NCBI GenBank assembly: GCA_029553475.1
Contig: JAKPKV010000048.1
Location: 62,001 to 126,000, forward strand
Direction of reading: 5' to 3'
DNA: 64,000 bases
DNA from: Armatimonadota bacterium
Lineage (GTDB): Bacteria > Armatimonadota > Hebobacteria > CAIYQO01
Shown: piece after piece, positions 1-64,000 of the stretch
Layout of the letters: the number at the start of each line of letters is the position of its first letter
Position numbering within the stretch: the stretch's first letter is position 1
The notes under the pieces: generated by a model
Database searches by the model: none
Seen by the model: only the letters and a program-made list of their open reading frames with translations
What the model was told of the DNA's origin: nothing
Made by a program: the position numbers and the translations under genes

Positions 1-120
1 ATTGCCGGGATTGCGCCGTATCCATTGCTGGGCGAGGATGCCCAGGAGTGGGTGTCACGCACTCGGCGCGAAGGCGATGAACACCGGAGAAAACTACTTG
101 ATGAGGCATCAGGCCAGTGA
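1..120 (+). CDS. 3' end of a putative antitoxin gene (partial)
   Basis: The window opens inside a reading frame of 39 codons that ends in TGA at 118-120. The visible tail is charged and polar (TRREGDEHRRKLLDEASGQ at the end), which suits the C-terminal, toxin-binding part of a small antitoxin. The stop overlaps the start of a PIN-domain toxin gene, the usual VapB-VapC arrangement with translational coupling. The DNA-binding N-terminus lies outside the window, so the antitoxin family cannot be told. The antitoxin role is inferred from position only. Confidence 0.5.
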   Translation: MAGIAPYPLLGEDAQEWVSRTRREGDEHRRKLLDEASGQ

Positions 121-560
121 TGACCGATCTGTTTGACGGCGTCTCCCGTCTCTTCCTGGATTCCGCGCCGCTCATTTATTTCGTCGAGAGACACCCGTCG
201 TATTTTCCTCGACTAGTGTCGTGCTTCACGGCGATAGCGCAGGGGCAGTTCATCGGCGTTACCTCACCGATTACGCTCGCTGAATGCATGGTTGGCCCAG
301 AGCGCCTGCAGTCAACGTATCTTCAGCGTGCATTTGCAGAAGCCATACTGCATGCCGATAACGTGCACTTTCAACGCATTCATGAGAAAGAAGCGCGTCT
401 TGCAGCGAAAATTCGCGTTCGATACCGCTTGCTTATGCCAGATGCGCTACAGATCGCCACAGCAATCAACACACAGTGCGATGCATTCCTGACGAATGAT
501 CTCGACCTTCGCCGCGTGACCGAACTGCGTATTCTCACCGTCGCTCAGCTACCACGGTAA
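120..560 (+). CDS. PIN-domain toxin, VapC-like
   Basis: A 146-residue protein with the acidic active site of PIN-domain ribonucleases: Asp14 in LFLDSAPLIYF, Glu55 in TLAE, Asp108 in MPDALQIA and Asp127 in LTNDLDL. VapC enzymes bind Mg2+ or Mn2+ and cleave RNA, often tRNA, when the partner antitoxin is lost. The ATG at 120 overlaps the stop of the upstream gene by one base; a GTG at 117 is an alternative start. There is no clear ribosome binding site, which fits translational coupling. Length and motif order are typical of the family; the RNA target cannot be told. Confidence 0.88.
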   Translation: MTDLFDGVSRLFLDSAPLIYFVERHPSYFPRLVSCFTAIAQGQFIGVTSPITLAECMVGPERLQSTYLQRAFAEAILHADNVHFQRIHEKEARLAAKIRVRYRLLMPDALQIATAINTQCDAFLTNDLDLRRVTELRILTVAQLPR

Positions 561-644
561 TCTTCACCTCCTCATCGCTTCGCCGCTCTACCGTGTCACA
601 TTTCCGTCCCTCCCCTCCCTCGCTCGCGTGCTACAGTACAGGGG

Positions 645-911
645 ATGTATAACGACGCGGTGATTGCCAATAAGGTGCGGGAGGCGATTTTGCTGGCGGC
701 GGGGGTGAACGCGCAGGACATCGTCATCGCCGCCCACGAGCGCGTGGTGCACCTCTCCGGAGAGGTGGATACGCCCGAGCAGGTGCGGCTGGCGGAGGCG
801 GCGGCCGCCGGGGTGGAGGGCGTGCTGCGCGTGGAGAACGACCTGTACGTGCGCCCGGGGCGCTGGCCGCCCGCCGAGCCGGAGATCCTGCCCTGGTACG
901 GGAGGCGCTGA
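645..911 (+). CDS. BON-domain protein
   Basis: A small protein of 88 residues whose residues about 7-70 match the BON fold: an N-terminal helix (NKVREAILLAAGVNA), then VHLSGEVDTPEQVRLAEAAAAGVEGVLRVENDL, written here in pieces as the conserved 'V-L-G-V-x(7)-A-A-x-V-x-G-V-V-N-L' pattern. BON domains bind phospholipid or act as periplasmic or adaptor modules (OsmY-type). No signal peptide is present, so it is probably cytoplasmic or an adaptor. It ends 2 bases before a metallophosphoesterase gene and is likely co-transcribed with it. Confidence 0.8.
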   Translation: MYNDAVIANKVREAILLAAGVNAQDIVIAAHERVVHLSGEVDTPEQVRLAEAAAAGVEGVLRVENDLYVRPGRWPPAEPEILPWYGRR

Positions 912-913
912 GC

Positions 914-1681
914 ATGGCGGCGGATGCGCTGACGCTGGCGGTGGTGGGCGATCTGCACTGGCAGGTGGATCAGCGCCCGACCTTTCACCACCACTTCACG
1001 ACGGTGCACGAGGTGGCCGACTTCCTCATCCTGCCCGGCGATCTCACCGGCGCCGGCCTGTCCGAAGAGGCGCGCCTGCTGGCCGCGGTGTTGGCGCAGG
1101 TGCACATCCCCGTCATCGCCGTGCTGGGCAACCACGACGTGCATACCGACAACGGCCCGGAGGTGACCCGCATCCTGGAGGACGCCGGCGTGCGCGTGCT
1201 GCGCGGCGGGGGCGATGCCGTCACCTTCGCCGCGCGCGGCCTCACCGTCGGCTTTTGCGGCACGAAAGGCTTCTGCGGCGGGTTTGGCGCGCGCTGCCTC
1301 ACGCCCTTCGGCGAGCCGGCGATCAAGGAATTCATCGCGGAGACGAAGGAGGAAGCGGCGCGGGTGGACCATGACCTGCGCGCCCTGCATGCCGATTTCA
1401 CGGTGGTGGTGTTCCACTACTCGCCCATCGAGGCGACGGTGCAGGGCGAGCCGCGCGAACTCTATCCCTTCCTCGGCTCCTCGCTCCTCTGCGAGCCGGT
1501 GGATAAGCTGGGCGCCAACCTGGTGGTGCACGGCCACGCCCACCTGGGCGCGGAGCGCGGGCACACCGCCTCCGGCATCCCGGTGCGCAACGTCGCGCTG
1601 CCGGTGCTGAAGCGCTCCTACGCCATTCTCGAATTCGCCGCCGAGACGCGCCTGATGCGGGCGACGGGCACAGATGGGTGA
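914..1681 (+). CDS. Calcineurin-like metallophosphoesterase
   Basis: A 255-residue protein carrying the full set of metallophosphoesterase motifs: GDLHW near the N-terminus (D-x-H), LPGDLT (G-D-x), LGNHDV (G-N-H-D), VVFHYSP (third His) and VVHGHAHLG (G-H-x-H). These bind two metal ions that hydrolyse phosphomonoesters or diesters. No signal peptide is seen, so it should be cytoplasmic. It starts 2 bases after the BON gene stop, so the pair probably forms an operon. The substrate is not predictable; the set resembles the small YfcE/Icc-like group rather than a nucleotidase. Confidence 0.9.
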   Translation: MAADALTLAVVGDLHWQVDQRPTFHHHFTTVHEVADFLILPGDLTGAGLSEEARLLAAVLAQVHIPVIAVLGNHDVHTDNGPEVTRILEDAGVRVLRGGGDAVTFAARGLTVGFCGTKGFCGGFGARCLTPFGEPAIKEFIAETKEEAARVDHDLRALHADFTVVVFHYSPIEATVQGEPRELYPFLGSSLLCEPVDKLGANLVVHGHAHLGAERGHTASGIPVRNVALPVLKRSYAILEFAAETRLMRATGTDG

Positions 1682-1713
1682 CGCGTGTAAAGAACGCCCT
1701 GCAAGGGCGTGTG

Positions 1714-1891
1714 CCGTTTGCCACGGGTGGAGCGGGGCGGAACCCGTGGACAGCCGAATACGACGCACAAGCCCCAACGGGGCGACAGACGATGTCTGCT
1801 GTCGCCCCGTTGGGGCTCACATCATCGCACGCACCCCACGGGTTCCGCCCCGCTCCACCCGTGGCAAACGGCTTTCGACCCTTCGGGTCTG
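1714..1891. repeat. Repeat family A, copy 1: 36-bp inverted repeat with inner hairpin
   Basis: Positions 1714-1749 and 1836-1871 are perfect inverted arms of 36 bp. Between them lies a second perfect hairpin (1771-1788 with 1799-1816, 18 bp). The right side ends with a CCCTTCGGGT mini-hairpin. This copy fills most of the 320-base space between the metallophosphoesterase gene and the bactofilin-like gene. Related copies lie at 3124-3252 and 9005-9105, each just after a stop codon. It could act as a transcription terminator or be a nonautonomous mobile element. Confidence 0.9.
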
Positions 1892-2001
1892 ACGGCGAAG
1901 AGTGCAATCCCCGCACATGCCCGCCGTTTTGCCGGGAAATTCGCCACCGTGCTCGCCGCGCCGGGCGCACACTGGGGGCGGATGGGCGAGAGGAGGGGCA
2001 T

Positions 2002-3090
2002 ATGCGCGCGCGATGGCTGGTTTGGCTGCTCCTGCTGGCGGTCGTGCCGGCGCTGGCGCTGGAGCTGCGCAACGGGGATACCGTCACCATCCCGGCGGGG
2101 ACGACCATCACCGATGACCTGGTGGTGAGCGGCGGCACGGTGCGCGTGGACGGCGCGGTGACGAACGACCTGGTGGTGGCGGGCGGCAACGTCCGCGTGA
2201 ACGGCAGCGTGGGAGGCAACCTCATCGCCGCCGGCGGCAACGTCCGCGTGGCGGGACCGGTGGCGGGCACCATTTACGCGGCGGGCGGCACGCTGGAGCT
2301 GGACGGGGCCGTTGGCCGTAATCTCGTGGTCACCGGCGGCACCGTCACCCTCGGCCCGGAGAGCCGCGTGGAGCGCGACGTCGCCGTCTCCGGCGGACAG
2401 GTGGTGCTGGCGGGCACGGTGGCGCGCCACGTGCTGGTGGGGGCCGGCAACCTGACGGTGGAGGATACCGCGCGCATCGGCGGCGACCTCACCGGTCAGG
2501 CGCCCGCGCCGGAGATTGCGCCGGGGGCGGTCATTGCGGGCGAAACGCGACTGACGGAGCCGGCGAAGCGCGATGGCAGGCGGCCGGGCTTCCTGGGGCT
2601 GGCTCTCTGGCGCGTCTTCACCACCCTCGGCCTGCTGCTGCTCGGGCTGCTGACGATTGTCGCCGCGCCGCGCGTCACCCGTGAGGCGGTCACCATGATC
2701 GCCGCGCATCCGTGGGGCACGCTGCTCGCCGGCCTCATCGCGCTCTTCCTGACCCCGCTGCTCATTCTCGTGCTGGTGGCGTTCATCATCACCATTCCGC
2801 TGGCCATCCTGCTGCTGCTCTTCTGGCTCATCGCGCTCATGGTGGCGCCGGTCTTCGCCGTTATCCGCATCGGCGCGTGGCTCTGGCGGCGCAGCGGCAG
2901 CCTGTACGCGGCGCTGCTCATCGGCGTGCTGGTCTATTTCCTGGTGCGGCTCATCCCCGTCCTCGGCGATCTCGTGGGGATCCTCGTGCTGGTCTTCGGC
3001 CTGGGGGCGCTGGCGCTCACGCTGCAGGCGCGCACCGCCAGCCCGCTCTTCCGCCGCCCCGAACCGCCGGGGCCGGTGGAAGCGGCGTAG
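2002..3090 (+). CDS. Bactofilin-like (polymer-forming) membrane protein
   Basis: The ATG at 2002 follows a GAGGAGGGG ribosome binding site and gives 362 residues; longer in-frame readings upstream run through repeat A. Residues 1-19 form a signal peptide (VWLLLLAVVPALALE). Residues 20-175 are a run of short beta repeats of the type 'GG-V-V-G-V-N-L-V-A-GGNVRV', as in bactofilin and other right-handed beta-helix proteins. Residues about 205-340 contain four or five hydrophobic segments, followed by a short charged tail. The layout (exported beta-helix plus membrane domain) matches proteins annotated as polymer-forming cytoskeletal proteins; a cell-envelope scaffold role is inferred. Confidence 0.8.
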   Translation: MRARWLVWLLLLAVVPALALELRNGDTVTIPAGTTITDDLVVSGGTVRVDGAVTNDLVVAGGNVRVNGSVGGNLIAAGGNVRVAGPVAGTIYAAGGTLELDGAVGRNLVVTGGTVTLGPESRVERDVAVSGGQVVLAGTVARHVLVGAGNLTVEDTARIGGDLTGQAPAPEIAPGAVIAGETRLTEPAKRDGRRPGFLGLALWRVFTTLGLLLLGLLTIVAAPRVTREAVTMIAAHPWGTLLAGLIALFLTPLLILVLVAFIITIPLAILLLLFWLIALMVAPVFAVIRIGAWLWRRSGSLYAALLIGVLVYFLVRLIPVLGDLVGILVLVFGLGALALTLQARTASPLFRRPEPPGPVEAA

Positions 3091-3123
3091 GATTGTGACG
3101 TTGACATTGGGGGCTTTGCCATC

Positions 3124-3252
3124 ACACGCATCCCGCGGGGGTGATAGGTGCCTCTGGCGCCCCCGCGGGGCGTGTGCTCTTCGTGCGGGCTCTCCACGGG
3201 TTCCGCCGCGCTGCACCCGTGGCAAACGGCTTTTCGGCCCTTCGGGCCTGAC
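3124..3252. repeat. Repeat family A, copy 2
   Basis: This shorter copy has a hairpin made of ACACGC..CCCGCGGGGG and its complement (about 3124-3175), then the conserved CCACGGGTTCCGCCGCGCTG..ACCCGTGG palindrome at 3194-3222, and a GGCCCTTCGGGCC mini-hairpin near 3236-3248. It sits between the convergent bactofilin-like and GH99-like genes, where a bidirectional terminator would be expected. Confidence 0.8.
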
Positions 3253-3269
3253 AAATCGGAGGCGGGCTG

Positions 3270-4364
3270 CTAGCAGAACACCTTTTTCACCGCGTCCAGG
3301 TAGCCGTACTCGAACTGCGTGTCCGGCTCCAGGTAGCTGCCCTCGCTCCACTCGTTCCAGGCGTTGATGGTGATGAGTTTGGGGTGCAGGGCGTGGCGAT
3401 CCACGAAGGCTTTCGCCGCGCGCAGGTAGTGGGCGAAGCGCTCCGGGGTGCCGCCGGCGACGAATTCGGTGAGGCGTTTCGCGTAGCGCGGGTTGGTGTC
3501 CCAGCCGATGGAGACGTGGGGGAAGAAGGGCACGGAGAAGTCGCGTTCCCACCCCTCCCAGGCGGCGATGGCCTTCTCCGCCCAATCCGCGTAATCGCCG
3601 TGCGGGCGCACGTAGTGGCACCACTGGTAGTTCGTCAGGCTGTCGAAACCCAGCGCCGCGATGGTGCTGTTTTGTGTGGGCGTGGCGTCGCCGGGGGCGG
3701 AGACGGTGGCGGGGATGTTGCCCCAGAGTATGGCCTGCAGATGCAGGCCGGGGAAGCCGGCGGCGACCACTTTGGCGCGGAAGGCGTCCAGCGCCGCGCG
3801 CGTCTCCGCCAGCCCGCCCAACCCCTGCATCAGCGTGCCCAGCTCGTAGATGGCGAAGACCGGCTTGCCGTCAATGGTGTAGTAGGACGGATGCTTCAGG
3901 AAGAATTTGAGCACGCGGTCGGTGGCCCGGTCGAACTGCGCGCGGTCCACCGCGCCGGGCCAGATCACCTCGTAGCGCTCGGAGCGCGTCAGGTCCCACA
4001 GCGTGCTGGCGTCGTGGTTCGCCCACATCAGGTAGAACTTGACGCGGCGGTGGTTCGGCGCTTTGAAAAACCCCTGGGTCAGCGCCTCTTCCAGGAACGG
4101 CTTGTTCTCGTACCAGTACCAATCGAAGATGAAGGTGTTCACCCCGTGGTCGGCGGCGGCGTCAATCTTTTTGGCCATCGCCGCCGGGTCCGCTTCGCTC
4201 TCGTAGCCCCACAGCGGCACGCGCGGCTGATACTGCCCGGGGGTTTTGGGCTTCGCCTTGCGAATCGTCTCCCACTCGCCGATGCCCTCCGGCATAAACG
4301 CCCGCCAGCGCGGTTCATCGTGGTAGGCGGGCCAGTAAAAGGCGGCGATATCGTAGTTGCTCAT
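3270..4364 (-). CDS. GH99-like / WbsX-family glycan protein
   Basis: A 364-residue protein that reads as a complete WbsX/GH99-like domain. It shows the N-terminal signature (YDIAAFYWPAYH, GIGEWETI, a KPKTPGQYQPRVPLWGY stretch), the beta-strand 'GVNTFIFDWYWYENKPFLEE', and the C-terminal motif INAWNEWSEGSYLEPDTQ, all hallmarks of this family. Family members are associated with polysaccharide synthesis loci or endo-alpha-mannosidase-type hydrolysis. No signal peptide is present, so it is predicted to be cytoplasmic. It is convergent with the bactofilin-like gene and separated from it by repeat A. The exact glycan is unknown. Confidence 0.85.
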   Translation of the reverse strand: MSNYDIAAFYWPAYHDEPRWRAFMPEGIGEWETIRKAKPKTPGQYQPRVPLWGYESEADPAAMAKKIDAAADHGVNTFIFDWYWYENKPFLEEALTQGFFKAPNHRRVKFYLMWANHDASTLWDLTRSERYEVIWPGAVDRAQFDRATDRVLKFFLKHPSYYTIDGKPVFAIYELGTLMQGLGGLAETRAALDAFRAKVVAAGFPGLHLQAILWGNIPATVSAPGDATPTQNSTIAALGFDSLTNYQWCHYVRPHGDYADWAEKAIAAWEGWERDFSVPFFPHVSIGWDTNPRYAKRLTEFVAGGTPERFAHYLRAAKAFVDRHALHPKLITINAWNEWSEGSYLEPDTQFEYGYLDAVKKVFC

Positions 4365-4589
4365 ACGTCATCCTCACTCCGTCGGCGTCGAACATCTTCC
4401 TTTTCGCGGCGGGGCGACGGAGTCCTGCCGAAAAACGGGCGAGAATGCGCGCCCCGGTCGCCGCGCGCGATTTTCGTCCAGTGCGTTTCCAATCTTGACG
4501 ATACCTGTTATGATTGCGCTGCGCATGCATCACCCCACGCCGGCGGGCCTGCCCCCGGCGTCGTCATGGGCGAAACGGAGGCTATTTCG

Positions 4590-5114
4590 ATGACCACGGC
4601 TCGCAAGTACCAGTTCTCCTGGAACCTGCTCGGCGACCTGGCGCTGGGACGGCCGAATCTGGGCCCGTTCACGCGGCTGGAGGTGTATCGGCTGATGCAG
4701 TATGCGCTCCGCGATGTCATCGAACAGCGCTATGGCGCGGAGGAAACCGACCGGCTGTTTTACGAGGCGGGGAAGCTGGCCGGGCAGCAGTTCTACGCGA
4801 ATGTCTTCGGGCCGATGCACGATTTTGACGAGTTCGTGCGCGCGATGCAGGTGGTGCTCCGCGAGATGGGCATCGGCGTCCTGCGCGTGGAGGAGGCGAA
4901 CCTGGACACGCGGCGCTTCGTGCTGACCGTGTCCGAAGACCTGGACTGCTCCGGCTTGCCCGAGCTCGACACCGAAATCTGCGTCTATGATGAAGGCTTC
5001 ATCGCCGCGTTGCTGGAAAGCTTCACCGGCGCCCGCTTCAAAGTGAAAGAGGTTGACTGCTGGTGTTCCGGGGACCGCACCTGCCGCTTCACCGCCGAAG
5101 CGGTCGCGGAGTAG
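4590..5114 (+). CDS. V4R-domain sensor protein
   Basis: A 174-residue protein starting at the ATG at 4590, after a CGGAGG ribosome binding site. Residues about 85-172 form a V4R (4-vinyl reductase type) domain with its diagnostic ending: a conserved 'VKEVDCWCSGDRTCRF' Cys cluster. N-terminal residues 10-85 look like the helical cap found with V4R domains that bind small hydrophobic ligands or haem-like cofactors. The stop lies 2 bases before the start of a diguanylate cyclase, so the two very likely form a ligand-sensing pair acting on c-di-GMP. Confidence 0.85.
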   Translation: MTTARKYQFSWNLLGDLALGRPNLGPFTRLEVYRLMQYALRDVIEQRYGAEETDRLFYEAGKLAGQQFYANVFGPMHDFDEFVRAMQVVLREMGIGVLRVEEANLDTRRFVLTVSEDLDCSGLPELDTEICVYDEGFIAALLESFTGARFKVKEVDCWCSGDRTCRFTAEAVAE

Positions 5115-5116
5115 CC

Positions 5117-6538
5117 ATGCCGATGCACCTCGACGCGCAGCCGCGCGATAGCCAGGACGCCCTTGACCAGGCGATTGCCATCTTGCACGCGGTGGTGTGC
5201 AAGGCGACCGTGTCGGAGGCGCCGCCGCCGCCGTTCGCGGACCACGCCCAGTTCGCCGTCCTCTATCAGACGCTGCTGGAGCTGCGGCAGTTCACGCTCG
5301 CGCTGGCCTACGGCGACCTCTCCGGCAAGCTGCACAGCCGCGGGTATTTGGCCGGAGCGATGAAATCGCTGCAGGCCAGCCTACGCCACCTCACCTGGCA
5401 GACCCAGCAGATCGCCGCCGGCGACTTCACCCAGCAGGTGGACTTCATGGGGGAATTCTCGCGGGCGTTCAATACCATGGTGACGCGGCTGGCGGATGTG
5501 CGCACCGCGCTGGAGCACGAGATCGCGGAACGCGAACACGCCGAGGCCGCGGAACGCGAGCAGCGCCATCTCGCGGAAGCGCTCCAGCGGGCCGGCCAGG
5601 TGCTGGGCTCCTCTCTCGATCTGGATCAGGTGCTGGACCGCATTCTCGAGCTGGCGCGCGCGCTGGTGGCGTATGATGCCGCCCAGCTCTTCCTGGAAGC
5701 GGAAGGGGATTTGACGCCGGTCCGCGCGGCGGGAGCGGGCATGGACCCCGCCATCCTGCGCCGGTTAGCGGCGTCCGCCGGCCCGTGCAGTCTGTTGCCC
5801 GGCGCGGACGGGCGCCCGGGGACCTGGATCGGGGTGCCGATCCTGGCGCACGAGCAGGTGATCGGCTATCTCGCGCTCTTCAACAAGGAGCGGGGCTATT
5901 TCCACGATGAACACTGCCGCCGCTTGGCCGCCTTTGCCGGACAGGCGGCGCTGGCGCTGCAGAACGCGCGCCTGTTCCGCGCCGTGGAACGGTTGGCCAC
6001 CACCGACAGCCTCACCGGCATCTACAATCGGCGGCACTTCATGGCGCTGGCGATCACGGAAATGTCGCGGTCCACGCGGTTCCGCCACCCGCTCTCCGCC
6101 GTCATGCTCGATATTGACCATTTCAAACGGGTGAATGACACCTGTGGGCACCTGGTCGGCGACATGGCGCTGCGCGAGGTGGCCCAGCGGTGTACGCGGC
6201 AGCTGCGGCCGTACGACATCATCGCGCGCTACGGGGGCGAAGAATTCGTGCTGCTGCTGCCGCAAACGGACGCCGACGGCGCGCGCGAGGTGGCCGAGCG
6301 CTTGCGCGCGAGCATCGAAGCCGCGCCAGTGACGGCGAATGAGCGGCGCGTCCCGCTCACCATCAGCCTGGGCGTCAGCACGACGCCGGGAGAGATGCCG
6401 TTCGATCCCTCCCGCGCCGAGCTGGTGATTGCCGCCCTCATCAACGAGGCCGATCAGGCCCTGTATGCCTCGAAACAGCGGGGACGCAACCGCGTCACGC
6501 ACTGGCGTGACAGCGGGACCGTCACCGCCGTGAGATGA
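5117..6538 (+). CDS. HAMP-GAF-GGDEF diguanylate cyclase
   Basis: The ATG at 5117 gives 473 residues. Residues about 75-130 form a HAMP-like segment (HLTWQTQQIAAGDFTQQVDF), 135-160 a coiled coil, 160-290 a GAF domain, and 300-465 a GGDEF domain. The active-site motif is GGEEF at 373-377, with the metal-binding LDIDHFKRVND at 331-341. An inhibitory RxxD site (RPYD, 364-367) lies exactly five residues before it, so product inhibition by c-di-GMP is expected. There is no transmembrane segment; signals probably come from the GAF domain and from the V4R protein encoded 2 bases upstream. Confidence 0.95.
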   Translation: MPMHLDAQPRDSQDALDQAIAILHAVVCKATVSEAPPPPFADHAQFAVLYQTLLELRQFTLALAYGDLSGKLHSRGYLAGAMKSLQASLRHLTWQTQQIAAGDFTQQVDFMGEFSRAFNTMVTRLADVRTALEHEIAEREHAEAAEREQRHLAEALQRAGQVLGSSLDLDQVLDRILELARALVAYDAAQLFLEAEGDLTPVRAAGAGMDPAILRRLAASAGPCSLLPGADGRPGTWIGVPILAHEQVIGYLALFNKERGYFHDEHCRRLAAFAGQAALALQNARLFRAVERLATTDSLTGIYNRRHFMALAITEMSRSTRFRHPLSAVMLDIDHFKRVNDTCGHLVGDMALREVAQRCTRQLRPYDIIARYGGEEFVLLLPQTDADGAREVAERLRASIEAAPVTANERRVPLTISLGVSTTPGEMPFDPSRAELVIAALINEADQALYASKQRGRNRVTHWRDSGTVTAVR

Positions 6539-6553
6539 CGCCGGTAGCGCGGG

Positions 6554-7723
6554 TTATCCGGCCACCGGCCGCCGCACCACCGCGTCCACCCGCGCCCAGT
6601 AGGGGGCCATCTCCACCACCGCGCCCGTCGCCAGGGCGTCGTCTATGCCGAAGCAGGTGACGGCGGAGTCGAGGCCGTCGGTGAGCGAGGTGTGCGACGG
6701 CGCGCCGCGCAGCATGCTCTCGGCGATGCCGCGGCAGAGGATGTCGTCGCCGCCGCCATGCCCGCCGCTGGCGTCGGTGGAGATATTCTCACACCGCGTG
6801 CCAAAACCGATGCGCTGGACCTCGATGGTGCCGGCGATGACGTCGGCGCGCAGCGCGCCCTCGGTGCCCAGCAGATACATGCGGCGCTCGGGGATGCCGG
6901 CGTTGCAGTTGGTGTGAAACGTCGCGCGCACGTTGTTCTCGAACTCGATGATCGCCACCTGATTGTCCACGATATCCTTGTCGGCGGTGAAGGGATCCAC
7001 GTCCTGCACGCGCCAGAGGTGGCAGTACGCCCGGCGGCCGCCCTCGGGGTCCGTCCCCAGGCGGTCCATGTGGCGGGCGTTGGCCGGGATGAAGAAGTCG
7101 CAGCCGCCGAAGCTGGCGACGCGGCGGGCGCGGCTGCCCACGAACCAGTTGACGAGATCCACGTCGTGGCAGCATTTTTCCAGCAGGTGGGTGCCGGCGT
7201 TGGCGGTGAAGCGCCGCCAGTCGGCGTGGATGAAGCCGCCGTGGCCGAAGGAGAGCGTCTCGTTGAACTCCATGCTCACCAGCTCGCCGATGATGCCCTG
7301 CTCCAGCAGCGCCTTGATGCGCAGGTAATGCGGCGAGTAGCGCAGGGTGAAGCCGATGGTGAACATTTTGCCGCTGCGCTGCCAGGCGTCATACATCGCC
7401 AGGCAGTCGGGCAGCGTCGTCGCCAGCGGTTTCTCGCAGAAGACGTGCTTGCCCGCGTCGAAGGCGGCCACCGTCTGCGCGGCGTGCGCGCAGTTCCACG
7501 AGCCGATCATCACCCAGTCAATGGCCGGGTCGCGCACCAGCGCTTCAGCGGAATCATACACCGTCGCGTCCGTCCGGAACAACTGCCGCGCCCCGGCGAT
7601 GGCGTCGGCGCTCGGATCATACAACGCCCGAATCTCGATCTCCGGCGACGCCTGGCAGACGCCGTGCGCCACGCCGTTCAACCGTCCCCCACAGCCAATC
7701 AACCCCACGCCAACCGTGCCCAT
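6554..7723 (-). CDS. Gfo/Idh/MocA-family oxidoreductase
   Basis: The start at 7723 is preferred over an ATG 6 bases upstream because an AGAGG ribosome binding site is then about 7 bases away; this gives 389 residues. The N-terminal Rossmann domain begins VGVGLIGCGGR and contains the family motif GKHVFCEKPLATT, whose Lys helps bind substrate and cofactor. A conserved CHDVDLVNWF follows in the C-terminal alpha/beta domain. Members oxidise or reduce sugars, inositols or amino sugars with NAD(P). The gene is divergent from a URO-D-type gene and convergent with the cyclase gene. Substrate unknown. Confidence 0.9.
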   Translation of the reverse strand: MGTVGVGLIGCGGRLNGVAHGVCQASPEIEIRALYDPSADAIAGARQLFRTDATVYDSAEALVRDPAIDWVMIGSWNCAHAAQTVAAFDAGKHVFCEKPLATTLPDCLAMYDAWQRSGKMFTIGFTLRYSPHYLRIKALLEQGIIGELVSMEFNETLSFGHGGFIHADWRRFTANAGTHLLEKCCHDVDLVNWFVGSRARRVASFGGCDFFIPANARHMDRLGTDPEGGRRAYCHLWRVQDVDPFTADKDIVDNQVAIIEFENNVRATFHTNCNAGIPERRMYLLGTEGALRADVIAGTIEVQRIGFGTRCENISTDASGGHGGGDDILCRGIAESMLRGAPSHTSLTDGLDSAVTCFGIDDALATGAVVEMAPYWARVDAVVRRPVAG

Positions 7724-7903
7724 GATCATACCTCTCGCGGAGAGTGAGTGCGCAACCCCGGAGCACTATTCTGCCGCGCCGGGCGTTTCCCTCCCGATGC
7801 TGGTATCCGTCTACAGGAAATTCCCCGGATTTTCGCGGCTTGTCAGATGCGCCTGACTCGACTATCATGGGGCCGCAATCCGCCGCAGCGAAAGGCTGTC
7901 CAG

Positions 7904-8995
7904 ATGGAGAACACGTATCTCGCCCTCATGGGCCTGGCCCCCGCGGTGATTCCGCACTGGGAGCACTGGTCCAATCCCGACGCCGAGACCTACCTGACCG
8001 GCATTGACTACTACGATCACCCGCGGCGCTGCCGCGAGCGGATGGCGGCGCTGTATCCGCAGCTCAATCTGGGCATCCCGGCGGACGACGCGCCGAAGCC
8101 GCGCCCGACGCTCGACCTGACGGGCGAGAGCTCGAAGACGGATGAAAAGGGCAAGCACTACGTGCGCTGGGGCGAGAGCACCACCGGCCACTGGGATTGG
8201 GGCACGCCGTTCCGCACCGCCGAGGACGTGTTCGCCTTCTCGCCGCTGGCGCACGCCGCCGATTTCGCCCACATGGAGGTCGTCGAGAAGCGCGACTACT
8301 CCGACGAAGAGGCGCTCTACCGGATGTATCGCCAGAACTACCCCGCGGAGTGGGAGGCGGCGCAGCCGGGGACGGCGTCCATGGTGGGGTTTTACAACAC
8401 CACCTTCATGTGGCCGCTGCTCACCTTCGGCTGGGAGCTGTTTCTGGAATGCTGCATGGACGAGCGCTTCGCGCCCATCATGGAGGAGTTCGCCGAGATC
8501 AACCGGCGCGTCTTCCGCGCCTTCGCCCGCCTGCCGGTGAATTTCGTCGTCTGCCACGACGACATCGTCACCACCCGCGGCCCGGTCTGCTCGCCGGCGT
8601 GGATGCACACATACGTCTTTCCGCGCTATGAGGAGTACTGGGGGCTGCTGAAGGCCAGCGGCAAAGAGGTGATCTTCATGGTGGACGGCTGCGTGGACGC
8701 CTTCGTCGCCGACGTGATGGCCTGCGGCGCCCGCGGCATCATCTCCGAGCCTTATACCGACTACCGCGCCATCGCCCGCACGTACGACAATCCCTTCGTC
8801 GCCGGCGAGGGCGACAACCGCGTCCTCATGCGCAACGACCCTGCCGAAATCCGCGCGATGGTGGACCGCATGGTGGAGACATCGAAGATGACCGGCGGCT
8901 ACATCCTCTGCATCGGCAACCACATCCCGTGGAACATCCCCGGCGAGGCGATCAAGGTCTACCTGGACTACGCGGCGGAGGTGGCCCACCGGTGA
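7904..8995 (+). CDS. Uroporphyrinogen decarboxylase-type (URO-D) methyltransferase-like protein
   Basis: The ATG at 7904 (MENTYLALMG) is preceded by AAAGG and gives 363 residues. The C-terminal half has the URO-D/MtaA-like barrel features: FVVCHDDIVTTRGPVCSPAW, a 'VIFMVDGCVDAFVADVMACGARG' strand-helix and a terminal GGYILCIGNHIPWNIPGEA, as in corrinoid-linked methyltransferases of non-methanogens. In such loci these proteins usually demethylate methylated sugars or amines through a cobalamin protein; none is encoded next to it here, so the methyl acceptor is unknown. It is not a haem-pathway HemE, lacking the typical N-terminal arginine-rich motif. Confidence 0.8.
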   Translation: MENTYLALMGLAPAVIPHWEHWSNPDAETYLTGIDYYDHPRRCRERMAALYPQLNLGIPADDAPKPRPTLDLTGESSKTDEKGKHYVRWGESTTGHWDWGTPFRTAEDVFAFSPLAHAADFAHMEVVEKRDYSDEEALYRMYRQNYPAEWEAAQPGTASMVGFYNTTFMWPLLTFGWELFLECCMDERFAPIMEEFAEINRRVFRAFARLPVNFVVCHDDIVTTRGPVCSPAWMHTYVFPRYEEYWGLLKASGKEVIFMVDGCVDAFVADVMACGARGIISEPYTDYRAIARTYDNPFVAGEGDNRVLMRNDPAEIRAMVDRMVETSKMTGGYILCIGNHIPWNIPGEAIKVYLDYAAEVAHR

Positions 8996-9004
8996 GGGCT
9001 GGGT

Positions 9005-9105
9005 GCATCACCAGCACAATAGCTCACCCCGAAGGGGTGTGTGATGCTCGCCACGGGTGCAGCGCAGCGGAACCCGTGGCTAGTGGCACCAGCCCCTTCG
9101 GGGCT
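9005..9105. repeat. Repeat family A, copy 3
   Basis: Three nested short palindromes follow the URO-D gene: GCATCAC...GTGATGC around a CACCCCGAAGGGGTG hairpin (9005-9046), the conserved CCACGGGT...ACCCGTGG palindrome (9051-9079) and AGCCCCTTCGGGGCT (9091-9105). The middle module is shared with copies 1 and 2. Its place just after a stop codon suggests terminator function. Confidence 0.8.
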
Positions 9106-9188
9106 GACCAACGGAACCGCTTGATCGGTCACCTGAGCGCCGACGCCAGCACCCCCGCGACCCGATACCCCGACAAACAGACCCGTGC

Positions 9189-9288
9189 GTTGGTAGTGCG
9201 CCACGCAGCGGAGCGGAGTGGCGCTGCCCCGGTTTAGCTATCCACCCTTTCGCCGCCACTCCGCTCCGCTGCGTGGCGCACTACCAAC
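9189..9288. repeat. Repeat family B, copy 1: 35-bp perfect inverted repeat
   Basis: Positions 9189-9223 and 9254-9288 are perfect inverted arms separated by 30 bases. The arm begins GTTGGTAGTGCGCCACGCAG. The same arm sequence occurs at 59071-59191 with longer flanks. Together with family A copy 3 it fills most of the 517-base gap before the creatininase-like gene; the rest of that gap shows nothing recognisable. Confidence 0.92.
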
Positions 9289-9512
9289 AGCCGGATCTGT
9301 TTGGTGGGGCGGCGCGGCGCCGCCTCCCCTTCCGCTCAAGTTATGGGGGACAAGCCGTTTCGATTGCTTCGGGATATCCACGCCTCCCGCCATTCACGGT
9401 CAACCCTGGCGCACACCGTGTCAAGCGGCAGGGGAATAGGCGGAGGCGCGGAAAAGGGCAAGTAATCAGTGAGGAGTGAGCGGTGAAGAGGCGAGATTCG
9501 GGAGGCAATACG

Positions 9513-10406
9513 ATGCATGAAGTCCGCTGGGAGCGCATGTTTCCGGATCAGTTGGAGGCCGCCTTTGCCGAGTGTCCGCTGGTGTATTTCCCCTACGGGT
9601 TGTGCGAGCCGCACGGGCCGCAGAACGCGGTGGGGCTGGACGGGTTGAAGGCGCACGCCATCGCCTGCGCGGCGGCGCGCGCGGGCGGGGGCATCGTGGC
9701 GCCGCTGGATATGTGGCACATTCACGAAACGGGGGGGAGCGCGGCCTGGGCGCACCAGGCTATCGGCGAGGTGCCGCGCACGTGGCTCACCGCCATCCCG
9801 CCGTGGCAGCATTTCAAAAATGTCCTCTACCACATCCGCATGGCCGACGTGCTCGGCTTTCACGCCGCGCTGCTCTTCACCGGGCATTACGGGCCGAACT
9901 GGATGGACCTGCGCACGCTGTGCGAGCTGGTGCAGCCCTTCGTGGGCACGCGCCTGTACGGCCTGCCGGAATTCGAGGCGAATGATCCGGGCTTCGACGG
10001 CGACGGCCGGAGCGGCGGCGACCACGCCGGGCGGGTGGAAACCTCGCTGCTCTGGGCGCTGCTGCCGGAGTGCGTGGACCTGTCGCGCATCCCGGACGAA
10101 CCCGGACGCCACTTCGCCATGGGCAGCGACGCCGCGCGGGCGGACCGCCGCGTGGGCGAGCGCATGGTGGCGGACGAGATCCGCTGGCTGACGGACAAAG
10201 GCCGCGCGCTGCTGGCGGAGTACGACCGCCTGCGGCCCGCGCACACGCTGCGCACCTTCGCGCAGGTGGAGCAGCTCTGGGACGACGTGGTGCGCCCGCA
10301 GCTGAAGGCGTTTCACACGATGCAGGACCTGTGGGAGGGGAGCCCGCCCGCCCCGCCGGAGGATTCCATCTGGTACCCGAACTGGCGCGTGCCTGACCGG
10401 GGATAA
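9513..10406 (+). CDS. Creatininase-family amidohydrolase
   Basis: The ATG at 9513 has a GGAGG ribosome binding site at 9501-9505, better than the upstream in-frame GTG, and gives 297 residues. Family motifs are seen in order: PYGLCEPHGPQNAVGLD (the E-x-H-G...D metal cluster), FTGHYGPNW in place of the usual N-G-H-G-G-N, and a 'GGDHAGRVETSLL' Gly-His-Ala-Glu-Thr-Ser motif. Creatininase relatives hydrolyse cyclic amides or act on modified sugars and tetrapyrrole-like substrates. It lies 18 bases before the sialidase-like gene and is probably co-transcribed with it. The H-Y-G variation suggests a divergent substrate. Confidence 0.85.
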   Translation: MHEVRWERMFPDQLEAAFAECPLVYFPYGLCEPHGPQNAVGLDGLKAHAIACAAARAGGGIVAPLDMWHIHETGGSAAWAHQAIGEVPRTWLTAIPPWQHFKNVLYHIRMADVLGFHAALLFTGHYGPNWMDLRTLCELVQPFVGTRLYGLPEFEANDPGFDGDGRSGGDHAGRVETSLLWALLPECVDLSRIPDEPGRHFAMGSDAARADRRVGERMVADEIRWLTDKGRALLAEYDRLRPAHTLRTFAQVEQLWDDVVRPQLKAFHTMQDLWEGSPPAPPEDSIWYPNWRVPDRG

Positions 10407-10424
10407 CGCCGAAAGGAAGAGCAC

Positions 10425-11540
10425 ATGGAGAAGCGTCTGACTGCCGAACACGGCATCGTCTGTCACCGGCCGCATGAACAGTTCGGCTATTTCGGCTGGC
10501 CCACCGTGGCGCGGCTGGCGGACGGCACGCTGGTGGTGGCCAGCTCCGGTCTGCGCTCCCAGCACGTCTGCCCGTGGGGCAAGACCGTGCTGCACGTGAG
10601 CGCCGATGACGGCCGCACCTGGTCGGCGCCGCGGGTGATCAACGACTCGCCGATTGACGACCGCGACGCCGGCATCGTGGACCTGGGCGACGGCCGGCTG
10701 CTCGTCACCTGGTTCACCAGCGACACCCGCCAGTATTTTGCGGAGCAATGGGTGCGCGACTGGCTGGGCGAGGCGGAGCTGGAAAGCTGGCGCGAGAAGC
10801 TGGCGGCGGTCACCGACGAGATCGTGGCGCGGCATCTGGGCGCCTGGCTGATGCTCAGCGACGATCGCGGCGCCACCTGGAGCGCGCCCATCCGCGTGCC
10901 GGTGTCGGCGCCGCACGGGCCGATCCGCCTGCGCGACGGCAGCCTGCTCTACCTGGGCAAGCGCTACGTCACCGGCTGGAGCGAGATGGAATACGGCGGC
11001 ATCGTCGCCGCGCGCAGCACGGACGGCGGGCGCACCTGGACGGAGCGCGGCAGCGTGCCGCTGTATCCGCACACCGCCGCCGGCAGCTACCACGAGCCGC
11101 ACGCGGTGGAGCTGCCCTCCGGCCGGCTCATCGGCATGATCCGCGTGGAGAACCACGGCGACGCGCAGCTGGCGGAGGCCGGCATCGTGACCTTCAGCAT
11201 GATGCAGACGGTCTCGGATGACGGCGGCGCCACCTGGTCCGTGCCCGTGCCGCTGCACTATCACGGCTCGCCGCCGCACCTCTTGCGCCACTCCTCCGGC
11301 GCGCTGCTGCTCACCTACGGCTACCGGCAGGCGCCCTACGGCCAGCGCGTCGCCATCAGCGACGACGACGGCGCCACCTGGACGCATGACTGGATCATCC
11401 GCGACGACGGCCCCAGCGGCGACCTCGGCTACCCCTCCACGGTGGAGATGGCCGACGGCAGCCTCTTCACCGTCTGCTACCAGCAGGTGGCGGAGGGAGA
11501 AAAATGCGCGCTGCTCTGGTCGCGGTGGCAACTGCCGTAG
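10425..11540 (+). CDS. Sialidase-like BNR-repeat protein
   Basis: A 371-residue six-bladed beta-propeller candidate. Five Asp-box (BNR) motifs of the form S-x-D-x-G-x-T-W are seen: SADDGRTWSAP, SDDRGATWSAP, STDGGRTWTE, SDDGGATWSVP and SDDDGATWTHD. This is the exo-alpha-sialidase fold, although many members of this fold in environmental bacteria act on other sugars. There is no signal peptide, so it would work in the cytoplasm on imported substrate. It starts 18 bases after the creatininase-like gene with an AGGAAGAG ribosome binding site. Confidence 0.88.
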   Translation: MEKRLTAEHGIVCHRPHEQFGYFGWPTVARLADGTLVVASSGLRSQHVCPWGKTVLHVSADDGRTWSAPRVINDSPIDDRDAGIVDLGDGRLLVTWFTSDTRQYFAEQWVRDWLGEAELESWREKLAAVTDEIVARHLGAWLMLSDDRGATWSAPIRVPVSAPHGPIRLRDGSLLYLGKRYVTGWSEMEYGGIVAARSTDGGRTWTERGSVPLYPHTAAGSYHEPHAVELPSGRLIGMIRVENHGDAQLAEAGIVTFSMMQTVSDDGGATWSVPVPLHYHGSPPHLLRHSSGALLLTYGYRQAPYGQRVAISDDDGATWTHDWIIRDDGPSGDLGYPSTVEMADGSLFTVCYQQVAEGEKCALLWSRWQLP

Positions 11541-11575
11541 CGGACGCGGGTCCAATCGCGCATATCTGTAGCGGG

Positions 11576-11785
11576 TCGTCACGCTGTATCGTGATCGGCG
11601 CACCGACCGCTGGTCGGGGTGAGGGGTTGGGGATTAGGGGTTAGGGGGTCGTTACGTTATCGTGTGCGTATCAGGATAACCGCCTGTAGCGCGCGCCCAA
11701 TCCCTAATCCCTCACCCCTAATCATTAATTGTGGTGGGTTGTCACGTTGTATCGTGCTCTGCGAACCAACCGCTGGTAGGGAACG
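11576..11785. repeat. Three ~40-bp direct repeats with interleaved inverted repeat
   Basis: Copies of a unit resembling GTCGTCACGCTGTATCGTG followed by an ACCGACCGCTGGT-like end begin near 11576, 11648 and 11739; the middle copy is degenerate. Between them are a purine-rich arm (GGGGTTGGGGATTAGGGG near 11622) and its approximate complement (CCAATCCCTAATCCCTCACC near 11697). Together with the inverted repeat at 11777-11900 this fills the 444-base gap before the heparinase-like gene. No gene is seen in the gap. Confidence 0.75.
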
Positions 11786-11900
11786 CCCTCCGTGGCGTTC
11801 CGGGTCGTCGCAGGGTTGAGCCGATGCGGGCGAGAGCCAACTGGTGACCGCGGGCGGCTCGACAAAATGAACACCGGAACGCCACGGAGGGCGTTCCCTA
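11777..11900. repeat. 27-bp perfect inverted repeat
   Basis: Positions 11777-11803 (starting TAGGGAACGCCCTCCG) and 11874-11900 are perfect inverted arms separated by 70 bases. It resembles the ends of a small nonautonomous element. A shorter relative of the GGGAACGCC/GGCGTTCCC pair flanks the space at about 56104-56175. Confidence 0.9.
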
Positions 11901-11984
11901 CACGCGCTGATACCGAAGTCGAATGTCAGATACATCGTGACGATCCACAACAGGTATTTCATGCTCGCGAAGGGGGGACGTCTT

Positions 11985-14900
11985 ATGTTCGCGCGTCTGC
12001 TGTGCATTCTGCTCGCCCTGGGCATGCTGCCGGCCTTCGGGCAACTGTCGGTCATCCGCCGCTTCACCCTGGAAGAATTCGCCGGGCGCGACTGGGCGCC
12101 GGAGCTGCTGCGCTACGCGGTCGAGCTGCCGGCGGGCACGGACCCGAAGAAGCTGGCGCTCATCGGGCCGGACGGCGCGCCCGTCGCCTTCCAGCTCGAT
12201 GACGTGGTGACCGGGCGTGGGCGGCCGACGCGGGCGAGGCTCGCCTTCGTCGCCGGCCTGCCGGCGAACGCCGCCGCGACGTATACGCTGGCGGCCGGCG
12301 CGCCGCCACGGCCGCCCGCCGGCGTGACGCGGGCGAAGCGGGGGGCCGTGCTGGAGCTGAGCAACGCCATTTGCGCCGTGCGCGTGCCGGCGGCGAGCAC
12401 GACGTATAAAACCCCCGTTCCCGCCTCAGAAGTACCCGGTCCCATCCTGGGCATGCGGCTGGCCGACGGCGCCTGGGTGGGAGCATCCGCGCTGCACACC
12501 GCGCGCCTGGTGTCCGGCTACGCCGTGCGCACCGTGATGGACGGCCCGGCCTGCGCGGAGGTGGAGATCACCTACGCCTTCGCGCCGAAGGGCTTTTACC
12601 GCGTCAACCTGCGGGTGGCCGCCGGCCTCGACTACGTGGCGATCCGCGAAGCCTTCGACCTGGGCACCATCGGCGTCGGGCCGAGGGCGGCCGACTGCGA
12701 GACGCCGGACTACCTGGTCATCAACCTGGCGGAGGGATGGAAGCCGGATACGCTGCGCGGCGAAGGGCCGATGCAGACGCCGGCGGCGGTGAAGGAGCAG
12801 GCGGCGGAGCGCGGCGGCGACGCCTACTGGGGGAAGGCGCCGGCGTGGTACGTGCCCCAGGAGGTGCGCATCACGCCGTTTGAAGTGCCGCTGGATTTCA
12901 CCCGCGACAACCTGGCGGTGCGCCTGCGGCTGATGACGCCGTGGGGGGCGGATTTCGGCAACGTCGCGGGCGTCTTCCGCGATGCCGATTGGCAGCGGCC
13001 CGACGCGCCGTTCATCGGCGTGGCGCCGGCGCACGCGGGCTACTGGCGGCGGGGGATGTCGCTGGAGCTGCGCGCGACGCCGGCCGGCGCGGTGCTGCTG
13101 AAGCTGCCCATCAGCGCGCGCCTGCTGCGCTGGGACTACGAATGCGGCGAGGAATCCTCCCCCTTCAGCAGCGGGGAGTTCGATCCGAAATATCCGCTTA
13201 GCTACGGCCGCCGGGCGTGGGCGCTGGTGCTGGGACCGCTGAAGCCGGCGCGCGAGCTGTTCGCCTGCCGGCTGGCGTACGGTTTCCTCTCGCTCGACCG
13301 CATCAAGGACTGGGTGCTGGATTGGCCGATGGATGATGGGACGGTCTACCCGCGCGTCTTCACCACCCCCGCCGAGCTGGCGGCGCGGCGGCGCGCGCTG
13401 GAGACGCACCCCGCGCGTAAAACCATCGCCCCCTACCTCGATGAGCGCGCGGAGGCGGCGGCGGCGCGCGCGGAAGGCGCGGTGGCCGGCCTGCGCGCCT
13501 GCGTGGAACTGGCGGCCCGCGGCTCGTTCCACAGTCATTACCGGCAGCTCCAGGCGGCGAAAAACGCGCTGGGGATGGCCGACCTGGCGCTGGCCTCGCC
13601 GCACCTCACCCCCGCGCAGCGCCGGGAGCTTCGCACGTGGCTGGCGATCTACTCGTACATGATGGCCGACCCCGACTTCAACCCGCGCGGCGCCGGCAAC
13701 CATCTGGGCAATCCCACCATGCCCTTCAACCGCATCGGCGGGCTGGCGTTCAGCGCGGCGCTGATTCCCGACCACCCGAAGGCGAGATACTGGCTGGCGC
13801 AGATGGACGGCGTGCTCGACTACTTCCTGGGCCGCTACCACGCGCCGGAAGGGTGCTTCATCGAGGACCCCGGCTACTTCATCGTCACCGGCGCCACCCT
13901 GCACACGCAGATGGCGCTGGCGCTGCAGCGCGCGGGGGTGCGCGACTTCGGCCACGACCCGCGCCTGCAGGCGGATGCCCGCTACGCGCTGAACCTCCTC
14001 ACCCCGGTGGACCCGCGCTTCGGGCAGCGGCGGCTCATCGGCTTCGGCACGCATGACGCCCATCCGACCCCCATCTGGATGCAGTACGCCGCCCTCTTTC
14101 AGGGGCGCAATGACGCGCTGGCCGGGCAGATGATGTGGGCGTGGCAGGCGATGGGGGCGATGACCACCGGCGCCGATTTCGTGGACAACGCCGACTTCCT
14201 CTACCTCGACCCGACGATCGCCCCGCGCGACCCCCGGCTGAAGAGCGAGAGCTTCCCCGGTTTCGGCGTGATGCTGCGCGACCGCGTGGGCACGCCGGAC
14301 GAGAGCCTGCTCGCGCTGCGCGCCGGCTATCAGATGAGCCACTGGGAGCCGGACCAGGGGCATTTCGCCTTCTTCGCCAAAGGCGAGCCGCTGGTGATGC
14401 CCTGGCTGGCGCACTATAAAAACAGCGCCGGCGTGCCCGCGGGGCTGAATCACCTGAACACCCTCCGCTTCGGCGCGCCGGACAAGGAGCAGATGTTCGG
14501 CATGTGCGACGCCCGCGTCTCGCGCCAGGCCTTCCTGCCGAGGGTCAACTACGCGCGCGCGGTGGTGCGCTATCCCGACAGCTATTCCCGGCCGTCGCCG
14601 GGCGTGCCGAGCGTCGCCGCCCCGCAGCCGGGCCTGCCCGGCACGCCGGGGGAATTCACCTGGACGCGGCAGTTGCAGTTGCTCACGGACGATCAGTTCG
14701 ATGGGCCGGCCTATCTGGTCATCCGCGACAGCGTGGCCGGGGACGGGAAGCTCCCCTCCTGGTGGCACCTGTGGGCGCAGGGCGCGCCGGAGGACGTGAC
14801 CGCGCGGGGGCGGGTGATCACCTATCGCCAGCCGCGCGACGTGCTGCTGGACGTGCACGTGCTGGCGCCCGCCGACGGAAAGATCGAGACGATCCCGCAT

Positions 14901-15809
14901 ACCAATGCCCTCAACGCGAAGGATCGGATGGTGCTCACTCGGCTGGCCGCGCCGGCGGGCGGCGGTTATCTGACGGTGCTGTATCCCTATAAAGTTGATG
15001 AACAACCGGCGGCGGTGGACATGCTGAGCGAGGGGGTGGTGAAGGTGACGCATCCGCTGGGGGCCGATTACCTCTTCCTCTCCCCCACGCCCATCATCTT
15101 CGCGCAGGACGGCGTGCAGTTCGCCGGCTGCGGCGGCGCGGTGCGCGTGACGGAGAAGGCGGTGACGCTGGCGCTGACGGACGGGCCGGGCCGCGTGGGG
15201 TATCACGGCGCGGTGCTGGAAGGCCAGGGGCCGTTCGCGCAGACCATCGCCCTCGACGGCCTGAAAGCGGGCGTGATGCGCATGCCCGCCGCCGTCACCT
15301 TCCCGCTGCCGCAGATCCGGGGCGAAGAGGTGGAGCCGGGCGTCATCCGTCAGGTCGCGGGGAACGTGACGCGCTACGTCTTCACCTTCCCGGCGCCGCG
15401 GACGTACACGGATGCGCAGGTGACCTTCACCGGCCAGGCGGGCGCCATCGAAGTGGACGGCGACACCTGCCGCTTCCTGCTCGCGGCGGGCGCCGGGCGG
15501 CTGCAGGCGGGCGAGCGCTACATCGAAGGCGAGGGGCCGTTCCTGCTCACCATGACCCGCGACGGCCTCAGCGGCACGGTGGACGGCCTCACGCGCGTCA
15601 TCATCGCCTCGGTGCCGCCGGGCATCGTCGGCATCCCCGACCTCTTCATTGACGGCACGCGCTGGAGCCCCGGCACCTGGGACCGCGCCGGCAGCGGCTG
15701 GTACGCCGGCCTCGACGTGCCGCGCCAGATGGCCATCGCCGTGCCCGCCGGCAAGCGCGCGGTGGAGGTCAAAGCCTTCGTTTACCCGCCGGCATGGGCG
15801 GAGAAATAG
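11985..15809 (+). CDS. Large secreted heparinase II/III-like polysaccharide lyase candidate
   Basis: The ATG at 11985, behind an AGGGGGGA ribosome binding site, gives 1274 residues; an earlier ATG would place the signal peptide internally. Residues 1-19 are a signal peptide (LLCILLALGMLPAFG). Residues about 490-720 are helix-rich, as in the alpha/alpha toroid of alginate lyases and heparinases. Residues 760-870 contain 'FGVMLRDRVGTPDESLLALR', 'MSHWEPDQGHFAFFAKGEPL', typical of the heparinase II/III beta-sandwich with its His/Asp loop. The C-terminal 350 residues are beta-rich modules. A lyase or hydrolase acting on uronic polysaccharide outside the cell is likely but the substrate is unknown. 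Confidence 0.7.
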   Translation: MFARLLCILLALGMLPAFGQLSVIRRFTLEEFAGRDWAPELLRYAVELPAGTDPKKLALIGPDGAPVAFQLDDVVTGRGRPTRARLAFVAGLPANAAATYTLAAGAPPRPPAGVTRAKRGAVLELSNAICAVRVPAASTTYKTPVPASEVPGPILGMRLADGAWVGASALHTARLVSGYAVRTVMDGPACAEVEITYAFAPKGFYRVNLRVAAGLDYVAIREAFDLGTIGVGPRAADCETPDYLVINLAEGWKPDTLRGEGPMQTPAAVKEQAAERGGDAYWGKAPAWYVPQEVRITPFEVPLDFTRDNLAVRLRLMTPWGADFGNVAGVFRDADWQRPDAPFIGVAPAHAGYWRRGMSLELRATPAGAVLLKLPISARLLRWDYECGEESSPFSSGEFDPKYPLSYGRRAWALVLGPLKPARELFACRLAYGFLSLDRIKDWVLDWPMDDGTVYPRVFTTPAELAARRRALETHPARKTIAPYLDERAEAAAARAEGAVAGLRACVELAARGSFHSHYRQLQAAKNALGMADLALASPHLTPAQRRELRTWLAIYSYMMADPDFNPRGAGNHLGNPTMPFNRIGGLAFSAALIPDHPKARYWLAQMDGVLDYFLGRYHAPEGCFIEDPGYFIVTGATLHTQMALALQRAGVRDFGHDPRLQADARYALNLLTPVDPRFGQRRLIGFGTHDAHPTPIWMQYAALFQGRNDALAGQMMWAWQAMGAMTTGADFVDNADFLYLDPTIAPRDPRLKSESFPGFGVMLRDRVGTPDESLLALRAGYQMSHWEPDQGHFAFFAKGEPLVMPWLAHYKNSAGVPAGLNHLNTLRFGAPDKEQMFGMCDARVSRQAFLPRVNYARAVVRYPDSYSRPSPGVPSVAAPQPGLPGTPGEFTWTRQLQLLTDDQFDGPAYLVIRDSVAGDGKLPSWWHLWAQGAPEDVTARGRVITYRQPRDVLLDVHVLAPADGKIETIPHTNALNAKDRMVLTRLAAPAGGGYLTVLYPYKVDEQPAAVDMLSEGVVKVTHPLGADYLFLSPTPIIFAQDGVQFAGCGGAVRVTEKAVTLALTDGPGRVGYHGAVLEGQGPFAQTIALDGLKAGVMRMPAAVTFPLPQIRGEEVEPGVIRQVAGNVTRYVFTFPAPRTYTDAQVTFTGQAGAIEVDGDTCRFLLAAGAGRLQAGERYIEGEGPFLLTMTRDGLSGTVDGLTRVIIASVPPGIVGIPDLFIDGTRWSPGTWDRAGSGWYAGLDVPRQMAIAVPAGKRAVEVKAFVYPPAWAEK

Positions 15810-15855
15810 CGCACAATCGGGGCCGCGGAGCGGTGTTCCTGGTTCGTTGCCCTCC

Positions 15856-15967
15856 GCCCACCACCGGGGCCGCGGCGTTGTACTCCGCACGAGTGACCTC
15901 ACCCTTTCGTTGAACAAAGAGTGTGCCAACTCATGCGGAGTGCAACGCCGCGGCCCCGGTGGTGGGC
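15856..15967. repeat. Repeat family C, copy 1: 34-bp inverted repeat
   Basis: Arms at 15856-15889 and 15934-15967 match in 33 of 34 positions. The arm core is GGGGCCGCGG(C/A)GTTGTACTC. A second copy is at 60659-60752 and a partial one near 21966-22003. The loop contains GTTGAACAAA(G/A), also shared with copy 2. Confidence 0.92.
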
Positions 15968-15976
15968 GCCGCGCTA

Positions 15977-16005
15977 TTGACGCAAGCGAACAGAAAGAAT
16001 ACAAT
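15977..16005 (+). promoter_or_regulatory. Sigma-70-type promoter for the 16037 gene
   Basis: TTGACG at 15977-15982, a 17-base spacer, and TACAAT at 16000-16005. Transcription should begin near 16012, leaving a 25-base leader that holds the AGGAGG ribosome binding site at 16025-16030. Confidence 0.75.
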
Positions 16006-16036
16006 ACACACATAAACGATCAGCAGGAGGCCGGCC

Positions 16037-17587
16037 ATGACCGCTGATTCCCCCATCTTTCACACCGACCGCCGCATCCGCCTGGGCATCTGGGGCCTGG
16101 GCCGCGGGATGAGCTTTTACCGCGCCTGCGCCGCGCTGAATTTCGACGTGGTGGCGGGGTGCGATTATAACGCCCACATGCGCGAGCGCTTCCGGCGCGA
16201 CGTGCCCGGCGCCGCCGCCTACGCGGACGCCGACGCGTTCCTCGCCGGCGATTTCGACGCCGTGCTGCTGGCGACGTTCTGCCCGACGCACGCCGGCGAC
16301 GCGCTGCGGTGCCTGGCAGCGGGCAAGCACGTGCTCTCCGAGGTGACCGCCTTCCACACGCTGGCGGAGGGCGTCGCGCTGGTGGAGGCCGTCGAGCGCA
16401 GCGGCCTGGTGTATAACCTGGCGGAGAACTACCCCTTCAGCGCCGCGCTGGACTGGCTGCGGCGCAAGTGGGCGGAGGGCCTGTTCGGCGAGCTGCAGTA
16501 CGCCGAGTTCGAATATGTGCACGAAATTCGCTCGCTGGCCTACACCTATATTGACGGCGTGCCGGTGCAGCCCGGCAATACCGTGCACCACTGGCGAAGC
16601 TGGCAGCACTTCCACTATTACTGCACCCATTCACTGGGGCCGATCATGGTCATCACCGGCGAGCGGCCCACCCGCGTGGTGGCGCTGCCCGCCTTCCACC
16701 AACTGCCGGGGTATCTGGACGCGCGCGGCATGGGCATGGGCGGCATCGCCCCCGCGCTCATCACCATGTCCAATGGCGCGGTGGTGCGCAACCTGATGGG
16801 GGCGACCACCAATGACACGCACGTCCAGCGCATCTGGGGCACGAAAGGCGCGGCGGAGGTGAACGTCGGCAAGACGCTGCAACTGCGGCTGGGCGGCAGC
16901 GGCAGCTCCCCAAAGCTGGAGGTGACGCCGAGCTGGGACGCGCTGGGCGAGCAGGCGGCGCAGACCGGCCACGGCGGCGGCGATTTTTGGGTGCTCTATT
17001 ACTTCGCGCGGCAGATCCTCACCGGCGAGCCGGCGCCGTTCGATGTCTACGCGGCCAGCGACGTGACCATCCCCGGCATCCTCGCGCTGCGCTCGGCGAC
17101 GGAAGGCGGCACACCGTTCGACGTGCCGGATTTTCGCGATCCCGCCCAGCGCGACGCCTGCCGCCGCGACGACTGGGCGCAGCCGCCCTACGACGTGACG
17201 GCGGTCTTCCCAGCCGACGCGGACATCGCCGTCACCGGCGCCTTCACCACCATCATGGCGGAGCTGATCCGCCACAGTCTCACCTATCGCGCCTACGCCG
17301 ACTGGGCGCGCGTGATGGAGAACATGACGCAGCCCGAACAGGTGCTGGCGATGCTGGAGAACGTGCGGGCCGCGCTGCCGGCGCTGCGCGAGACCTACGC
17401 GGCCGCCCGGCGCATCATAGACGCCTACCCGGCCAGCGACGGCGCGAAGGTGCTGCGGGAGATGCTGGACGACGTCGGCGACGCGGCGCGCGTGATGGCG
17501 CCCGGCTTCGCGGACGAGCTGGACGCGGAGGCGGCGGCGCTGCGGGAACGCGTGGCGGCGCTGACGGCGGCCGGGCACGTCGCCTGA
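16037..17587 (+). CDS. Gfo/Idh/MocA-like oxidoreductase lacking the EKP lysine
   Basis: A 516-residue protein with an AGGAGG ribosome binding site and a clear promoter. The N-terminal Rossmann domain begins IRLGIWGLGRGMSFYRA. Where the family normally has GKHVxxEKP, this protein has GKHVLSEVTAFHT, so the usual catalytic or cofactor-binding Lys is absent. The middle domain keeps the family fold (YAEFEYVHE, HHWRSWQHFHYYCTHSLGP). The C-terminal 130 residues form an extra helical region. It could be a divergent dehydrogenase, a glycosidase-type member using NAD, or a non-catalytic homologue. It is monocistronic and convergent with the TPR gene. Confidence 0.8.
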   Translation: MTADSPIFHTDRRIRLGIWGLGRGMSFYRACAALNFDVVAGCDYNAHMRERFRRDVPGAAAYADADAFLAGDFDAVLLATFCPTHAGDALRCLAAGKHVLSEVTAFHTLAEGVALVEAVERSGLVYNLAENYPFSAALDWLRRKWAEGLFGELQYAEFEYVHEIRSLAYTYIDGVPVQPGNTVHHWRSWQHFHYYCTHSLGPIMVITGERPTRVVALPAFHQLPGYLDARGMGMGGIAPALITMSNGAVVRNLMGATTNDTHVQRIWGTKGAAEVNVGKTLQLRLGGSGSSPKLEVTPSWDALGEQAAQTGHGGGDFWVLYYFARQILTGEPAPFDVYAASDVTIPGILALRSATEGGTPFDVPDFRDPAQRDACRRDDWAQPPYDVTAVFPADADIAVTGAFTTIMAELIRHSLTYRAYADWARVMENMTQPEQVLAMLENVRAALPALRETYAAARRIIDAYPASDGAKVLREMLDDVGDAARVMAPGFADELDAEAAALRERVAALTAAGHVA

Positions 17588-17644
17588 TGCGAGAGATTGA
17601 TGCCGCTCGACGGCGTCTCGCCCGCCAGGGATTTCCCCAAGCCG

Positions 17645-20083
17645 TCACAGCCCCCGCATCCGGCGATCGTCGAGGTAGTCGCGCCGCAGGTCGGCGAGGA
17701 GATAGGTGATATTCATCCACCGCGGCACCGCTTCGGCGTAGAGCAGGTCCACCTCTTCAGCGGTCATGTCCGGTGTCACCGTCGCCAGGTAGCCATCCAG
17801 CGTCGCCTGCAGTGGCTTCACCACCTCCGCGTAGAACTGCCGGTCGCCCAGCTCCGGGTCCTGCCAGATCTCCACCGCGCCGTTTTTCGGGCTCAGTTCG
17901 CGGCGATAGACGCCGGCGGCATGGGTGATGAGCCGGCGCTTGATGGCGCGCAGGTTCTCGGAGGTCAGGTTGGCGAAGACCAGCTTGCCGAAGCTGGAAC
18001 GATGATGCACCGACTCGCTGCCGCCCCAGGAATAGCCCCCCTGTTCCCAGTGAATCGCTTCGAAAGCCCAGCGCTCGCCGTTCCGCGGCAGCTTGTCGAA
18101 GAAGGCGTTCCAGGAGACGGACAGCAGCGTGGCCACCCCGTTGGGCAGCACGGCGTGCTCGATCCGCGCGGTGCCTTCCTGCTGGCGGGCGCGCCGGAAA
18201 TGGCGGTTGTTATACTGGGTGACGAAGTTATCGCTCAGCGTTCCCGGCGCCGAATCCACCAGGTAGCAGTGATACGGCTCGTTGACGCCGGCGGACAGAT
18301 AGATCTCGTACCCGCCCAGCGCCGCGAAGCCGTCGGCGATCTCCCGCGCCCGGGCCGTGGGGGCGAAGAAGAAGAGTTGCAGGCCATCCGCGTCGCAGGC
18401 GGCGACGAACTCGGTCGGCGTGAAATGCCCACGCTGCGCGGTGACCGTGCGCCCGGTGAGCGCGGAGTCGGTCTCCAGCAGGAACTGCAGGGTGTCCCCG
18501 TATTTCCGGTCCAACCGGCCATGCGCCTTCGCATCCTTGAAATAGTCCGACTGGAGGAAGCCGGTGATGTCCCGCGGGCCATTCGGCAGGAACGTGCAGG
18601 AGAGGGAACGGGGTTCCAGCGGCGCCCGCATCGTCTCATGGGCGCTATAGAGTGCCCGCGCCACCGCTTCGTCGCCGGTGGTCATCGCCGTTTTCGCCGC
18701 CTGAATTAGCGCCTCGGCACGCGCGCGCGGTTCGCTCCGCGCGCCGGCCCGCTCCATGAGCACCGCGTCCACGGTCTCGACGATGCCGTGTGCCTTGCCA
18801 TTGGCGTCAAGCACGGCCTGGATGAGTTGGTAGCGCAGCCGGTTGGGCGCCGTCAGCTCCTTCGCGAGGAGCCGGGCGATGACGTCCTTCGCGCGCGCGC
18901 GGTCGCGGCGCCGCAGGTGGGCGTTCAGCAGCAGATCGCCGTATTTCACGTACTCATCCGGCGTGATATGGGGGGTCCGCAGAATGCGCTCGGCCACCCA
19001 CCCCTGGTACTCCGGCGCGTTGGCGACGCCGTGCCGGGTATAGGCCCACCCAAGCAGGCGCGGATACAGCGCCCAGGCGCGCTCGTTTTCGGCGATCAGG
19101 GCGGGGATGCGCCGTTCGGCTTCCGCGTAGAACGCCGTCAGGTCCTTTCGCGCCACGTGAAGCTGCAGCAGGCGGTCCAGCGCGTCACACCGATCCTGAT
19201 AGCGCTGTTTCGGGTCCGCGAGTATCTCCACATACAGGCGTTGCGCTTCCGCCGGCCTGCCGGTGTCCAGGTAGCAATGTGCCAGACTGCTGGCGGGGCG
19301 CTGCCAGTCGCGTAGCGCCTGGCGGGCGTCGTCATGGCGGTGCTGCCCCACGAGAATGGCCAGGGTGCGCTCTTCGATGGGCGCTTTCAGCCCGCCCGGC
19401 AGTTTCTCCGACCAGAGCTGCCGGTAGCGCGCCAGCGCGTCATCGTAGGCCAGTTGGCGATACAGCGCGTCAGCCTGCTGCTTCTTCGCGGTGACCCGCT
19501 CGAGCTCGGAGAGATCGGACAGATTCGCGGCCCTGTCCAGCGTCCGGTTGGCGGCGGCGATGTCATGCATCTCCAACTGGCAGTTGGCCACCCCTTGATA
19601 GGCGGCGATCTTCTCCGGATTCGGGCAGTCGGGGAGGGCGATGATCTGCTGATACACCGCCGCCGCGCGCTCGATGCCCTCGGTGGTATACGAGGCGAAC
19701 GCCCCCTGAAAATTACTGTCGAACCACATTTTCGCCTTCGCGCTCAGCGCTGTACAGCGCTGTGCCGGCGTCAGGTCAGCCGCCGCCGCGCTCCGGTCAT
19801 ACGCCGCCGCGGCGGCGTCGAATTGACCCCGGACGGCGTAGCAGCGCGCCAGCTCCAGGTGCGCGCGCAGGCGCTGGTCCGCGGAGAGCCCGGGCAGCGT
19901 GAAGACGTCCTCATACGCCGCCGCCACGGCGGTGATCTCCGCCGTGTTATCGCGTCCAAGGGTTTGCGCGGCGCGCAGCGCCTGCGTGATGGCCTCGGCC
20001 TCATCCGTCGTCGGGGCGGGCTGCGCCAGCGCCAGGCCGGCAACGAGCAGCGCGAAGAGCGCGGTCATGCGTAGACGTGTCAT
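17645..20083 (-). CDS. Secreted TPR-repeat protein with unknown C-terminal domain
   Basis: An 812-residue protein with a signal peptide (MTALFALLVAGLALAQ). Residues about 40-560 are helix pairs typical of tetratricopeptide-type repeats (e.g. LRAHLELARCYAVRGQFDAA). The last 220 residues are different: a mixed domain rich in Trp, His and Gly (WEQGGYSWGGSESVHHRSS) that I do not recognise. Its ATG overlaps the stop of the DUF4091 gene by four bases, so it is the last gene of that operon. Role: perhaps a scaffold for periplasmic glycan processing; this is inference from context. Confidence 0.7.
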   Translation of the reverse strand: MTRLRMTALFALLVAGLALAQPAPTTDEAEAITQALRAAQTLGRDNTAEITAVAAAYEDVFTLPGLSADQRLRAHLELARCYAVRGQFDAAAAAYDRSAAAADLTPAQRCTALSAKAKMWFDSNFQGAFASYTTEGIERAAAVYQQIIALPDCPNPEKIAAYQGVANCQLEMHDIAAANRTLDRAANLSDLSELERVTAKKQQADALYRQLAYDDALARYRQLWSEKLPGGLKAPIEERTLAILVGQHRHDDARQALRDWQRPASSLAHCYLDTGRPAEAQRLYVEILADPKQRYQDRCDALDRLLQLHVARKDLTAFYAEAERRIPALIAENERAWALYPRLLGWAYTRHGVANAPEYQGWVAERILRTPHITPDEYVKYGDLLLNAHLRRRDRARAKDVIARLLAKELTAPNRLRYQLIQAVLDANGKAHGIVETVDAVLMERAGARSEPRARAEALIQAAKTAMTTGDEAVARALYSAHETMRAPLEPRSLSCTFLPNGPRDITGFLQSDYFKDAKAHGRLDRKYGDTLQFLLETDSALTGRTVTAQRGHFTPTEFVAACDADGLQLFFFAPTARAREIADGFAALGGYEIYLSAGVNEPYHCYLVDSAPGTLSDNFVTQYNNRHFRRARQQEGTARIEHAVLPNGVATLLSVSWNAFFDKLPRNGERWAFEAIHWEQGGYSWGGSESVHHRSSFGKLVFANLTSENLRAIKRRLITHAAGVYRRELSPKNGAVEIWQDPELGDRQFYAEVVKPLQATLDGYLATVTPDMTAEEVDLLYAEAVPRWMNITYLLADLRRDYLDDRRMRGL

Positions 20084-21936
20084 GGTGCCTGTCCTCCCTC
20101 GTCAGCCAGGCGCATCAGGCGCAGAATGCGGTCAATCATTTCGGCGCGCACGACGTCCAGGTCCATCTCGGCGCCGTTCAGCAGCGCCAGGTAGTGCAGC
20201 GCTTTTTTCCCTTCCAGCAGGCGCGCGGTCGTGCCGGAGACGATGGCGTCCCGCGCCAGCAGCTTGAGCCGGGTGGCGTAGCGCATGTCATCCACGCCTT
20301 CGCGGAACCCCTCCCACTGCAGGGTATCTACCAGGCCGCCGCGGTTGAGGTAGGCGACGACCATCGGCTTGTAGACCTCGCCATCCAGATCATTCCACGG
20401 CCCCAGCGCGAATGCGTAGTTGAAGACCATGCTCAGGTTGTTCAGGTAGCCCAGCAGGCCGTGCTGGCGGCGGATGAACTGCGGATTTTCCGCTCCCGTG
20501 TGCTGCGACGCGTAAAAGCCGACGTATTTGTCGCCCATCTCGTTCCAGGGGCGGATGCGTTCGACGGCGTCCGGCTCCCCGCCCATCGGGTGGATATCGT
20601 AGAGGTAGCCGCCTTTGTACAGGAGCGCCTCATGCCCGGCGCAGCCGATCTTGATGCCGTATTCGGCGTAGCAGGCGAGGGCGTCGCGGTGCGTCGCGAC
20701 GAACGCCGCCCCCTGCTCATCGCCGTAGCTGGTGAGCACGTCGGTATGGCCGACCAGGTGCGTGTAGTAGTCGGCGCAGCGTTTCGCGGCCTTTTTCGCG
20801 GCCATGCGCTCGTCGAAGGTGAGGCGCCCGCCGAAGTTTTTCCCGTACCAGGGCAGGAAGCTTTTGCCCATCATCACCGGCTTCGTCGGGAAGCCCAGCG
20901 CCTGCAGCAGCGCGAAATTCTCCTCGTCCTGATCCACGCAGGGGTGAAAGATGCCGTGGTTGCGCTGATTGATCAGGTATTGGCGATACCGCTCGCGGGC
21001 CAGCGCCTCGTCACCATACAGCGCCCGCATGCTGGAGAGCGTGGCGCCGCCCATGAAGGAGATCACCATCTCGCGGTCCAGATCGAAATAGGTGCGCGGC
21101 AGGGGCAGGGTGAAGGGCAGCACCCGCAGCGCGAGCGGGATTTCGGTGAGGGTCCGGCGCCTCTCCGCCACCGTCACCGTGCCGGTGTAGACGCCCGGCG
21201 GCTGATCGGCGGGCACGTGGGCGGTGAGGAAGAACTGCTTGAACTCCCCCGCGTGCAACGCGACCGGTTGCAGCGCCGCGGCGTCCGCGAAGGCCGCGCG
21301 GACGGGATCGAACGCCTTCGCCTCGATGCGCCGTGGGGCGGAAATCCAGACGAACCGCTCCCCCGCGCCGTCGCGCACCCGGGCGTAGTTGGCGACGGCG
21401 TCGGTATCCACCTTCACCATGTTTTCGTCGTGCAGCAGCAGCTCCGGCGTCAGCTTCAGCCCGGCATCGGCGAAGTAGCTGGTCCAGCCGTTGCCGTTCT
21501 GGAACCAGACCTTCACCACTTTCAGGTCCAGCTGATCGGCCGGGATGACGGCGCCGTTCGGCCCGCGCAGGGGGGAGGGGGTGAGCGCCACCGCGGGCCG
21601 GGCGTCAAAGGCGTAGAGCAGGAAGGAGGCGGGCTCGAACTCGTCGCGCGCGGCGACGATGCGCAAGGCGCCGTTGAGCCGCCCGTCCTCGGGATAGGTG
21701 TACGGCAGGCGCATGACGTCGCTCATCGCCGGCACGGCGAAGGCGACGATCGGCTGGGCAGGCAGGCCGGCGGCGCGCATGGCTGCCGTGACCCGAGCCC
21801 GGTTTTCAGGCGCTTGCGCGCGCGCCTGCGCGGCCTGTTCCGCGTAGAGAGGGTTCGCCGCGCGCGCGGTGGCCAGCAGGAGGCCGACCAGCGCGGCGCA
21901 CAACAGGCCGCGCAACGGGTATCCGCGATAGAGCAT
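20080..21936 (-). CDS. Secreted DUF4091-type glycoside hydrolase-like protein
   Basis: The start at 21936 has an AAAGGA ribosome binding site and begins directly with a signal peptide (MLYRGYPLRGLLCAALVG...TARA); it gives 618 residues. Residues about 70-265 form a beta-sandwich with the phrase QPPGVYTGTVTV found before DUF4091 catalytic-like barrels. Residues about 280-600 look like the TIM-barrel part (NHGIFHPCVDQDEENF, GYLNNLSMVFNYAFALGPWND), ending in the DUF4091 helical tail (WEGFREGVDDMRYATRL). Members are predicted glycosidases of unknown specificity. It overlaps the downstream TPR gene by four bases. Confidence 0.78.
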   Translation of the reverse strand: MLYRGYPLRGLLCAALVGLLLATARAANPLYAEQAAQARAQAPENRARVTAAMRAAGLPAQPIVAFAVPAMSDVMRLPYTYPEDGRLNGALRIVAARDEFEPASFLLYAFDARPAVALTPSPLRGPNGAVIPADQLDLKVVKVWFQNGNGWTSYFADAGLKLTPELLLHDENMVKVDTDAVANYARVRDGAGERFVWISAPRRIEAKAFDPVRAAFADAAALQPVALHAGEFKQFFLTAHVPADQPPGVYTGTVTVAERRRTLTEIPLALRVLPFTLPLPRTYFDLDREMVISFMGGATLSSMRALYGDEALARERYRQYLINQRNHGIFHPCVDQDEENFALLQALGFPTKPVMMGKSFLPWYGKNFGGRLTFDERMAAKKAAKRCADYYTHLVGHTDVLTSYGDEQGAAFVATHRDALACYAEYGIKIGCAGHEALLYKGGYLYDIHPMGGEPDAVERIRPWNEMGDKYVGFYASQHTGAENPQFIRRQHGLLGYLNNLSMVFNYAFALGPWNDLDGEVYKPMVVAYLNRGGLVDTLQWEGFREGVDDMRYATRLKLLARDAIVSGTTARLLEGKKALHYLALLNGAEMDLDVVRAEMIDRILRLMRLADEGGQAP

Positions 21937-22106
21937 AGGTAGTCCTTTCATCGTGACCGTCGTCCGCGGCCCGGTAGCTGCGGAGCACAACTCCGCGGCC
22001 CCCTTCCATCTCGGACAGTCAGGCATCGTCGTACCGCGCATGGGACAGCGCGAGTGCGGGAAGGGTACGCCGCGATGCGCGGCGTGCTCGACGTGCGGCG
22101 GTGCTG

Positions 22107-23318
22107 TCACGGGATCGCGTATTTCGCTTTCAGATACTGATCGAGCTGCGCCAGGTCGGTGGAGTCCAGCGTGCGGTTGTAGAGGATGATCTCGCCCAGG
22201 TCGCCGACGAATTTGTTCCCGGGTCCCGGGTAGTAGCAGCCGGTGCCGTTGACGCCGGTGTTGACCCGATACCCTTTGGCGGTGGCGTCGGCGGCCGGGG
22301 TCTCGACCTGGTCCACGTACAGCGCCATCCCCGCGGTGCGCGACCAGGAGGCGATGTAGTAATGGATGCGGTTGGCGGTGATGGGCGCGGAGGATGCCCA
22401 GGCGTTGATGGCGGTGTCGGTGTCGGCCTTGATGCCGCCGATGCGCACCGCGCCGCCTTCCACCCGCACCTCAAAGGAAGCGAGGCCGGAGAACAATGTC
22501 TGCGGGGTGGTCGGGGTGACGGTGGTCGGGCGGAACACGCCCACCAGCGTCTGGTTGGTATTCGGCCAGAACAGGTTGCCGTAGTCGGTGAAGCACTTCG
22601 TCCCGTCGCAGCGCGCGGCGTCATACCCGTTCAGCGCGTTGCTGGCCAGCGCGGGGATGCCGGCGATCTGCCCGCCGGTGCTCACGTTGTTTCGGCCGGT
22701 GTTGTTCACATACGGGCCCCAGTCGGGAGTGTTATTGATGCGCGTATTGTATCTGTATCCCGGCACCAGCCACCAGTAAAGGCCATGGCGCACCAGCAGG
22801 GGCAGCGGGGAGAGCTCGTCGGCGGTGAGGGCGACATGGCCGTCCACGAACGTATAGATGAGTTTCCCGTCATGCCGCCAGTCCCAATCTTTCGGCGTTT
22901 GGATCGTGTTCGGCAGGGCATTGGTGGTCTGGGTGTCGCCGTCGCCGATGATATACGTCTCGGTCGGCGCGGTGATGTCGCCCAGCGCCATGCCGCCCAG
23001 CGCGGCGACGAAGACGTAGCCGTTGCGCAGCGTCTTGCGCGCCGAGGGGCAGACCAGCGCGCCGCTGTCCAGATTGAGGTTCAGCCAGACCGTCTCCTTC
23101 GTCGGCAGCGTTTCGTCGTGATCCTGGGCATACATCAGAATGGACAGGGCGATCTGGCGCTGGTGGTTCATGCAGGTGGTCTGCCGGGCCTTTTCCTGCG
23201 CCCGGGCGAAGACCGGGAAGAGGATGGCCGCCAGGATCGCGATGATCGCGATCACCACCAGGAGCTCGATCAGCGTGAATCCGCGGCGTCGCCGGGGGGC
23301 GAAGACGTACTGCGTCAT
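22107..23318 (-). CDS. Pseudopilin fused to a LamG-like domain (1)
   Basis: A 403-residue protein. Residues 13 onward carry the type IV prepilin signal [15 protein letters not shown] with cleavage after Gly13 and Glu at +5, followed by [26 protein letters not shown]. Residues about 130-155 hold the [19 protein letters not shown] (H-x-D-G type) segment of DUF1559-like pseudopilins. From residue 165 to the end is a LamG/concanavalin-like domain ending [13 protein letters not shown] and LKAKYAIP. It would be processed by a prepilin peptidase and incorporated in a type II secretion or pilus-like fibre with a sugar-binding head. A TGTATACA operator lies 110 bases upstream; the DUF4091 and TPR genes follow. 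Confidence 0.88.
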
Positions 23319-23424
23319 GATACACTTCTCCTTTCAGGCGCGGCGAACGTGTCATGGATCAGGCGCGCGGGCACGGCGTCTGTCGCTCGCCCGCGCGGAG
23401 CGCGGCCGCCGTCTCCGGCCATCA

Positions 23425-23438
23425 TTGTGTATACAGAA
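23425..23438 (-). promoter_or_regulatory. TGTATACA operator 1 (upstream of pseudopilin 1)
   Basis: The exact palindrome TGTATACA lies at 23428-23435, about 110 bases before the start of the pseudopilin gene. On the minus strand a weak -10 (CACAAT) overlaps it; no good -35 is seen. It matches six other sites in this locus. The rest of the 286-base gap between the two pseudopilin genes holds a GGTATATACC palindrome near 23538 but no other clear signal. Confidence 0.6.
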
Positions 23439-23604
23439 AAAGCGTCCGCCAGGGGCATATCGCCTCGAATGTCATGCGATGCGTATATATCAAGAGTCGT
23501 TAGCGCATGTGCCCATGCGTATGACGTGCCGTTCCGGGTATATACCGCAGCCGGTTGTCAGGTGGAGGCTGGGGCGCCGCGGGCCTGCGCGGCGTCCCGG
23601 CGGC

Positions 23605-24768
23605 TTATGCCGGAATGCCGTATTTCGCCGTCAGATACGTGTGCAGCAGCTCGAGCTCGTTCCGCTTCAGCAGTCGTTTGAACAGGATCAGCTCGGCGAT
23701 GTCGCCGTTAAAGCGGCTGCCGCCGTCACCGCCGATATAGACGGTGATGTAGTTGTTAAAGCCGAGGATATTCGGGTCGGTGACCGCGGGTTCGACGTTG
23801 TCAAGGCGGAGCGACACGCCCTCGCCGCGCGACCAGGTCGCGATGCAGTAGTGGCACTCATTGATGGTCACGGGGATGCCGGTTGACCAGGAATAGGTGG
23901 CATCGGCGTCGGTGGGGCGGCCGCCCACTTCCAGATTGCCGGCGTTCAGGCGGATGGCGTTCCCCGGCCCGGTGTTGATGAGCCATCCGGCGGTGACGAC
24001 TTTCGGGCGGAAGGCTATCACCAGCGTGCGGTCGGCATCCGGCCAGAACAGGTTGCCGTAGTCGTACATGTTGGCGTTCCCCGGCATGCTGATGCACGGG
24101 AAACCGTTCATGGTCTCGGCGGAGAGCGTCCTCACCCAGTCGGTGCTCACGGTGGCTTTGCCGGTGTTGTGCTGGTAGGCGTACCACTTGTCGGCGTTAT
24201 TCGGCCGGTAGTGCTTATCGGCGCGCAGCCACCAGTACAGGTCGTGCGTCACCAAGAGCGGAAACGGCTCCAGCTGATCTCCCGTCACGGCGACATGCCC
24301 ATCCAGGTAGGCGACCACCAGCTTATTGGAGTGCCGGTAGTCCCAGTCCTGCACGCCGGCGAGCGTGTTCACCGGACCGGAGGATTTCTTGACCCCATCG
24401 CCGATCACGTGCACTTTGGTGGGGGCGCTGATTTCCCCCATCTTCATGCCGCCCAGCGCCGCGACGTACACGTAGCCGGTGCGCGCGGTCTTCGACGGGC
24501 AGGCGAGCAGCTTCGGCGTGAGGTTCAGGTCTTGCCAGACCGTGTCGGCGCTCGGCAGCGTCTCGCCGTGGTCCTGCGCCCACATGACGATGCTCAGGGC
24601 AATCTGGCGCTGATTGCTCATGCAGGTGTTGTGCCGCGCTTTTTCGCGGGCGCGGGCGAAGACCGGGAAGAGGATGGCGGCGAGGATGGCGATAATGGCG
24701 ATCACCACGAGCAGCTCGATCAGCGTAAAGCCGGGATGTGGACGCCGCGGGGGTACCTGATGCATCAT
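23605..24768 (-). CDS. Pseudopilin fused to a LamG-like domain (2)
   Basis: The ATG at 24768 follows AAAGGAG and gives 387 residues (MMHQVPP...). The prepilin signal [15 protein letters not shown] starts at residue 13, then [26 protein letters not shown]. The central [19 protein letters not shown] segment and the C-terminal LamG-like domain ([37 protein letters not shown]) parallel the neighbouring pseudopilin; the two are paralogues. A promoter overlapped by a TGTATACA operator lies about 100 bases upstream. Export and assembly need a prepilin peptidase and ATPase not present in this window. Confidence 0.88.
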
Positions 24769-24867
24769 GTCGTCTCCTTTCATGCCTAGGATACCTGCCG
24801 CGGTGCCGGGGAACGCGCGATCCCTTCCCTGTCGCGTCCGTCCGCCGGCAACGCGAAGCATTATCAC

Positions 24868-24896
24868 ATTATGTATACACTATGGCGAGCTGTCAA
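24868..24896 (-). promoter_or_regulatory. Promoter with overlapping TGTATACA operator 2
   Basis: On the minus strand: TTGACA at 24896-24891, a 17-base spacer, CATAAT at 24873-24868. The palindrome TGTATACA at 24872-24879 overlaps the -10 box, as expected for a repressor site. It drives the second pseudopilin-LamG gene. Confidence 0.75.
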
Positions 24897-25005
24897 TAGG
24901 TGGCGCGGAAAAAAGTGCGGACGCGGCCGTAAGCGGCGACGCCGCGCGGCGAGCAACGCCGGCGGCAGAGGGAATGTCGGAAAATGGCGATGGTGTAATA
25001 CAGCT

Positions 25006-26148
25006 TTATCCGCCGCCGGACGCCGCCGCGTCGCCAAGGGCGCGCAGCACGCCCTCGGCCAGGCGACCGCCGATGTCGCGATACCGGGCCGGCGTCAGCA
25101 CCGTGCCGCGAATCTCCGCGTAGGGCGTCTCGAACGTGAGGGCGGGGATGCCCAGCCGGTGCGCGCAGAAATCGGTGATGGTGGGCGTGTCCCACCGCGA
25201 GGGATAGGTGGCGAAACGGCTGACCGGCTCCGCGACGTACTCCTCGGTCAGCGCCGCGCTGAAGGACTGTCCCCACTCGAGGGTGCGCCGCATCAGCAGG
25301 GCGTCCGCGGATACTGCCGGGAGAAAGGCGTAGACGCCGGCGGTCTCGTCGCCGCCGGGGGCGTGAAAGTCCAGGCAGAGCAGCGGGCGGCAGCGTTCGC
25401 GCCAGCGATGCAGGTCGTGCTGGATGGCGAGGATTTCGTGGCGCATGGGCGCCGCCCCCCAGGCGCGGTTCAGGTCATAGGGATAATTGTCCTTGCCGTA
25501 ATCCCCCTGGATGACGCCGTCGAGATTGGCCAGCGGCACCGACCAGACGAGCGGGGCGCGGTCGCCCGCCTCAGCCATCCGCCGCAGGAAGCCGTCCAGC
25601 ACCCAGGAGCCGGGGGTTTCGCCGGAATGCTGGCGGGCGAGGGTATAGACGCCGGGGCGCGCGTCGCCGGGGGCGCCGTAGGCGTTGCAAAGGCGCGTCA
25701 GCGGCCGTCCGGCCTGGCTCACGCCGATGACGTCGGCCCGCCAGCCCTCGCGCGCCAGTGCCGCCACTTCCTCCGGCCCGTACGGGTAACAGAAGGCGAT
25801 CTCCACCGGTTCGCCGGCGAGCTCCAGCGTCCAGAGGCCGGTCCACTGCCCGTCCGGCTCATCGCGCCGCCGGCCGGGCGGCAGGCGCTCCCACGCGCCC
25901 GCGCCGGCGCGCATCACCGGGCGCACGGTCTCGGGCGCCGGCCCGCCGAGCAGGTTCCCCATGTGGCGCAGCTCCCAGCGCAGCGGGCCGGCATAGCCCT
26001 CGCTCTCAATGCGGAAGCAGAACCAGAGCGCTTCCGGTCCGCCGTGGGGGTCGGCGGTCAGCGCGACCACCGGCATCGCCGCGTCCCGCGTCACGGTGAT
26101 GGCGCAGGCGTTGCCGGAGGGGATCTCCGTGGAAATATGGATCGGCAT
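25006..26148 (-). CDS. M14-family zinc carboxypeptidase
   Basis: A 380-residue protein with an AAAGGAA ribosome binding site. Residues 1-130 are a beta-sandwich like that before the catalytic domain of cytosolic carboxypeptidases. The M14 active site follows: ARQHSGETPGSW (zinc ligands His174 and Glu177), NLDGVIQGDYG..DLNRAW (substrate-binding Asn-Arg), FHAPGGDE (third zinc ligand His262) and TFETPYAE (Glu340, catalytic base candidate). No signal peptide, so cytoplasmic. It points away from the 1706-residue gene, with TGTATACA operator 3 between them. Substrate could be a peptide or an amide-linked glycoconjugate. Confidence 0.87.
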   Translation of the reverse strand: MPIHISTEIPSGNACAITVTRDAAMPVVALTADPHGGPEALWFCFRIESEGYAGPLRWELRHMGNLLGGPAPETVRPVMRAGAGAWERLPPGRRRDEPDGQWTGLWTLELAGEPVEIAFCYPYGPEEVAALAREGWRADVIGVSQAGRPLTRLCNAYGAPGDARPGVYTLARQHSGETPGSWVLDGFLRRMAEAGDRAPLVWSVPLANLDGVIQGDYGKDNYPYDLNRAWGAAPMRHEILAIQHDLHRWRERCRPLLCLDFHAPGGDETAGVYAFLPAVSADALLMRRTLEWGQSFSAALTEEYVAEPVSRFATYPSRWDTPTITDFCAHRLGIPALTFETPYAEIRGTVLTPARYRDIGGRLAEGVLRALGDAAASGGG

Positions 26149-26197
26149 ACGGTAGTGTTCCTTTTATCAGCGGAAATTCCTGCCGACGCTCCCCGGC

Positions 26198-26229
26198 TTG
26201 ACAACGGCAGCTTTATTATGTATACATGA
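26198..26229 (+). promoter_or_regulatory. Promoter with TGTATACA operator 3 over the -10 box
   Basis: TTGACA at 26198-26203, a 17-base spacer, and TATACA at 26221-26226. The palindrome TGTATACA (26219-26226) contains the -10 box, so regulator binding would block RNA polymerase. The site lies between the divergent M14 gene and the 1706-residue gene and could act on both. Confidence 0.82.
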
Positions 26230-26266
26230 ATAAGGGTCGGCACAACGGGCGCGGAGGGAAGCTGGC

Positions 26267-29200
26267 ATGCGACGATCAGGCGGACAACAGCGGTGGCTGG
26301 GGGGCGCGGCCCCCGTGTGGGGCGTCGTGGTGCTCGGGCTGCTGATCGCGGCCGTCCTGCGCGCCGAGCCCCCGGTTGATTGGGAAGCCGCGCTCGCGGA
26401 TGCCGCGCGGGGCGAGACCGAGCTCCTCTACATCACCGAAGGCAAGCGCAGCCAGGAGGAGGTGCGCCAATTTTACGCCTGGATCATCCAGGAGTTTTCC
26501 GGCAGCGCGCTGGCCGCGCGGTTCCAACGCGAGCTGCTCGATGCGCACCTGCGCAAGGCGAAAGTCACCCGCGGGCTGATTACCACCGAGGCGCCGCTCG
26601 GCCCCGATGACGCGCCCGTTGATGTCCCGAATGGTGACCTCCAGCCGAAACGGACGAAATATACGGAGATGCTCGACGCCGTGGCGGCCTACGTGAAACG
26701 CTACGCCCCCTATGTGAAGTATTATCCCGTCGAGCACCTGCTCTGGATCGTGGAAAGCCCCGGCGCGCCTGACGAGGAGCGTCGCGCGGCGTTTGTCGCG
26801 CTGGCGCCGCTGCTGCGCCCGGGCATGGCGGAGTTCGCGAAGGCGAAAACGGCGCTCAGCGCGCTGCCGGTCTCCGCGAAAGAGCGCCTGGCCCTCGCCC
26901 GCACCGTCGCCGAACAGGCGAAAGCGGCGCCCGCCGCCCGCGCCTTCCATCTCTACTTTCTGGACGAGTACGCGCTGCGCGGCGCGGCGACGGACGCGCG
27001 CGCGGAATACCAGCGCTTCCTCCGGACCTACGGCGAGGATACCTCCGAAGGGCGCGCCGCCCGCCGCGCGCTGCTGCAACTGGAGGGTGAGGAAGGCCAG
27101 GCCGCGCTGGCGCGATTCGAGCAGGCCGAGCGCGCTGCGGCCGCCGCCATCCGCGAGACCTTTGCCGCCGTCCGGACGGCGTGTGCGGGCAAGGATACCG
27201 CCCGCGCAGTGCAACTGGCGACCGCCGCCATGGACACGTATCCGGCCTTCCAGACCGCGGCGGGCTGGCACGCGCTGCTGGCGGACCGTGATTTTCTCGC
27301 CGCCGCGCCGGAGGCCCAGTTGCCTTTCCTGCAGCTCGTCCTCACGTACGCGCCCGGCGGCGGCACCGAAGACACCGTCATGGCGCTGGCGCTCGCCCGG
27401 CAGCCGCCCGCGGCCTTCACCGCGCTGCTCGCCGCCTACGTGGCGAGCGACCGCATGGATCCCGCCGCCAAGCGCGCCTACTGCGAGAAGATGGCGCGGC
27501 ACGAGGCGGTGCGCGGGGAGGCCGCGCGCGGCCTGCTCATCAATTTCGGCCTGGGCGAGGCGCTCGACCGCCTGGGCATCACGGATGAAGCCGCCGACTA
27601 TTATTATACAGTTGGGCGGCAGGGGTGGAATACGCATCCCGAGCTGGGCGGGCGCGCGCTACAACGCGCCGCCGCCATGTCGCCGGGCAGCATCGGCGGC
27701 GCCTCCGCCGGCTGGCTGCGGGGCGTGCTCGCCGGCGAGCAGGGCTTCGCGTTGCCGCCCCTGGCGCGCGTCTTCCCCTTCCCGCCCGAGCGGAAGCTGC
27801 CGGCGCAGGTGATTCCCCCGCTGGAGGACGCCCGTCCGGCCTTCGCCGCCGCGGAAGGCGCCCTCGCGCCCGCCAGGCGCGCCCCGGAGGAGAATCTCGT
27901 CCGCGGGCAGCTTCCGCTGGGCGGGAGCGCGCAGGCCCTCGCCCTTGACGGCCAAACGGCAACCGTCTGGCAGCCCGCGGCGCTGCCGGCGCTGCTCACC
28001 GTGCCGCTGACGCGGGAGACGACGGTGCGGCGCATCGAGCTGCACTGCAGCCAGCCCGCCTATTTCACCGTGTCGCTGCTCGACCGCGCCGGACGCGTGC
28101 TGGCGAAATACGAGCGCGACTGGGCGTTTCAGGATTATCGCCGCACCACCGCCTACTGGCCGCCGGCATCGGTGACGCTCACCGTGCTGCCGGTGGACGG
28201 CGTGCGCTACGTACAGGTGGCGCTCTATCAATTCCAGCGCGCGGACGGCGGGGTGAAGGAGCTGGCGGTCTACGGCGCCGCCTATCCCATGCGCGCCGAG
28301 CACCTGCGCGAGCCGGCGGCGGTGCCCGCCGGGACGACGGCGCTGCGCCTGGCCTGGGAGGCGGAAGAGCCGGCGGGCACGGTCGTCTACGGCAAGGAGC
28401 TGGAATCGTCGCGCCATTTCTCGCCCGGTCGCCGGAACTTCACCTGGAACACGGGGATGGGGCATTACCACTACGGGGTGGAGTTCTACGGGGAGAACCT
28501 GTCCGCCGTGCTCAACTACGTCGGCATCCTGCGCTGGCAGATAGACGAAGGCCCGCTCCGGACCCTCGAACAGCCGCAGGATACACGGCGGAAAACGTAT
28601 ACGCTGGCGACAGGCCTATCACCCGGCCGCCACCTCCTGTGGGTGAGTCGGGCGGGCTTCCCGTCGAAGCGGGACCGGGGCGGCACGGGCAACCTGGAGC
28701 TCGCCGACGTGCGCGTGGAGGGGCAATGCCGGGTGCGTCCCGCCATCCGCTTCGCCGTCGGCGCGCGGTGGGGGCCGTGGCAGGGGCCATTCACGAGCCC
28801 CGCGGAGGCCATCGCGGCGGTGCCGGCCGGCGCCACGCGCTATCAGGTGAAAGTGGCGTTCGACAACCGCGAGATGCTGGGCGGGAAGACGGGCGTCCTC
28901 ACCGATCTCCGGGTGACGGCCGTATCCGCCGCGCCCGCGCCCGCGGCTCCGCCGAAGGAGTACCGCTGCGCGGAGACGCTGGAGGCCGCCGTACAGATCA
29001 TCGCGGGCCGCCGGGTGGCGGTGACCTACCCGAAACTCGGCACCCCGGAGGAATACGCGGCGGCGAAGGCGATCGCGGAGAAGGCCGGCGTCTACCTCGT
29101 GTCCGACGACCTCGCCCTCCTCGGCTTTCCCACGGTGCCTGTCGTCGTCGGCACGCCGCTGGGGCATCGCTACGCGCGGCTGGCTCCCGGCATGCTCGGC

Positions 29201-31387
29201 ATCTGGAACGATGCGGAGTACCTGAATACTCCTGACGGTCTGGTGCGCGCCTGCTATACGCCGAACGGCGATCCGCGCTGTGTCTTCGTCATCGGCGAGT
29301 CGCCGGCGGCGGTCGCGCGCGCCGCGGAGCGGCTGGCGCAAGCCCTGCCCGCCTACGTGCCCCCGGCGGCGCCGCTGCGCACCTTCGCCTCGCACACGCT
29401 GGAGACCATCCACGCCTGGCAGACGCATCTCGAGCGCCCGCCGGTGCAGCGGTTGGCGCTGCGGATGGGCATCAACGACCGGCGCTCGCTGCAGTTCGGG
29501 CTGGCCGCCAACCACACGCTGACCGCGTTGCGCATCACCGGCGGCCCGCTGCGCGCCGCCGGGGGACGGGAGTTGCCCGCCGCCCGGATACGTCCCGTGG
29601 GATTTTATGACTTCGCGGCCCAGTATGGCGACCTGCGCATCCCGAACGCGCTCATCACGGCCCCCACCGTGCCGATGGCCGCGCAGACCGCCACCGGCGT
29701 GTGGGTGACGGTGCAGACGCCGAAAAACGCCGTCGCCGGCGTCTATCACGGCACGGTCACGCTCAGCAGCGGCGCCTTCACGCAGGCCATTCCGCTGGAG
29801 GTCACGGTGGAGCCGATCCCTTTCCCGGCGGGCACCCGCGCGCGCTTCGGCAGCTTCTCCTCCGCCAGCACGCACTGGTTCAATGAGGACCCGGACTTCG
29901 TGAAGAGGGCCCATCGCGCGCGCGCAGAAAACGAGGCGGAGCACGGCCTGAATTATATCGGCGTGCCCATGCACTGCACGGTGACGGACCGCGAGACGGG
30001 GCAGCCCCCGGCGAAGTGGGCCGCCTTCGGCGGGCACGGCGTGGATGAGCCGCAGCCCGATGGCGACAAGGGGCTGGGCGTGGATGACGAGCCGGCCGTG
30101 ACACCCGAGCCCGGCAAGACGCCCGCGCCGCCCGCCGTCAGGATGGACGCCCTACCCTGGAAGCGCTACGACGATGGCGCCGGCATGCCGGTCGGCCTGC
30201 ATGGCGCAGGGTATCTCGATTTCGGCAAACCGGTGACCGTCCGGGAGATTGCCGTCTCGCTGCGCATCTACACGGGCAGCAAACTCATCATCGGGTGGCT
30301 CGCGCCCGATGGCGCGTGGCAGGAGAGCGCGCCGCAGGCCGCCGCGCAGGTGATGTCCTGGGCGCGTAATCCGCTGGATGGGGATTTCCCGCCCGGCGCC
30401 ATCGTCTTCCGGCTCAACGGCAACACCAGCCGGTATTTCCGCCTGCGCACCGACACCGGGCGGGGGATTGCCGTCTCGAAGGTGCGGGCGTTCACCGATA
30501 TGGCGCGCAGATGGCCCGTCACCTACGATTTCTCGGCGACCGAGGCGCTCTTCGCTATCTATGACGACGTGTTCCGCGAGAAAGGGCTGCCGTTGCCCAC
30601 GCTGCTCACCTCGGTGGGCGGCATGCTCGGTGACAGCAATGGTGACCGGACCATCTTCGCCGAGCAATTGCTGGCGCGGCTGCAGGCGGCGGATCGCCAG
30701 GGCCGCGTGGTCCTCACCATCGGAGATGAACCGGGTGATATCACGCACTGGGCGGAGATCTCGCGGCCGTATCGAGAAGCCGGCCTGGTCACCTCCGTCT
30801 GTCACTCGGGCAACTACCCGAATATCGCGGATGCCGTCGGCGTGTTGAACCCCTGGTGTCCGAACTACCAGCACAACGTGCAGCGTCCCTTCTTCCGCGA
30901 GCGGCAGCAGGCGGGAGACACCGTGCTCTGGTACTGCTGCGGCGTGCCGAATACCCAGCTCTCCGGCCGCCCGCTGGATAACCTGGCGTTGTACTGGATG
31001 ACGGCCAAATGGCGCTTTGACGGCGGGCAAAGCTACGCCGCGCAGGATACCAACCCCGCGCTGCACACGCTGCCCTTCCGCTATGCCGAGGGATTGGACC
31101 ATCGCTACGTCTACCTGCCCGACGCCACCATCCTCGACACCACCCGGCGGGAGCTGGAGGCGGAGGGCATCCGGGATTACGCCCTCGTCGAGTATCTTCG
31201 CGACCAGTACCCCCGCCTGCGCGCCGCGAACGCGGACGCGCTGGTCGCGACGCTCGAGCGCAGACTCGACGAGATTTTCGAGCAGGTCGTGCCGTACCGG
31301 TATGGGTATGCCGACGCGCCGGACACCTGGTTCGCGGGGCGGGACGCCCTCTACGACCTGGCGATCCGGGCGACGAAGGGCGAGTAA
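26267..31387 (+). CDS. Giant secreted multidomain protein (TPR-like, discoidin-like, DUF4091-like)
   Basis: A 1706-residue protein with GGAGGG before the ATG and a signal anchor or signal peptide (VWGVVVLGLLIAAVLRAEP). Residues about 35-480 are alpha-helical repeats. Residues about 550-690 look like a discoidin/F5-8-type module (TTVRRIELHCSQPAYFTVSL); 690-900 beta-rich modules follow. Residues about 1190-1270 contain the linker phrase 'NAVAGVYHGTVTLSS' with a beta-sandwich as in DUF4091 proteins, and 1380-1430 another discoidin-like part. The C-terminal 260 residues resemble a TIM-barrel end. A role in binding and attacking a complex extracellular glycan is likely; no catalytic residue can be assigned. 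Confidence 0.65.
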   Translation: MRRSGGQQRWLGGAAPVWGVVVLGLLIAAVLRAEPPVDWEAALADAARGETELLYITEGKRSQEEVRQFYAWIIQEFSGSALAARFQRELLDAHLRKAKVTRGLITTEAPLGPDDAPVDVPNGDLQPKRTKYTEMLDAVAAYVKRYAPYVKYYPVEHLLWIVESPGAPDEERRAAFVALAPLLRPGMAEFAKAKTALSALPVSAKERLALARTVAEQAKAAPAARAFHLYFLDEYALRGAATDARAEYQRFLRTYGEDTSEGRAARRALLQLEGEEGQAALARFEQAERAAAAAIRETFAAVRTACAGKDTARAVQLATAAMDTYPAFQTAAGWHALLADRDFLAAAPEAQLPFLQLVLTYAPGGGTEDTVMALALARQPPAAFTALLAAYVASDRMDPAAKRAYCEKMARHEAVRGEAARGLLINFGLGEALDRLGITDEAADYYYTVGRQGWNTHPELGGRALQRAAAMSPGSIGGASAGWLRGVLAGEQGFALPPLARVFPFPPERKLPAQVIPPLEDARPAFAAAEGALAPARRAPEENLVRGQLPLGGSAQALALDGQTATVWQPAALPALLTVPLTRETTVRRIELHCSQPAYFTVSLLDRAGRVLAKYERDWAFQDYRRTTAYWPPASVTLTVLPVDGVRYVQVALYQFQRADGGVKELAVYGAAYPMRAEHLREPAAVPAGTTALRLAWEAEEPAGTVVYGKELESSRHFSPGRRNFTWNTGMGHYHYGVEFYGENLSAVLNYVGILRWQIDEGPLRTLEQPQDTRRKTYTLATGLSPGRHLLWVSRAGFPSKRDRGGTGNLELADVRVEGQCRVRPAIRFAVGARWGPWQGPFTSPAEAIAAVPAGATRYQVKVAFDNREMLGGKTGVLTDLRVTAVSAAPAPAAPPKEYRCAETLEAAVQIIAGRRVAVTYPKLGTPEEYAAAKAIAEKAGVYLVSDDLALLGFPTVPVVVGTPLGHRYARLAPGMLGIWNDAEYLNTPDGLVRACYTPNGDPRCVFVIGESPAAVARAAERLAQALPAYVPPAAPLRTFASHTLETIHAWQTHLERPPVQRLALRMGINDRRSLQFGLAANHTLTALRITGGPLRAAGGRELPAARIRPVGFYDFAAQYGDLRIPNALITAPTVPMAAQTATGVWVTVQTPKNAVAGVYHGTVTLSSGAFTQAIPLEVTVEPIPFPAGTRARFGSFSSASTHWFNEDPDFVKRAHRARAENEAEHGLNYIGVPMHCTVTDRETGQPPAKWAAFGGHGVDEPQPDGDKGLGVDDEPAVTPEPGKTPAPPAVRMDALPWKRYDDGAGMPVGLHGAGYLDFGKPVTVREIAVSLRIYTGSKLIIGWLAPDGAWQESAPQAAAQVMSWARNPLDGDFPPGAIVFRLNGNTSRYFRLRTDTGRGIAVSKVRAFTDMARRWPVTYDFSATEALFAIYDDVFREKGLPLPTLLTSVGGMLGDSNGDRTIFAEQLLARLQAADRQGRVVLTIGDEPGDITHWAEISRPYREAGLVTSVCHSGNYPNIADAVGVLNPWCPNYQHNVQRPFFRERQQAGDTVLWYCCGVPNTQLSGRPLDNLALYWMTAKWRFDGGQSYAAQDTNPALHTLPFRYAEGLDHRYVYLPDATILDTTRRELEAEGIRDYALVEYLRDQYPRLRAANADALVATLERRLDEIFEQVVPYRYGYADAPDTWFAGRDALYDLAIRATKGE

Positions 31388-31420
31388 GCCCGCCATGCAC
31401 CACGCAGAGGGAGCGATCGC

Positions 31421-32686
31421 ATGACGACACAGCGGCCGATTACCGTGGCCATCATCGGCGCCGGAGGGCGGGGACGGGGGTTTGCCAGCCTCATTCAGCA
31501 GGCGGGGTATGCCGGATTGGGACAGGTGGTCGGGGTGGCCGAGCCGGACGACGCTTACCGCGAGCAGGTGCGCGAGCAGTGTGGCCTCGATGCGGCGATG
31601 GTCTTTCGCAGTTGGCAGGAATTCGTGGCGCAGCCCAAACGCTGCGACGCGGTGGTGATCAGCACCATGGACCGCGACCATGTCGGGCCGACGGTGGCCT
31701 GCCTAGAGCAGGGCTACCACGTGCTGCTGGAGAAGCCGATGGCCACCACGCTGGAGGACTGCCGGGCCATTGAGGCCGCCCAGCGCAGGGCCGGCACGGT
31801 GGTGGCCGTCTGCCATTCCCTGCGCTACCACAAGAAATTCGCCAGGGTGAAGGCGCTCATTGACGCCGGGCGCATCGGCGAGATCGTCACCGTTGATCAG
31901 CTCGAGCAGGTGGCCTTCTGGCATCAGGCGCACAGCTTCGTGCGCGGCAACTGGGGCAACGCGGCACGGTCTACCTTCATGCTGCTGGCGAAGAGCTGCC
32001 ACGACATTGACTATATCTGCGACCTCGTCGGCCGCCCCTGTCTGCGCGTCTCCTCCTTCGGCTCGCTGCGCTACTTCACCGCCGAGCATGCCCCCGCCGG
32101 CAGCACCGCGCGCTGCACCGACGGCTGCCCGGTGGAGCGCGAGTGCCCCTATTCGGCGATTCGGACCTACGTGGAGGCGGAACGCCTGGACTGGTGGCCG
32201 GCCTGCACGGTGAGCGCCGTCCACACGAAAGACGCGCACCTGGCGGCGATTACCACGGGGCCCTACGGCCGCTGTGTCTTTCGCTGCGATAACGACGTGG
32301 TGGATCACCAGGTCGTCATCATGGAGTTCGACGGCGGCGTCACCACTACCTTCACCATGACGGCGTTCACCCAGGGCGGCGACCGCAAGGTGCGCGTGCA
32401 CGGCACCGAAGGCGAGATCGCCATGGACGCCGCCGCAGTGACGCTGCGCACCTTCGCCGACACTACCGTGGAGACCATCGCCCTCGGCGAAGAGCCCGGC
32501 GGGCACGGCGGCGGCGACTGGCGGGCCGTGAGCGCCTGGCTGCGCGCCATCGTGAGCGGCGACCGCTCGCTCGTGCTCACCGATGTCCAGGAATCGCTGA
32601 GCTCGCATGCCATCGTCTTCGCCGCCGAACGCGCCCGCCGCGAAGGCCGCGTCGTGGAGCTGGCCGAGCTCGCCGCCTGTCCCTAG
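31421..32686 (+). CDS. Gfo/Idh/MocA-family oxidoreductase
   Basis: A 421-residue NAD(P)-dependent oxidoreductase starting 33 bases after the 1706-residue gene, so probably in the same transcript from the operator-3 promoter. It has the Rossmann start VAIIGAGGRGRGFA, the catalytic YHVLLEKPMATT and the SCHDIDYICDLVG motif (H-D-x-D) of the C-terminal domain. An insert at about residues 225-250 holds four cysteines (RCTDGCPVERECPYSA), which could bind metal. Likely dehydrogenates a sugar or inositol released by the locus. Confidence 0.9.
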   Translation: MTTQRPITVAIIGAGGRGRGFASLIQQAGYAGLGQVVGVAEPDDAYREQVREQCGLDAAMVFRSWQEFVAQPKRCDAVVISTMDRDHVGPTVACLEQGYHVLLEKPMATTLEDCRAIEAAQRRAGTVVAVCHSLRYHKKFARVKALIDAGRIGEIVTVDQLEQVAFWHQAHSFVRGNWGNAARSTFMLLAKSCHDIDYICDLVGRPCLRVSSFGSLRYFTAEHAPAGSTARCTDGCPVERECPYSAIRTYVEAERLDWWPACTVSAVHTKDAHLAAITTGPYGRCVFRCDNDVVDHQVVIMEFDGGVTTTFTMTAFTQGGDRKVRVHGTEGEIAMDAAAVTLRTFADTTVETIALGEEPGGHGGGDWRAVSAWLRAIVSGDRSLVLTDVQESLSSHAIVFAAERARREGRVVELAELAACP

Positions 32687-32761
32687 AGGAGGCGCGCCCG
32701 CCCGGAAGCGCCGGATGATCGCTGTCACTCACCCGCGAGCGGTGCGCCCGCAGGCTGCCGA

Positions 32762-32798
32762 TTGACAGCGGCGACGCGGCATGTTAATGTATACATAA
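32762..32798 (+). promoter_or_regulatory. Promoter with TGTATACA operator 4
   Basis: TTGACA at 32762-32767, a 17-base spacer, TAATGT at 32785-32790, with TGTATACA at 32788-32795 overlapping the 3' end of the -10 box. The layout is almost identical to the promoter at 43750-43786. It drives the 732-residue protein gene and perhaps the damaged genes after it. Confidence 0.8.
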
Positions 32799-32864
32799 TA
32801 AGATGTCTGATAAATAGTATACCGAAAACGCCGCGCCATCGCGGCGCGCCCGGGGAGGACGAGG

Positions 32865-35063
32865 ATGAACAGGCCCAAAATCGCGCTGCCGCCCTGCGGC
32901 ATCTTCATCGGCACCGGAGTCTATCCCATGAGCGGCGACTACCTCCTCTGCACGCTGCACGGGCACCAAAGCTGGGCGCCGCAGACCTGCGATCCGCTGG
33001 AGATGATCGAGAAAGTGCTCGCGGACAACCAGGGCAACCTGGTGCAGTTCTGGGGGTATGCCCGCGGCTCCGCGCCGGCGACCATTGCGCGCTGGATCTA
33101 CGCCCTCGATGAGATCGGCGTTGACGTGCCGGAACCCAACTGGGACGACGGCACCTATCTGCTGCCGGAGGAGTGCGCGGAGATCACGGCGCACGCCGAC
33201 CGCCAGGGCGCCGGCGTGCTGCGCTTCATGAAAGCCGCCGCCGCGCGCGGGTTGTATACCACGCTGCTCTACGTGGATGGCCTGCCGCAGTGGTCGGCGC
33301 GCTTCAAGGAGCTCGGCGAGTACTACCTCGGCTACGACTTCGGCGAGCGGTACAGCTTCGCCCTCGACAACGCCGCTCTCCGCGGCAAGGACCTGGCGGA
33401 GGTGACGCTGCGGGAGCTGGCGGACGATGTGATCGCCCGCGTCCGCGCGCACGTGGATGAGCGGCACGCCACCGGCTGGGGCTACGTGATGGCGACCAGC
33501 GCCAACTTCTTCATTGATTACGAAATCGCCGCCGGCGCCGATATTCCCGTCGTCGAGGATTTCGCCTTCCGCCACCTCAACTTGGCGTCGGCGCTCTCCC
33601 GCGGGTTGTACCGCCAGCACGATCTCCCCCTGTGGGGGTCGCACCTGGCGCACGAGCACTATTCGTGGATTCCCTACGCATGCGCGTATAAATTTCCGCT
33701 GCTCACCGCCGCCATGTACCAGAAATATATGTCCGGCAGCAAGATGATTATCAACGAGAGCGGCAACTGGTTCGTCGAGGTGACGCTCTGCGAGGACTCG
33801 CCGAAATACACGCTGCCGCGCGTGGACCTGCCGCACCACCGCCTGCGCCGGGAGCCGCAGCTCTTCGCGCCCTATATCGCGGAAGCGCGCCAGTATTTCC
33901 CTCACATCGGGTATGACGCCCCGGAATGCCGGCGCTATCGCGAGACGATCGCCGACTTTTATGATTTCGTGAAGGCCAACGGCACCCCCGACGGCCAACC
34001 GGAAACCACCATCGCCATCGCCAAGGGGAACCTCGATCTGTGCGGGCACCGGTACAGTCCCACGCACGCCATCGCCGGCGCCTACGCCCTCGCCGATCGC
34101 AATCCCCACTGGTTCGAAGGCGCGCCGGAGCGCGGCTGGGAGATCGTGAAAGCCGTGTTCTTCCCGCTGCATCCGATCATGGGCGACTATCCCAACTTCT
34201 TCCTGTCCGGCACGCCATACGGCATGGTGGATATCGTCAGCTTCGCGCAGGACAGGGTGGAGGCCGATTTCCTGGCGGCCACCTACCGGGCGCTGCTGTT
34301 CGGCGGGTGGAACACCGCCTCGCCGCGGCAGTATGCCATCCTCACGCGCTACGTCGCCGCCGGCGGCACGCTGTTTATCGGCATTCCGCACCTGTCCACG
34401 AATATCCGCCGTAACTACGGCAGCTATACCGTGGATGAGCTGGTGCATGGCGGCGATCTGTCCGAGCTCTGCGGCGTCAGGGTGAAGGGGCCGGGCGAGC
34501 GCTTCTACTGGGCGACGGCGCCGTATGGCTCGTCCGAGCTGGGCTTCACCTTCCCCCGGCGCTTCGGCATCATGGCCACCCGCATGGGCGACATCGCGAT
34601 CACCGATCCCGCGGCGGAAATCCTCGTGGTGGATGACGAACAGGCCGCGCCGCTGCTGCTGCGCCGCCGCTATGGGCAGGGCACCGTCTATTTCCTCAAT
34701 TCCTGGGACTATCCGGGCGCGATGGATACGGACGAAGGCCCCGGCAGCCGCGTCGGCGCAAAAGGGGTGATTGGCGCCATCTACCAGCATATCGCCACCA
34801 CCTGCCGGGGCAGCGTCTGGATCACTGATGACCGGCACCTGCCCGGTCGCGAGTGCGAATTCATCTGCTACGCCTACTTCCCGGAGGCGAAGCGCATCTG
34901 TCTCCAGAACGTGGATTTCCGGCAGGCGCACCGCTGCTGCCTGCATTACGCCGGAAAGGCCGAGCTGATCGAGCTGGCGCCCGCCGAGTTCCGCATGCTG
35001 GACGCGGCGCCGGAGACCGATCGGCATGGCGCGCGCCCCGGCGCGCGCGGCGATGTCCGCTGA
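32865..35063 (+). CDS. Unrecognised 732-residue protein, possible glycosidase-like barrel
   Basis: No family is recognised with confidence. The protein lacks a signal peptide and has a GGGGAGGACGAGG region before its ATG. Residues 1-450 read like an alternating alpha/beta barrel (DPLEMIEKVLADNQGNLVQFWGY, ATSANFFIDYEIAAGADIPV, SGSKMIINESGNWF). Residues about 470-620 look like the Rossmann-type glutamine-amidotransferase-like domain seen behind beta-galactosidase barrels (YVAAGGTLFIGIPHLSTN, then RRYGQGTVYFLNSWDYPGA). The C-terminus is a small beta domain. This order resembles GH42-type enzymes, but no catalytic glutamate pair can be placed. It is driven by operator 4. Confidence 0.6.
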   Translation: MNRPKIALPPCGIFIGTGVYPMSGDYLLCTLHGHQSWAPQTCDPLEMIEKVLADNQGNLVQFWGYARGSAPATIARWIYALDEIGVDVPEPNWDDGTYLLPEECAEITAHADRQGAGVLRFMKAAAARGLYTTLLYVDGLPQWSARFKELGEYYLGYDFGERYSFALDNAALRGKDLAEVTLRELADDVIARVRAHVDERHATGWGYVMATSANFFIDYEIAAGADIPVVEDFAFRHLNLASALSRGLYRQHDLPLWGSHLAHEHYSWIPYACAYKFPLLTAAMYQKYMSGSKMIINESGNWFVEVTLCEDSPKYTLPRVDLPHHRLRREPQLFAPYIAEARQYFPHIGYDAPECRRYRETIADFYDFVKANGTPDGQPETTIAIAKGNLDLCGHRYSPTHAIAGAYALADRNPHWFEGAPERGWEIVKAVFFPLHPIMGDYPNFFLSGTPYGMVDIVSFAQDRVEADFLAATYRALLFGGWNTASPRQYAILTRYVAAGGTLFIGIPHLSTNIRRNYGSYTVDELVHGGDLSELCGVRVKGPGERFYWATAPYGSSELGFTFPRRFGIMATRMGDIAITDPAAEILVVDDEQAAPLLLRRRYGQGTVYFLNSWDYPGAMDTDEGPGSRVGAKGVIGAIYQHIATTCRGSVWITDDRHLPGRECEFICYAYFPEAKRICLQNVDFRQAHRCCLHYAGKAELIELAPAEFRMLDAAPETDRHGARPGARGDVR

Positions 35064-35089
35064 AGCACACCGCATCCGAAGGGGGAACC

Positions 35090-35955
35090 ATGGCGGGACG
35101 ATGGCTGACGGTGCTGTGTTGTCTGGTCGCCGCGGCCTGCGTCGGGGCGGGGGAGCCGGCCTGGCATGACGGCTTCGAGCGCCGCGCGCTCGCGGAGTAT
35201 CTGCTCGGGCCCGCGCCCCCGGCGTCAGCCTGCTGCAGGTCGGGGAGGATGGCGGCATGGCGCTCCGCCTGGCGCCGGGCGCGGCGGAGGTGGTCCTCAC
35301 AGAGATAGCGGTCGAGCCCGGCGTGAAGTACCGCCTGGAATTCGCCGCGACGGCCGAGGGTCCGGTGAGCGCCGCGCCCCCCGGCTGGGAGATTCGCCTG
35401 CGCAACGCCAGGCACGAGGTGCCGTATGGCGGGCACCTGAAGAGCGCCTGGCAGCAATGCCGCGCCGCGGAATGGGGCGTCTACCGGCAGCGCTTCTATA
35501 CGCCCGGCGACGCCGTGACGCTGCAGCTCCGTTTCGTCAATCCCGGCGGGGCATCCACGCTGACCGTGGATGCCGTGACACTGGAGCGCTGCGACGAGGA
35601 GAATCTCCTCGCCAGCGCGGAGACGTTCGCCGGCGCGGGTGATTATTCGGGCTGGTCGGAGACGAGCAAAGCGGGCATCGTGGCGACCGACGGCCCATGC
35701 GTCCTCCGCGTCAATCCCGGCGGCTACGCGCTGACCGACCCGATTCCCGTGGCGCCCGGCGACGACCGCGTGGCCGGGAACAAACCGAACGCTGCCGCGT
35801 TCTTCTACGCTGCCGACATGCGCCGCATCGGCGTCGGCAACTGGGCGAACGCGACCTTCACCGCGCCGCCGGGCTGCGCCTACGCGCGGCTGTTTTTCGG
35901 CCCCGGGGACATCGAAAGCCTGACGGTGACCCGCGTCCCGGAGGTGAAGCCATGA
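35090..35955 (+). pseudogene. Secreted protein gene with a frameshift in a C-run
   Basis: The ATG at 35090 opens a signal peptide (WLTVLCCLVAAACVGAGEP) and EPAWHDGFERRALAEYLLGP, then the frame is lost near 35215-35222 in a run of five Cs. The continuing frame reads GVSLLQVGEDGGMALRLAPG and runs to 35955; one extra C would restore a single 289-residue protein. The product is beta-rich, like a carbohydrate-binding module. The gene ends in a 4-base overlap with the DUF4838 gene. The opening after the signal peptide resembles that of the gene at 38027. It may be a real mutation or a sequencing error. Confidence 0.7.
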
Positions 35956-37849
35956 GCCGATGGAGGACCATGCTGCTGCTGGCGTGTCTCGCGTGCGGCA
36001 TCGGGGCGTCGGCGCCGCCGCTGACCGTGGACGGCAAGCCCGCCGGCGAGATCATCCTCGCCGCCGACGCCGACCTGCGCGAGCGCTTCGCCGCGCGGGA
36101 GATGCAGTACTGGATCAGCGAAATCAGCGGCGCCACACTCCCGCTGCTCGCGCTGCCGTCGGCGGCGGCTTCATGTTCGGCTTCCTCGGCAAGTATAAGG
36201 AGACGCATCCCGAATTTTTCCCCCTCATTGACGGCCGCCGGGTCCTCAATAACTTCACCCAGCCGTGCTTCACGAATAAAGAGGCGCTGCGCACGCTCAT
36301 CCGCGAGGCGCGCGAGCAGTTGAACAACGCGCCGGAGGACACGCTCATCCTCGACTGCGGCAACGAAGATACCTGGCGCTGCTGCGAGTGCCCGGCGTGC
36401 CTGCTCCCCATCACGCTGCCCGACGGCACCGCGCTGGCGCCGAAGTCGCCCTCCGCGGAGCAGGATCCGCTGTTTCGCTCCACGCAGATGTTCATCTTCC
36501 TCAACGCGATGGCGGAGGAGCTGGTGAAGGAGTATCCGAAGCTGAAAATCCTCACGCTGGCCTACATCTTCGCCGCCGAACCGCCGAAGGTGACGGTGCA
36601 TCCCGCCATCATGGTGCTCTTCGCGCCGTATCCGACCGTCAACATGCGCTTCCCCGTCATGCAGCACGGCCCCGGCGTGCCGGGCTCGTGGGCGTCGCGC
36701 TTCCAGCAGTGGGGGCAGCATCCGGCGCTGGCGTTCTACGAATACTGGGGCGTCGGCTATTGCAACGCCATGGGGGAGACGGCCGCCGTCAACCTGCGCG
36801 CGCTGGCGCAATTCGGCGGCGTGGGGGTGAATGCTGAGGCGCTGCAGGACGTGGACACCGCCATGGAAGGCATCGGCAGCTTCACCTAGGCCTGGGACGC
36901 CAACGCCATCGAGATGTGGATCATCTCCCGCCTGATGTGGAATCCCCACCAGGATGTGGCCGTCCTGCGCACGCACTATATCACGCGGGCCTACCGAGAC
37001 GCCGCGCCGCAGCTGGCGCAGTTCTACGCCCTGCTGAACGTGGCCTGGCACGATCCGGCGAATCGGCAATTTGCAAACGGCCACTCCGGGCGCGGCGGCG
37101 TGTTCAAGCGCTACTTCGTGGATACCGGCACGGAAAAGCCGGCGCGCGCGCTGCTGGTGGCGGCGGAAGCGGCGGCGAAGCACCCGCGCGCGAAGCTGCT
37201 CGTCAGTCGCGTGCTGCTGCAGTGCGATACCTGGGCGAAAGAGCTGGGCCGCCTCACCGTGCCGGCGTTCCCCGACGCCGCGATGGCCGCGGAAGCATTC
37301 ACCTCGCCGCACTGGGAGCGGGCGACGCCCATCACCGGGTTCCGTCTGCCGCGCGGGTGGGCGAAACCGACCGACGCGACCTGCAACACGGAGATTCGCC
37401 TGATGCGCGACGACGAGCAGCTGTATGCCCGCATCATCGCCTATGATCCGGAGCCGGCGAAAGCCTGGGCGCACCCCCGCGCCGACGCCGAGCAGTTCCC
37501 GCTGAGCGACCACGTGGAGCTGTACCTGCGGAGCAAGAGCGGCACCCATCTCTTCGCGCTGGATGTGAACGGCAACCACTACGACGCCCGCAACTGGGAC
37601 CGCCGCTGGCATTCGGCCTGGCGCGGCAAACTGCGCAAGACGGATCACTCCTGGGAAGCCATCGTCATGATTCCGCTGGCGGACATCGGCGTGGATCCGA
37701 CGAAGCAGGACCCGGCAAAGCCGGCGACGCTGCTGGAGGGGGTCTTCGCCCGCGTCTATCACCACGGCCGGGCGACTCCCGAGGAGAGCACGTATACAGG
37801 CGTGGTGGTGCACGGCGAGCACGTCTGGTCGCCGCTGGTGCTGGAGTAA
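35952..37849 (+). pseudogene. DUF4838-type secreted glycosidase-like protein, deleted and interrupted
   Basis: The signal peptide (MLLLACLACGIGASA) and the first part of an N-terminal glycosidase-associated domain (AAREMQYWISEISGATLPLL) are intact. Near 36160-36175 the frame jumps directly to GFLGKYKETHPEFFPLIDGRR, which in DUF4838 proteins normally lies well over a hundred residues later, so an internal deletion plus a frameshift is likely. A TAG at 36887-36889 then interrupts the DUF4838 domain in frame (…EGIGSFT stop AWDANAIEMWIISRLMW). The C-terminal 200 residues look like a CBM9/DOMON-type sugar-binding module. The gene appears inactive. Confidence 0.75.
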
Positions 37850-38011
37850 GAGGCTGTTTGCCGAGTAGCTCTCGTCGGATCGCGCGGAGATTTTCGTGGC
37901 GGTCGCGAAGAGTTTTCGTCGGCGTATCCGGCAGATACGGTAAGAAAACCCGACAAAGACCGCCGCGAAAAGATCAAGCGAGGCGACGAGGGCTACTCGG
38001 CAAACAGCCTC
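37850..38011. mobile_element. 162-bp MITE-like long palindrome
   Basis: Terminal inverted repeats of 27 bp (37850-37876 and 37985-38011) match in 26 positions; the left one starts GAGGCTGTTTGCCGAGTAG. The interior is also self-complementary (GATTTTCGTGGCGGTC against GACCGCCGCGAAAAGATC), so the whole element can fold into one long hairpin. It starts one base after the stop of the DUF4838 pseudogene and ends 15 bases before the next start codon. It encodes nothing and no target duplication is obvious. Confidence 0.85.
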
Positions 38012-38026
38012 CAAGGGGGCAGGGCG

Positions 38027-38822
38027 ATGCGAGCCGTTGTTGGCATGCTGCTGGTGCTGGGCATCCTCACGCTGCCGGCCGCCTTCGCGCAGGGGCCGTT
38101 CAGCGCGGAGTTTGAGACGGGCGCGCTGGCCGATTATCTGGCGGTGCGCGGCAATGTCGCCGGCATCGCGCTGGCGCGTCTCCTTCGCGGACGCGGAGGG
38201 CAAGGCGCTGCCGGTGTCGCGCGGCTTCGGCCACCTGGCGCTGGTCTTCGGCGACTGGCATCCCTATACCGATGTCTGCTATACCCCCGCCAACGCGGCG
38301 GCGATGGAATTCGCCGTGGTCCTGCCGAACGGCGAGAACGGCGTGCTGCTGGATGACTGGGCGCTCGGCCCGTGCCCGGACGAAGGCGCCATCAACTGCA
38401 ATCCCGACTTCCGCTATGGCCCCTGCAGCTACACGGGATGGGCGAGCCTGAATACCGGCGCGCTGTTCGTGAAGGTGGGGGAGGGGAAGTATGGCCTCAA
38501 TACCGCTTACGGCAGCAGTAGCGAGCCCTTCCCGTTGCGCGAGCCCGGCACCTATCGCCTGTACGCCCGCGGCGCCGCGCGCGGGGGCTTCCGCACGGTG
38601 GATTTACGCATCTATGACGCGAAGGGAGCGCTCATCAAAATCCTCAACATCGTCGGCCTGCCCAACGGCAACAGCGTGGACGTCCTGCTGCCCGACGGCG
38701 CCGCCGCCGGCAGCCTGCTGGTGTACCACCACATCCTCGAGGAGGTGCGGGTGATGCGCGTGGGCGACGCCAACGCACTCGCCGAGCTCGATGCCGCCCG
38801 CGCCGCCGCGCAGAAGAAGTGA
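38027..38822 (+). pseudogene. Secreted protein gene with a frameshift
   Basis: The ATG at 38027 follows a GGGGGCAGGG ribosome binding site and encodes a signal peptide (MLLVLGILTLPAAFAQ) and GPFSAEFETGALADYLAVRG. Near 38174-38180 the frame shifts; the other frame then reads VSFADAEGKALPVSRGFGHL to the stop at 38822. One added base would give a protein of about 265 residues. The body is beta-rich with a late 'TVDLRIYDAKGALIKILNIVG' segment; no family is recognised. Its start resembles that of the gene at 35090, so the two may be distant paralogues. Confidence 0.65.
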
Positions 38823-38829
38823 CGGCGCA

Positions 38830-39543
38830 TCAGCGCAGCGCCAGCAGGCGGTCCGGATGGTTCGTCAGGATGCCGTCCACCCCGCAGGCGATCAGCCGCC
38901 GCATCTCCTCCGGCTCATCAGCGTAGAAGGGGTTCACGGTCATGCCGTGCCGGTGCGCGTCGCTCACGAATGCCGCATCCACCTGCTGATGTCCCGGCTG
39001 CAGGATGCGGCAGCCCACCGCCAGCGAGCGCGCGATGTAGTCGTCGCGGGGATGCGTGGAGAGGTTGCACGTCCGCACGGCGGGGTGGCGGTGCTTGGCC
39101 AGCGCGATGGACGCTTCGTCGGAGGCGATGAAGGCGCGCGCCAGCACGCCGAAACGCGTCATCTCGGCAAGCGTCAGGTCAATGACCCGCTCCCGATCGT
39201 GCGCGTAGGCTTTCACGTGGATATTCAACTCGACGCCGGTCTCCGCCAGCAGCGCCAGCGCCTCCCGCGCGGTGAGGAAGCGCTCGCCGGCGAACTCCGC
39301 GCCGAACCACGCGCCGGCGTCCAGCGCCTTGATCTCGGCGAGGGTCAGCCGCGCCACGTCGCCCGCCCCGTTCGCGGTGCGGTCCACCGTGCTGTCGTGA
39401 ATGACGATCAGCTCGTCGTCGGCGGAGAGGTGGAGGTCGAACTCGATCATCTCCACCCCCAGCCGCAGCGCCTCGGTCAACGCCCGCGCCGTATTCTCCG
39501 GATAGCGCCCGGAAAACCCCCGGTGTGCCACCACCTTCACCAT
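38830..39543 (-). CDS. Glycerophosphodiester phosphodiesterase
   Basis: The start at 39543 (MVKVVAHRGFSGRYPENT) gives 237 residues. It has the GDPD signature: HRG..YPENT at the N-terminus, a V-E-M-I-E-F-D-L-H-L-S-A-D-D-E metal site, VIHDSTVDRTANGAG with the catalytic His, VELNIHVKAY in place of the usual E-I-K, and GVDGILTNHPD near the C-terminus. It hydrolyses glycerophosphodiesters to glycerol-3-phosphate and an alcohol. It follows the FAD oxidoreductase gene by 10 bases, so the two and the membrane protein gene upstream probably form one operon. No signal peptide is seen. Confidence 0.92.
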   Translation of the reverse strand: MVKVVAHRGFSGRYPENTARALTEALRLGVEMIEFDLHLSADDELIVIHDSTVDRTANGAGDVARLTLAEIKALDAGAWFGAEFAGERFLTAREALALLAETGVELNIHVKAYAHDRERVIDLTLAEMTRFGVLARAFIASDEASIALAKHRHPAVRTCNLSTHPRDDYIARSLAVGCRILQPGHQQVDAAFVSDAHRHGMTVNPFYADEPEEMRRLIACGVDGILTNHPDRLLALR

Positions 39544-39553
39544 GATGCCCCTC

Positions 39554-40747
39554 CTATCTCGGCGGTGCGGAGTAGACGTCAGCCAGCCCGCACGGGATAC
39601 CCATGCGCCGCAGCTCTTCCTGCACGGCCGCGGCCTCCAGCGCGTCGGGCAGGCCGCGCCGCGCGACCGCCAGCCGCGCCGCCACCCCCGCCACCTGCCC
39701 GGTGAGCGCCGCCGCCGGGATGACGCGGGTGACGTGCCAGGCGTCGCCGGTGGCGGAGATGCAGCGCCCGGCGGCCAGCAAGCCGCGGGCGCCGGTCGGC
39801 AGCAGCGCGCCGTAGGGAATCTCCCACACGCTGCCCGCCGCGCGCCAGTCCGCCGCCAGCCCCACGGCGTCGGCGTGGCGCCGTCCGGCCTGCCCCGCGC
39901 GCAGCGTGGCACGGCCGTGAATGCGCCGGGTCATGCGGTACTGCGCCATAGTGGGGAGGGTGAGCGGGAAGCTGTTCCGGCGCCCCACCTGCGCCTGCGC
40001 CGCCTGATAGTGCTCGCGCAGCACCGCGCGCGCGGCGAGGGCGAACGCCGTCACGTCCGCCGCGCGCTCCAGCGTCCAGGTGCGCTCCGCCGACTCGACG
40101 TGCGGATCAACGGCGTCGCCGCCGAAGGCGAACAGGGTCAGCAACGCCGTGCCGTCGCCCGCGTCAATCGCCTGCCGGGCGGCGTCCAGCGTGGCCGCCA
40201 GCGCCCACAGCGAGAGGATGTTTGTACCCACTTCACACGGCACGCCCGCGCGGGCGGCGATGTCCGCGTCGCCGGTAGCGTCAATGGTCACCGGGGCTAG
40301 CAGCCGGTCGCGCCCGCCTTTGCTCTCCACCGCCACGCCGGTGACGCGGTCGCCGTCCGGCAGCGGCGTGCAGGCCAGCGTATCCAGCCAGAGGGTGACG
40401 CCGGCCCCCTGCAGCGCTTCGTCGAGGGCCAGCACGAAGGACGCCGGCGAGAAGGCGGCCTGCAGGCGCCCCGCCGGCGGCCGCGCGTTCCAGCCCGCCG
40501 GGATGTCGCCCGGGCCATACTTCAGCGCGAGGTGCAACAGCTCTTCCGCCAGCCCGAAGGTCACCTGCGTGCCCTGGCCATCGCAGAGGGGGAGGTAGAT
40601 GTTCACCAGCCCGGAGGTGGCCAGCCCGCCGGGGAGAATCGTCTTCTCCACCAGCGCCGTCGCCAGCCCCCCGCGGGCGCACTCCAGCGCCGCCGCCACC
40701 CCGGCCACCCCCGCGCCGCAGATTATCACATCATAGCGGTAGTCCAT
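39554..40747 (-). CDS. FAD-dependent oxidoreductase
   Basis: A 397-residue protein with the dinucleotide-binding start YDVIICGAGVAGVAAALECARGG, written here as the G-x-G-x-x-G Rossmann motif, followed by the 'EKTILPGGLATSGLVNIYLP' loop of the FAD_oxidored family. Mid-protein there is 'VTIDATGDADIAARAG' (A-T-G-D-A-D), and the C-terminus closes the FAD site with GARGLLAAGRCISATGDAW. Family members are common in glycan-degrading soil bacteria and oxidise unidentified sugar-related substrates. The gene lies between the membrane protein gene and the GDPD gene on the same strand. Confidence 0.88.
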   Translation of the reverse strand: MDYRYDVIICGAGVAGVAAALECARGGLATALVEKTILPGGLATSGLVNIYLPLCDGQGTQVTFGLAEELLHLALKYGPGDIPAGWNARPPAGRLQAAFSPASFVLALDEALQGAGVTLWLDTLACTPLPDGDRVTGVAVESKGGRDRLLAPVTIDATGDADIAARAGVPCEVGTNILSLWALAATLDAARQAIDAGDGTALLTLFAFGGDAVDPHVESAERTWTLERAADVTAFALAARAVLREHYQAAQAQVGRRNSFPLTLPTMAQYRMTRRIHGRATLRAGQAGRRHADAVGLAADWRAAGSVWEIPYGALLPTGARGLLAAGRCISATGDAWHVTRVIPAAALTGQVAGVAARLAVARRGLPDALEAAAVQEELRRMGIPCGLADVYSAPPR

Positions 40748-40801
40748 GATCGTTTCGCCGGCGTTCTCCCGCGTGTCATTGCCGCCATGGCGCGCAAGCG
40801 C

Positions 40802-43408
40802 TCACGGCATCTTATTATATACCTGATTCGGTCCGGTTGCGCCCAGCACCAATCCGATGAGCTCAAACAGCACGACGGAGGCGACGCAGGCGAGGAACAT
40901 GCCGATGGCGAAGGGCAGCAGGGCTTTCCGCATGGTGTGCGCGCCGCCCAGCCGCTGCACGACGGCGCGGATGGCCCAGGCGACGAAACAGGTGAACCAG
41001 ACGTAGAAGGAGAAGCTGGAGGCCGCCAGCACGTAGCCCAGCGGGTGCAGCGGGAACCAGACGAAGAGGTGGCGCAGCGTGGCCAGCGCGCCGGTGATCC
41101 CCAGGCCGACGGCGATGCCTTTGGCATCGGGATTGCTGACGATGTCCAGCGGACGGGTCTGCGGATCCTGCCCCAGCGTGCCGGCGACGAAGGCGCGGTC
41201 CGCCGCCGCCTCGCCCTGCCGGTAGCTGTTCAGGTACCAGTTCTGCTGGTACGGCCAGGAGAACGCGAAATTGTCGGCGCCTTTGCCGTAGGTCCAGCAG
41301 AGGAAGGCGAAGCCGCCGATGAAGATGCCGCCCAGCAGGCCGATCCACAGTCCGGCGCCGATGTCGTGCAGCCGCACGTTCAACTGCCGCCCCAGCTCCA
41401 GCATCTCCACCTGCGCGGGGGCGATGAAGAGGAAGACGGCCACGCACATGAAGCCGGCGGCCAGCGAGGCCACCAGCATGCCGGTGGTGCCGAAGACGGC
41501 GAAGCCGCCCATCGCCGAGACGAAGAACATGCCATAGTAGGGCATCCAGTAGCCGAAGGGCATGCCCGCCTCGGCGCGAATTTTGCTGGCGGCAAAACCG
41601 CAGGTGAGCATCCAGCCGAAGAAGAGCAGACTGGCCAGCCAGCCCATGCCCGTCCAGATGCCCCAGCCGATGAGGAGCATCAGGCTGAGGAGCACAAAGC
41701 CGGCGGCGGCGCGGTAGGACACGAGCTCATCGCGCGCATCCATGGCCTCCCGGCCGGCGAGATGGCGCAGGAGGTGCCAGAGATGCTTGCGCGCGACGAA
41801 CAGCGCCAGCAGCCCGTAGCCGAGAAAACTGCCGATGTGCTGCTGCGGCGCCCACGGATATCCGGGGTAGCGGCTGAAGTTGCCGACCTTGCCGGCGACA
41901 TGCCAGAGCTGGAAGAGCAGGTAACAGGCCCAGACGGAAAACAGCACATCCGTCTCCACCAGCAGGGCGATGGCGAGCAGCGTCAGCGGCAGGGTGATGG
42001 CGACCTGCTGCAGGAAGGCCTTCCAGAGCGGATGCGCCACGTAGGTGTGCAGCGAGACCGGCGCCCAGACGTCGCCGATGGGCAGCGACGGCACGGTGGG
42101 AAAGTAAAAATGCAGCCCTTTCCATACCGCCAGCAGCAGGGCGACGGCGAACCCCGCCCAGCAAAAAGGGGAGCGCCAGATGGAGGTGACCGCGGTGGCG
42201 GTTTCCGTCAGCAGCGCGCGCGGCAGCGTGTTCAGCGGGAAGGTCAGCCGCTCGTAGTGCACCCACTGCTTGCGCATGAGGACGTTCAGCCCCATGAAGC
42301 CGAGGAAAAGGGCGGCGATGAGCGCCGACCACGCCAGCAACGGCGTCACCCACTGCGCGACGGGAATGAAGCCGGTGAACAGGTAGCGGAGGCCGGCGAC
42401 GCTCCACAGCGCATCCGGCTTGCGGGCGGTGAAATCGCGCTCGTGCGCGCCCAGCGTCCGCCAGCGGCCCTCGCGGACGAGGTGCGTGCCGGTATAGGCG
42501 CCCTCCACCGCCACCACGTTCAGCAGCTGCACGTCCTGCAGCGTCAGGCGCCCGCCGCCGCGCAGCCCGATGGTGAGGGTGAGACGGTCGCGCAGGTGCG
42601 CGGGGATGGCCACCGGCGAGATGCCGACCCGCGTGAGGCCGGCGGGCAGGCTCAGCGATGGCGCCGTCTTCATCGTCGAGGTGAGGATCGTCCGCGGCGG
42701 GCCGCCGTCTACGGATAGCGTCGCGAAGAACGAGGAATCGCTCACGAACGCGTCCGTGCGCACCAGGCAGGAGAACAGAAAGGGCTCGCCGGAGATCAGC
42801 GGCTCGCGCCCGCGCGCCGCGCGGGGCAGCGTGTAACTGAGGGCGGCGACCGAGCCGTCGGGGGCGCTGATGACCGGGCAGCGCCATGGGCGGCCGCGCC
42901 AGTGCAGCGTCTCCCAGCCGACCGCCGCGGCGTCGGAAGGGATGAAGCCATTGAGCTGGCCGTTGAAGCGCCCGGGCACGAGATTGTCGCCGTGCGGCCA
43001 GAGCACCGACGGCAGGCTCTCGTAGGATGTGAAATCCTGGTAGTGCGGCACGGTGGTGATCAGCGCGAAGAGGCGCGTCCAGAGCCCCTGCGTCATCAGC
43101 GGGGCGGCCACCAGCAGCGCCGCGTAGATGACCACCAGCTCCGCGACCGTCAGGCGCAACGACCGGCGGAAACGGGCGAGCAGCGCGCCCAGCGCCAGCA
43201 GCGCCAGCAGGATGCTCACCACGCCGTTGGGCGGCGCGTTTTCCACCAGCGGCCCGCCGAAGAGGTAGCGTTCCTGGTATTCTACCCAGATAGCGAGCAC
43301 CAGCAGCGCGAAGAGGGTGATGACGAACGAGCGCGGGGTCAGGCCGCGCTGCGCCGGCGCGCGCGCCTCCTCACTCCCGCGTTGCTCGGGCAATGCTGAT
43401 ATCGTCAT
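40802..43408 (-). CDS. Large polytopic membrane protein, DUF6785/OPT-like
   Basis: The start at 43408 follows a GCAGGAG ribosome binding site and gives 868 residues. At least a dozen hydrophobic segments are visible, e.g. FVITLFALLVLAIWVEY, GVVSILLALLALGALLA, VTPLLAWSALIAALFLGF and ASLAAGFMCVAVFLFIAPA. A soluble beta-rich insert lies at about residues 145-300. The pattern fits DUF6785/DUF6784 proteins, which resemble OPT-type transporters and occur next to glycan-degradation genes. Transport of an oligosaccharide or related compound is inferred. Its promoter carries TGTATACA operator 5, and a 19-bp hairpin lies in its leader. Confidence 0.75.
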   Translation of the reverse strand: MTISALPEQRGSEEARAPAQRGLTPRSFVITLFALLVLAIWVEYQERYLFGGPLVENAPPNGVVSILLALLALGALLARFRRSLRLTVAELVVIYAALLVAAPLMTQGLWTRLFALITTVPHYQDFTSYESLPSVLWPHGDNLVPGRFNGQLNGFIPSDAAAVGWETLHWRGRPWRCPVISAPDGSVAALSYTLPRAARGREPLISGEPFLFSCLVRTDAFVSDSSFFATLSVDGGPPRTILTSTMKTAPSLSLPAGLTRVGISPVAIPAHLRDRLTLTIGLRGGGRLTLQDVQLLNVVAVEGAYTGTHLVREGRWRTLGAHERDFTARKPDALWSVAGLRYLFTGFIPVAQWVTPLLAWSALIAALFLGFMGLNVLMRKQWVHYERLTFPLNTLPRALLTETATAVTSIWRSPFCWAGFAVALLLAVWKGLHFYFPTVPSLPIGDVWAPVSLHTYVAHPLWKAFLQQVAITLPLTLLAIALLVETDVLFSVWACYLLFQLWHVAGKVGNFSRYPGYPWAPQQHIGSFLGYGLLALFVARKHLWHLLRHLAGREAMDARDELVSYRAAAGFVLLSLMLLIGWGIWTGMGWLASLLFFGWMLTCGFAASKIRAEAGMPFGYWMPYYGMFFVSAMGGFAVFGTTGMLVASLAAGFMCVAVFLFIAPAQVEMLELGRQLNVRLHDIGAGLWIGLLGGIFIGGFAFLCWTYGKGADNFAFSWPYQQNWYLNSYRQGEAAADRAFVAGTLGQDPQTRPLDIVSNPDAKGIAVGLGITGALATLRHLFVWFPLHPLGYVLAASSFSFYVWFTCFVAWAIRAVVQRLGGAHTMRKALLPFAIGMFLACVASVVLFELIGLVLGATGPNQVYNKMP

Positions 43409-43440
43409 ACGACTCCTGCCCCGCCAGGCCGCCATCTTTC

Positions 43441-43483
43441 CTCCCCCCTTCCCCTCCCCATGCAGGGGAGGGGAAGGGGGGAG
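43441..43483. repeat. 19-bp perfect hairpin in the leader of the membrane protein gene
   Basis: CTCCCCCCTTCCCCTCCCC (43441-43459) and its exact complement (43465-43483) flank a 5-base loop. It lies between the operator-5 promoter and the ribosome binding site of the gene that starts at 43408, so it is transcribed as a strong stem about 30 bases before the start. No U-run follows, so it is not an ordinary terminator. Confidence 0.85.
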
Positions 43484-43591
43484 CGGTCACGCGTGACGAT
43501 CACTAACGCGTATTTGCGCGGTATTGGCCGTCGCGCGCCTGCCCGCGGCACTGTGCTGGCCATCAGGGCGCAGCGGTGGGATGCGATGGAA

Positions 43592-43623
43592 TATTGTATA
43601 CACATAAAAGCGGGCGCTGTCAA
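43592..43623 (-). promoter_or_regulatory. Promoter with TGTATACA operator 5
   Basis: Minus strand: TTGACA at 43623-43618, a 17-base spacer, TATACA at 43600-43595; the palindrome TGTATACA (43595-43602) contains the -10 box, exactly as in operator 3. It drives the membrane protein-FAD oxidoreductase-GDPD operon. It is 180 bases from the divergent operator 6. Confidence 0.82.
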
Positions 43624-43749
43624 GGGTGACGGCCGCCGGGGCGGCGGGCGGCACAACGGCGAAAGACCAACTCGATGATCGGGTGAAGGCGCGGGATGGG
43701 CGACCGGGGACCGCCGCGTGCCGCGGGCCGACTTTCCCGACGCTGACTA

Positions 43750-43786
43750 TTGACAGACGACAGGCGCTTTGTTAATGTATACATAA
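43750..43786 (+). promoter_or_regulatory. Promoter with TGTATACA operator 6
   Basis: TTGACA at 43750-43755, a 17-base spacer, TAATGT at 43773-43778, and TGTATACA at 43776-43783, in the same geometry as operator 4. A related GGTATACG sequence follows at 43797-43804 and may be a weaker second site. It drives the gene at 43881. Confidence 0.82.
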
Positions 43787-43880
43787 AATGGACGCGGTAT
43801 ACGCGACGGGGGGCCGACGAAGCCGCGCCCGCCGCTGCTCTCAAGGCCTGGTGCACCAGGCGCGAAAAAGGGGACGAACG

Positions 43881-46800
43881 ATGAGACTCTCCGCTCTGCT
43901 CCCGCTGGCGCTGCTGGCCTGCCTGGGCTGGGGCGCGCGCGCGGCGGGCCAGGTGGTCTTTCACGAGACCTTCAATCACTACGGCATCGCCATGCCCGGC
44001 TTCTCGGACGCCTGCGTGACGGCGGAATATCCCCCGAGCCTGAAATACCTGGAGTTCCGTCCCGCGACAGCCGCCAGCGTCTACGCCGGCGGCATGTGCC
44101 AGCTTCCCATGCGCGCGCGGGGGCTGACCGATTTCGAGTTCAGCTTCACCTTCCGGTTCCTGCGCGATGCGCCGAAGACGCTGGACGTGCGGCTGGAGTT
44201 CCTCCTCGATACCAGTGGCCGGCAGCCGAAATACGCCACCTGCACCGTGCGCCTGGCCGCCGACTGGAGCGGCGTCGCCGGCGTGAGCAATTTTCATCCC
44301 CAACTCCCCCCGACGCGCGTGACCATGCGCGACACGCCGCTCAACCCCTTGCTGGGCGGCCAGTGCTACCGCGGGCGCCTCCGCGTGCAGGGCAACAGCC
44401 TGGCGGCTTACGTCGAGGGCGCGGGGCAGCGCGTGCGCATCGGCGGCGCCGAGCTCCCCGCCGCGCCGCTGGCGGGCTTCAACTTCGCCGGCGCCAGCGG
44501 TTTCGATCTCGATGACATCATCATCCGCCAGCTCCCCGCGCTGCCCGGCGGCGATTTCCGGGAAGAGAGCGGCGCGGCGATTGCCAATCGTGCCGCGGAA
44601 TACCTGCTGACCATCCCGCCGGCGGCCAACGTCGCCCGCGCGAAGGTTCGCCTGGGCGCGCCCGGCGCCATGCGCATCAATCTGCGCTGGGATGACGGCG
44701 CCGCCACCCCGATCACCGTCACCACCGTGAACAGCGGGCTCGACCTGCCGGTGGTGAAGAGCGTGCCGGTCGCGAGAGACGGCCAGACGGTGATGGAAGC
44801 GAAGCAGGTGAAGGAATATACGCCGCTGCCGGACGCCGGCCTGCGCTTCGACGGCCTTTTTGCGCAGCGCGGCACGCTCACCTGCCACGTCCGTCCGTGG
44901 ATCGAAGGCTACGGCGACCCGGAGATGTTCGGCCCGCCCAACGACCCGCGCGGCCTGGACCGGGTGAGCGTCGCCCGGAGCTGGGAGCGCTACGAAGCGG
45001 CCTCCCGGCACTGTTTCACCTTCGAAGTGCGCCGCGACGCCGCCGGTATCGAATACTGGATTGACGGGCGCTATGCGGGTCGCCGTGATAACGCCGCGGC
45101 GCTGACCGGCATCGGCTTCCTGCTGCCCGCCGGCGGCGCGGTGAAGGACGCCGCGACCGGGACGCTCAAGCAGGCGGGCGGTTTTTTGCCGCTCGATATC
45201 ACCGCGCTGGCCAATCCCGGCGTGATGGCCGCCGCCGTCCTGCCGCTGAAGAGCGGGCCGCAGGTCGTCAAGGGCATCCCCCTGCACGTCGCGCCCGCCG
45301 CGGCGAACCTCGACCTCGGCGCGGTGCGCGAGAACCTCGGCTCCTACTGGCTGGAGTGTGACGGCTACCTGTCGCGCTCGGCCTTCAGCGGCATGCCCGA
45401 ATCGCTCATGCTCTCGGTGCCGAACGCCCAGTACCGGAAGGCGTATGTCCTCTGCGCGGTGGCGGATGACCCGGCGCGCGATCCCATCCTCACCGTCCGC
45501 CTCACCCGCTTCCTGTCCGCCGGCGCCGGCGGGCGCGGCCCGGCCATCGCCGACACCACCGTGGCGCTGCCGCGCGCCGCCGTTGGCAAGCTCCCGCCCG
45601 GCGTCACCGCGCTGGGCCAGGTCGCCTATACCGTAGATGGGCAGCCGCGCACAGCGCCGCTCTACCTGGTGGACGTGCCCATTGACTGCGGCAGCATTCA
45701 GGATGTCATCTTCGAGGAAAAGTCGTTCGCGATGATCCCGCAGCCCTACCTGGACATCGAGGTGCTGGGGAAATGCGACCGCGCCCTGCAGCAGATGAAC
45801 CGCGCGCACAAGCCCGACCCGACCTCGACCAGCGCCGTGCACGTCTTCGGCATCACGCTGGTGAAGTCGCCGGTGGAGCTGGAAGTCGTCCCCGCCCGCG
45901 AAGGCAACGCCTATTACACGCACGAGCAGGCGGCGATGACCGCCGTGCTGCGGGCGCGGGAAAAGGCGAGCTGCCGCCTGCGCTGGGAGGTGCGCGACGT
46001 GGACGGGAAGGTGGTGGATGCCGGCGAGACGCGCCGGCGCTTCGTCGAGCCCGGCGAGGAGCGCGTGGCGGTGAAACCGAACGTCAACGACGTCGGCCTC
46101 TACACGCTGCACTTCCACCTGCTCGACGACGAGCAAGGCCCGCTGGTGGCGCACCGGGCGACGATGGCGCTGGTGGCGCCGGACACCCGCGCCGCCGGCT
46201 ACGCATCGCCCTACTTCACCTGGTGGTTCAACGGCGCCCACCTCACCAGCAGCGACATCACCGTCGTCGGCCCGCTGCTGAAGATGGCGGGCATCCGCCG
46301 CACGCTGGTGAAGGACGAGGCCGTCGGCGAGCCGTGGACATTGACCATCGGGCAGATCGGCAGCTTCGCCGGCGCGGTGCCGCCCGACCAGCTCGCGGCG
46401 AAGACGGCCGAATACGCGAAAAAGATTGACGACGCGATGAAAGCCTTCCCGCACGCCGACGCGGCGAACATCTTCCACGAGAGCTGCAACGGCGGCGGCA
46501 TCGCCCCGCTGGAGCTCTACGGCATCGCGGTGCCGTGCCCAGCGACGAGCGCCTGCTGCGGGCGCAGCAGCAGCAGGTGGCGGGCGCCATCCTCGCCGCG
46601 CGGCTCTACCGCGAAACATATCCGCAAGTCCGTCCCACGCTGGTGAATACCGGCGACTCGCTGGCCGGCGCGGCGATGCTCATGCGCCACAAGATGCCGA
46701 AGGAACTCGTCACCGCCTTCGGCGACGAGGCGCTCGGCCAGACGGTGCCGCCGGAGATGCATACCGCCTACAACGCCTGGGCGCTGCGCGAGCTGTCGCG

Positions 46801-48049
46801 GAAGATGGGCTATGGCGACGTGCCGGTTGACGCCTGTTACGAATGGAAAGGCCGCAATATCCGCGACTTCGGCGAACGACATGCCGCCGCCTGGCGCCAG
46901 CGCGACGCCCTCATTGCCCACGCCTGGCACTACCGCCTGGTGCCCGTCACCGGCCTCATCGAGCCGGGGAACAGCTATCACAATACCGTCTGGGGCGACG
47001 ACTGGATGTTCAGCCGCTCCCCGCAGAATTATCCGCGCATGAGCTTCGTCACCACCGCGCACCTGACGCAGGTGCTGGACGGGGCGCAATGCGCCCGCCG
47101 GCTCGACACCGGCTCGCTCACCGTCTACGGGCTCGAATTCACCCGCGGCCAGGGGCGCGTCTACGCCTTCTGGACGGTGCGCGGCACGGCGGAGCTGACC
47201 GTGACCTTCACCGGCGAGGCCGCGGTGCGGCAGACTGATATGTTCGGCCGCGCCCAGGCGCGTCGGACGAACGGCAACGCGCTCGCGCTCGCCATCTCCG
47301 GCGAGCCGATCTACCTGGAAACGACGGGGCAGGTGGCGGCGGTGACCGTCGGCCGGCGCGCGTATCCGGACGATGCCGTGCCCGCGGGCGCCACGGTGCA
47401 GGTGGCGGAGGCCATGGAGGCCGCCGACCGCTGGCAGATGAGCGACAAACCGGACGACCGCCTGCAAAATGAGCCGAAACTCGATAACCGCAGCTATCTG
47501 CCGTACCGCGTGCTCGGCGCGTATGCCCTGCGCGAGGTGGCCGATGCGGAAAAAGGCGCGTGCCTGGAGCTCGAGCTGCTGCCGGAGGGCGACGTGGTGC
47601 CCTTCCTGCCGGAATATACCGTGCTCAAGCTCAAACAGCCCGCGCCGATTGCCGGCGAGCCGCATACCGTCGGCGTGTGGGTGAACGGCAACTCCGGCTG
47701 GGGACAGGTGATGTGGGAATTCACCGATGCCGAGGGCGAAAGCTGGCTCTCCTGCGGCACCGGCGGCTACTGGTGCGATGTCTACGACTGGCCGAAGCAG
47801 GCGTCCATCAACTTCGACGGCTGGAATTTCGTGCAGTTCCCCATCACCCAGGCGTCGCCCGTGCGCCTGCCGAACCCCGGCGAGGTCTCCGAGCAGTGGC
47901 GCAGCGGCGGCGGCAACGGGCGCATTGATTATCCCATCGCGCTCACCGGCCTGTCCGTCAACATGACCCGCCAGGCCCTCAACCTCACCGAGATGCAGCC
48001 GGTGAAGACCGTCATCCGCCTGAAGGACCTGTCCGCCTACGGTAATTGA
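43881..48049 (+). pseudogene. Giant secreted glycosidase-like protein gene with one frameshift
   Basis: The ATG at 43881, after AAAAGGGGA, opens a signal peptide (LLPLALLACLGWGARA). The first frame runs about 884 residues of beta-sandwich modules, then a barrel-like part (PYFTWWFNGAHLTSSDIT, NIFHESCNGGGIAPLELYGI). At about 46533 the frame shifts; the other frame continues PSDERLLRAQQQQVAGAILA to 48049, adding about 505 residues (YGDVPVDACYEWKGRNIRDF, then beta modules). One extra G in CCGTGCCC would join both parts into a protein of about 1389 residues. Either a recent mutation or a sequencing error. Family not recognised; a glycoside hydrolase with binding modules is likely. Confidence 0.7.
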
Positions 48050-48076
48050 CGGGAGAGAAGGGCCGCGGCATATAAT
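48046..48076 (+). promoter_or_regulatory. Sigma-70-type promoter for the kinase gene
   Basis: TTGACG at 48046-48051, a 19-base spacer, and a perfect TATAAT at 48071-48076. The -35 box overlaps the stop codon of the preceding gene. It has no TGTATACA site, so the kinase may be expressed independently of the regulon. Confidence 0.65.
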
Positions 48077-48180
48077 AGAATGGAACAGAGCGGAACGCGG
48101 CCGCCCCCTGGCCCCCCTCCAGAAGGCGGGGGGCCGACGCACGCCCCGGCTGATCGTGCGCCTGGAAAAAAGGACATCCC

Positions 48181-49425
48181 ATGCCTACGCCGCAACAGCA
48201 CACCATGACCGAGCCGCTGGACGTCTGCCTGCGGCGCGCCGGCTCCACCTACCAGCCGGCGGCGCCGGAAGACCTGCCGCGCGTCATCGCCGCCTTCAAC
48301 GCCTTCGCGGGCGAGGTGGAAGCCACGGCTGACGGCTGCGAGATCGTCCGCATCGTCGCCGGACATATCAACACGACCTTCGGCCTGCGGCAGACCGCCG
48401 GCGGGCTGGCGTATATCGTGCAGCGCATGAACACCATCTTCGATCTCGACGCCATCGCCGGCAACCTGCGCCTGCTGGAAGAGGCGCAGGCGGCAAGCGC
48501 GGCGCTGCTGCCCGACCACTGGCAGCCGGTCTCCTATCTGAACGCGCGGGACACCGGCGCGAAGCTCTGGTTCGACGCCGCCGGCGCCGGCTGGCGGGTG
48601 ATGCGCTACGTGCCGGGCGAGATTCGTATCTTCAATCATTTCGGGATGGTGCCCGCTGAGATGACAGCGGCGGTGGCGCGCTCGCAGGGCGAGGCCATCG
48701 CCATCTTCGGGCGCATGCTGGAGGCGATCCCGGAGGAGCGCTGGCGCGCGCCGCTGCCCCACTTCCACAATACGCGCTACCACCTGGACTACCTGGATGC
48801 CATCCTGCGCGGGGAGCGGGTGCCCTTGAGCCTGAGCCGGGGGGCCGGCCGCATGGTGACGGCGGAGCCGGCGTTCCTGCGGGCGCATGCCGGCCGGATT
48901 GATGCCCTGCGCGCGAAGATTGACGGCTGGCGCCGGTTGGCGGGCAGCCTGGATGCCCTCGGGCGTGCCGTGACGCATGGCGACACCAAGATCAACAACT
49001 TCGTCTTTCGCCGCGGTGACGATGGCGCGCTGCGCTGCGTCTGCCTCATTGATCTGGATACCGTGCAGTTGGGCAACCGGCTGGACGACCTGGGCGATGC
49101 CCTGCGCTCCGCCGGCAACCCGGCCGGCGAAGAGCCGCCGCGTCTTGATGATGTTGCCATTGACGCGGGCATCGTCGAGAACCTCATCGCGGGGTATCGC
49201 GCGCAGGCGCGCGCCTTCTACGGCGCGGCGCGGGCGGATGCGCTGTGCGCGCGCGCCCGCGAAGCCTATCAGCAGTTCCTCTACGCGCAGTGCGTACGCT
49301 TCTTCGCCGATGCCCTGGTGGGGAACGTCTACTTCGCGCTGAAGCCCGGTCTCCCGGCGGACATCAACCTCTACCGCGCCGAAGTGCAGATGCGCGCCCT
49401 GGAGCTGCTGGCGCGCGGGGCGTGA
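48181..49425 (+). CDS. Aminoglycoside-phosphotransferase-fold sugar kinase, N-acetylhexosamine 1-kinase-like
   Basis: A 414-residue protein with an AAAAAAGGA ribosome binding site. It has the kinase-fold ATP site near the N-terminus (AGHINTTFGL...YIVQRMNTIF), the catalytic loop VTHGDTKINNFVF (H-x-D-x-K-x-N-N) and the metal-binding LIDLDTVQLGNRLDDLGDAL. The H-G-D-T-K-x-N-N and D-L-D-T-V-x-x-G-x-x-x-x-D-x-G-D pairing is typical of N-acetylhexosamine 1-kinases (NahK/LnpB) that phosphorylate GlcNAc or GalNAc at C1. The call rests on motifs; another sugar or an aminoglycoside is possible. It sits between the giant secreted protein and the regulator. Confidence 0.72.
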   Translation: MPTPQQHTMTEPLDVCLRRAGSTYQPAAPEDLPRVIAAFNAFAGEVEATADGCEIVRIVAGHINTTFGLRQTAGGLAYIVQRMNTIFDLDAIAGNLRLLEEAQAASAALLPDHWQPVSYLNARDTGAKLWFDAAGAGWRVMRYVPGEIRIFNHFGMVPAEMTAAVARSQGEAIAIFGRMLEAIPEERWRAPLPHFHNTRYHLDYLDAILRGERVPLSLSRGAGRMVTAEPAFLRAHAGRIDALRAKIDGWRRLAGSLDALGRAVTHGDTKINNFVFRRGDDGALRCVCLIDLDTVQLGNRLDDLGDALRSAGNPAGEEPPRLDDVAIDAGIVENLIAGYRAQARAFYGAARADALCARAREAYQQFLYAQCVRFFADALVGNVYFALKPGLPADINLYRAEVQMRALELLARGA

Positions 49426-49490
49426 GCCGGGTCATCGCGGCAGGTGAGGGGACACGTGCGCTGGCCAGCCGGGCATCGGGCGGAAACCCA

Positions 49491-49547
49491 TTGACAACGC
49501 GAGGGAATTTGCCCATGATAAGGCCATGACTAAAGCTGTATACACAA
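49491..49547 (+). promoter_or_regulatory. Promoter and TGTATACA operator 7 of the regulator gene
   Basis: TTGACA at 49491-49496, a 17-base spacer, CATGAT at 49514-49519; transcription should start near 49526. TGTATACA at 49537-49544 lies just downstream, where bound protein could block elongation. It overlaps the first codons of the regulator gene if the ATG at 49526 is used, or lies in the leader if translation begins at 49556. This indicates autoregulation. Confidence 0.75.
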
Positions 49548-50629
49548 ATACGCCGATGCCGCGCGCGAAATGGAAACAGGTGCTGGAGCTCGTGCTGCGC
49601 GAGCTCGCGGACGGCACGCTCGCGCATGGCGCGCAGTTCTACACGCTGGAGCAACTGTGCGCGCGGTATCACGTCAGCGATATCACCGGGCGGCGGGTCT
49701 TCAGCGAGCTGAAGGCGCGCGGGCTGATCGCCTCCAAAGGGCGCCGGGGCACCACCGTCATCGGGCAGGCCGTCACCCAGGATGTCTTCATGTGCCTGCC
49801 GAATATCTACTTCGAAAACGGCTCCAGCGGCGTCAGCCGGTATCACTCGTTCCAGCGCCTCTTCGAAGGCTTCGGATCGGACAATTACGCCCAGTTGTTC
49901 CGTGTGCTGCCGATTCCGCTCGCTTTTCTCCAGGAGAATCTCGCCACCTTCGCCGACAAGCACGTCATCATCAGCGCGGAAGCGCTGGTGGATTTCACCC
50001 AGCAGCCCAGCGTGCTCAACACCGCGCTCATCGCGCAGTTGCGCGACAGCGTGAACCCGATCGTCTTTGACAGCTACGGCGATATCCCCGGCATCACCCA
50101 GGTGGGGGTGCATTTCGCCCTCGGCATTCGCAAAGCCGTCAGCCATCTCGTCCGCCGGGGGCATACCCGCATCGGCTTATTCACCGGCGACGTGAACGAT
50201 TTTTGGCTGCAGCCGCGCTTCACGGGGTTCGTGGAAGGCATGTTCGCGGAAGGGATGCGCTTTGATCCCAGCCTGCTGCTGATGACGACGGATCTCGAGC
50301 GCGAGAAGAACATCCCGGCGATCCATGAGTATCTCAGCCGTCCCCAGCGCCCCACCGCCATCGTCTGCACGAGCGATTCGCGGGCGCTCTTCGTGCTGGA
50401 ATATTGCCGCGCGCGGGGGATCGCTATCCCGGATGCGCTGGCGGTCACCGGTTTCGACAATATCCCCGAGGCGTCTCTCGTTTGGGCGCCGCTCACCACC
50501 GTGGACGGCATGGAAGTGCAGATCGGGCGAAAGACCCTGGAGTTGCTGGTCGCGCGCCGGCAGGACAAGTTGAAGGAACCCTGCGAAGTGACCATCGAGC
50601 CGGAGCTGATTACGCGCGTCTCCGGGTAA
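49526..50629 (+). CDS. GntR/LacI-type (AraR-like) transcriptional regulator
   Basis: A 367-residue protein with a GntR-type winged helix at residues about 12-80 (KWKQVLELVLRELADGTLAH, then LEQLCARYHVSDITGRRVFSEL and GLIASKGRRGT) and a LacI/PBP1-like sugar-sensing domain at 90-365 (HLVRRGHTRIGLFTGDVNDF, AIVCTSDSRALFVLEYC, LAVTGFDNIPEASL, LTTVDGMEVQIGRKTLELL). This is the domain order of AraR. It is expected to repress in the absence of a sugar effector. A TGTATACA site lies at its 5' end and six more lie at promoters or 5' regions of the locus, so it is the obvious candidate regulator. The start may be the ATG at 49556; the one at 49526 would be nearly leaderless. Confidence 0.9.
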   Translation: MTKAVYTNTPMPRAKWKQVLELVLRELADGTLAHGAQFYTLEQLCARYHVSDITGRRVFSELKARGLIASKGRRGTTVIGQAVTQDVFMCLPNIYFENGSSGVSRYHSFQRLFEGFGSDNYAQLFRVLPIPLAFLQENLATFADKHVIISAEALVDFTQQPSVLNTALIAQLRDSVNPIVFDSYGDIPGITQVGVHFALGIRKAVSHLVRRGHTRIGLFTGDVNDFWLQPRFTGFVEGMFAEGMRFDPSLLLMTTDLEREKNIPAIHEYLSRPQRPTAIVCTSDSRALFVLEYCRARGIAIPDALAVTGFDNIPEASLVWAPLTTVDGMEVQIGRKTLELLVARRQDKLKEPCEVTIEPELITRVSG

Positions 50630-50664
50630 CTGGGGAGGGACAATACTGTTGCACACCCGGCCGG

Positions 50665-50860
50665 CCATCATGCGCGTTGGCAAATGACTCTCGCGTTGCT
50701 CGGTATCCGGTCCGTCGGCCCGAATCCGGCCAGTCCGCGGGGGCGGACGTCGTGGCTCCAGCCCCGGATGTCAATCCGGGGGACAGAAGCCGACCGATGA
50801 ACAGCCCACCAACGCGGAAACACGTTGTCAAAGAGCATCGGCTCACCTCTCTCCCAGCCC
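50665..50860. repeat. Repeat family D, copy 1
   Basis: A composite with a conserved block from 50699 (CTCGGTATCCGGTCCGTCGG) to the AGCCCCGGAT-x-x-x-ATCCGGGGGA hairpin near 50759-50782, followed by a CACCAACGCGGAAACACGTT end that is roughly complementary to the start of the element. Similar blocks occur twice at 60570-60930. It fills about a third of the 684 bases between the regulator and the pseudopilin gene. Confidence 0.75.
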
Positions 50861-51006
50861 TTCCCCTACGTGGGGAGGGGAGCCGCGTGCGGAGGGGCCG
50901 GGGAGTGCTTCCGTGCAGACCGGTGCGCGGGGGCCGGTCTGTGCGGCTCCACCACGAAGTCAGGAAGAAAGGAAGACGCGAAGGTGTGGGGAAGAAGCGC
51001 CCGGTA

Positions 51007-51031
51007 AAAAATGGTGACTGTTACCATTTTT
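51007..51031. terminator. A/T-rich hairpin, possible terminator
   Basis: AAAAATGGT (51007-51015) and ACCATTTTT (51023-51031) form a 9-bp stem with a 7-base loop and a T-run on the plus strand. It is about 380 bases after the regulator stop. The remaining bases up to 51313 are A/T-rich before the next gene and include a TAAAAT (about 51232) that could be a -10 box; no -35 is clear. Confidence 0.5.
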
Positions 51032-51313
51032 CCGCGCACAGAGCCGTCCCCTTCGGCGAGACGCCCGTCGCGCCGACGCCGGGGGAAGTGCTAGCCTGTC
51101 GTGTACGATTGGAAAACAGCACCTGCTCGTGTGCCGTGTGCCGGCATCCGCATGCGATGCGACCTATTGAGATTTTAACCTTCGCTTAACAAAACTCCCG
51201 CGCAAAGCCGGCCCCTCGCGGGGCAATCGGTGTAAAATATCCTTTATCACAACCCGCACCCGCCGGGTCGGGAACCCCGGCGGGGCCATCAACTTTGTGA
51301 AAGGAGAAACACT

Positions 51314-52825
51314 ATGCGTTCCCGTACCCGTCAGGGCTTCACCCTGATCGAGCTCCTGGTGGTGATCGCCATCATTGCGATCCTCGCCTCCATCCTCTTC
51401 CCGGTCTTCGCCAAAGCCCGGGAGAAAGCGCGCCAGACGACCTGCACCTCCCAGGTGCGCCAGCTCGCCACGGCCATCCAGATGTACACCCAGGATAACG
51501 GCAGCCGCTATCCGGGCATCAAATGGCACACCGCCATCGAGACCTACGCCGGCTCCCAGAAGATCTTCTTCTGCCCCTCGGACGCCGCCAACGACAAGAA
51601 CAGCCCGATCAGCTACGGCTATGCCGGCATCCTGGTGCGCGCGGATGACAGCGCCGGCACCAACAACACCGGCGTGAACGAAGCGCAGATCAAGGCCCCG
51701 ACGGAAGTCGGCTGCATCGCGGACGCCACCCCCTCCCGCCCCTGGTCGGACGGCGGCGGGCTCATCGGCGGCGGCGGACTGGTGGACCCGGTCAGCACGG
51801 CGGCGAACAACGCGGTGGAGCTCGACCCGCGCCACAACGGCGTGATCATCGGCTTCTGCGACGGCCATGCGAAATTCTTCCCCGGCAAGCAGGCGAACCT
51901 GAAAGACATCAGCTACGGCCCCGGCCGCGCGTTCTATCAGGCGGTCGGCCTCGGCATGGTGCAGAACTATGGCGGCGGCATCCAGAAGGTGGACTTCGGT
52001 GCCGCTCCGCTCGCCAACGTCATTTCCATCGGTGGTGACTACGCCACCATGCCCATCGTGATGGCGGCGGCGGAAGTCTGGGCTGGGTACAATGGGAAAT
52101 GGTACAGCCGCGGCTTCAAGGGCTCCGGCGACTACGGCAATGGCACCGGTGCCAAGTTCGCCGACTTCCGCCGCGCGGCGGCCAGCCTCCACTACGTGTG
52201 GGGCATTGCTGACGGCACCCCCGATACCGGCGCTGCCCAGGCGCCCATCGCCCGCGACGCGTTCGTGTTCATCGTCTCGAAGAACTGCAAGCTGAACATC
52301 GGCGGCCTCAGCAGCACCGACTTCGACACCAGCACCGCCGCCCTGGCAGGGATCTTCAACGGCGCCGACAAGGGCTACAGCGCGAACGTCTTCCAGGCCT
52401 ACACGATGGATAAGAACAGCGGCTCGCGCACCTATGCCGTCTCCGGCCTCGCCGGCCTCGGCGGCATCGGCACCCAGGCGGTGACGGTGACCGACGACAT
52501 TGACATGGTGGAAAAAGTCGCGGCCGACCCGTACGGCGTGGGCTACTGCTCCGCGGCGTTCGCCGACACCGACAAGGTGACGATCCTCGACATCGACGGG
52601 AAGATCTTCCCGAACCAGAACCCGAAATATCGCTGGCTCGTCCGTGACGATCCGACCGCGAGCACCGGCGAGTTCGAGTATCCGCTCATCCGCACCCTGA
52701 AGGTGCAGATGCTCGGCAGTGGTGGCGTAGAACCTCTCGTGAACGGTGTGTTTGCCAGAGCCTTCGCTCATGCAGAATTCCAGAATGGTCCGCTCTTCCG
52801 CGCGACCAGCTACTGGCTGCCGTAA
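51314..52825 (+). CDS. Pseudopilin fused to a PstS-like solute-binding domain
   Basis: A 503-residue protein with an AAGGAG ribosome binding site. Cleavage after Gly8 is predicted in the prepilin signal [15 protein letters not shown], followed by [20 protein letters not shown] and an H-x-G-V-x-x-G-F-C-D-G-H (H-X9-DG-type) segment near 174-185. From about residue 225 the protein changes: [55 protein letters not shown] and YPLIRTLKV follow the order of motifs in periplasmic phosphate-binding (PstS/PBP-like) proteins. It could present a ligand-binding head on a fibre. A strong terminator follows. Confidence 0.85.
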
Positions 52826-52854
52826 CGGCTGACAGTGATCAGTCCGTGAGGATC

Positions 52855-52894
52855 CCGCGCCCCGGTCACCCCCCTGACCGGGGCGCGGATTTTT
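52855..52894 (+). terminator. Rho-independent terminator after the pseudopilin-PstS gene
   Basis: A perfect 14-bp stem (52855-52868 with 52875-52888), a 6-base loop and TTTTT at 52890-52894, starting 30 bases after the stop codon. One of the clearest terminators in the window. Confidence 0.92.
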
Positions 52895-52930
52895 CTGACT
52901 GTTTGGAGGGATGCCGCACGCGAGCGCGGG

Positions 52931-53527
52931 CTATTCCTCCCACAGTGTTCGGGCCTCCCCCAGCGGGATCACGCGGTCGGCGAAGTCGGGGTCGGTGAAG
53001 AGCTGATCGGGAATCGCCTCAAACCAGGCCCAGCGGAGCCAGTCTTCCGCCACGCCGAGCATAATATACAGCTCGCTGAAGACGGTCTCCGGGGGTTCGG
53101 CGTCTTCCAGCAGCGCGCCGAAGAGGGCGTCAATGCGGTCCATGTCCGCCAGGTCGGGAAAGAGGAGGCCGAGCGCCTGCTCCAGCGCCATCAGGCTGAA
53201 CGGCGCGCGGGCGATGAGCTCGGCGTTGTCCGGCAGGTAGACGGCGGTCGGGCCGGGCTCGCCGTTGACCGCCAGCGCGATGGCCCACTCCGCATCGGTG
53301 ATGAAGACGGAGAGCGCCACGCCTTCCTCCGCGCTCAATACGGTGGCGATGTCGCGCTGCCGCCCCCAGTTGCCGGTCTCCGCGGCCGTGCCATCCACCA
53401 GCAGCCACCACGTCCCCGCCTGGACCAGGTAGCCGTTCGGCGGCGCGATGCCCAGCGTGTAGCGCTCGGCCAGCACGTCCGGCTCCCGCACGTAGAAAGC
53501 AGTACAACAGGCAACATGACCGGGCAT
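52931..53527 (-). CDS. Hypothetical 198-residue acidic protein
   Basis: The ATG at 53527 has a CGGAG ribosome binding site (MPGHVACC...). The protein is acidic, with one central hydrophobic helix-turn (ALEQALGLLFPDLADMDRI) and no signal peptide or transmembrane segment. No family is recognised; the look is of a small cytoplasmic regulatory or immunity-type protein. It is divergent from kdsB with 186 bases between the starts. Longer in-frame readings upstream run through the kdsB region and are shadows. Confidence 0.7.
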   Translation of the reverse strand: MPGHVACCTAFYVREPDVLAERYTLGIAPPNGYLVQAGTWWLLVDGTAAETGNWGRQRDIATVLSAEEGVALSVFITDAEWAIALAVNGEPGPTAVYLPDNAELIARAPFSLMALEQALGLLFPDLADMDRIDALFGALLEDAEPPETVFSELYIMLGVAEDWLRWAWFEAIPDQLFTDPDFADRVIPLGEARTLWEE

Positions 53528-53713
53528 GGCGCACTCCGTTTCGCGTTTCGCGTGTTCCGCAAGACGATACCGGGTGCGCCGGGCGGCGTCAAGGGGGAGC
53601 GGGATGACGAGTACGGCGGTGGGAACGGGCGCGCGGGGAAGGAACGCCCCCCCGCGCGGCGAAATGGAGAAAAGACTCGTCGTGCAGTCGTCGTGGTACT
53701 GAAGGAGTGCGCC

Positions 53714-54460
53714 ATGTCCATTGTCGGCATTATCCCCGCGCGGTATGCCTCCACCCGTTTTCCCGGCAAACCGCTGGCGGACCTGGGCGGACGGCCGATG
53801 ATTCAGCATGTCTATGAGCGCGCCTGCCGGGCGAAGACGCTGGAGGAGGTGCTGGTGGCCACCGATGACGCGCGCATCGCCGCGGCGGTGCGCGCATTCG
53901 GCGGCGATGTCGTGATGACCAGCCCCGACCACCCCACCGGCACCGACCGGCTGGCGGAGGTAGCACAGCGCCTCTCCGCGGCGGAGATCATCGTCAATAT
54001 TCAGGGTGACGAGCCGCTCATCTCCCCGGCGGTGATAGACGCGGTGGTGACCCCGCTGCGCGAAGACCCCGCCCTCCCCATGAGCAGCGCCATGGCCCCC
54101 ATGCCGGAAGCGGCGCGCGCCTGGGACAGCAACGTGGTGAAGGTGGTGTGCGACCTGCGGGGCCTGGCGCTCTACTTCTCGCGCTCGCCCATCCCCAACC
54201 CGCGCGAGGGCGTCAGCGCCCCCGGCCCGTGGAAGCGCCATTACGGCCTCTACGCCTACCGCCGCGAGTTCCTGCTGGCCTTCACCAGCTTCTCCGTCGG
54301 TCCCCTGGAGCGCCTGGAGCAGCTCGAACAGCTCCGCGCGCTGGAGCACGGCTTCAAGATCAAAATGGTGGACATGCCGGACGATTCCTCCGTCGGCGTG
54401 GATACCCCGGAGGACCTCGACCGCGTCCGCGCGATTCTCGAGTCGCGGCTGGAGAGTTAA
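53714..54460 (+). CDS. kdsB: 3-deoxy-manno-octulosonate cytidylyltransferase
   Basis: The ATG at 53714, after GAAGGAG, gives 248 residues. It starts with the nucleotidyltransferase signature IIPARYASTRFPGKPL and continues with VATDD, TSPDHPTGTDRLAEV, VNIQGDEPLI and RHYGLYAYRREFL, all typical of KdsB; GVDTPEDLDRV is at the C-terminus. The enzyme makes CMP-Kdo for lipid A-core assembly in the cytoplasm. kdsA follows 272 bases downstream on the same strand, with repeat G in between. Together they show that the organism is a diderm making Kdo. Confidence 0.97.
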   Translation: MSIVGIIPARYASTRFPGKPLADLGGRPMIQHVYERACRAKTLEEVLVATDDARIAAAVRAFGGDVVMTSPDHPTGTDRLAEVAQRLSAAEIIVNIQGDEPLISPAVIDAVVTPLREDPALPMSSAMAPMPEAARAWDSNVVKVVCDLRGLALYFSRSPIPNPREGVSAPGPWKRHYGLYAYRREFLLAFTSFSVGPLERLEQLEQLRALEHGFKIKMVDMPDDSSVGVDTPEDLDRVRAILESRLES

Positions 54461-54509
54461 CCTCTCCCCCCGGGGGGTATAGGCGTCACGATAGGATTCG
54501 CGTATCCTT

Positions 54510-54680
54510 CGTACTCGTACTCGTGCTCGAAATAGTTCGGCGCCCGGCGCTGTGATCGGAAACATGGTGACGGCGTCTCGCCCTCCAGGGGATACGAGTG
54601 CGAGGCGTGCCCATCGGAGCGCGGACATCCTGTCCGCCCGTAGCTGATTTCGAGTACGAGTACGAGCACGAGTACGACGG
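54510..54680. repeat. Repeat G: inverted TACGAG-hexamer tracts
   Basis: A CGTACTCGTACTCGTGCTCG tract at 54510-54529 and a complementary GAGTACGAGTACGAGCACGA tract near 54652-54671 can pair across about 120 bases. Both are made of TACGAG/CTCGTA hexamer units. They sit between kdsB and kdsA; no gene lies between. Confidence 0.8.
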
Positions 54681-54732
54681 GCCGGGGGGGGGGAGGTGAA
54701 CCCGGCCCATTTTCAACAAAGGACAACATCAC

Positions 54733-55560
54733 ATGCACACCGTCACCATCCAGAATATCTCCATCGGCCAGGGCCATCCGCTGGCGCTCATCGCCGGGCC
54801 GTGCGTGCTGGAAAGCCGCGACATGGCGCTCCGCATCGCGGACGCGGTGGTGAAGATCACCGGCGAGCTGGGGATGCCGTATATCTTCAAGGGGTCGTTT
54901 GACAAGGCGAACCGCACTGCCATCAGCGCCTTCCGCGGGCCGGGGCTGGATGAGGGGCTCGCCATGCTGGCGGCGGTGAAGGCGGAGTTCGGCGTGCCGG
55001 TCTGCACCGATTTTCACGAGGCGCATCAGGCGGCGGCGCTGGCCGAGGTGGTGGACCTGCTGCAGATTCCCGCCCTCCTCTGCCGGCAGACGGACCTGCT
55101 GCTCGCCGCCGCCGCCACCGGCAAGCCGACCACGGTGAAGAAGGGGCAGTTCCTCGCCCCGTGGGATATGCAGCATGTCGTGGAAAAATATATCGCCGGC
55201 GGCAACCACCGGCTCCTGCTCGCCGAGCGCGGCGCCACCTTCGGCTATAACAACCTCATCGTGGACCTGCGCGCGCTGGCGGTGATGCGCGGCTTCGGCT
55301 ACCCGGTGGTCTTTGACGCCACCCACAGCGCCCAGCTTCCCGGCGGCGCCGGCGCCGCCACCGGCGGCCAGCGCGAGTTCATCCCCGCCCTCATCCGCGG
55401 CGCGGTGGCCGTGGGCGTGGATGCCCTCTTCATGGAAGTCCATCCCGACCCGGCGAGCGGCCTCTCCGACGCCACCACCATGTGGCCGCTCGACCGCTTG
55501 CGCGAGATACTGGCGATGGCGCGGCGCATTGACGCGGTGGGGGGACGGAATCTGGCGTAA
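54733..55560 (+). CDS. kdsA: 3-deoxy-8-phosphooctulonate synthase (metal-dependent type)
   Basis: A 275-residue protein that condenses arabinose-5-phosphate with phosphoenolpyruvate to make Kdo-8-phosphate. KdsA motifs: [63 protein letters not shown] and [15 protein letters not shown]. Cys24 in AGPC places it in the metal-dependent class (the metal-free class has Asn there). It follows kdsB and probably shares its transcript unless repeat G terminates it. It is cytoplasmic and of normal length. Confidence 0.97.
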
Positions 55561-55589
55561 CTCTTCCCCAATCAACGCTTGACAATCAC

Positions 55590-55931
55590 ATGCACCCCGT
55601 CCTTACAGAGATGACGGAACGCCTGCGCACGAGAGTCGGAGAATTGCACGCCGAACTGGCGCGCTTCTACGGCGCCAGATTGGTCACGCTCGTGCTGTAT
55701 GGATCGCACGCGCGCGCCGATGCCGATGCCGCCTCGGATATTGATGTGCTGGTGGTACTGGAAGGTCAGGTTGCGCCAGGCCGTGAAATCCGCCGTACCA
55801 GCGCAATCACCGCCTGGCTGTCGCTTGAATATGATACCGTCATCTCCTGTCTCTTCCTGTCCACCGACCGCTATCAAACTGAGCAGAGCCCGCTGCTCAT
55901 GAATGTTCGTCGCGAGGGCATTGCCGTATGA
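55590..55931 (+). CDS. MNT-type nucleotidyltransferase, toxin-antitoxin-like
   Basis: A 113-residue protein with the minimal nucleotidyltransferase site VLYGSHARADADAASDIDVL (G-S-x-A-R...D-x-D). Such proteins commonly form pairs with a HEPN protein and can modify their partner, acting as antitoxins. Its stop overlaps a short remnant frame (ATGA at 55928), and a HEPN gene follows 261 bases later. Confidence 0.87.
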   Translation: MHPVLTEMTERLRTRVGELHAELARFYGARLVTLVLYGSHARADADAASDIDVLVVLEGQVAPGREIRRTSAITAWLSLEYDTVISCLFLSTDRYQTEQSPLLMNVRREGIAV

Positions 55932-55993
55932 TACCCGAACAAGCAGCATTGCTGGCCTGTGCGACGGCGGTACTGACGCCCTCCTCCTCCTGA
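55928..55993 (+). pseudogene. Possible 5' remnant of a HEPN gene
   Basis: A 21-codon frame (MIPEQAALLACATAVLTPSS and stop) begins with an ATGA overlap with the MNT gene, exactly where a HEPN partner normally starts. It stops early and does not join the HEPN gene at 56193. It may be a broken first copy. The following 200 bases contain a short inverted pair (GGGAACGCC near 56104, GGCGTTCCC near 56166) and no gene. Confidence 0.4.
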
Positions 55994-56192
55994 CATCGCG
56001 CTGAAGCCGATATCTGCCCGCCACGTGGTTCTCTGTTGCAGAGATCGCTTTTCTCGTTGCACCACCCATACATCCCCTCACAAAATGCGGAATAATAATC
56101 ATAAGGGAACGCCGGCCACGCGCGATCCGCGACGGGTAGTATGCCCCCATACCCCGGCTCGCGAAGGCGTTCCCCAGCGGAGGGGGGCACGC

Positions 56193-56573
56193 ATGACGGC
56201 GGAACAGCGGGCGTTGATCCAGACGGCGGTGGATGATCTGCGCGCGGCGCAGGACCTGATGCGGACCGGCGCCAACGGTTTCGCCATCGCGCGCGCCTAT
56301 CACGCCATGCTCTGCGGCGCGGAAGCGCTGCTGCTGCGTGATGGCCTGCGCTTCACGACGCATGCCGAAGTCATCCCCGCCTTCAACCGCGAATGGGTGA
56401 AAACCGGGCGCATGCCGGCCGAGTATTACCGCTACCTCATCGAAGCCGGGGACAGCCAGCGCATGGGGATCCATGTCACCGTGCCCGCCGCCGCCGCCGA
56501 GGAAGCGCTGCGGCACGCGACAACATTCCTGGCCCACGTGTGGGACGTCTTGCGGACGACGACGGCGGCGTAA
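56193..56573 (+). CDS. HEPN-domain protein
   Basis: A 126-residue helical protein from the ATG at 56193, after GGAGGGGGG. It matches the HEPN four-helix bundle: TAEQRALIQTAVDDLRAAQDLM, then an ARAYHAMLCGAEALLL helix and an AFNREWVKTGRMP loop. The Rx4-6H RNase motif is not clear (the R-A-Y-H of helix 2 may stand in), so ribonuclease activity is uncertain. With the MNT gene upstream it forms a toxin-antitoxin-like pair, but the unusual 261-base separation suggests rearrangement. Confidence 0.8.
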   Translation: MTAEQRALIQTAVDDLRAAQDLMRTGANGFAIARAYHAMLCGAEALLLRDGLRFTTHAEVIPAFNREWVKTGRMPAEYYRYLIEAGDSQRMGIHVTVPAAAAEEALRHATTFLAHVWDVLRTTTAA

Positions 56574-56634
56574 GCGCCGCCGTCACGCACGCCCCCCGCC
56601 CAGGAAAGAGGCGTCCGGGGCGGGCGGCGGCGTT

Positions 56635-57552
56635 TTACAGGGCTTTTCCCGTCAAGCGACGATACGCTTCCAGGTATTTCTCGCGGGTGTACAGCACCAC
56701 GTCGTCCGGCAGCTCCGGGCCGGGCGGCTCTTTATCCCAGTCCAGCGTCTCCAGGTAATCGCGCACGAACTGCTTGTCAAAACTGTCCTGCGGGCGACCC
56801 GGCTCGTAGCGCTCCACGTCCCAGAAGCGCGAGGAGTCCGGGGTGAGCACTTCGTCGGCCAGCAGCAGGTTGCCGCCCTCGTCCAGCCCGAACTCGAATT
56901 TCGTGTCGGCGATGATGATGCCGCGCATGCGCGCGTAGTCGGCGGCGGCTCTGTAGATCGCCAGGCTGTATTCCGCCAGCGCGGTGGCAAGCTGCTCGCC
57001 GACGATGTTCGCCGCTTCCACCGGCGAGATATTGATGTCGTGGCCGCTGTCCGCTTTCGTGGAAGGGGTGAAGATCGGCTCCGGCAGGCGGTCGGATTCG
57101 CGCAGGCCGGCGGGCAGCGCGATGCCGCAGATGGTGCCGCTCTGCCGGTATTCCTTCCAGCCGGAGCCGGAGAGATAGCCGCGCACGATGCACTCAATGG
57201 GCACGATCTTCAATTTCCGCACCAGCATGCTGCGGCTGTCGAGCTGCGCGCGGAAGGGGCGCAGCAGGGGGGGGTAGACGCCGGTGTTCGCGCTGATGAG
57301 GTGCGTGCGGATGACGTGGCTGCGCACCAGGTCGGGCAGCCGGTTGAACCAGAACAGCGAAATCTGCGTGAGGATGCGCCCCTTGTCCGGAATGCCGTTC
57401 GGCATCACCACGTCGAAGGCGGAGATGCGGTCGGAGGCGACGAAGAGCAGGCGCTCGTCGTCCACTTTATACACGTCGCGCACCTTGCCGCGGTTCACCA
57501 GCGGAATTCCGGGCAGATCGCTGTGCAGCAGCGGCGTCGAAACGGCGGTCAT
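56635..57552 (-). CDS. purC: Phosphoribosylaminoimidazole-succinocarboxamide synthase
   Basis: A 305-residue enzyme of purine synthesis, joining CAIR and aspartate with ATP. Motifs: NRGKVRDVYKVDDERLLFVA, SDRISAFDV, the PIECIVRGYLSGSGWKEY stretch, ISPVEAANIVG, ADTKFEFG and LADEVLTPDSSRFWD. The C-terminus ends VLYTREKYLEAYRRLTGKAL. It belongs to the longer (about 300-residue) group. It is convergent with the HEPN gene; the 61-base space holds a GC-rich hairpin with TTTT on the plus strand. Confidence 0.97.
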   Translation of the reverse strand: MTAVSTPLLHSDLPGIPLVNRGKVRDVYKVDDERLLFVASDRISAFDVVMPNGIPDKGRILTQISLFWFNRLPDLVRSHVIRTHLISANTGVYPPLLRPFRAQLDSRSMLVRKLKIVPIECIVRGYLSGSGWKEYRQSGTICGIALPAGLRESDRLPEPIFTPSTKADSGHDINISPVEAANIVGEQLATALAEYSLAIYRAAADYARMRGIIIADTKFEFGLDEGGNLLLADEVLTPDSSRFWDVERYEPGRPQDSFDKQFVRDYLETLDWDKEPPGPELPDDVVLYTREKYLEAYRRLTGKAL

Positions 57553-57686
57553 GGCGTCTCCTCTCTGGTCGTCGTCCGGACTGTGGCATTGCCGACGGTG
57601 TGCTCTGCAGTATATCCGAAGGACAGGCCGCCCGGCAATAACCGCGAGATACTCCCCGCTCCGCTTCAGGAGAGGGGCGTGAGGAA

Positions 57687-58766
57687 CTATATTCCGATCT
57701 CCTGCAAAATCGCCCCCATCTCCGCCGGCACCACGCTCACCGGGTCGGCCTGCGTGATGGCGTTGTCGGGATCTTTCAGCCCGTGGCCGGTGACGGTGCA
57801 GACGATGACGCCGTCTTCCGCCGGGAAGTAGCCGCGGCCGACGAGCGTGAGCACGCCGGCGATGGAGGCGGCGGAGGCGGGCTCCACGAAGACGCCCTCG
57901 CGGCTGGCGAGCAGCGTATACGCGGCGAGAATCTCCTCGTCGGTGACCATGTCAATCAGGCCGCCGGAGGCGTCGCGCGCGGCGACGGCGCTCGTCCAAC
58001 TGGCGGGGTTGCCGATCTTGATGGCGGTGGCGACGGTGTGCGGGTCGTCTACCGGATGTCCGAGCACGATGGGCGCGGAGCCCGCCGCCTGGAAGCCGAG
58101 CATCGTCGGCGCATGGGACGCCTTGCCCAGCCGCAGGTATTCGGTATACCCCTTCCAGTAGGCGGTGATGTTGCCCGCGTTGCCCACCGGCAGCACGTGG
58201 TAGTGCGGGGCGTCGCCGAGCACGTCCACGATCTCGAAGGCGGCCGTCTTCTGCCCCTCGATGCGATAGGGGTTGATGGAGTTCACCAGCGTGATGGGAT
58301 GCGACGCGGTGATCTCGCGCACGAAGCGCAGCGCGTCGTCAAAATTGCCGTCAATCGCCAGCACCTTCGCGCCGTGAATCATCGCCTGCGACAGTTTGCC
58401 CAAGGCGATGTTGCCGTTCGGGATGAGCACGATGCAGCGCATGCCGGCGCGCGCGGCGTAGGCGGCGGCGGAGGCGGAGGTGTTGCCGGTGCTGGCGCAC
58501 ATCACCGCCCGCGAGCCGGCCTCGCGCGCCTTGCTGATCGCCATCGTCATGCCGCGGTCTTTGAAGGAGCCGGTGGGGTTCAGTCCCTCGAACTTCGCGT
58601 AGAGGCGCTGGGTCAGCCCCAACTCCGCCCGCAGGGTGTCCAGCGGAATCAGCGGGGTGTTCCCCTCCAGCAGCGTCACTACCGGCGTGGCGTCGGACAC
58701 GGGAAGATACTCCCGGTACTGGCGAATCAGGCCGGGCCAGCCGGCGGCGGACAGCGTCATGGTCAT
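57687..58766 (-). CDS. thrC: Threonine synthase
   Basis: The start at 58766 ([14 protein letters not shown]) with a GAGGG ribosome binding site gives 359 residues. It is a PLP enzyme converting O-phosphohomoserine to threonine. Seen: [31 protein letters not shown] with the PLP-binding Lys, [18 protein letters not shown], and [17 protein letters not shown] (phosphate-binding loop). It lacks the N-terminal extension of plant-type enzymes, as usual in bacterial short forms. It lies 134 bases from purC on the same strand. Confidence 0.95.
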
Positions 58767-59070
58767 CGGTACACCCTCTGCGGAGATATCCGCATTATAG
58801 CAGATTCGCCGGCGCGCAGGAAGGCGCGGGGCGGGGGACACGTCCTCGGTCACTGGTGTACCCGGTCCCGCCGGGACTGACTGCGCATGGCCGGATACGC
58901 ACCCAGGAGCATCGCTGCTGCCCCGTGTCGGACACCGTCCAGCCCTGCCATGCGGAGTCAGTCCCTTCCGCGCTCCATCCCGAGTGGGTGAAGCCAATAG
59001 ATGCGAACGCCGCCGGCCGGTACCGCGCGTTCCTGTGCGTTGTCTGTCACCGATTTACCGGCCGTAATGA

Positions 59071-59191
59071 GAGCATCCGCGTGTTGGTAGTGCGCCACGC
59101 AGCGGAGCGGAGTGGCGCTTAAAGCGTTGTATAAACCGGAGAGGCGCCACTCCGCTCCGCTGCGTGGCGCACTACCAACACGCGGATGCTC
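59071..59191. repeat. Repeat family B, copy 2: 48-bp perfect inverted repeat
   Basis: Arms 59071-59118 and 59144-59191 are perfectly inverted with a 25-base loop. The core matches the arms of copy 1 at 9189-9288; here the match extends 10 further bases outward (GAGCATCCGC/GCGGATGCTC). It is the only notable structure in the 576-base gap between thrC and the GH5 gene. Confidence 0.93.
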
Positions 59192-59342
59192 TTGTCGGAG
59201 GAGTCACGCATGATTCCGCCAATCCACCCGATTTACCCAGCACGAACGGGACAGACTAGCATGCTCTTCATGCCATTCTCAGAAGGCAATACCTCCTCCC
59301 CGCCGAATACCCCACTAACAGCACTATCGAAAGGACCTGACG

Positions 59343-60386
59343 ATGTCCAAACCCATGCTCCAACGCGGCACCAACTTCTCCCACTGGATGGCGGATTCGC
59401 CGGCGACGCTGGCGCAGCGGGGGTTGTGTTACGACGATTTCGCGCGCATGGCGCGCTACGGGGCGGACCATATCCGCCTGAATATCTCTCACCACATGAT
59501 TGAGTGTGACCGGCCGCCGTACGGGCTGCGCTCGGACGGGCTGGCGGTGGTGGACCGCGCCATTGAATGGGCGCGCCGGGCGGGGCTGGCGGTGATTCTC
59601 GATCTGCACAACGCGGCGGGGATGAGTTTCATGACGCCGGAGGCGAACGCCATCTGGGTGGACCCCGTGCAGCAGGCGCGCTTCGCCGGCATCTGGCGCG
59701 GGCTGGCGCAGCGCTACGCGGCGCCCGCCTACGATCATCTCGCCTTTGAGCTGCTCAACGAACCCACCGCGACCGACCCGGCGGACTGGAACCATATCGC
59801 GCGCCTCGGGCTGGAGGCGGTGCGCGCGGTGGACAGCGAGCGCATCGTGCTCATCGGCTCCAACTCCTGGAACGTGCCCTGCACCTTCCCCGACCTGGAG
59901 GATTTTCGGGATCCGCACGTGCGCTATGTCTTTCACTGGTACGAGCCGTTCATCTTCACCCACCAGCGCGCGCCGTGGGTGGACCACCTGATGCGGCTCA
60001 ACATGGTGGTGGAATATCCTACCGATATGCCCGACCTCAGCGATCTCGCGGCGACGCTGCCCCGCGCGGACTGGCGCGAGCAGACGATGCTGTTTTCCGA
60101 AGCGAAACTCGGCTTCCCGCGCATGGAGGAGTGGCTGAAACCCGTGCTGGAGTTCCGCGAGCGCACCGGCGCCCCCGTTTTTTGCAGCGAATTCGGCGCC
60201 TACGAAGCCGCGCCCATGCCCTCGCGCGTCAACTGGTACCGCGACGCCGTGGCGCTCTTCCGCACGCACGACATCGGCTGGTCCAACTGGGACTACATCG
60301 GCGACTTCGGCATCGTCGGCTGGGATCGGGCAGACAAACCCTTTCGGGAAATCCTCTTCCCCGGCCCGGCGGAACCGAGCTCGTGA
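59343..60386 (+). CDS. GH5-family glycoside hydrolase
   Basis: A 347-residue TIM-barrel glycosidase. GH5 marks: GTNFSHW near the N-terminus, DHIRLNISHHMIE, VILDLHNAAGM, the acid/base FELLNEP (Glu140), VRYVFHWYEP (His198, Tyr200) and the nucleophile FCSEFGAYE (Glu283), ending in WSNWDYIGDFG. There is no signal peptide, so it should act on short oligosaccharides in the cytoplasm, as many GH5 beta-glucosidase or mannosidase members do. It is surrounded by repeat elements and has no operon partner. Confidence 0.92.
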   Translation: MSKPMLQRGTNFSHWMADSPATLAQRGLCYDDFARMARYGADHIRLNISHHMIECDRPPYGLRSDGLAVVDRAIEWARRAGLAVILDLHNAAGMSFMTPEANAIWVDPVQQARFAGIWRGLAQRYAAPAYDHLAFELLNEPTATDPADWNHIARLGLEAVRAVDSERIVLIGSNSWNVPCTFPDLEDFRDPHVRYVFHWYEPFIFTHQRAPWVDHLMRLNMVVEYPTDMPDLSDLAATLPRADWREQTMLFSEAKLGFPRMEEWLKPVLEFRERTGAPVFCSEFGAYEAAPMPSRVNWYRDAVALFRTHDIGWSNWDYIGDFGIVGWDRADKPFREILFPGPAEPSS

Positions 60387-60478
60387 CACCAGCGCGCTCC
60401 AAAAGACCGCGCATGTATCATCCTACGGCACTGCGCCCGCCAGCGAAGCCGACCACGCGATAGCTCCCCTCCCCATGC

Positions 60479-60976
60479 CGGGGAGGGGCCGGGGGAGCCT
60501 GCCCCGATAAAATCGGGGAGGTGAGTCGCCCCCCTCCCCATGATGCTCTTTGCCAAATTACTTCCGCTTTGCTCGGTATCCGGTCCGTCGGCCCGCTCCG
60601 GCCAGTCCACGCAGGTGGACTGCGTTTCTCCAGCCCCGGATTTCAATCCGGGGGACGTTGGGGCCGCGGAGTTGTACTCCGCACGAGTTGGCATTCTTTT
60701 TGTTCAACGACAGGGTGGGGGCACGCGTGCGGAGTACAACTCCGCGGCCCCAGTAAATGCGGAGTGCATGCTCTGGCTGTGCTCGGTATCCGGTCCGTCG
60801 GTCCGCTCCGGGGAGTCCACGCCGGGGGACTGCGTGGCTCCAGCCCCGGATGTGAATCCGGGGAACGCACACCTGCCGATGCACAGCCCACCAAAGCGGA
60901 AACACGTTGTCAAAAAGCATCATGGGGAGGGGCCGGTGGAAGCCTGCCCCGATAAATCGGGGAGGTGAGCCACCGG
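60479..60976. repeat. Nested composite of repeat family D with family C inserted
   Basis: Direct repeats of GGGGAGGGGCCGG(G/T)GG with CCTGCCCCGATAAA(A)TCGGGGAGGTGAG bound the element (60479-60524 and 60923-60969). Inside are two D blocks (CTCGGTATCCGGTCCGTCGG at about 60574 and 60781), and family C copy 2 lies between them. Outer ends (CCCCTCCCCATGATGCT and AGCATCATGGGGAGGGG) are inverted. The structure suggests insertion of one element inside another. Confidence 0.8.
60659..60752. repeat. Repeat family C, copy 2: 27-bp perfect inverted repeat
   Basis: Arms 60659-60685 and 60726-60752 are perfect; the arm starts TGGGGCCGCGGAGTTGTACT. The loop shares TTGTTCAACGA with the GTTGAACAAA of copy 1 at 15856-15967, in reverse orientation. 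It lies inside the family D composite. Confidence 0.92.
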
Positions 60977-61053
60977 CCGGCGTACCTGCGACGTGAACGC
61001 CCCCCATCCGCAACCCTACGCGGGAACTTCGACTGGTGGTGGACAGCTCTACC

Positions 61054-61082
61054 TTGACACTAGAACAAAAGTATGCTATACT
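61054..61082 (+). promoter_or_regulatory. Strong sigma-70 promoter for the amidase gene
   Basis: TTGACA at 61054-61059, a 17-base spacer, TATACT at 61077-61082: one mismatch from consensus in the -10 and none in the -35. Transcription would start near 61089, leaving a leader of about 260 bases before the amidase start. Confidence 0.85.
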
Positions 61083-61089
61083 GTGGCAT

Positions 61090-61222
61090 CTTACCCCCTG
61101 TTTGTCAAGTTTTCATGATGCAGCCGGGGGTAAGACGGGGATAAGCGGCGACTACCCCCCGTTTTGCGAAAATGCACAAAATTTGGGGGTAGCCATCGGG
61201 GGGTAACGGGGGGTAATCCCCC
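61090..61222 (+). other. Structured leader with a GGGGGTAA-type array
   Basis: At least six copies of GGGGGTAA, close variants or their complement lie in 130 bases (complement at 61091; direct at 61126, 61137 as GGGGATAA, 61185 as GGGGGTAG, then about 61199 and 61209). They form hairpins CTTACCCCC/GGGGGTAAG (61090-61098 with 61126-61134) and CTACCCCC/GGGGGTAG (61152-61159 with 61185-61192). A TCG-triplet tract follows at 61225-61240 and a CACCCCGCA/TGCGGGGTG hairpin at about 61279-61317. No known riboswitch is recognised. Confidence 0.6.
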
Positions 61223-61350
61223 AATCGTCGTCGTCGTCGTAATCGTCATCGAATATCCCCCATCCGCTAGCGCGGTATCACCCCGCATGCTGAAGAATAG
61301 CACTTTGTGCGGGGTGAGACACAACCCTTCCGCCGGGAAGAATATTGCCA

Positions 61351-62025
61351 ATGCGTCATCTGCTGCTCATACTCTGCGGCCTGCTGCTCGCGAGCCTCGC
61401 GCGCGCGGCGCCGCCGGTCGTCTGCATTGACCCCGGCCACCCCTCCGAGCGCAACCCCGGGCGGGCGCTGCAACATGGCCTGCGCGAGGTAGAAGTGAAC
61501 TGGGCGGTGGCAGAGCTGCTGGCGGCGCGGCTGAAAGAACAGGGTGTGGCCGTGGTGCTGACGAAGTCGCGGCTGGACGAGTTCGTGACCAATCGGCGGC
61601 GGGCGGAGATCGCCAACGCGGCGGGGGCGGCGCTCTTCCTGCGGCTGCATTGCGACACCGGACCCGGACGCGGCTACACCCTGTATTACCCTGACCGCCA
61701 GGGGGGCGTGAACGGCCACTCCGGCCCCCCGGCGGCGGTGCGCGCGGCGAGCAAGGCGGCGGCGGAGGCGCTGCGCGCGGGCATGGCGGCACAGCCCCCC
61801 GCGCTGCGCGACAACGGCCTGCGCGGCGAAAGCGCCACCTACGTGGGCAAGCGCCAGGGGGCGCTCACCGGCTCCATCTACAGCCGCGTGCCGGCGGTGA
61901 CGGTGGAGATGGCCTTCTTGAGCCACCGGCATGACGCCGCCTACATCGGCAGCACAACCGGGCGCGCGGCGCTGGCGACCGCGCTGGCGGCGGGGGTCAT
62001 GCGCTACCTGGCGGTGCGGAAATGA
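61351..62025 (+). CDS. N-acetylmuramoyl-L-alanine amidase (Amidase_3)
   Basis: The ATG at 61351 begins a signal peptide (MRHLLLILCGLLLASLARA); 224 residues. The catalytic domain shows VCIDPGHPSERNPG (first zinc His), REVEVNWAVAELLA (zinc Glu), VVLTKSR, the LRLHCD (zinc His) motif and TVEMAFLSHRHDA with the catalytic Glu. It cleaves the bond between MurNAc and the stem peptide in the periplasm during division or remodelling. It has its own strong promoter and long leader and overlaps the glycosyltransferase gene by four bases. Confidence 0.92.
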   Translation: MRHLLLILCGLLLASLARAAPPVVCIDPGHPSERNPGRALQHGLREVEVNWAVAELLAARLKEQGVAVVLTKSRLDEFVTNRRRAEIANAAGAALFLRLHCDTGPGRGYTLYYPDRQGGVNGHSGPPAAVRAASKAAAEALRAGMAAQPPALRDNGLRGESATYVGKRQGALTGSIYSRVPAVTVEMAFLSHRHDAAYIGSTTGRAALATALAAGVMRYLAVRK

Positions 62026-62924
62026 GCGATGTGACCATCACCGCCATTGTGCTCACGTATAAACGGCCCGATGAGCTGGACGGCATCCTGGAGAACCTGC
62101 TCGCCCAGCGCCGCCCGCCCGATGAGATCCTCGTCTTCGACAACGACCCCGAGGGGAGCGGGCGCCAGGCGGCGCGCGCCGCCGACCCGCGGGTGCGCTA
62201 CGTCTGTTCCGCAGAGAACCTGGGCCCGGCGGCCGGGCGCAACGCCGCCGCGCGCGAGGCGACGGGGGATCTCCTCTTTTTCCTCGACGATGACTGCCGG
62301 CTGGACGGTGAGGATGCGGTGGCAAAACTGCCCGACTGCTTCGCGATGGCGCAGGTGGGCTGCCTCGCCGTGCTCATCCGCAACGCCGAGACGCGGGCGA
62401 TCGTGCCGCGCGAGTTCCCCGGCTTCCACCCCGAACGCTGGCCGGAGCCGCACGACGTGACCTACTTCCTCGCCGGCGCCTTCGCCATGCCGCGCGCGCT
62501 GTTCGAGGAGCTGGGCGGTTTTGACGCGGTGCTCTACCACGGCGAGGAGGAGATCGAACTCTCCTTCCGCATCATCGGCGCGGGGTGGCGCATCTCCTAC
62601 ACGCCGGCGATCCAGGTGCTGCACCGCGCATCGCCGCAAGGGCGCGAGACGATCCGCCGGGGCTACCGTCTCATCCGCAACCGCGTCTACCTGGCGCTGA
62701 AGCACCTGCCCATGCCGTATCTCCTCACCCACTTCGTCCTCTGGGGCGGCTTCGCCCTCCTACAGGCCCTCCGCGCCGGGCAGCCTGGCGAGTTCTTCCG
62801 CGGCCTCGCCTCCCTGTGGCAGGACCGCCTGATCGCGAAAGCCCTCGCCTACCGCCGCGCCCATCCGATGACGCGCGAGACGGTGGCGTATTTGAAGAAG
62901 CATGAGGGACGGTTGATATACTGA
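62022..62924 (+). CDS. Family 2 glycosyltransferase
   Basis: A 300-residue GT2 enzyme: start VTITAIVLTYKRPDELDGIL, EILVFDNDPEGSG, NLGPAAGRNAAAREATGDLL, the metal-binding LFFLDDDCRLDGE, AGAFAMPRALFEELGGFDAV and YHGEEEIELSFRI. The C-terminal region has one hydrophobic stretch (LLTHFVLWGGFALLQAL) that may touch the membrane. It adds a sugar from a nucleotide donor to a surface glycan or lipid. It starts inside the amidase gene (ATGA), so the two are translationally coupled. Confidence 0.93.
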   Translation: MSDVTITAIVLTYKRPDELDGILENLLAQRRPPDEILVFDNDPEGSGRQAARAADPRVRYVCSAENLGPAAGRNAAAREATGDLLFFLDDDCRLDGEDAVAKLPDCFAMAQVGCLAVLIRNAETRAIVPREFPGFHPERWPEPHDVTYFLAGAFAMPRALFEELGGFDAVLYHGEEEIELSFRIIGAGWRISYTPAIQVLHRASPQGRETIRRGYRLIRNRVYLALKHLPMPYLLTHFVLWGGFALLQALRAGQPGEFFRGLASLWQDRLIAKALAYRRAHPMTRETVAYLKKHEGRLIY

Positions 62925-62926
62925 AC

Positions 62927-64000
62927 CTATTGCTGTCCAAGGACGGCGATAGTCACCCCCGCGCCCCCTTCGCCGCGGTCGCCGGCGCGGTAGCTGGCGA
63001 CGCCGGGATGGCCGCGGAGGAGATCGTGGACGACGGCGCGCAGGGCGCCGGTGCCGTGGCCGTGCACGATGCGGACGCTGGGCAGGTTGGCGGCCAGCGC
63101 GTCGTAGAGATAGGCGTCCAGGCGCATGCTGGCCTCTTCCGCGCGCAGGCCGAGGAGGTGAATCTCCGGGGCGACGTCCCGCTCCGCCGCGGTGACGGTG
63201 GTCTGGCCTTTCGCGGGCGTGGGGGCCTCGACCGCCTCCAGGTCGTCCAGCGGCACGCGCACGCGCATGATGCCCACCTGCACCTCGATGAGGTCGTCGC
63301 CGGCGCCGCCGTCCAGCACCGTGCCGCGGTGGCCGACGCTGCGCACGAACACGCTCTGCCCGGCGGCAACCTGGTGCAGCGGCGGCGGCGCGTCTTCGAT
63401 GATGGCGGGTTCGTCGGCCTCGATCTCGGCGTCCAGCCCGCCCAGCACCGCGCGGCTGCGCCCGCGCAGGCTGGAGAGAGTGGGCGGCTGTGCGCCCTGT
63501 CCGCGCGCGTCGCGCAGCGCCAATTTCAGTTCGTCGAGCAGGGCGTTGGCGTCCGCGCGCGCCTGCTGCACGATGGCCCGCGCCTTTTCGCGGGCGGCGG
63601 CCAGCGCCGTGGTGCGCTGCGCTTCGAACTCCTGCAGCGCGCGCTGCAGTCGCGCGGCGTCCGCCTCGCCCTGCGTGCGCGCCTGCGCGGCGGCGGTGCG
63701 CTCGCGGTCCAGCGCGCGTCGCACGCCTTCCGCCTGCTTGAGCACCTGCTCCAGCGCCTGCGGCGCCTCGCCCATCAGCGCCTTCGCGGAAGCGATGATC
63801 GGCTTCGGCAGCCCCAACCGCTGTGAGATATGGAGCGCGTTGCTGCTGCCGGGCAGGCCGGCGATGACGCGATACGTGGGGCGCAGCGTCTCGGGGTCGA
63901 ACTCCACGCTGGCGTTGAGGAACCCCTCCGTGCTCTGCGCGAAGACCTTCAACTCGCCGTAGTGCGTGGTGGCGATGGTGCGGCAGCCGCGCGACTGCAG
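62927..64000 (-). CDS. mutS2: Endonuclease MutS2, C-terminal part (runs off the window)
   Basis: The visible 357 codons begin (at 64000) with LQSRGCRTIATTHYGELK, the end of the MutS ATPase domain, then NASVEFDPETLRPTYRVIAG and the IASAKALM linker. A long coiled coil (residues about 85-180 of the visible part) and a KOW-like module follow. The C-terminal Smr domain is complete: LGLRAEEASMRLDAYLYDAL and VRIVHGHGTGALRAVVHDLL. MutS2 suppresses recombination and rescues collided ribosomes. It is convergent with the glycosyltransferase gene, 2 bases apart. Confidence 0.96.
   Translation of the reverse strand: MQSRGCRTIATTHYGELKVFAQSTEGFLNASVEFDPETLRPTYRVIAGLPGSSNALHISQRLGLPKPIIASAKALMGEAPQALEQVLKQAEGVRRALDRERTAAAQARTQGEADAARLQRALQEFEAQRTTALAAAREKARAIVQQARADANALLDELKLALRDARGQGAQPPTLSSLRGRSRAVLGGLDAEIEADEPAIIEDAPPPLHQVAAGQSVFVRSVGHRGTVLDGGAGDDLIEVQVGIMRVRVPLDDLEAVEAPTPAKGQTTVTAAERDVAPEIHLLGLRAEEASMRLDAYLYDALAANLPSVRIVHGHGTGALRAVVHDLLRGHPGVASYRAGDRGEGGAGVTIAVLGQQ

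Follow-up and report, generated by a model that had tools for sequence, protein, structure and literature searches.

A putative cytoplasmic glycosidase of an undescribed family in an operator-marked gene group of an Armatimonadota genome

We propose that the 732-residue protein encoded at 32865..35063 (+, stop included) of the window, i.e. the whole stretch of 64,000 nucleotides analysed here, is a cytoplasmic enzyme of an undescribed family that acts as a trimer, either as an exo-glycosidase or possibly as a phosphorylase, and that its gene belongs to one substrate-induced regulon. We put the probability of this reading at about 0.6. By "undescribed" we would mean a family with no entry in the libraries searched, the architecture itself appearing to be of a known kind. 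The open reading frame, the family, its conserved residues, the operator set, the identity of a kinase encoded nearby and a weak relation of the C-terminal half to GH42 and GH112 were computed directly. We favour a glycosidase-like enzyme because polar residues of the sort found in active sites are invariant in the 15-member family, and because the proposed domain order is that of the enzymes Bs164 and Op5Man5, with similar domain sizes. An M14 peptidase and a secreted protein of 1400 residues travel with the family elsewhere and therefore support this explanation; against it speaks the outcome of sequence searches in PDB, which gave no convincing barrel match.

If the proposal is true, it adds a new glycoside-active family, whose candidate active site can guide mutagenesis, and an amino-sugar regulon that is self-contained and has seven mapped operators. 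The wider superfamily is widespread, with matches in 48 of 387 sampled genomes in the phylum of a Lentisphaerota relative, so that many hypothetical proteins could be annotated with the help of a single assay.

Gene, family and distribution

The reading frame is uninterrupted, its homologues are collinear with it over the full length, and a Shine-Dalgarno sequence GGAGG (32854..32858, +) can be read from the sequence 6 nt before the ATG. An antisense frame of 873 residues lies opposite the gene (GC content of the window is 68%), and antisense frames are open over relatives of the gene too; most simply, the antisense frame is a by-product of high GC content. The sense reading is preferred because of its start signals and domain matches. 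The gene is present in one copy in its genome, and its GC3 of 0.873 resembles the 0.877-0.912 of four neighbours.

The sequence-only reading had described the protein as devoid of a signal peptide, unlike its secreted neighbours. Its lack of a signal peptide was confirmed by a simple Kyte-Doolittle scan, not by SignalP: the best N-terminal 12-residue hydropathy is 1.6, as against 3.3 for the upstream 1706-residue protein and 2.7 for the downstream protein. The contrast with the neighbours holds for these two proteins but fails for two others, namely the adjacent upstream Gfo/Idh/MocA oxidoreductase (31421-32686) and an M14-like peptidase (25006-26148), neither of which has a signal peptide by the same scan. 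One member of the family (L057:6276-8438, -) has what looks like a signal peptide, MMVAAVSVMAAVSLFA, and a cytoplasmic location is therefore not the rule for every member; another (L053:8188-10476, -) has at its N-terminus a tail of about 35-45 residues, rich in lysine, alanine and proline. The two genes directly downstream in the window (35090-37849), one for a signal-peptide protein from 35090 and one for a DUF4838 protein ending at 37849, are broken by frameshifts, whereas the 732-residue gene and its upstream neighbours are intact.

The protein is no orphan, as had been thought at first: 14 further full-length relatives exist, with 39-65% identity to it, and none of them comes from the phylum of its own genome. 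The idea of a new family fared better, as no Pfam or NCBIfam family was matched; the protein alone found no family in Pfam, NCBIfam, PHROG or PDB, and in the literature searched we recognised no paper on its family. Scanning of contigs brought up one locus, L001 from a Lentisphaerae MAG, with 66% identity over the best segment; there, two gene copies lie 3.7 kb apart and a third is located elsewhere in the same genome. Among 291 genomes of the window's own phylum, 14 contain any match at E<=0.001, and the full-length type occurs only in the genome of the window itself; the other matches fall mainly within residues 345-625 at 25-41% identity. In the phylum of L001, 48 of the 387 genomes sampled match the family profile, ten of them with the full-length type. 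No relatives were found in viral collections, and the plasmid collection gave a single partial match (E 1e-3 over 85 residues). In the tree, L050 and L051 form a group with the window protein; its support, 94/94, is below the starred level. Distribution and tree would together suggest horizontal transfer of the gene into this genome, which we do not claim.

The 15 full-length proteins, including that of the window, form alignment A2. Further related groups were aligned as A3 (8 rows), A4 (5 rows) and A5 (14 rows), and this wider superfamily shares both main regions (A2 against A3, E 3e-45; A2 against A5, E 6e-46). With N-terminal halves alone, profile comparison of A2 gave 99.8% with A4, 96.7% with A3 and 77.6% with A5, while reversed controls, run against A3 and A5, reached at most 0.2%. 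The A5 proteins (L035-L049) are open frames of about 1000-1400 residues with an extra N-terminal region followed by the same two regions; they are common in the phylum to which the Lentisphaerota relative belongs, and their catalytic-like half has no Pfam family.

Domain plan and likeness to known enzymes

We suggest that the protein consists of an N-terminal (beta/alpha)8 catalytic domain with a glutamate active site, an amidotransferase-fold trimer domain and a small C-terminal beta domain. A barrel followed by an amidotransferase-like domain, as in GH42-type enzymes, was also the order given in the sequence-only reading; profile comparison points weakly to its second element, whereas the barrel is deduced and has no link by profile to a known one.

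The putative barrel covers residues 8-345 (32886..33899, +) and is read from the alternation of strands and helices together with conservation in the superfamily. In a simple propensity profile, strands 1-3 and 8 are clear and the others weak; hydrophobic alternation thus described is plausibly that of eight beta/alpha units. AlphaFold models, computed with three rows each, had pLDDT of 35.2 for the whole protein and 36.7 for the N-terminal 366 residues, and these low-confidence models agree in part with the eight-unit reading. Foldseek with the low-confidence N-terminal model was uninformative, with a best E of 0.95 and several TIM-barrel entries among top matches. When the N-terminal half was compared by hhalign with 14 GH42 proteins, nothing stood clearly above the reversed control, the GHL6 profile scored no better than that control, and 13 GH112 proteins gave 2%. 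The missing barrel match is a weak negative, because the same method joined GH42 and GH112 only through their C-terminal parts and missed their barrel as well; the two families are alike in structure according to PMC8106489.

The amidotransferase-fold, GH42M-like (trimerisation-type) domain was placed at about residues 373-640 (33981..34784, +) by PF08532 matches and profile comparison, and the small beta domain at about residues 641-716 (34785..35012, +) by profile alignment with the C-terminus of GH112. The GH42 trimerisation domain PF08532 matches 8 of the 15 A2 members at E<=1, the window protein not being among them even at E 1. In a rescan of ten of the 15 members five matched, and only L060 rose over the curated cut-off (36.5 bits, cut-off 25.8). 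At E<=0.1 the domain was found in 11/14 A5 and 6/8 A3 members. Profile comparison of the A2 C-terminal half gave 85% with GH42 and 68% with GH112, the latter at 23% identity in an alignment of 233 columns that extends to the end of GH112. PDB searches with A3, A4 and A5 returned middle domains of GH42 with E between 0.0016 and 0.5, the best of them with A3; nothing convincing came from the single sequence, A2, A7 (described below) or A8. We conclude that the C-terminal half is probably related, weakly, to the trimerisation domain of GH42 and GH112. The cysteine of class I glutamine amidotransferases is absent from the window protein at the presumed elbow, where none of the four positions that come after the strand behind the conserved GG is a Cys (GGTLFIGIPHLS). 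L057 has ICHLS at the presumed nucleophile elbow.

Several known enzymes share this order of domains. The GH164 beta-mannosidase Bs164 (6T5O) is composed of a barrel (22-389), a trimerisation domain (390-609) and a small beta domain (610-681), in the order and with lengths similar to those proposed here, as given in PMC7105311. Its chain was absent from PDB matches at E<=10 for A2, A4 and A7 and at E<=1 for A3 and A5, GH164 being otherwise compared by description. Op5Man5, an exo-mannosidase of GH5 that comes from a verrucomicrobial gut symbiont and forms a GH42-type trimer, has domain A (2-364) followed by domain B (367-586) in the same order, yet differs in belonging to GH5, in its catalytic Glu156 and Glu281 on strands 4 and 7 and in having no C-terminal beta domain (PMC8233224). 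GH42 beta-galactosidases (PF02449 + PF08532) resemble our protein in the order and size of its proposed domains and appear related to it by profile in the middle domain, but their barrel has no detectable relation to the N-terminal half. GH112 enzymes have a GH42-like architecture, are intracellular and work with NahK, as PMC8106489 reports, and the C-terminal 270 residues of our protein family can be aligned with them; the barrel, in contrast, is not relatable by profile.

Membership in GH42, GHL6 and GH112 was rejected. GH42 was discarded because PF02449 matches none of the 15 members, the N-terminal hhalign scores stay at the level of the reversed control and the Asn-Glu motif is absent; GHL6 (PF14871) was dropped with no Pfam match and the hhalign result given above, and GH112 with no PF09508 match in the 15 members and a barrel at 2%. 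GH156 sialidases occur in the same phyla (PMC6254351) and were considered for that reason, then dropped, as no sequence link to the 732-residue protein was seen. We infer an unclassified family whose architecture is of a kind already known, with a likeness in action to GH42, GH164, GH5 and GH112.

Candidate active site and competing explanations

Forty-one aligned N-terminal halves (A7; the A4 row L033, a near-copy of L031, was omitted) include members whose identity to the query falls to 17%. N58, E161, E231, R246, W257 and G291 are invariant in all 41. Assuming strand numbers from the sequence, Glu161 (codon 33345..33347, +) would close strand 4 and Glu231 (33555..33557, +) strand 6, both being Glu in 41/41 rows, while Glu298 (33756..33758, +) would close strand 8 and is Glu in 40/41, missing in L003. 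Glu264 (33654..33656, +), at the presumed end of strand 7, is Glu in 19/41 rows only: in 15/15 of A2 and 4/4 of A4, but in 0/8 of A3 and 0/14 of A5. The trio E161/E231/E298 is thus better conserved than the pair E161/E264, and we regard it as the candidate active site, one unlike the standard pair of clan GH-A. Because the strand numbers are a reading of the sequence, both assignments stand: E161 may act with E231 (and E298), or it may act with E264.

The second assignment would make the protein a retaining glycosidase of clan GH-A that has diverged beyond sequence recognition, with E161 on strand 4 as acid/base and E264 on strand 7 as nucleophile. Such an enzyme would share the architecture of Bs164, neither E161 nor E264 varies among the 15 family members or the four A4 rows, and the identity to GH42 can be as little as 12-17% for GH-A barrels that carry this trimer domain, as the Op5Man5 study shows (PMC8233224). 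We nevertheless consider it doubtful: all 22 A3 and A5 rows have Gly, Ser, Gln or His at position 264, while E231 and E298 are conserved. Furthermore, the sequence before the acid/base does not fit. Bs164 uses Asn159-Glu160 on strand 4 and Glu297 on strand 7, whereas here Gly160-Glu161 (15/15 A2 members, on the presumed strand 4) and Glu298 on the presumed strand 8 are found; GH42 differs in the same way, with Asn where we find Gly before the strand-4 Glu, and in the other conserved Glu. The spacing of 103 between E161 and E264 is also shorter than the 125-157 calculated from the residue numbers of Op5Man5, Bs164 and the GH42 enzyme 5E9A.

A GH112-like phosphorylase, in which phosphate would split a disaccharide ending in N-acetylhexosamine and the NahK-like kinase would take the amino sugar, fits the presence of such a kinase in the same regulon, the partnership of NahK with GH112 in the bifidobacterial LNB/GNB pathway (PMC8106489) and the alignment of the C-terminal 270 residues to the end of GH112 (68% probability, 23% identity). 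It is made improbable by the absence of Lact_bio_phlase (PF09508) from all 15 members and by the 2% of the barrel comparison, and neither a uridylyltransferase nor an epimerase gene was identified adjacent to the 732-residue gene. Similarly small is the chance that the protein cleaves no glycosides at all and is another TIM-barrel enzyme, or a binding or scaffold protein which keeps the trimer domain. Fold and activity are predictions, and sequence and profile searches found no significant homologue of the barrel, which suits this explanation; the glutamates invariant across 41 divergent members speak against it, as do a regulon for sugar use and neighbours that are glycan enzymes.

We can offer a further and rather tentative generalization. 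The superfamily unnamed in Pfam and NCBIfam might be GH42-shaped, with a three-glutamate centre E161/E231/E298 at the ends of strands 4, 6 and 8 in place of the clan GH-A pair, and might release intracellular N-acetylhexosamine for a NahK-type kinase. No less tentatively, it would be spread over the phylum of the window genome, Lentisphaerota and their relatives.

The operator set and the genes behind it

The operator that had been ascribed to the gene is there, and it belongs to a larger set than was first noticed. A -35 hexamer TTGACA (32762..32767, +) ends 19 nt before ATGTATACAT, and the operator TTAATGTATACATAATAA (32784..32801, +), with its core TGTATACA at 32788-32795, overlaps the expected -10 region. 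With up to 3 mismatches, TTAATGTATACATAATAA has three copies in the window (26213 on the - strand, 32784 and 43772), compared with 0 in 100 shuffles; its 15-bp version with one mismatch allowed occurs at those three places only in 5.27 Mb. The core TGTATACA is present at 7 sites in the window, where 0.04 are expected, and at 9 in the 5.27-Mb genome. At five of the seven (24872, 26219, 32788, 43595 and 43776), TTGACA is found 11-20 nt upstream, on the same strand as the gene that follows; this hexamer has only 10 occurrences per strand in 64 kb. Since seven of the nine operators of the genome are gathered here, five with a well-placed TTGACA and one in the start of a regulator gene, the regulon proposed from the sequence is strongly supported.

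Apart from the site of the 732-residue gene, cores precede a pilin-like gene at 22107-23318 (23428..23435, -, with no TTGACA), another pilin-like gene beginning near 24780 (24872..24879, -, TTGACA 11 nt upstream), the gene for the 1706-residue GH123-like protein (26219..26226, +, 15 nt), that of a DUF6785 membrane protein (43595..43602, -, 15 nt) and a secreted protein gene at 43881-48049 (43776..43783, +, 20 nt). The last core (49537..49544, +) lies 11 bases into a regulator frame, behind TTGACA at 49491. This regulator (49526..50629, +) joins a GntR helix-turn-helix (Pfam 4.3e-8) to a LacI-type sensor (Peripla_BP_3, 2.1e-29), and it is likely a repressor. Repressors of GntR/LacI type for sugars, such as AraR, have palindromic operators at promoters and in their own gene. 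The regulator shares with the AraR type this combination of domains; it would also share the palindromic operators at promoters and in its own gene, and would differ in its operator, TGTATACA. The simplest reading is that one autoregulated repressor acts on the TGTATACA sites; the pairing of this regulator with them is drawn from position, because the genome holds 25 matches to the LacI-type sensor domain. The loci of the relatives contain no ATGTATACAT, nor does any notable long palindrome precede their genes, and the operator is therefore local to the window genome.

The first gene behind the operator at 26219 codes for the secreted 1706-residue protein (26267..31387, +) with a weak match to GH123_cat (1.2e-5), and GH123 is a family of beta-N-acetylgalactosaminidases. 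Pilin-like proteins behind operators carry lectin-like domains; the Gfo/Idh/MocA oxidoreductase, the M14-like peptidase and the DUF6785 protein are likewise situated behind operators or just downstream. The M14-like carboxypeptidase (25006..26148, -) has homologues near the family gene in L001 (two copies), L050 and L056. The secreted protein of about 1400 residues (43881..48049, +), split into two frames here and with no Pfam match, has homologues in L055, next to the family gene, and in L050, a short distance downstream of it. A NahK-like N-acetylhexosamine 1-kinase is encoded at 48181..49425 (+; PDB 4ocu, E 5.9e-24; APH family in Pfam), and in L058 a kinase of this kind lies 0.8 kb downstream of the family gene. 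Among 14 family neighbourhoods including that of the window, M14 homologues were found in at least four, the 1400-residue protein in at least three and the kinase in at least two, these counts being lower bounds as several neighbourhoods end at contig ends. The kinase in the same stretch suggests amino-sugar glycans as substrate, and together with GH123 it gives a hint of N-acetylhexosamine.

On these grounds we propose how the regulon might operate; the barrel, catalysis, trimer, substrate and pairing of repressor with operators are its inferred parts. The repressor would bind TGTATACA palindromes that cover the promoters and the start of its own gene, and would be released on binding of a sugar or its derivative. 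Secreted enzymes of the regulon would then trim a glycan outside, and small pieces would enter the cell. There, in the cytoplasm, the 732-residue protein would act as a trimer and finish them at a site built on glutamates, and the NahK-like kinase would trap the released N-acetylhexosamine by phosphorylation.

Some minor observations concern the surrounding genes. The kinase gene at 48181-49425 is called by Pfam only as APH phosphotransferase and gets no name from NCBIfam. The gene at 43881-48049 contains one frameshift near 46.55 kb, due to sequencing error or decay, and its halves align end to end with the 1382-residue protein of L055 at 32.6% and 43.2% identity. GH109 is a family of NAD-dependent N-acetylgalactosaminidases, and another Gfo/Idh/MocA oxidoreductase, at 16037-17587, matches the GH109 C-terminal domain with 26.4 bits, just under the cut-off of 27. 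A true GH42 gene (G000:C131:54210-55292; PF02449, E 8.8e-110) is located on the same contig, about 6.7 kb left of the window start.
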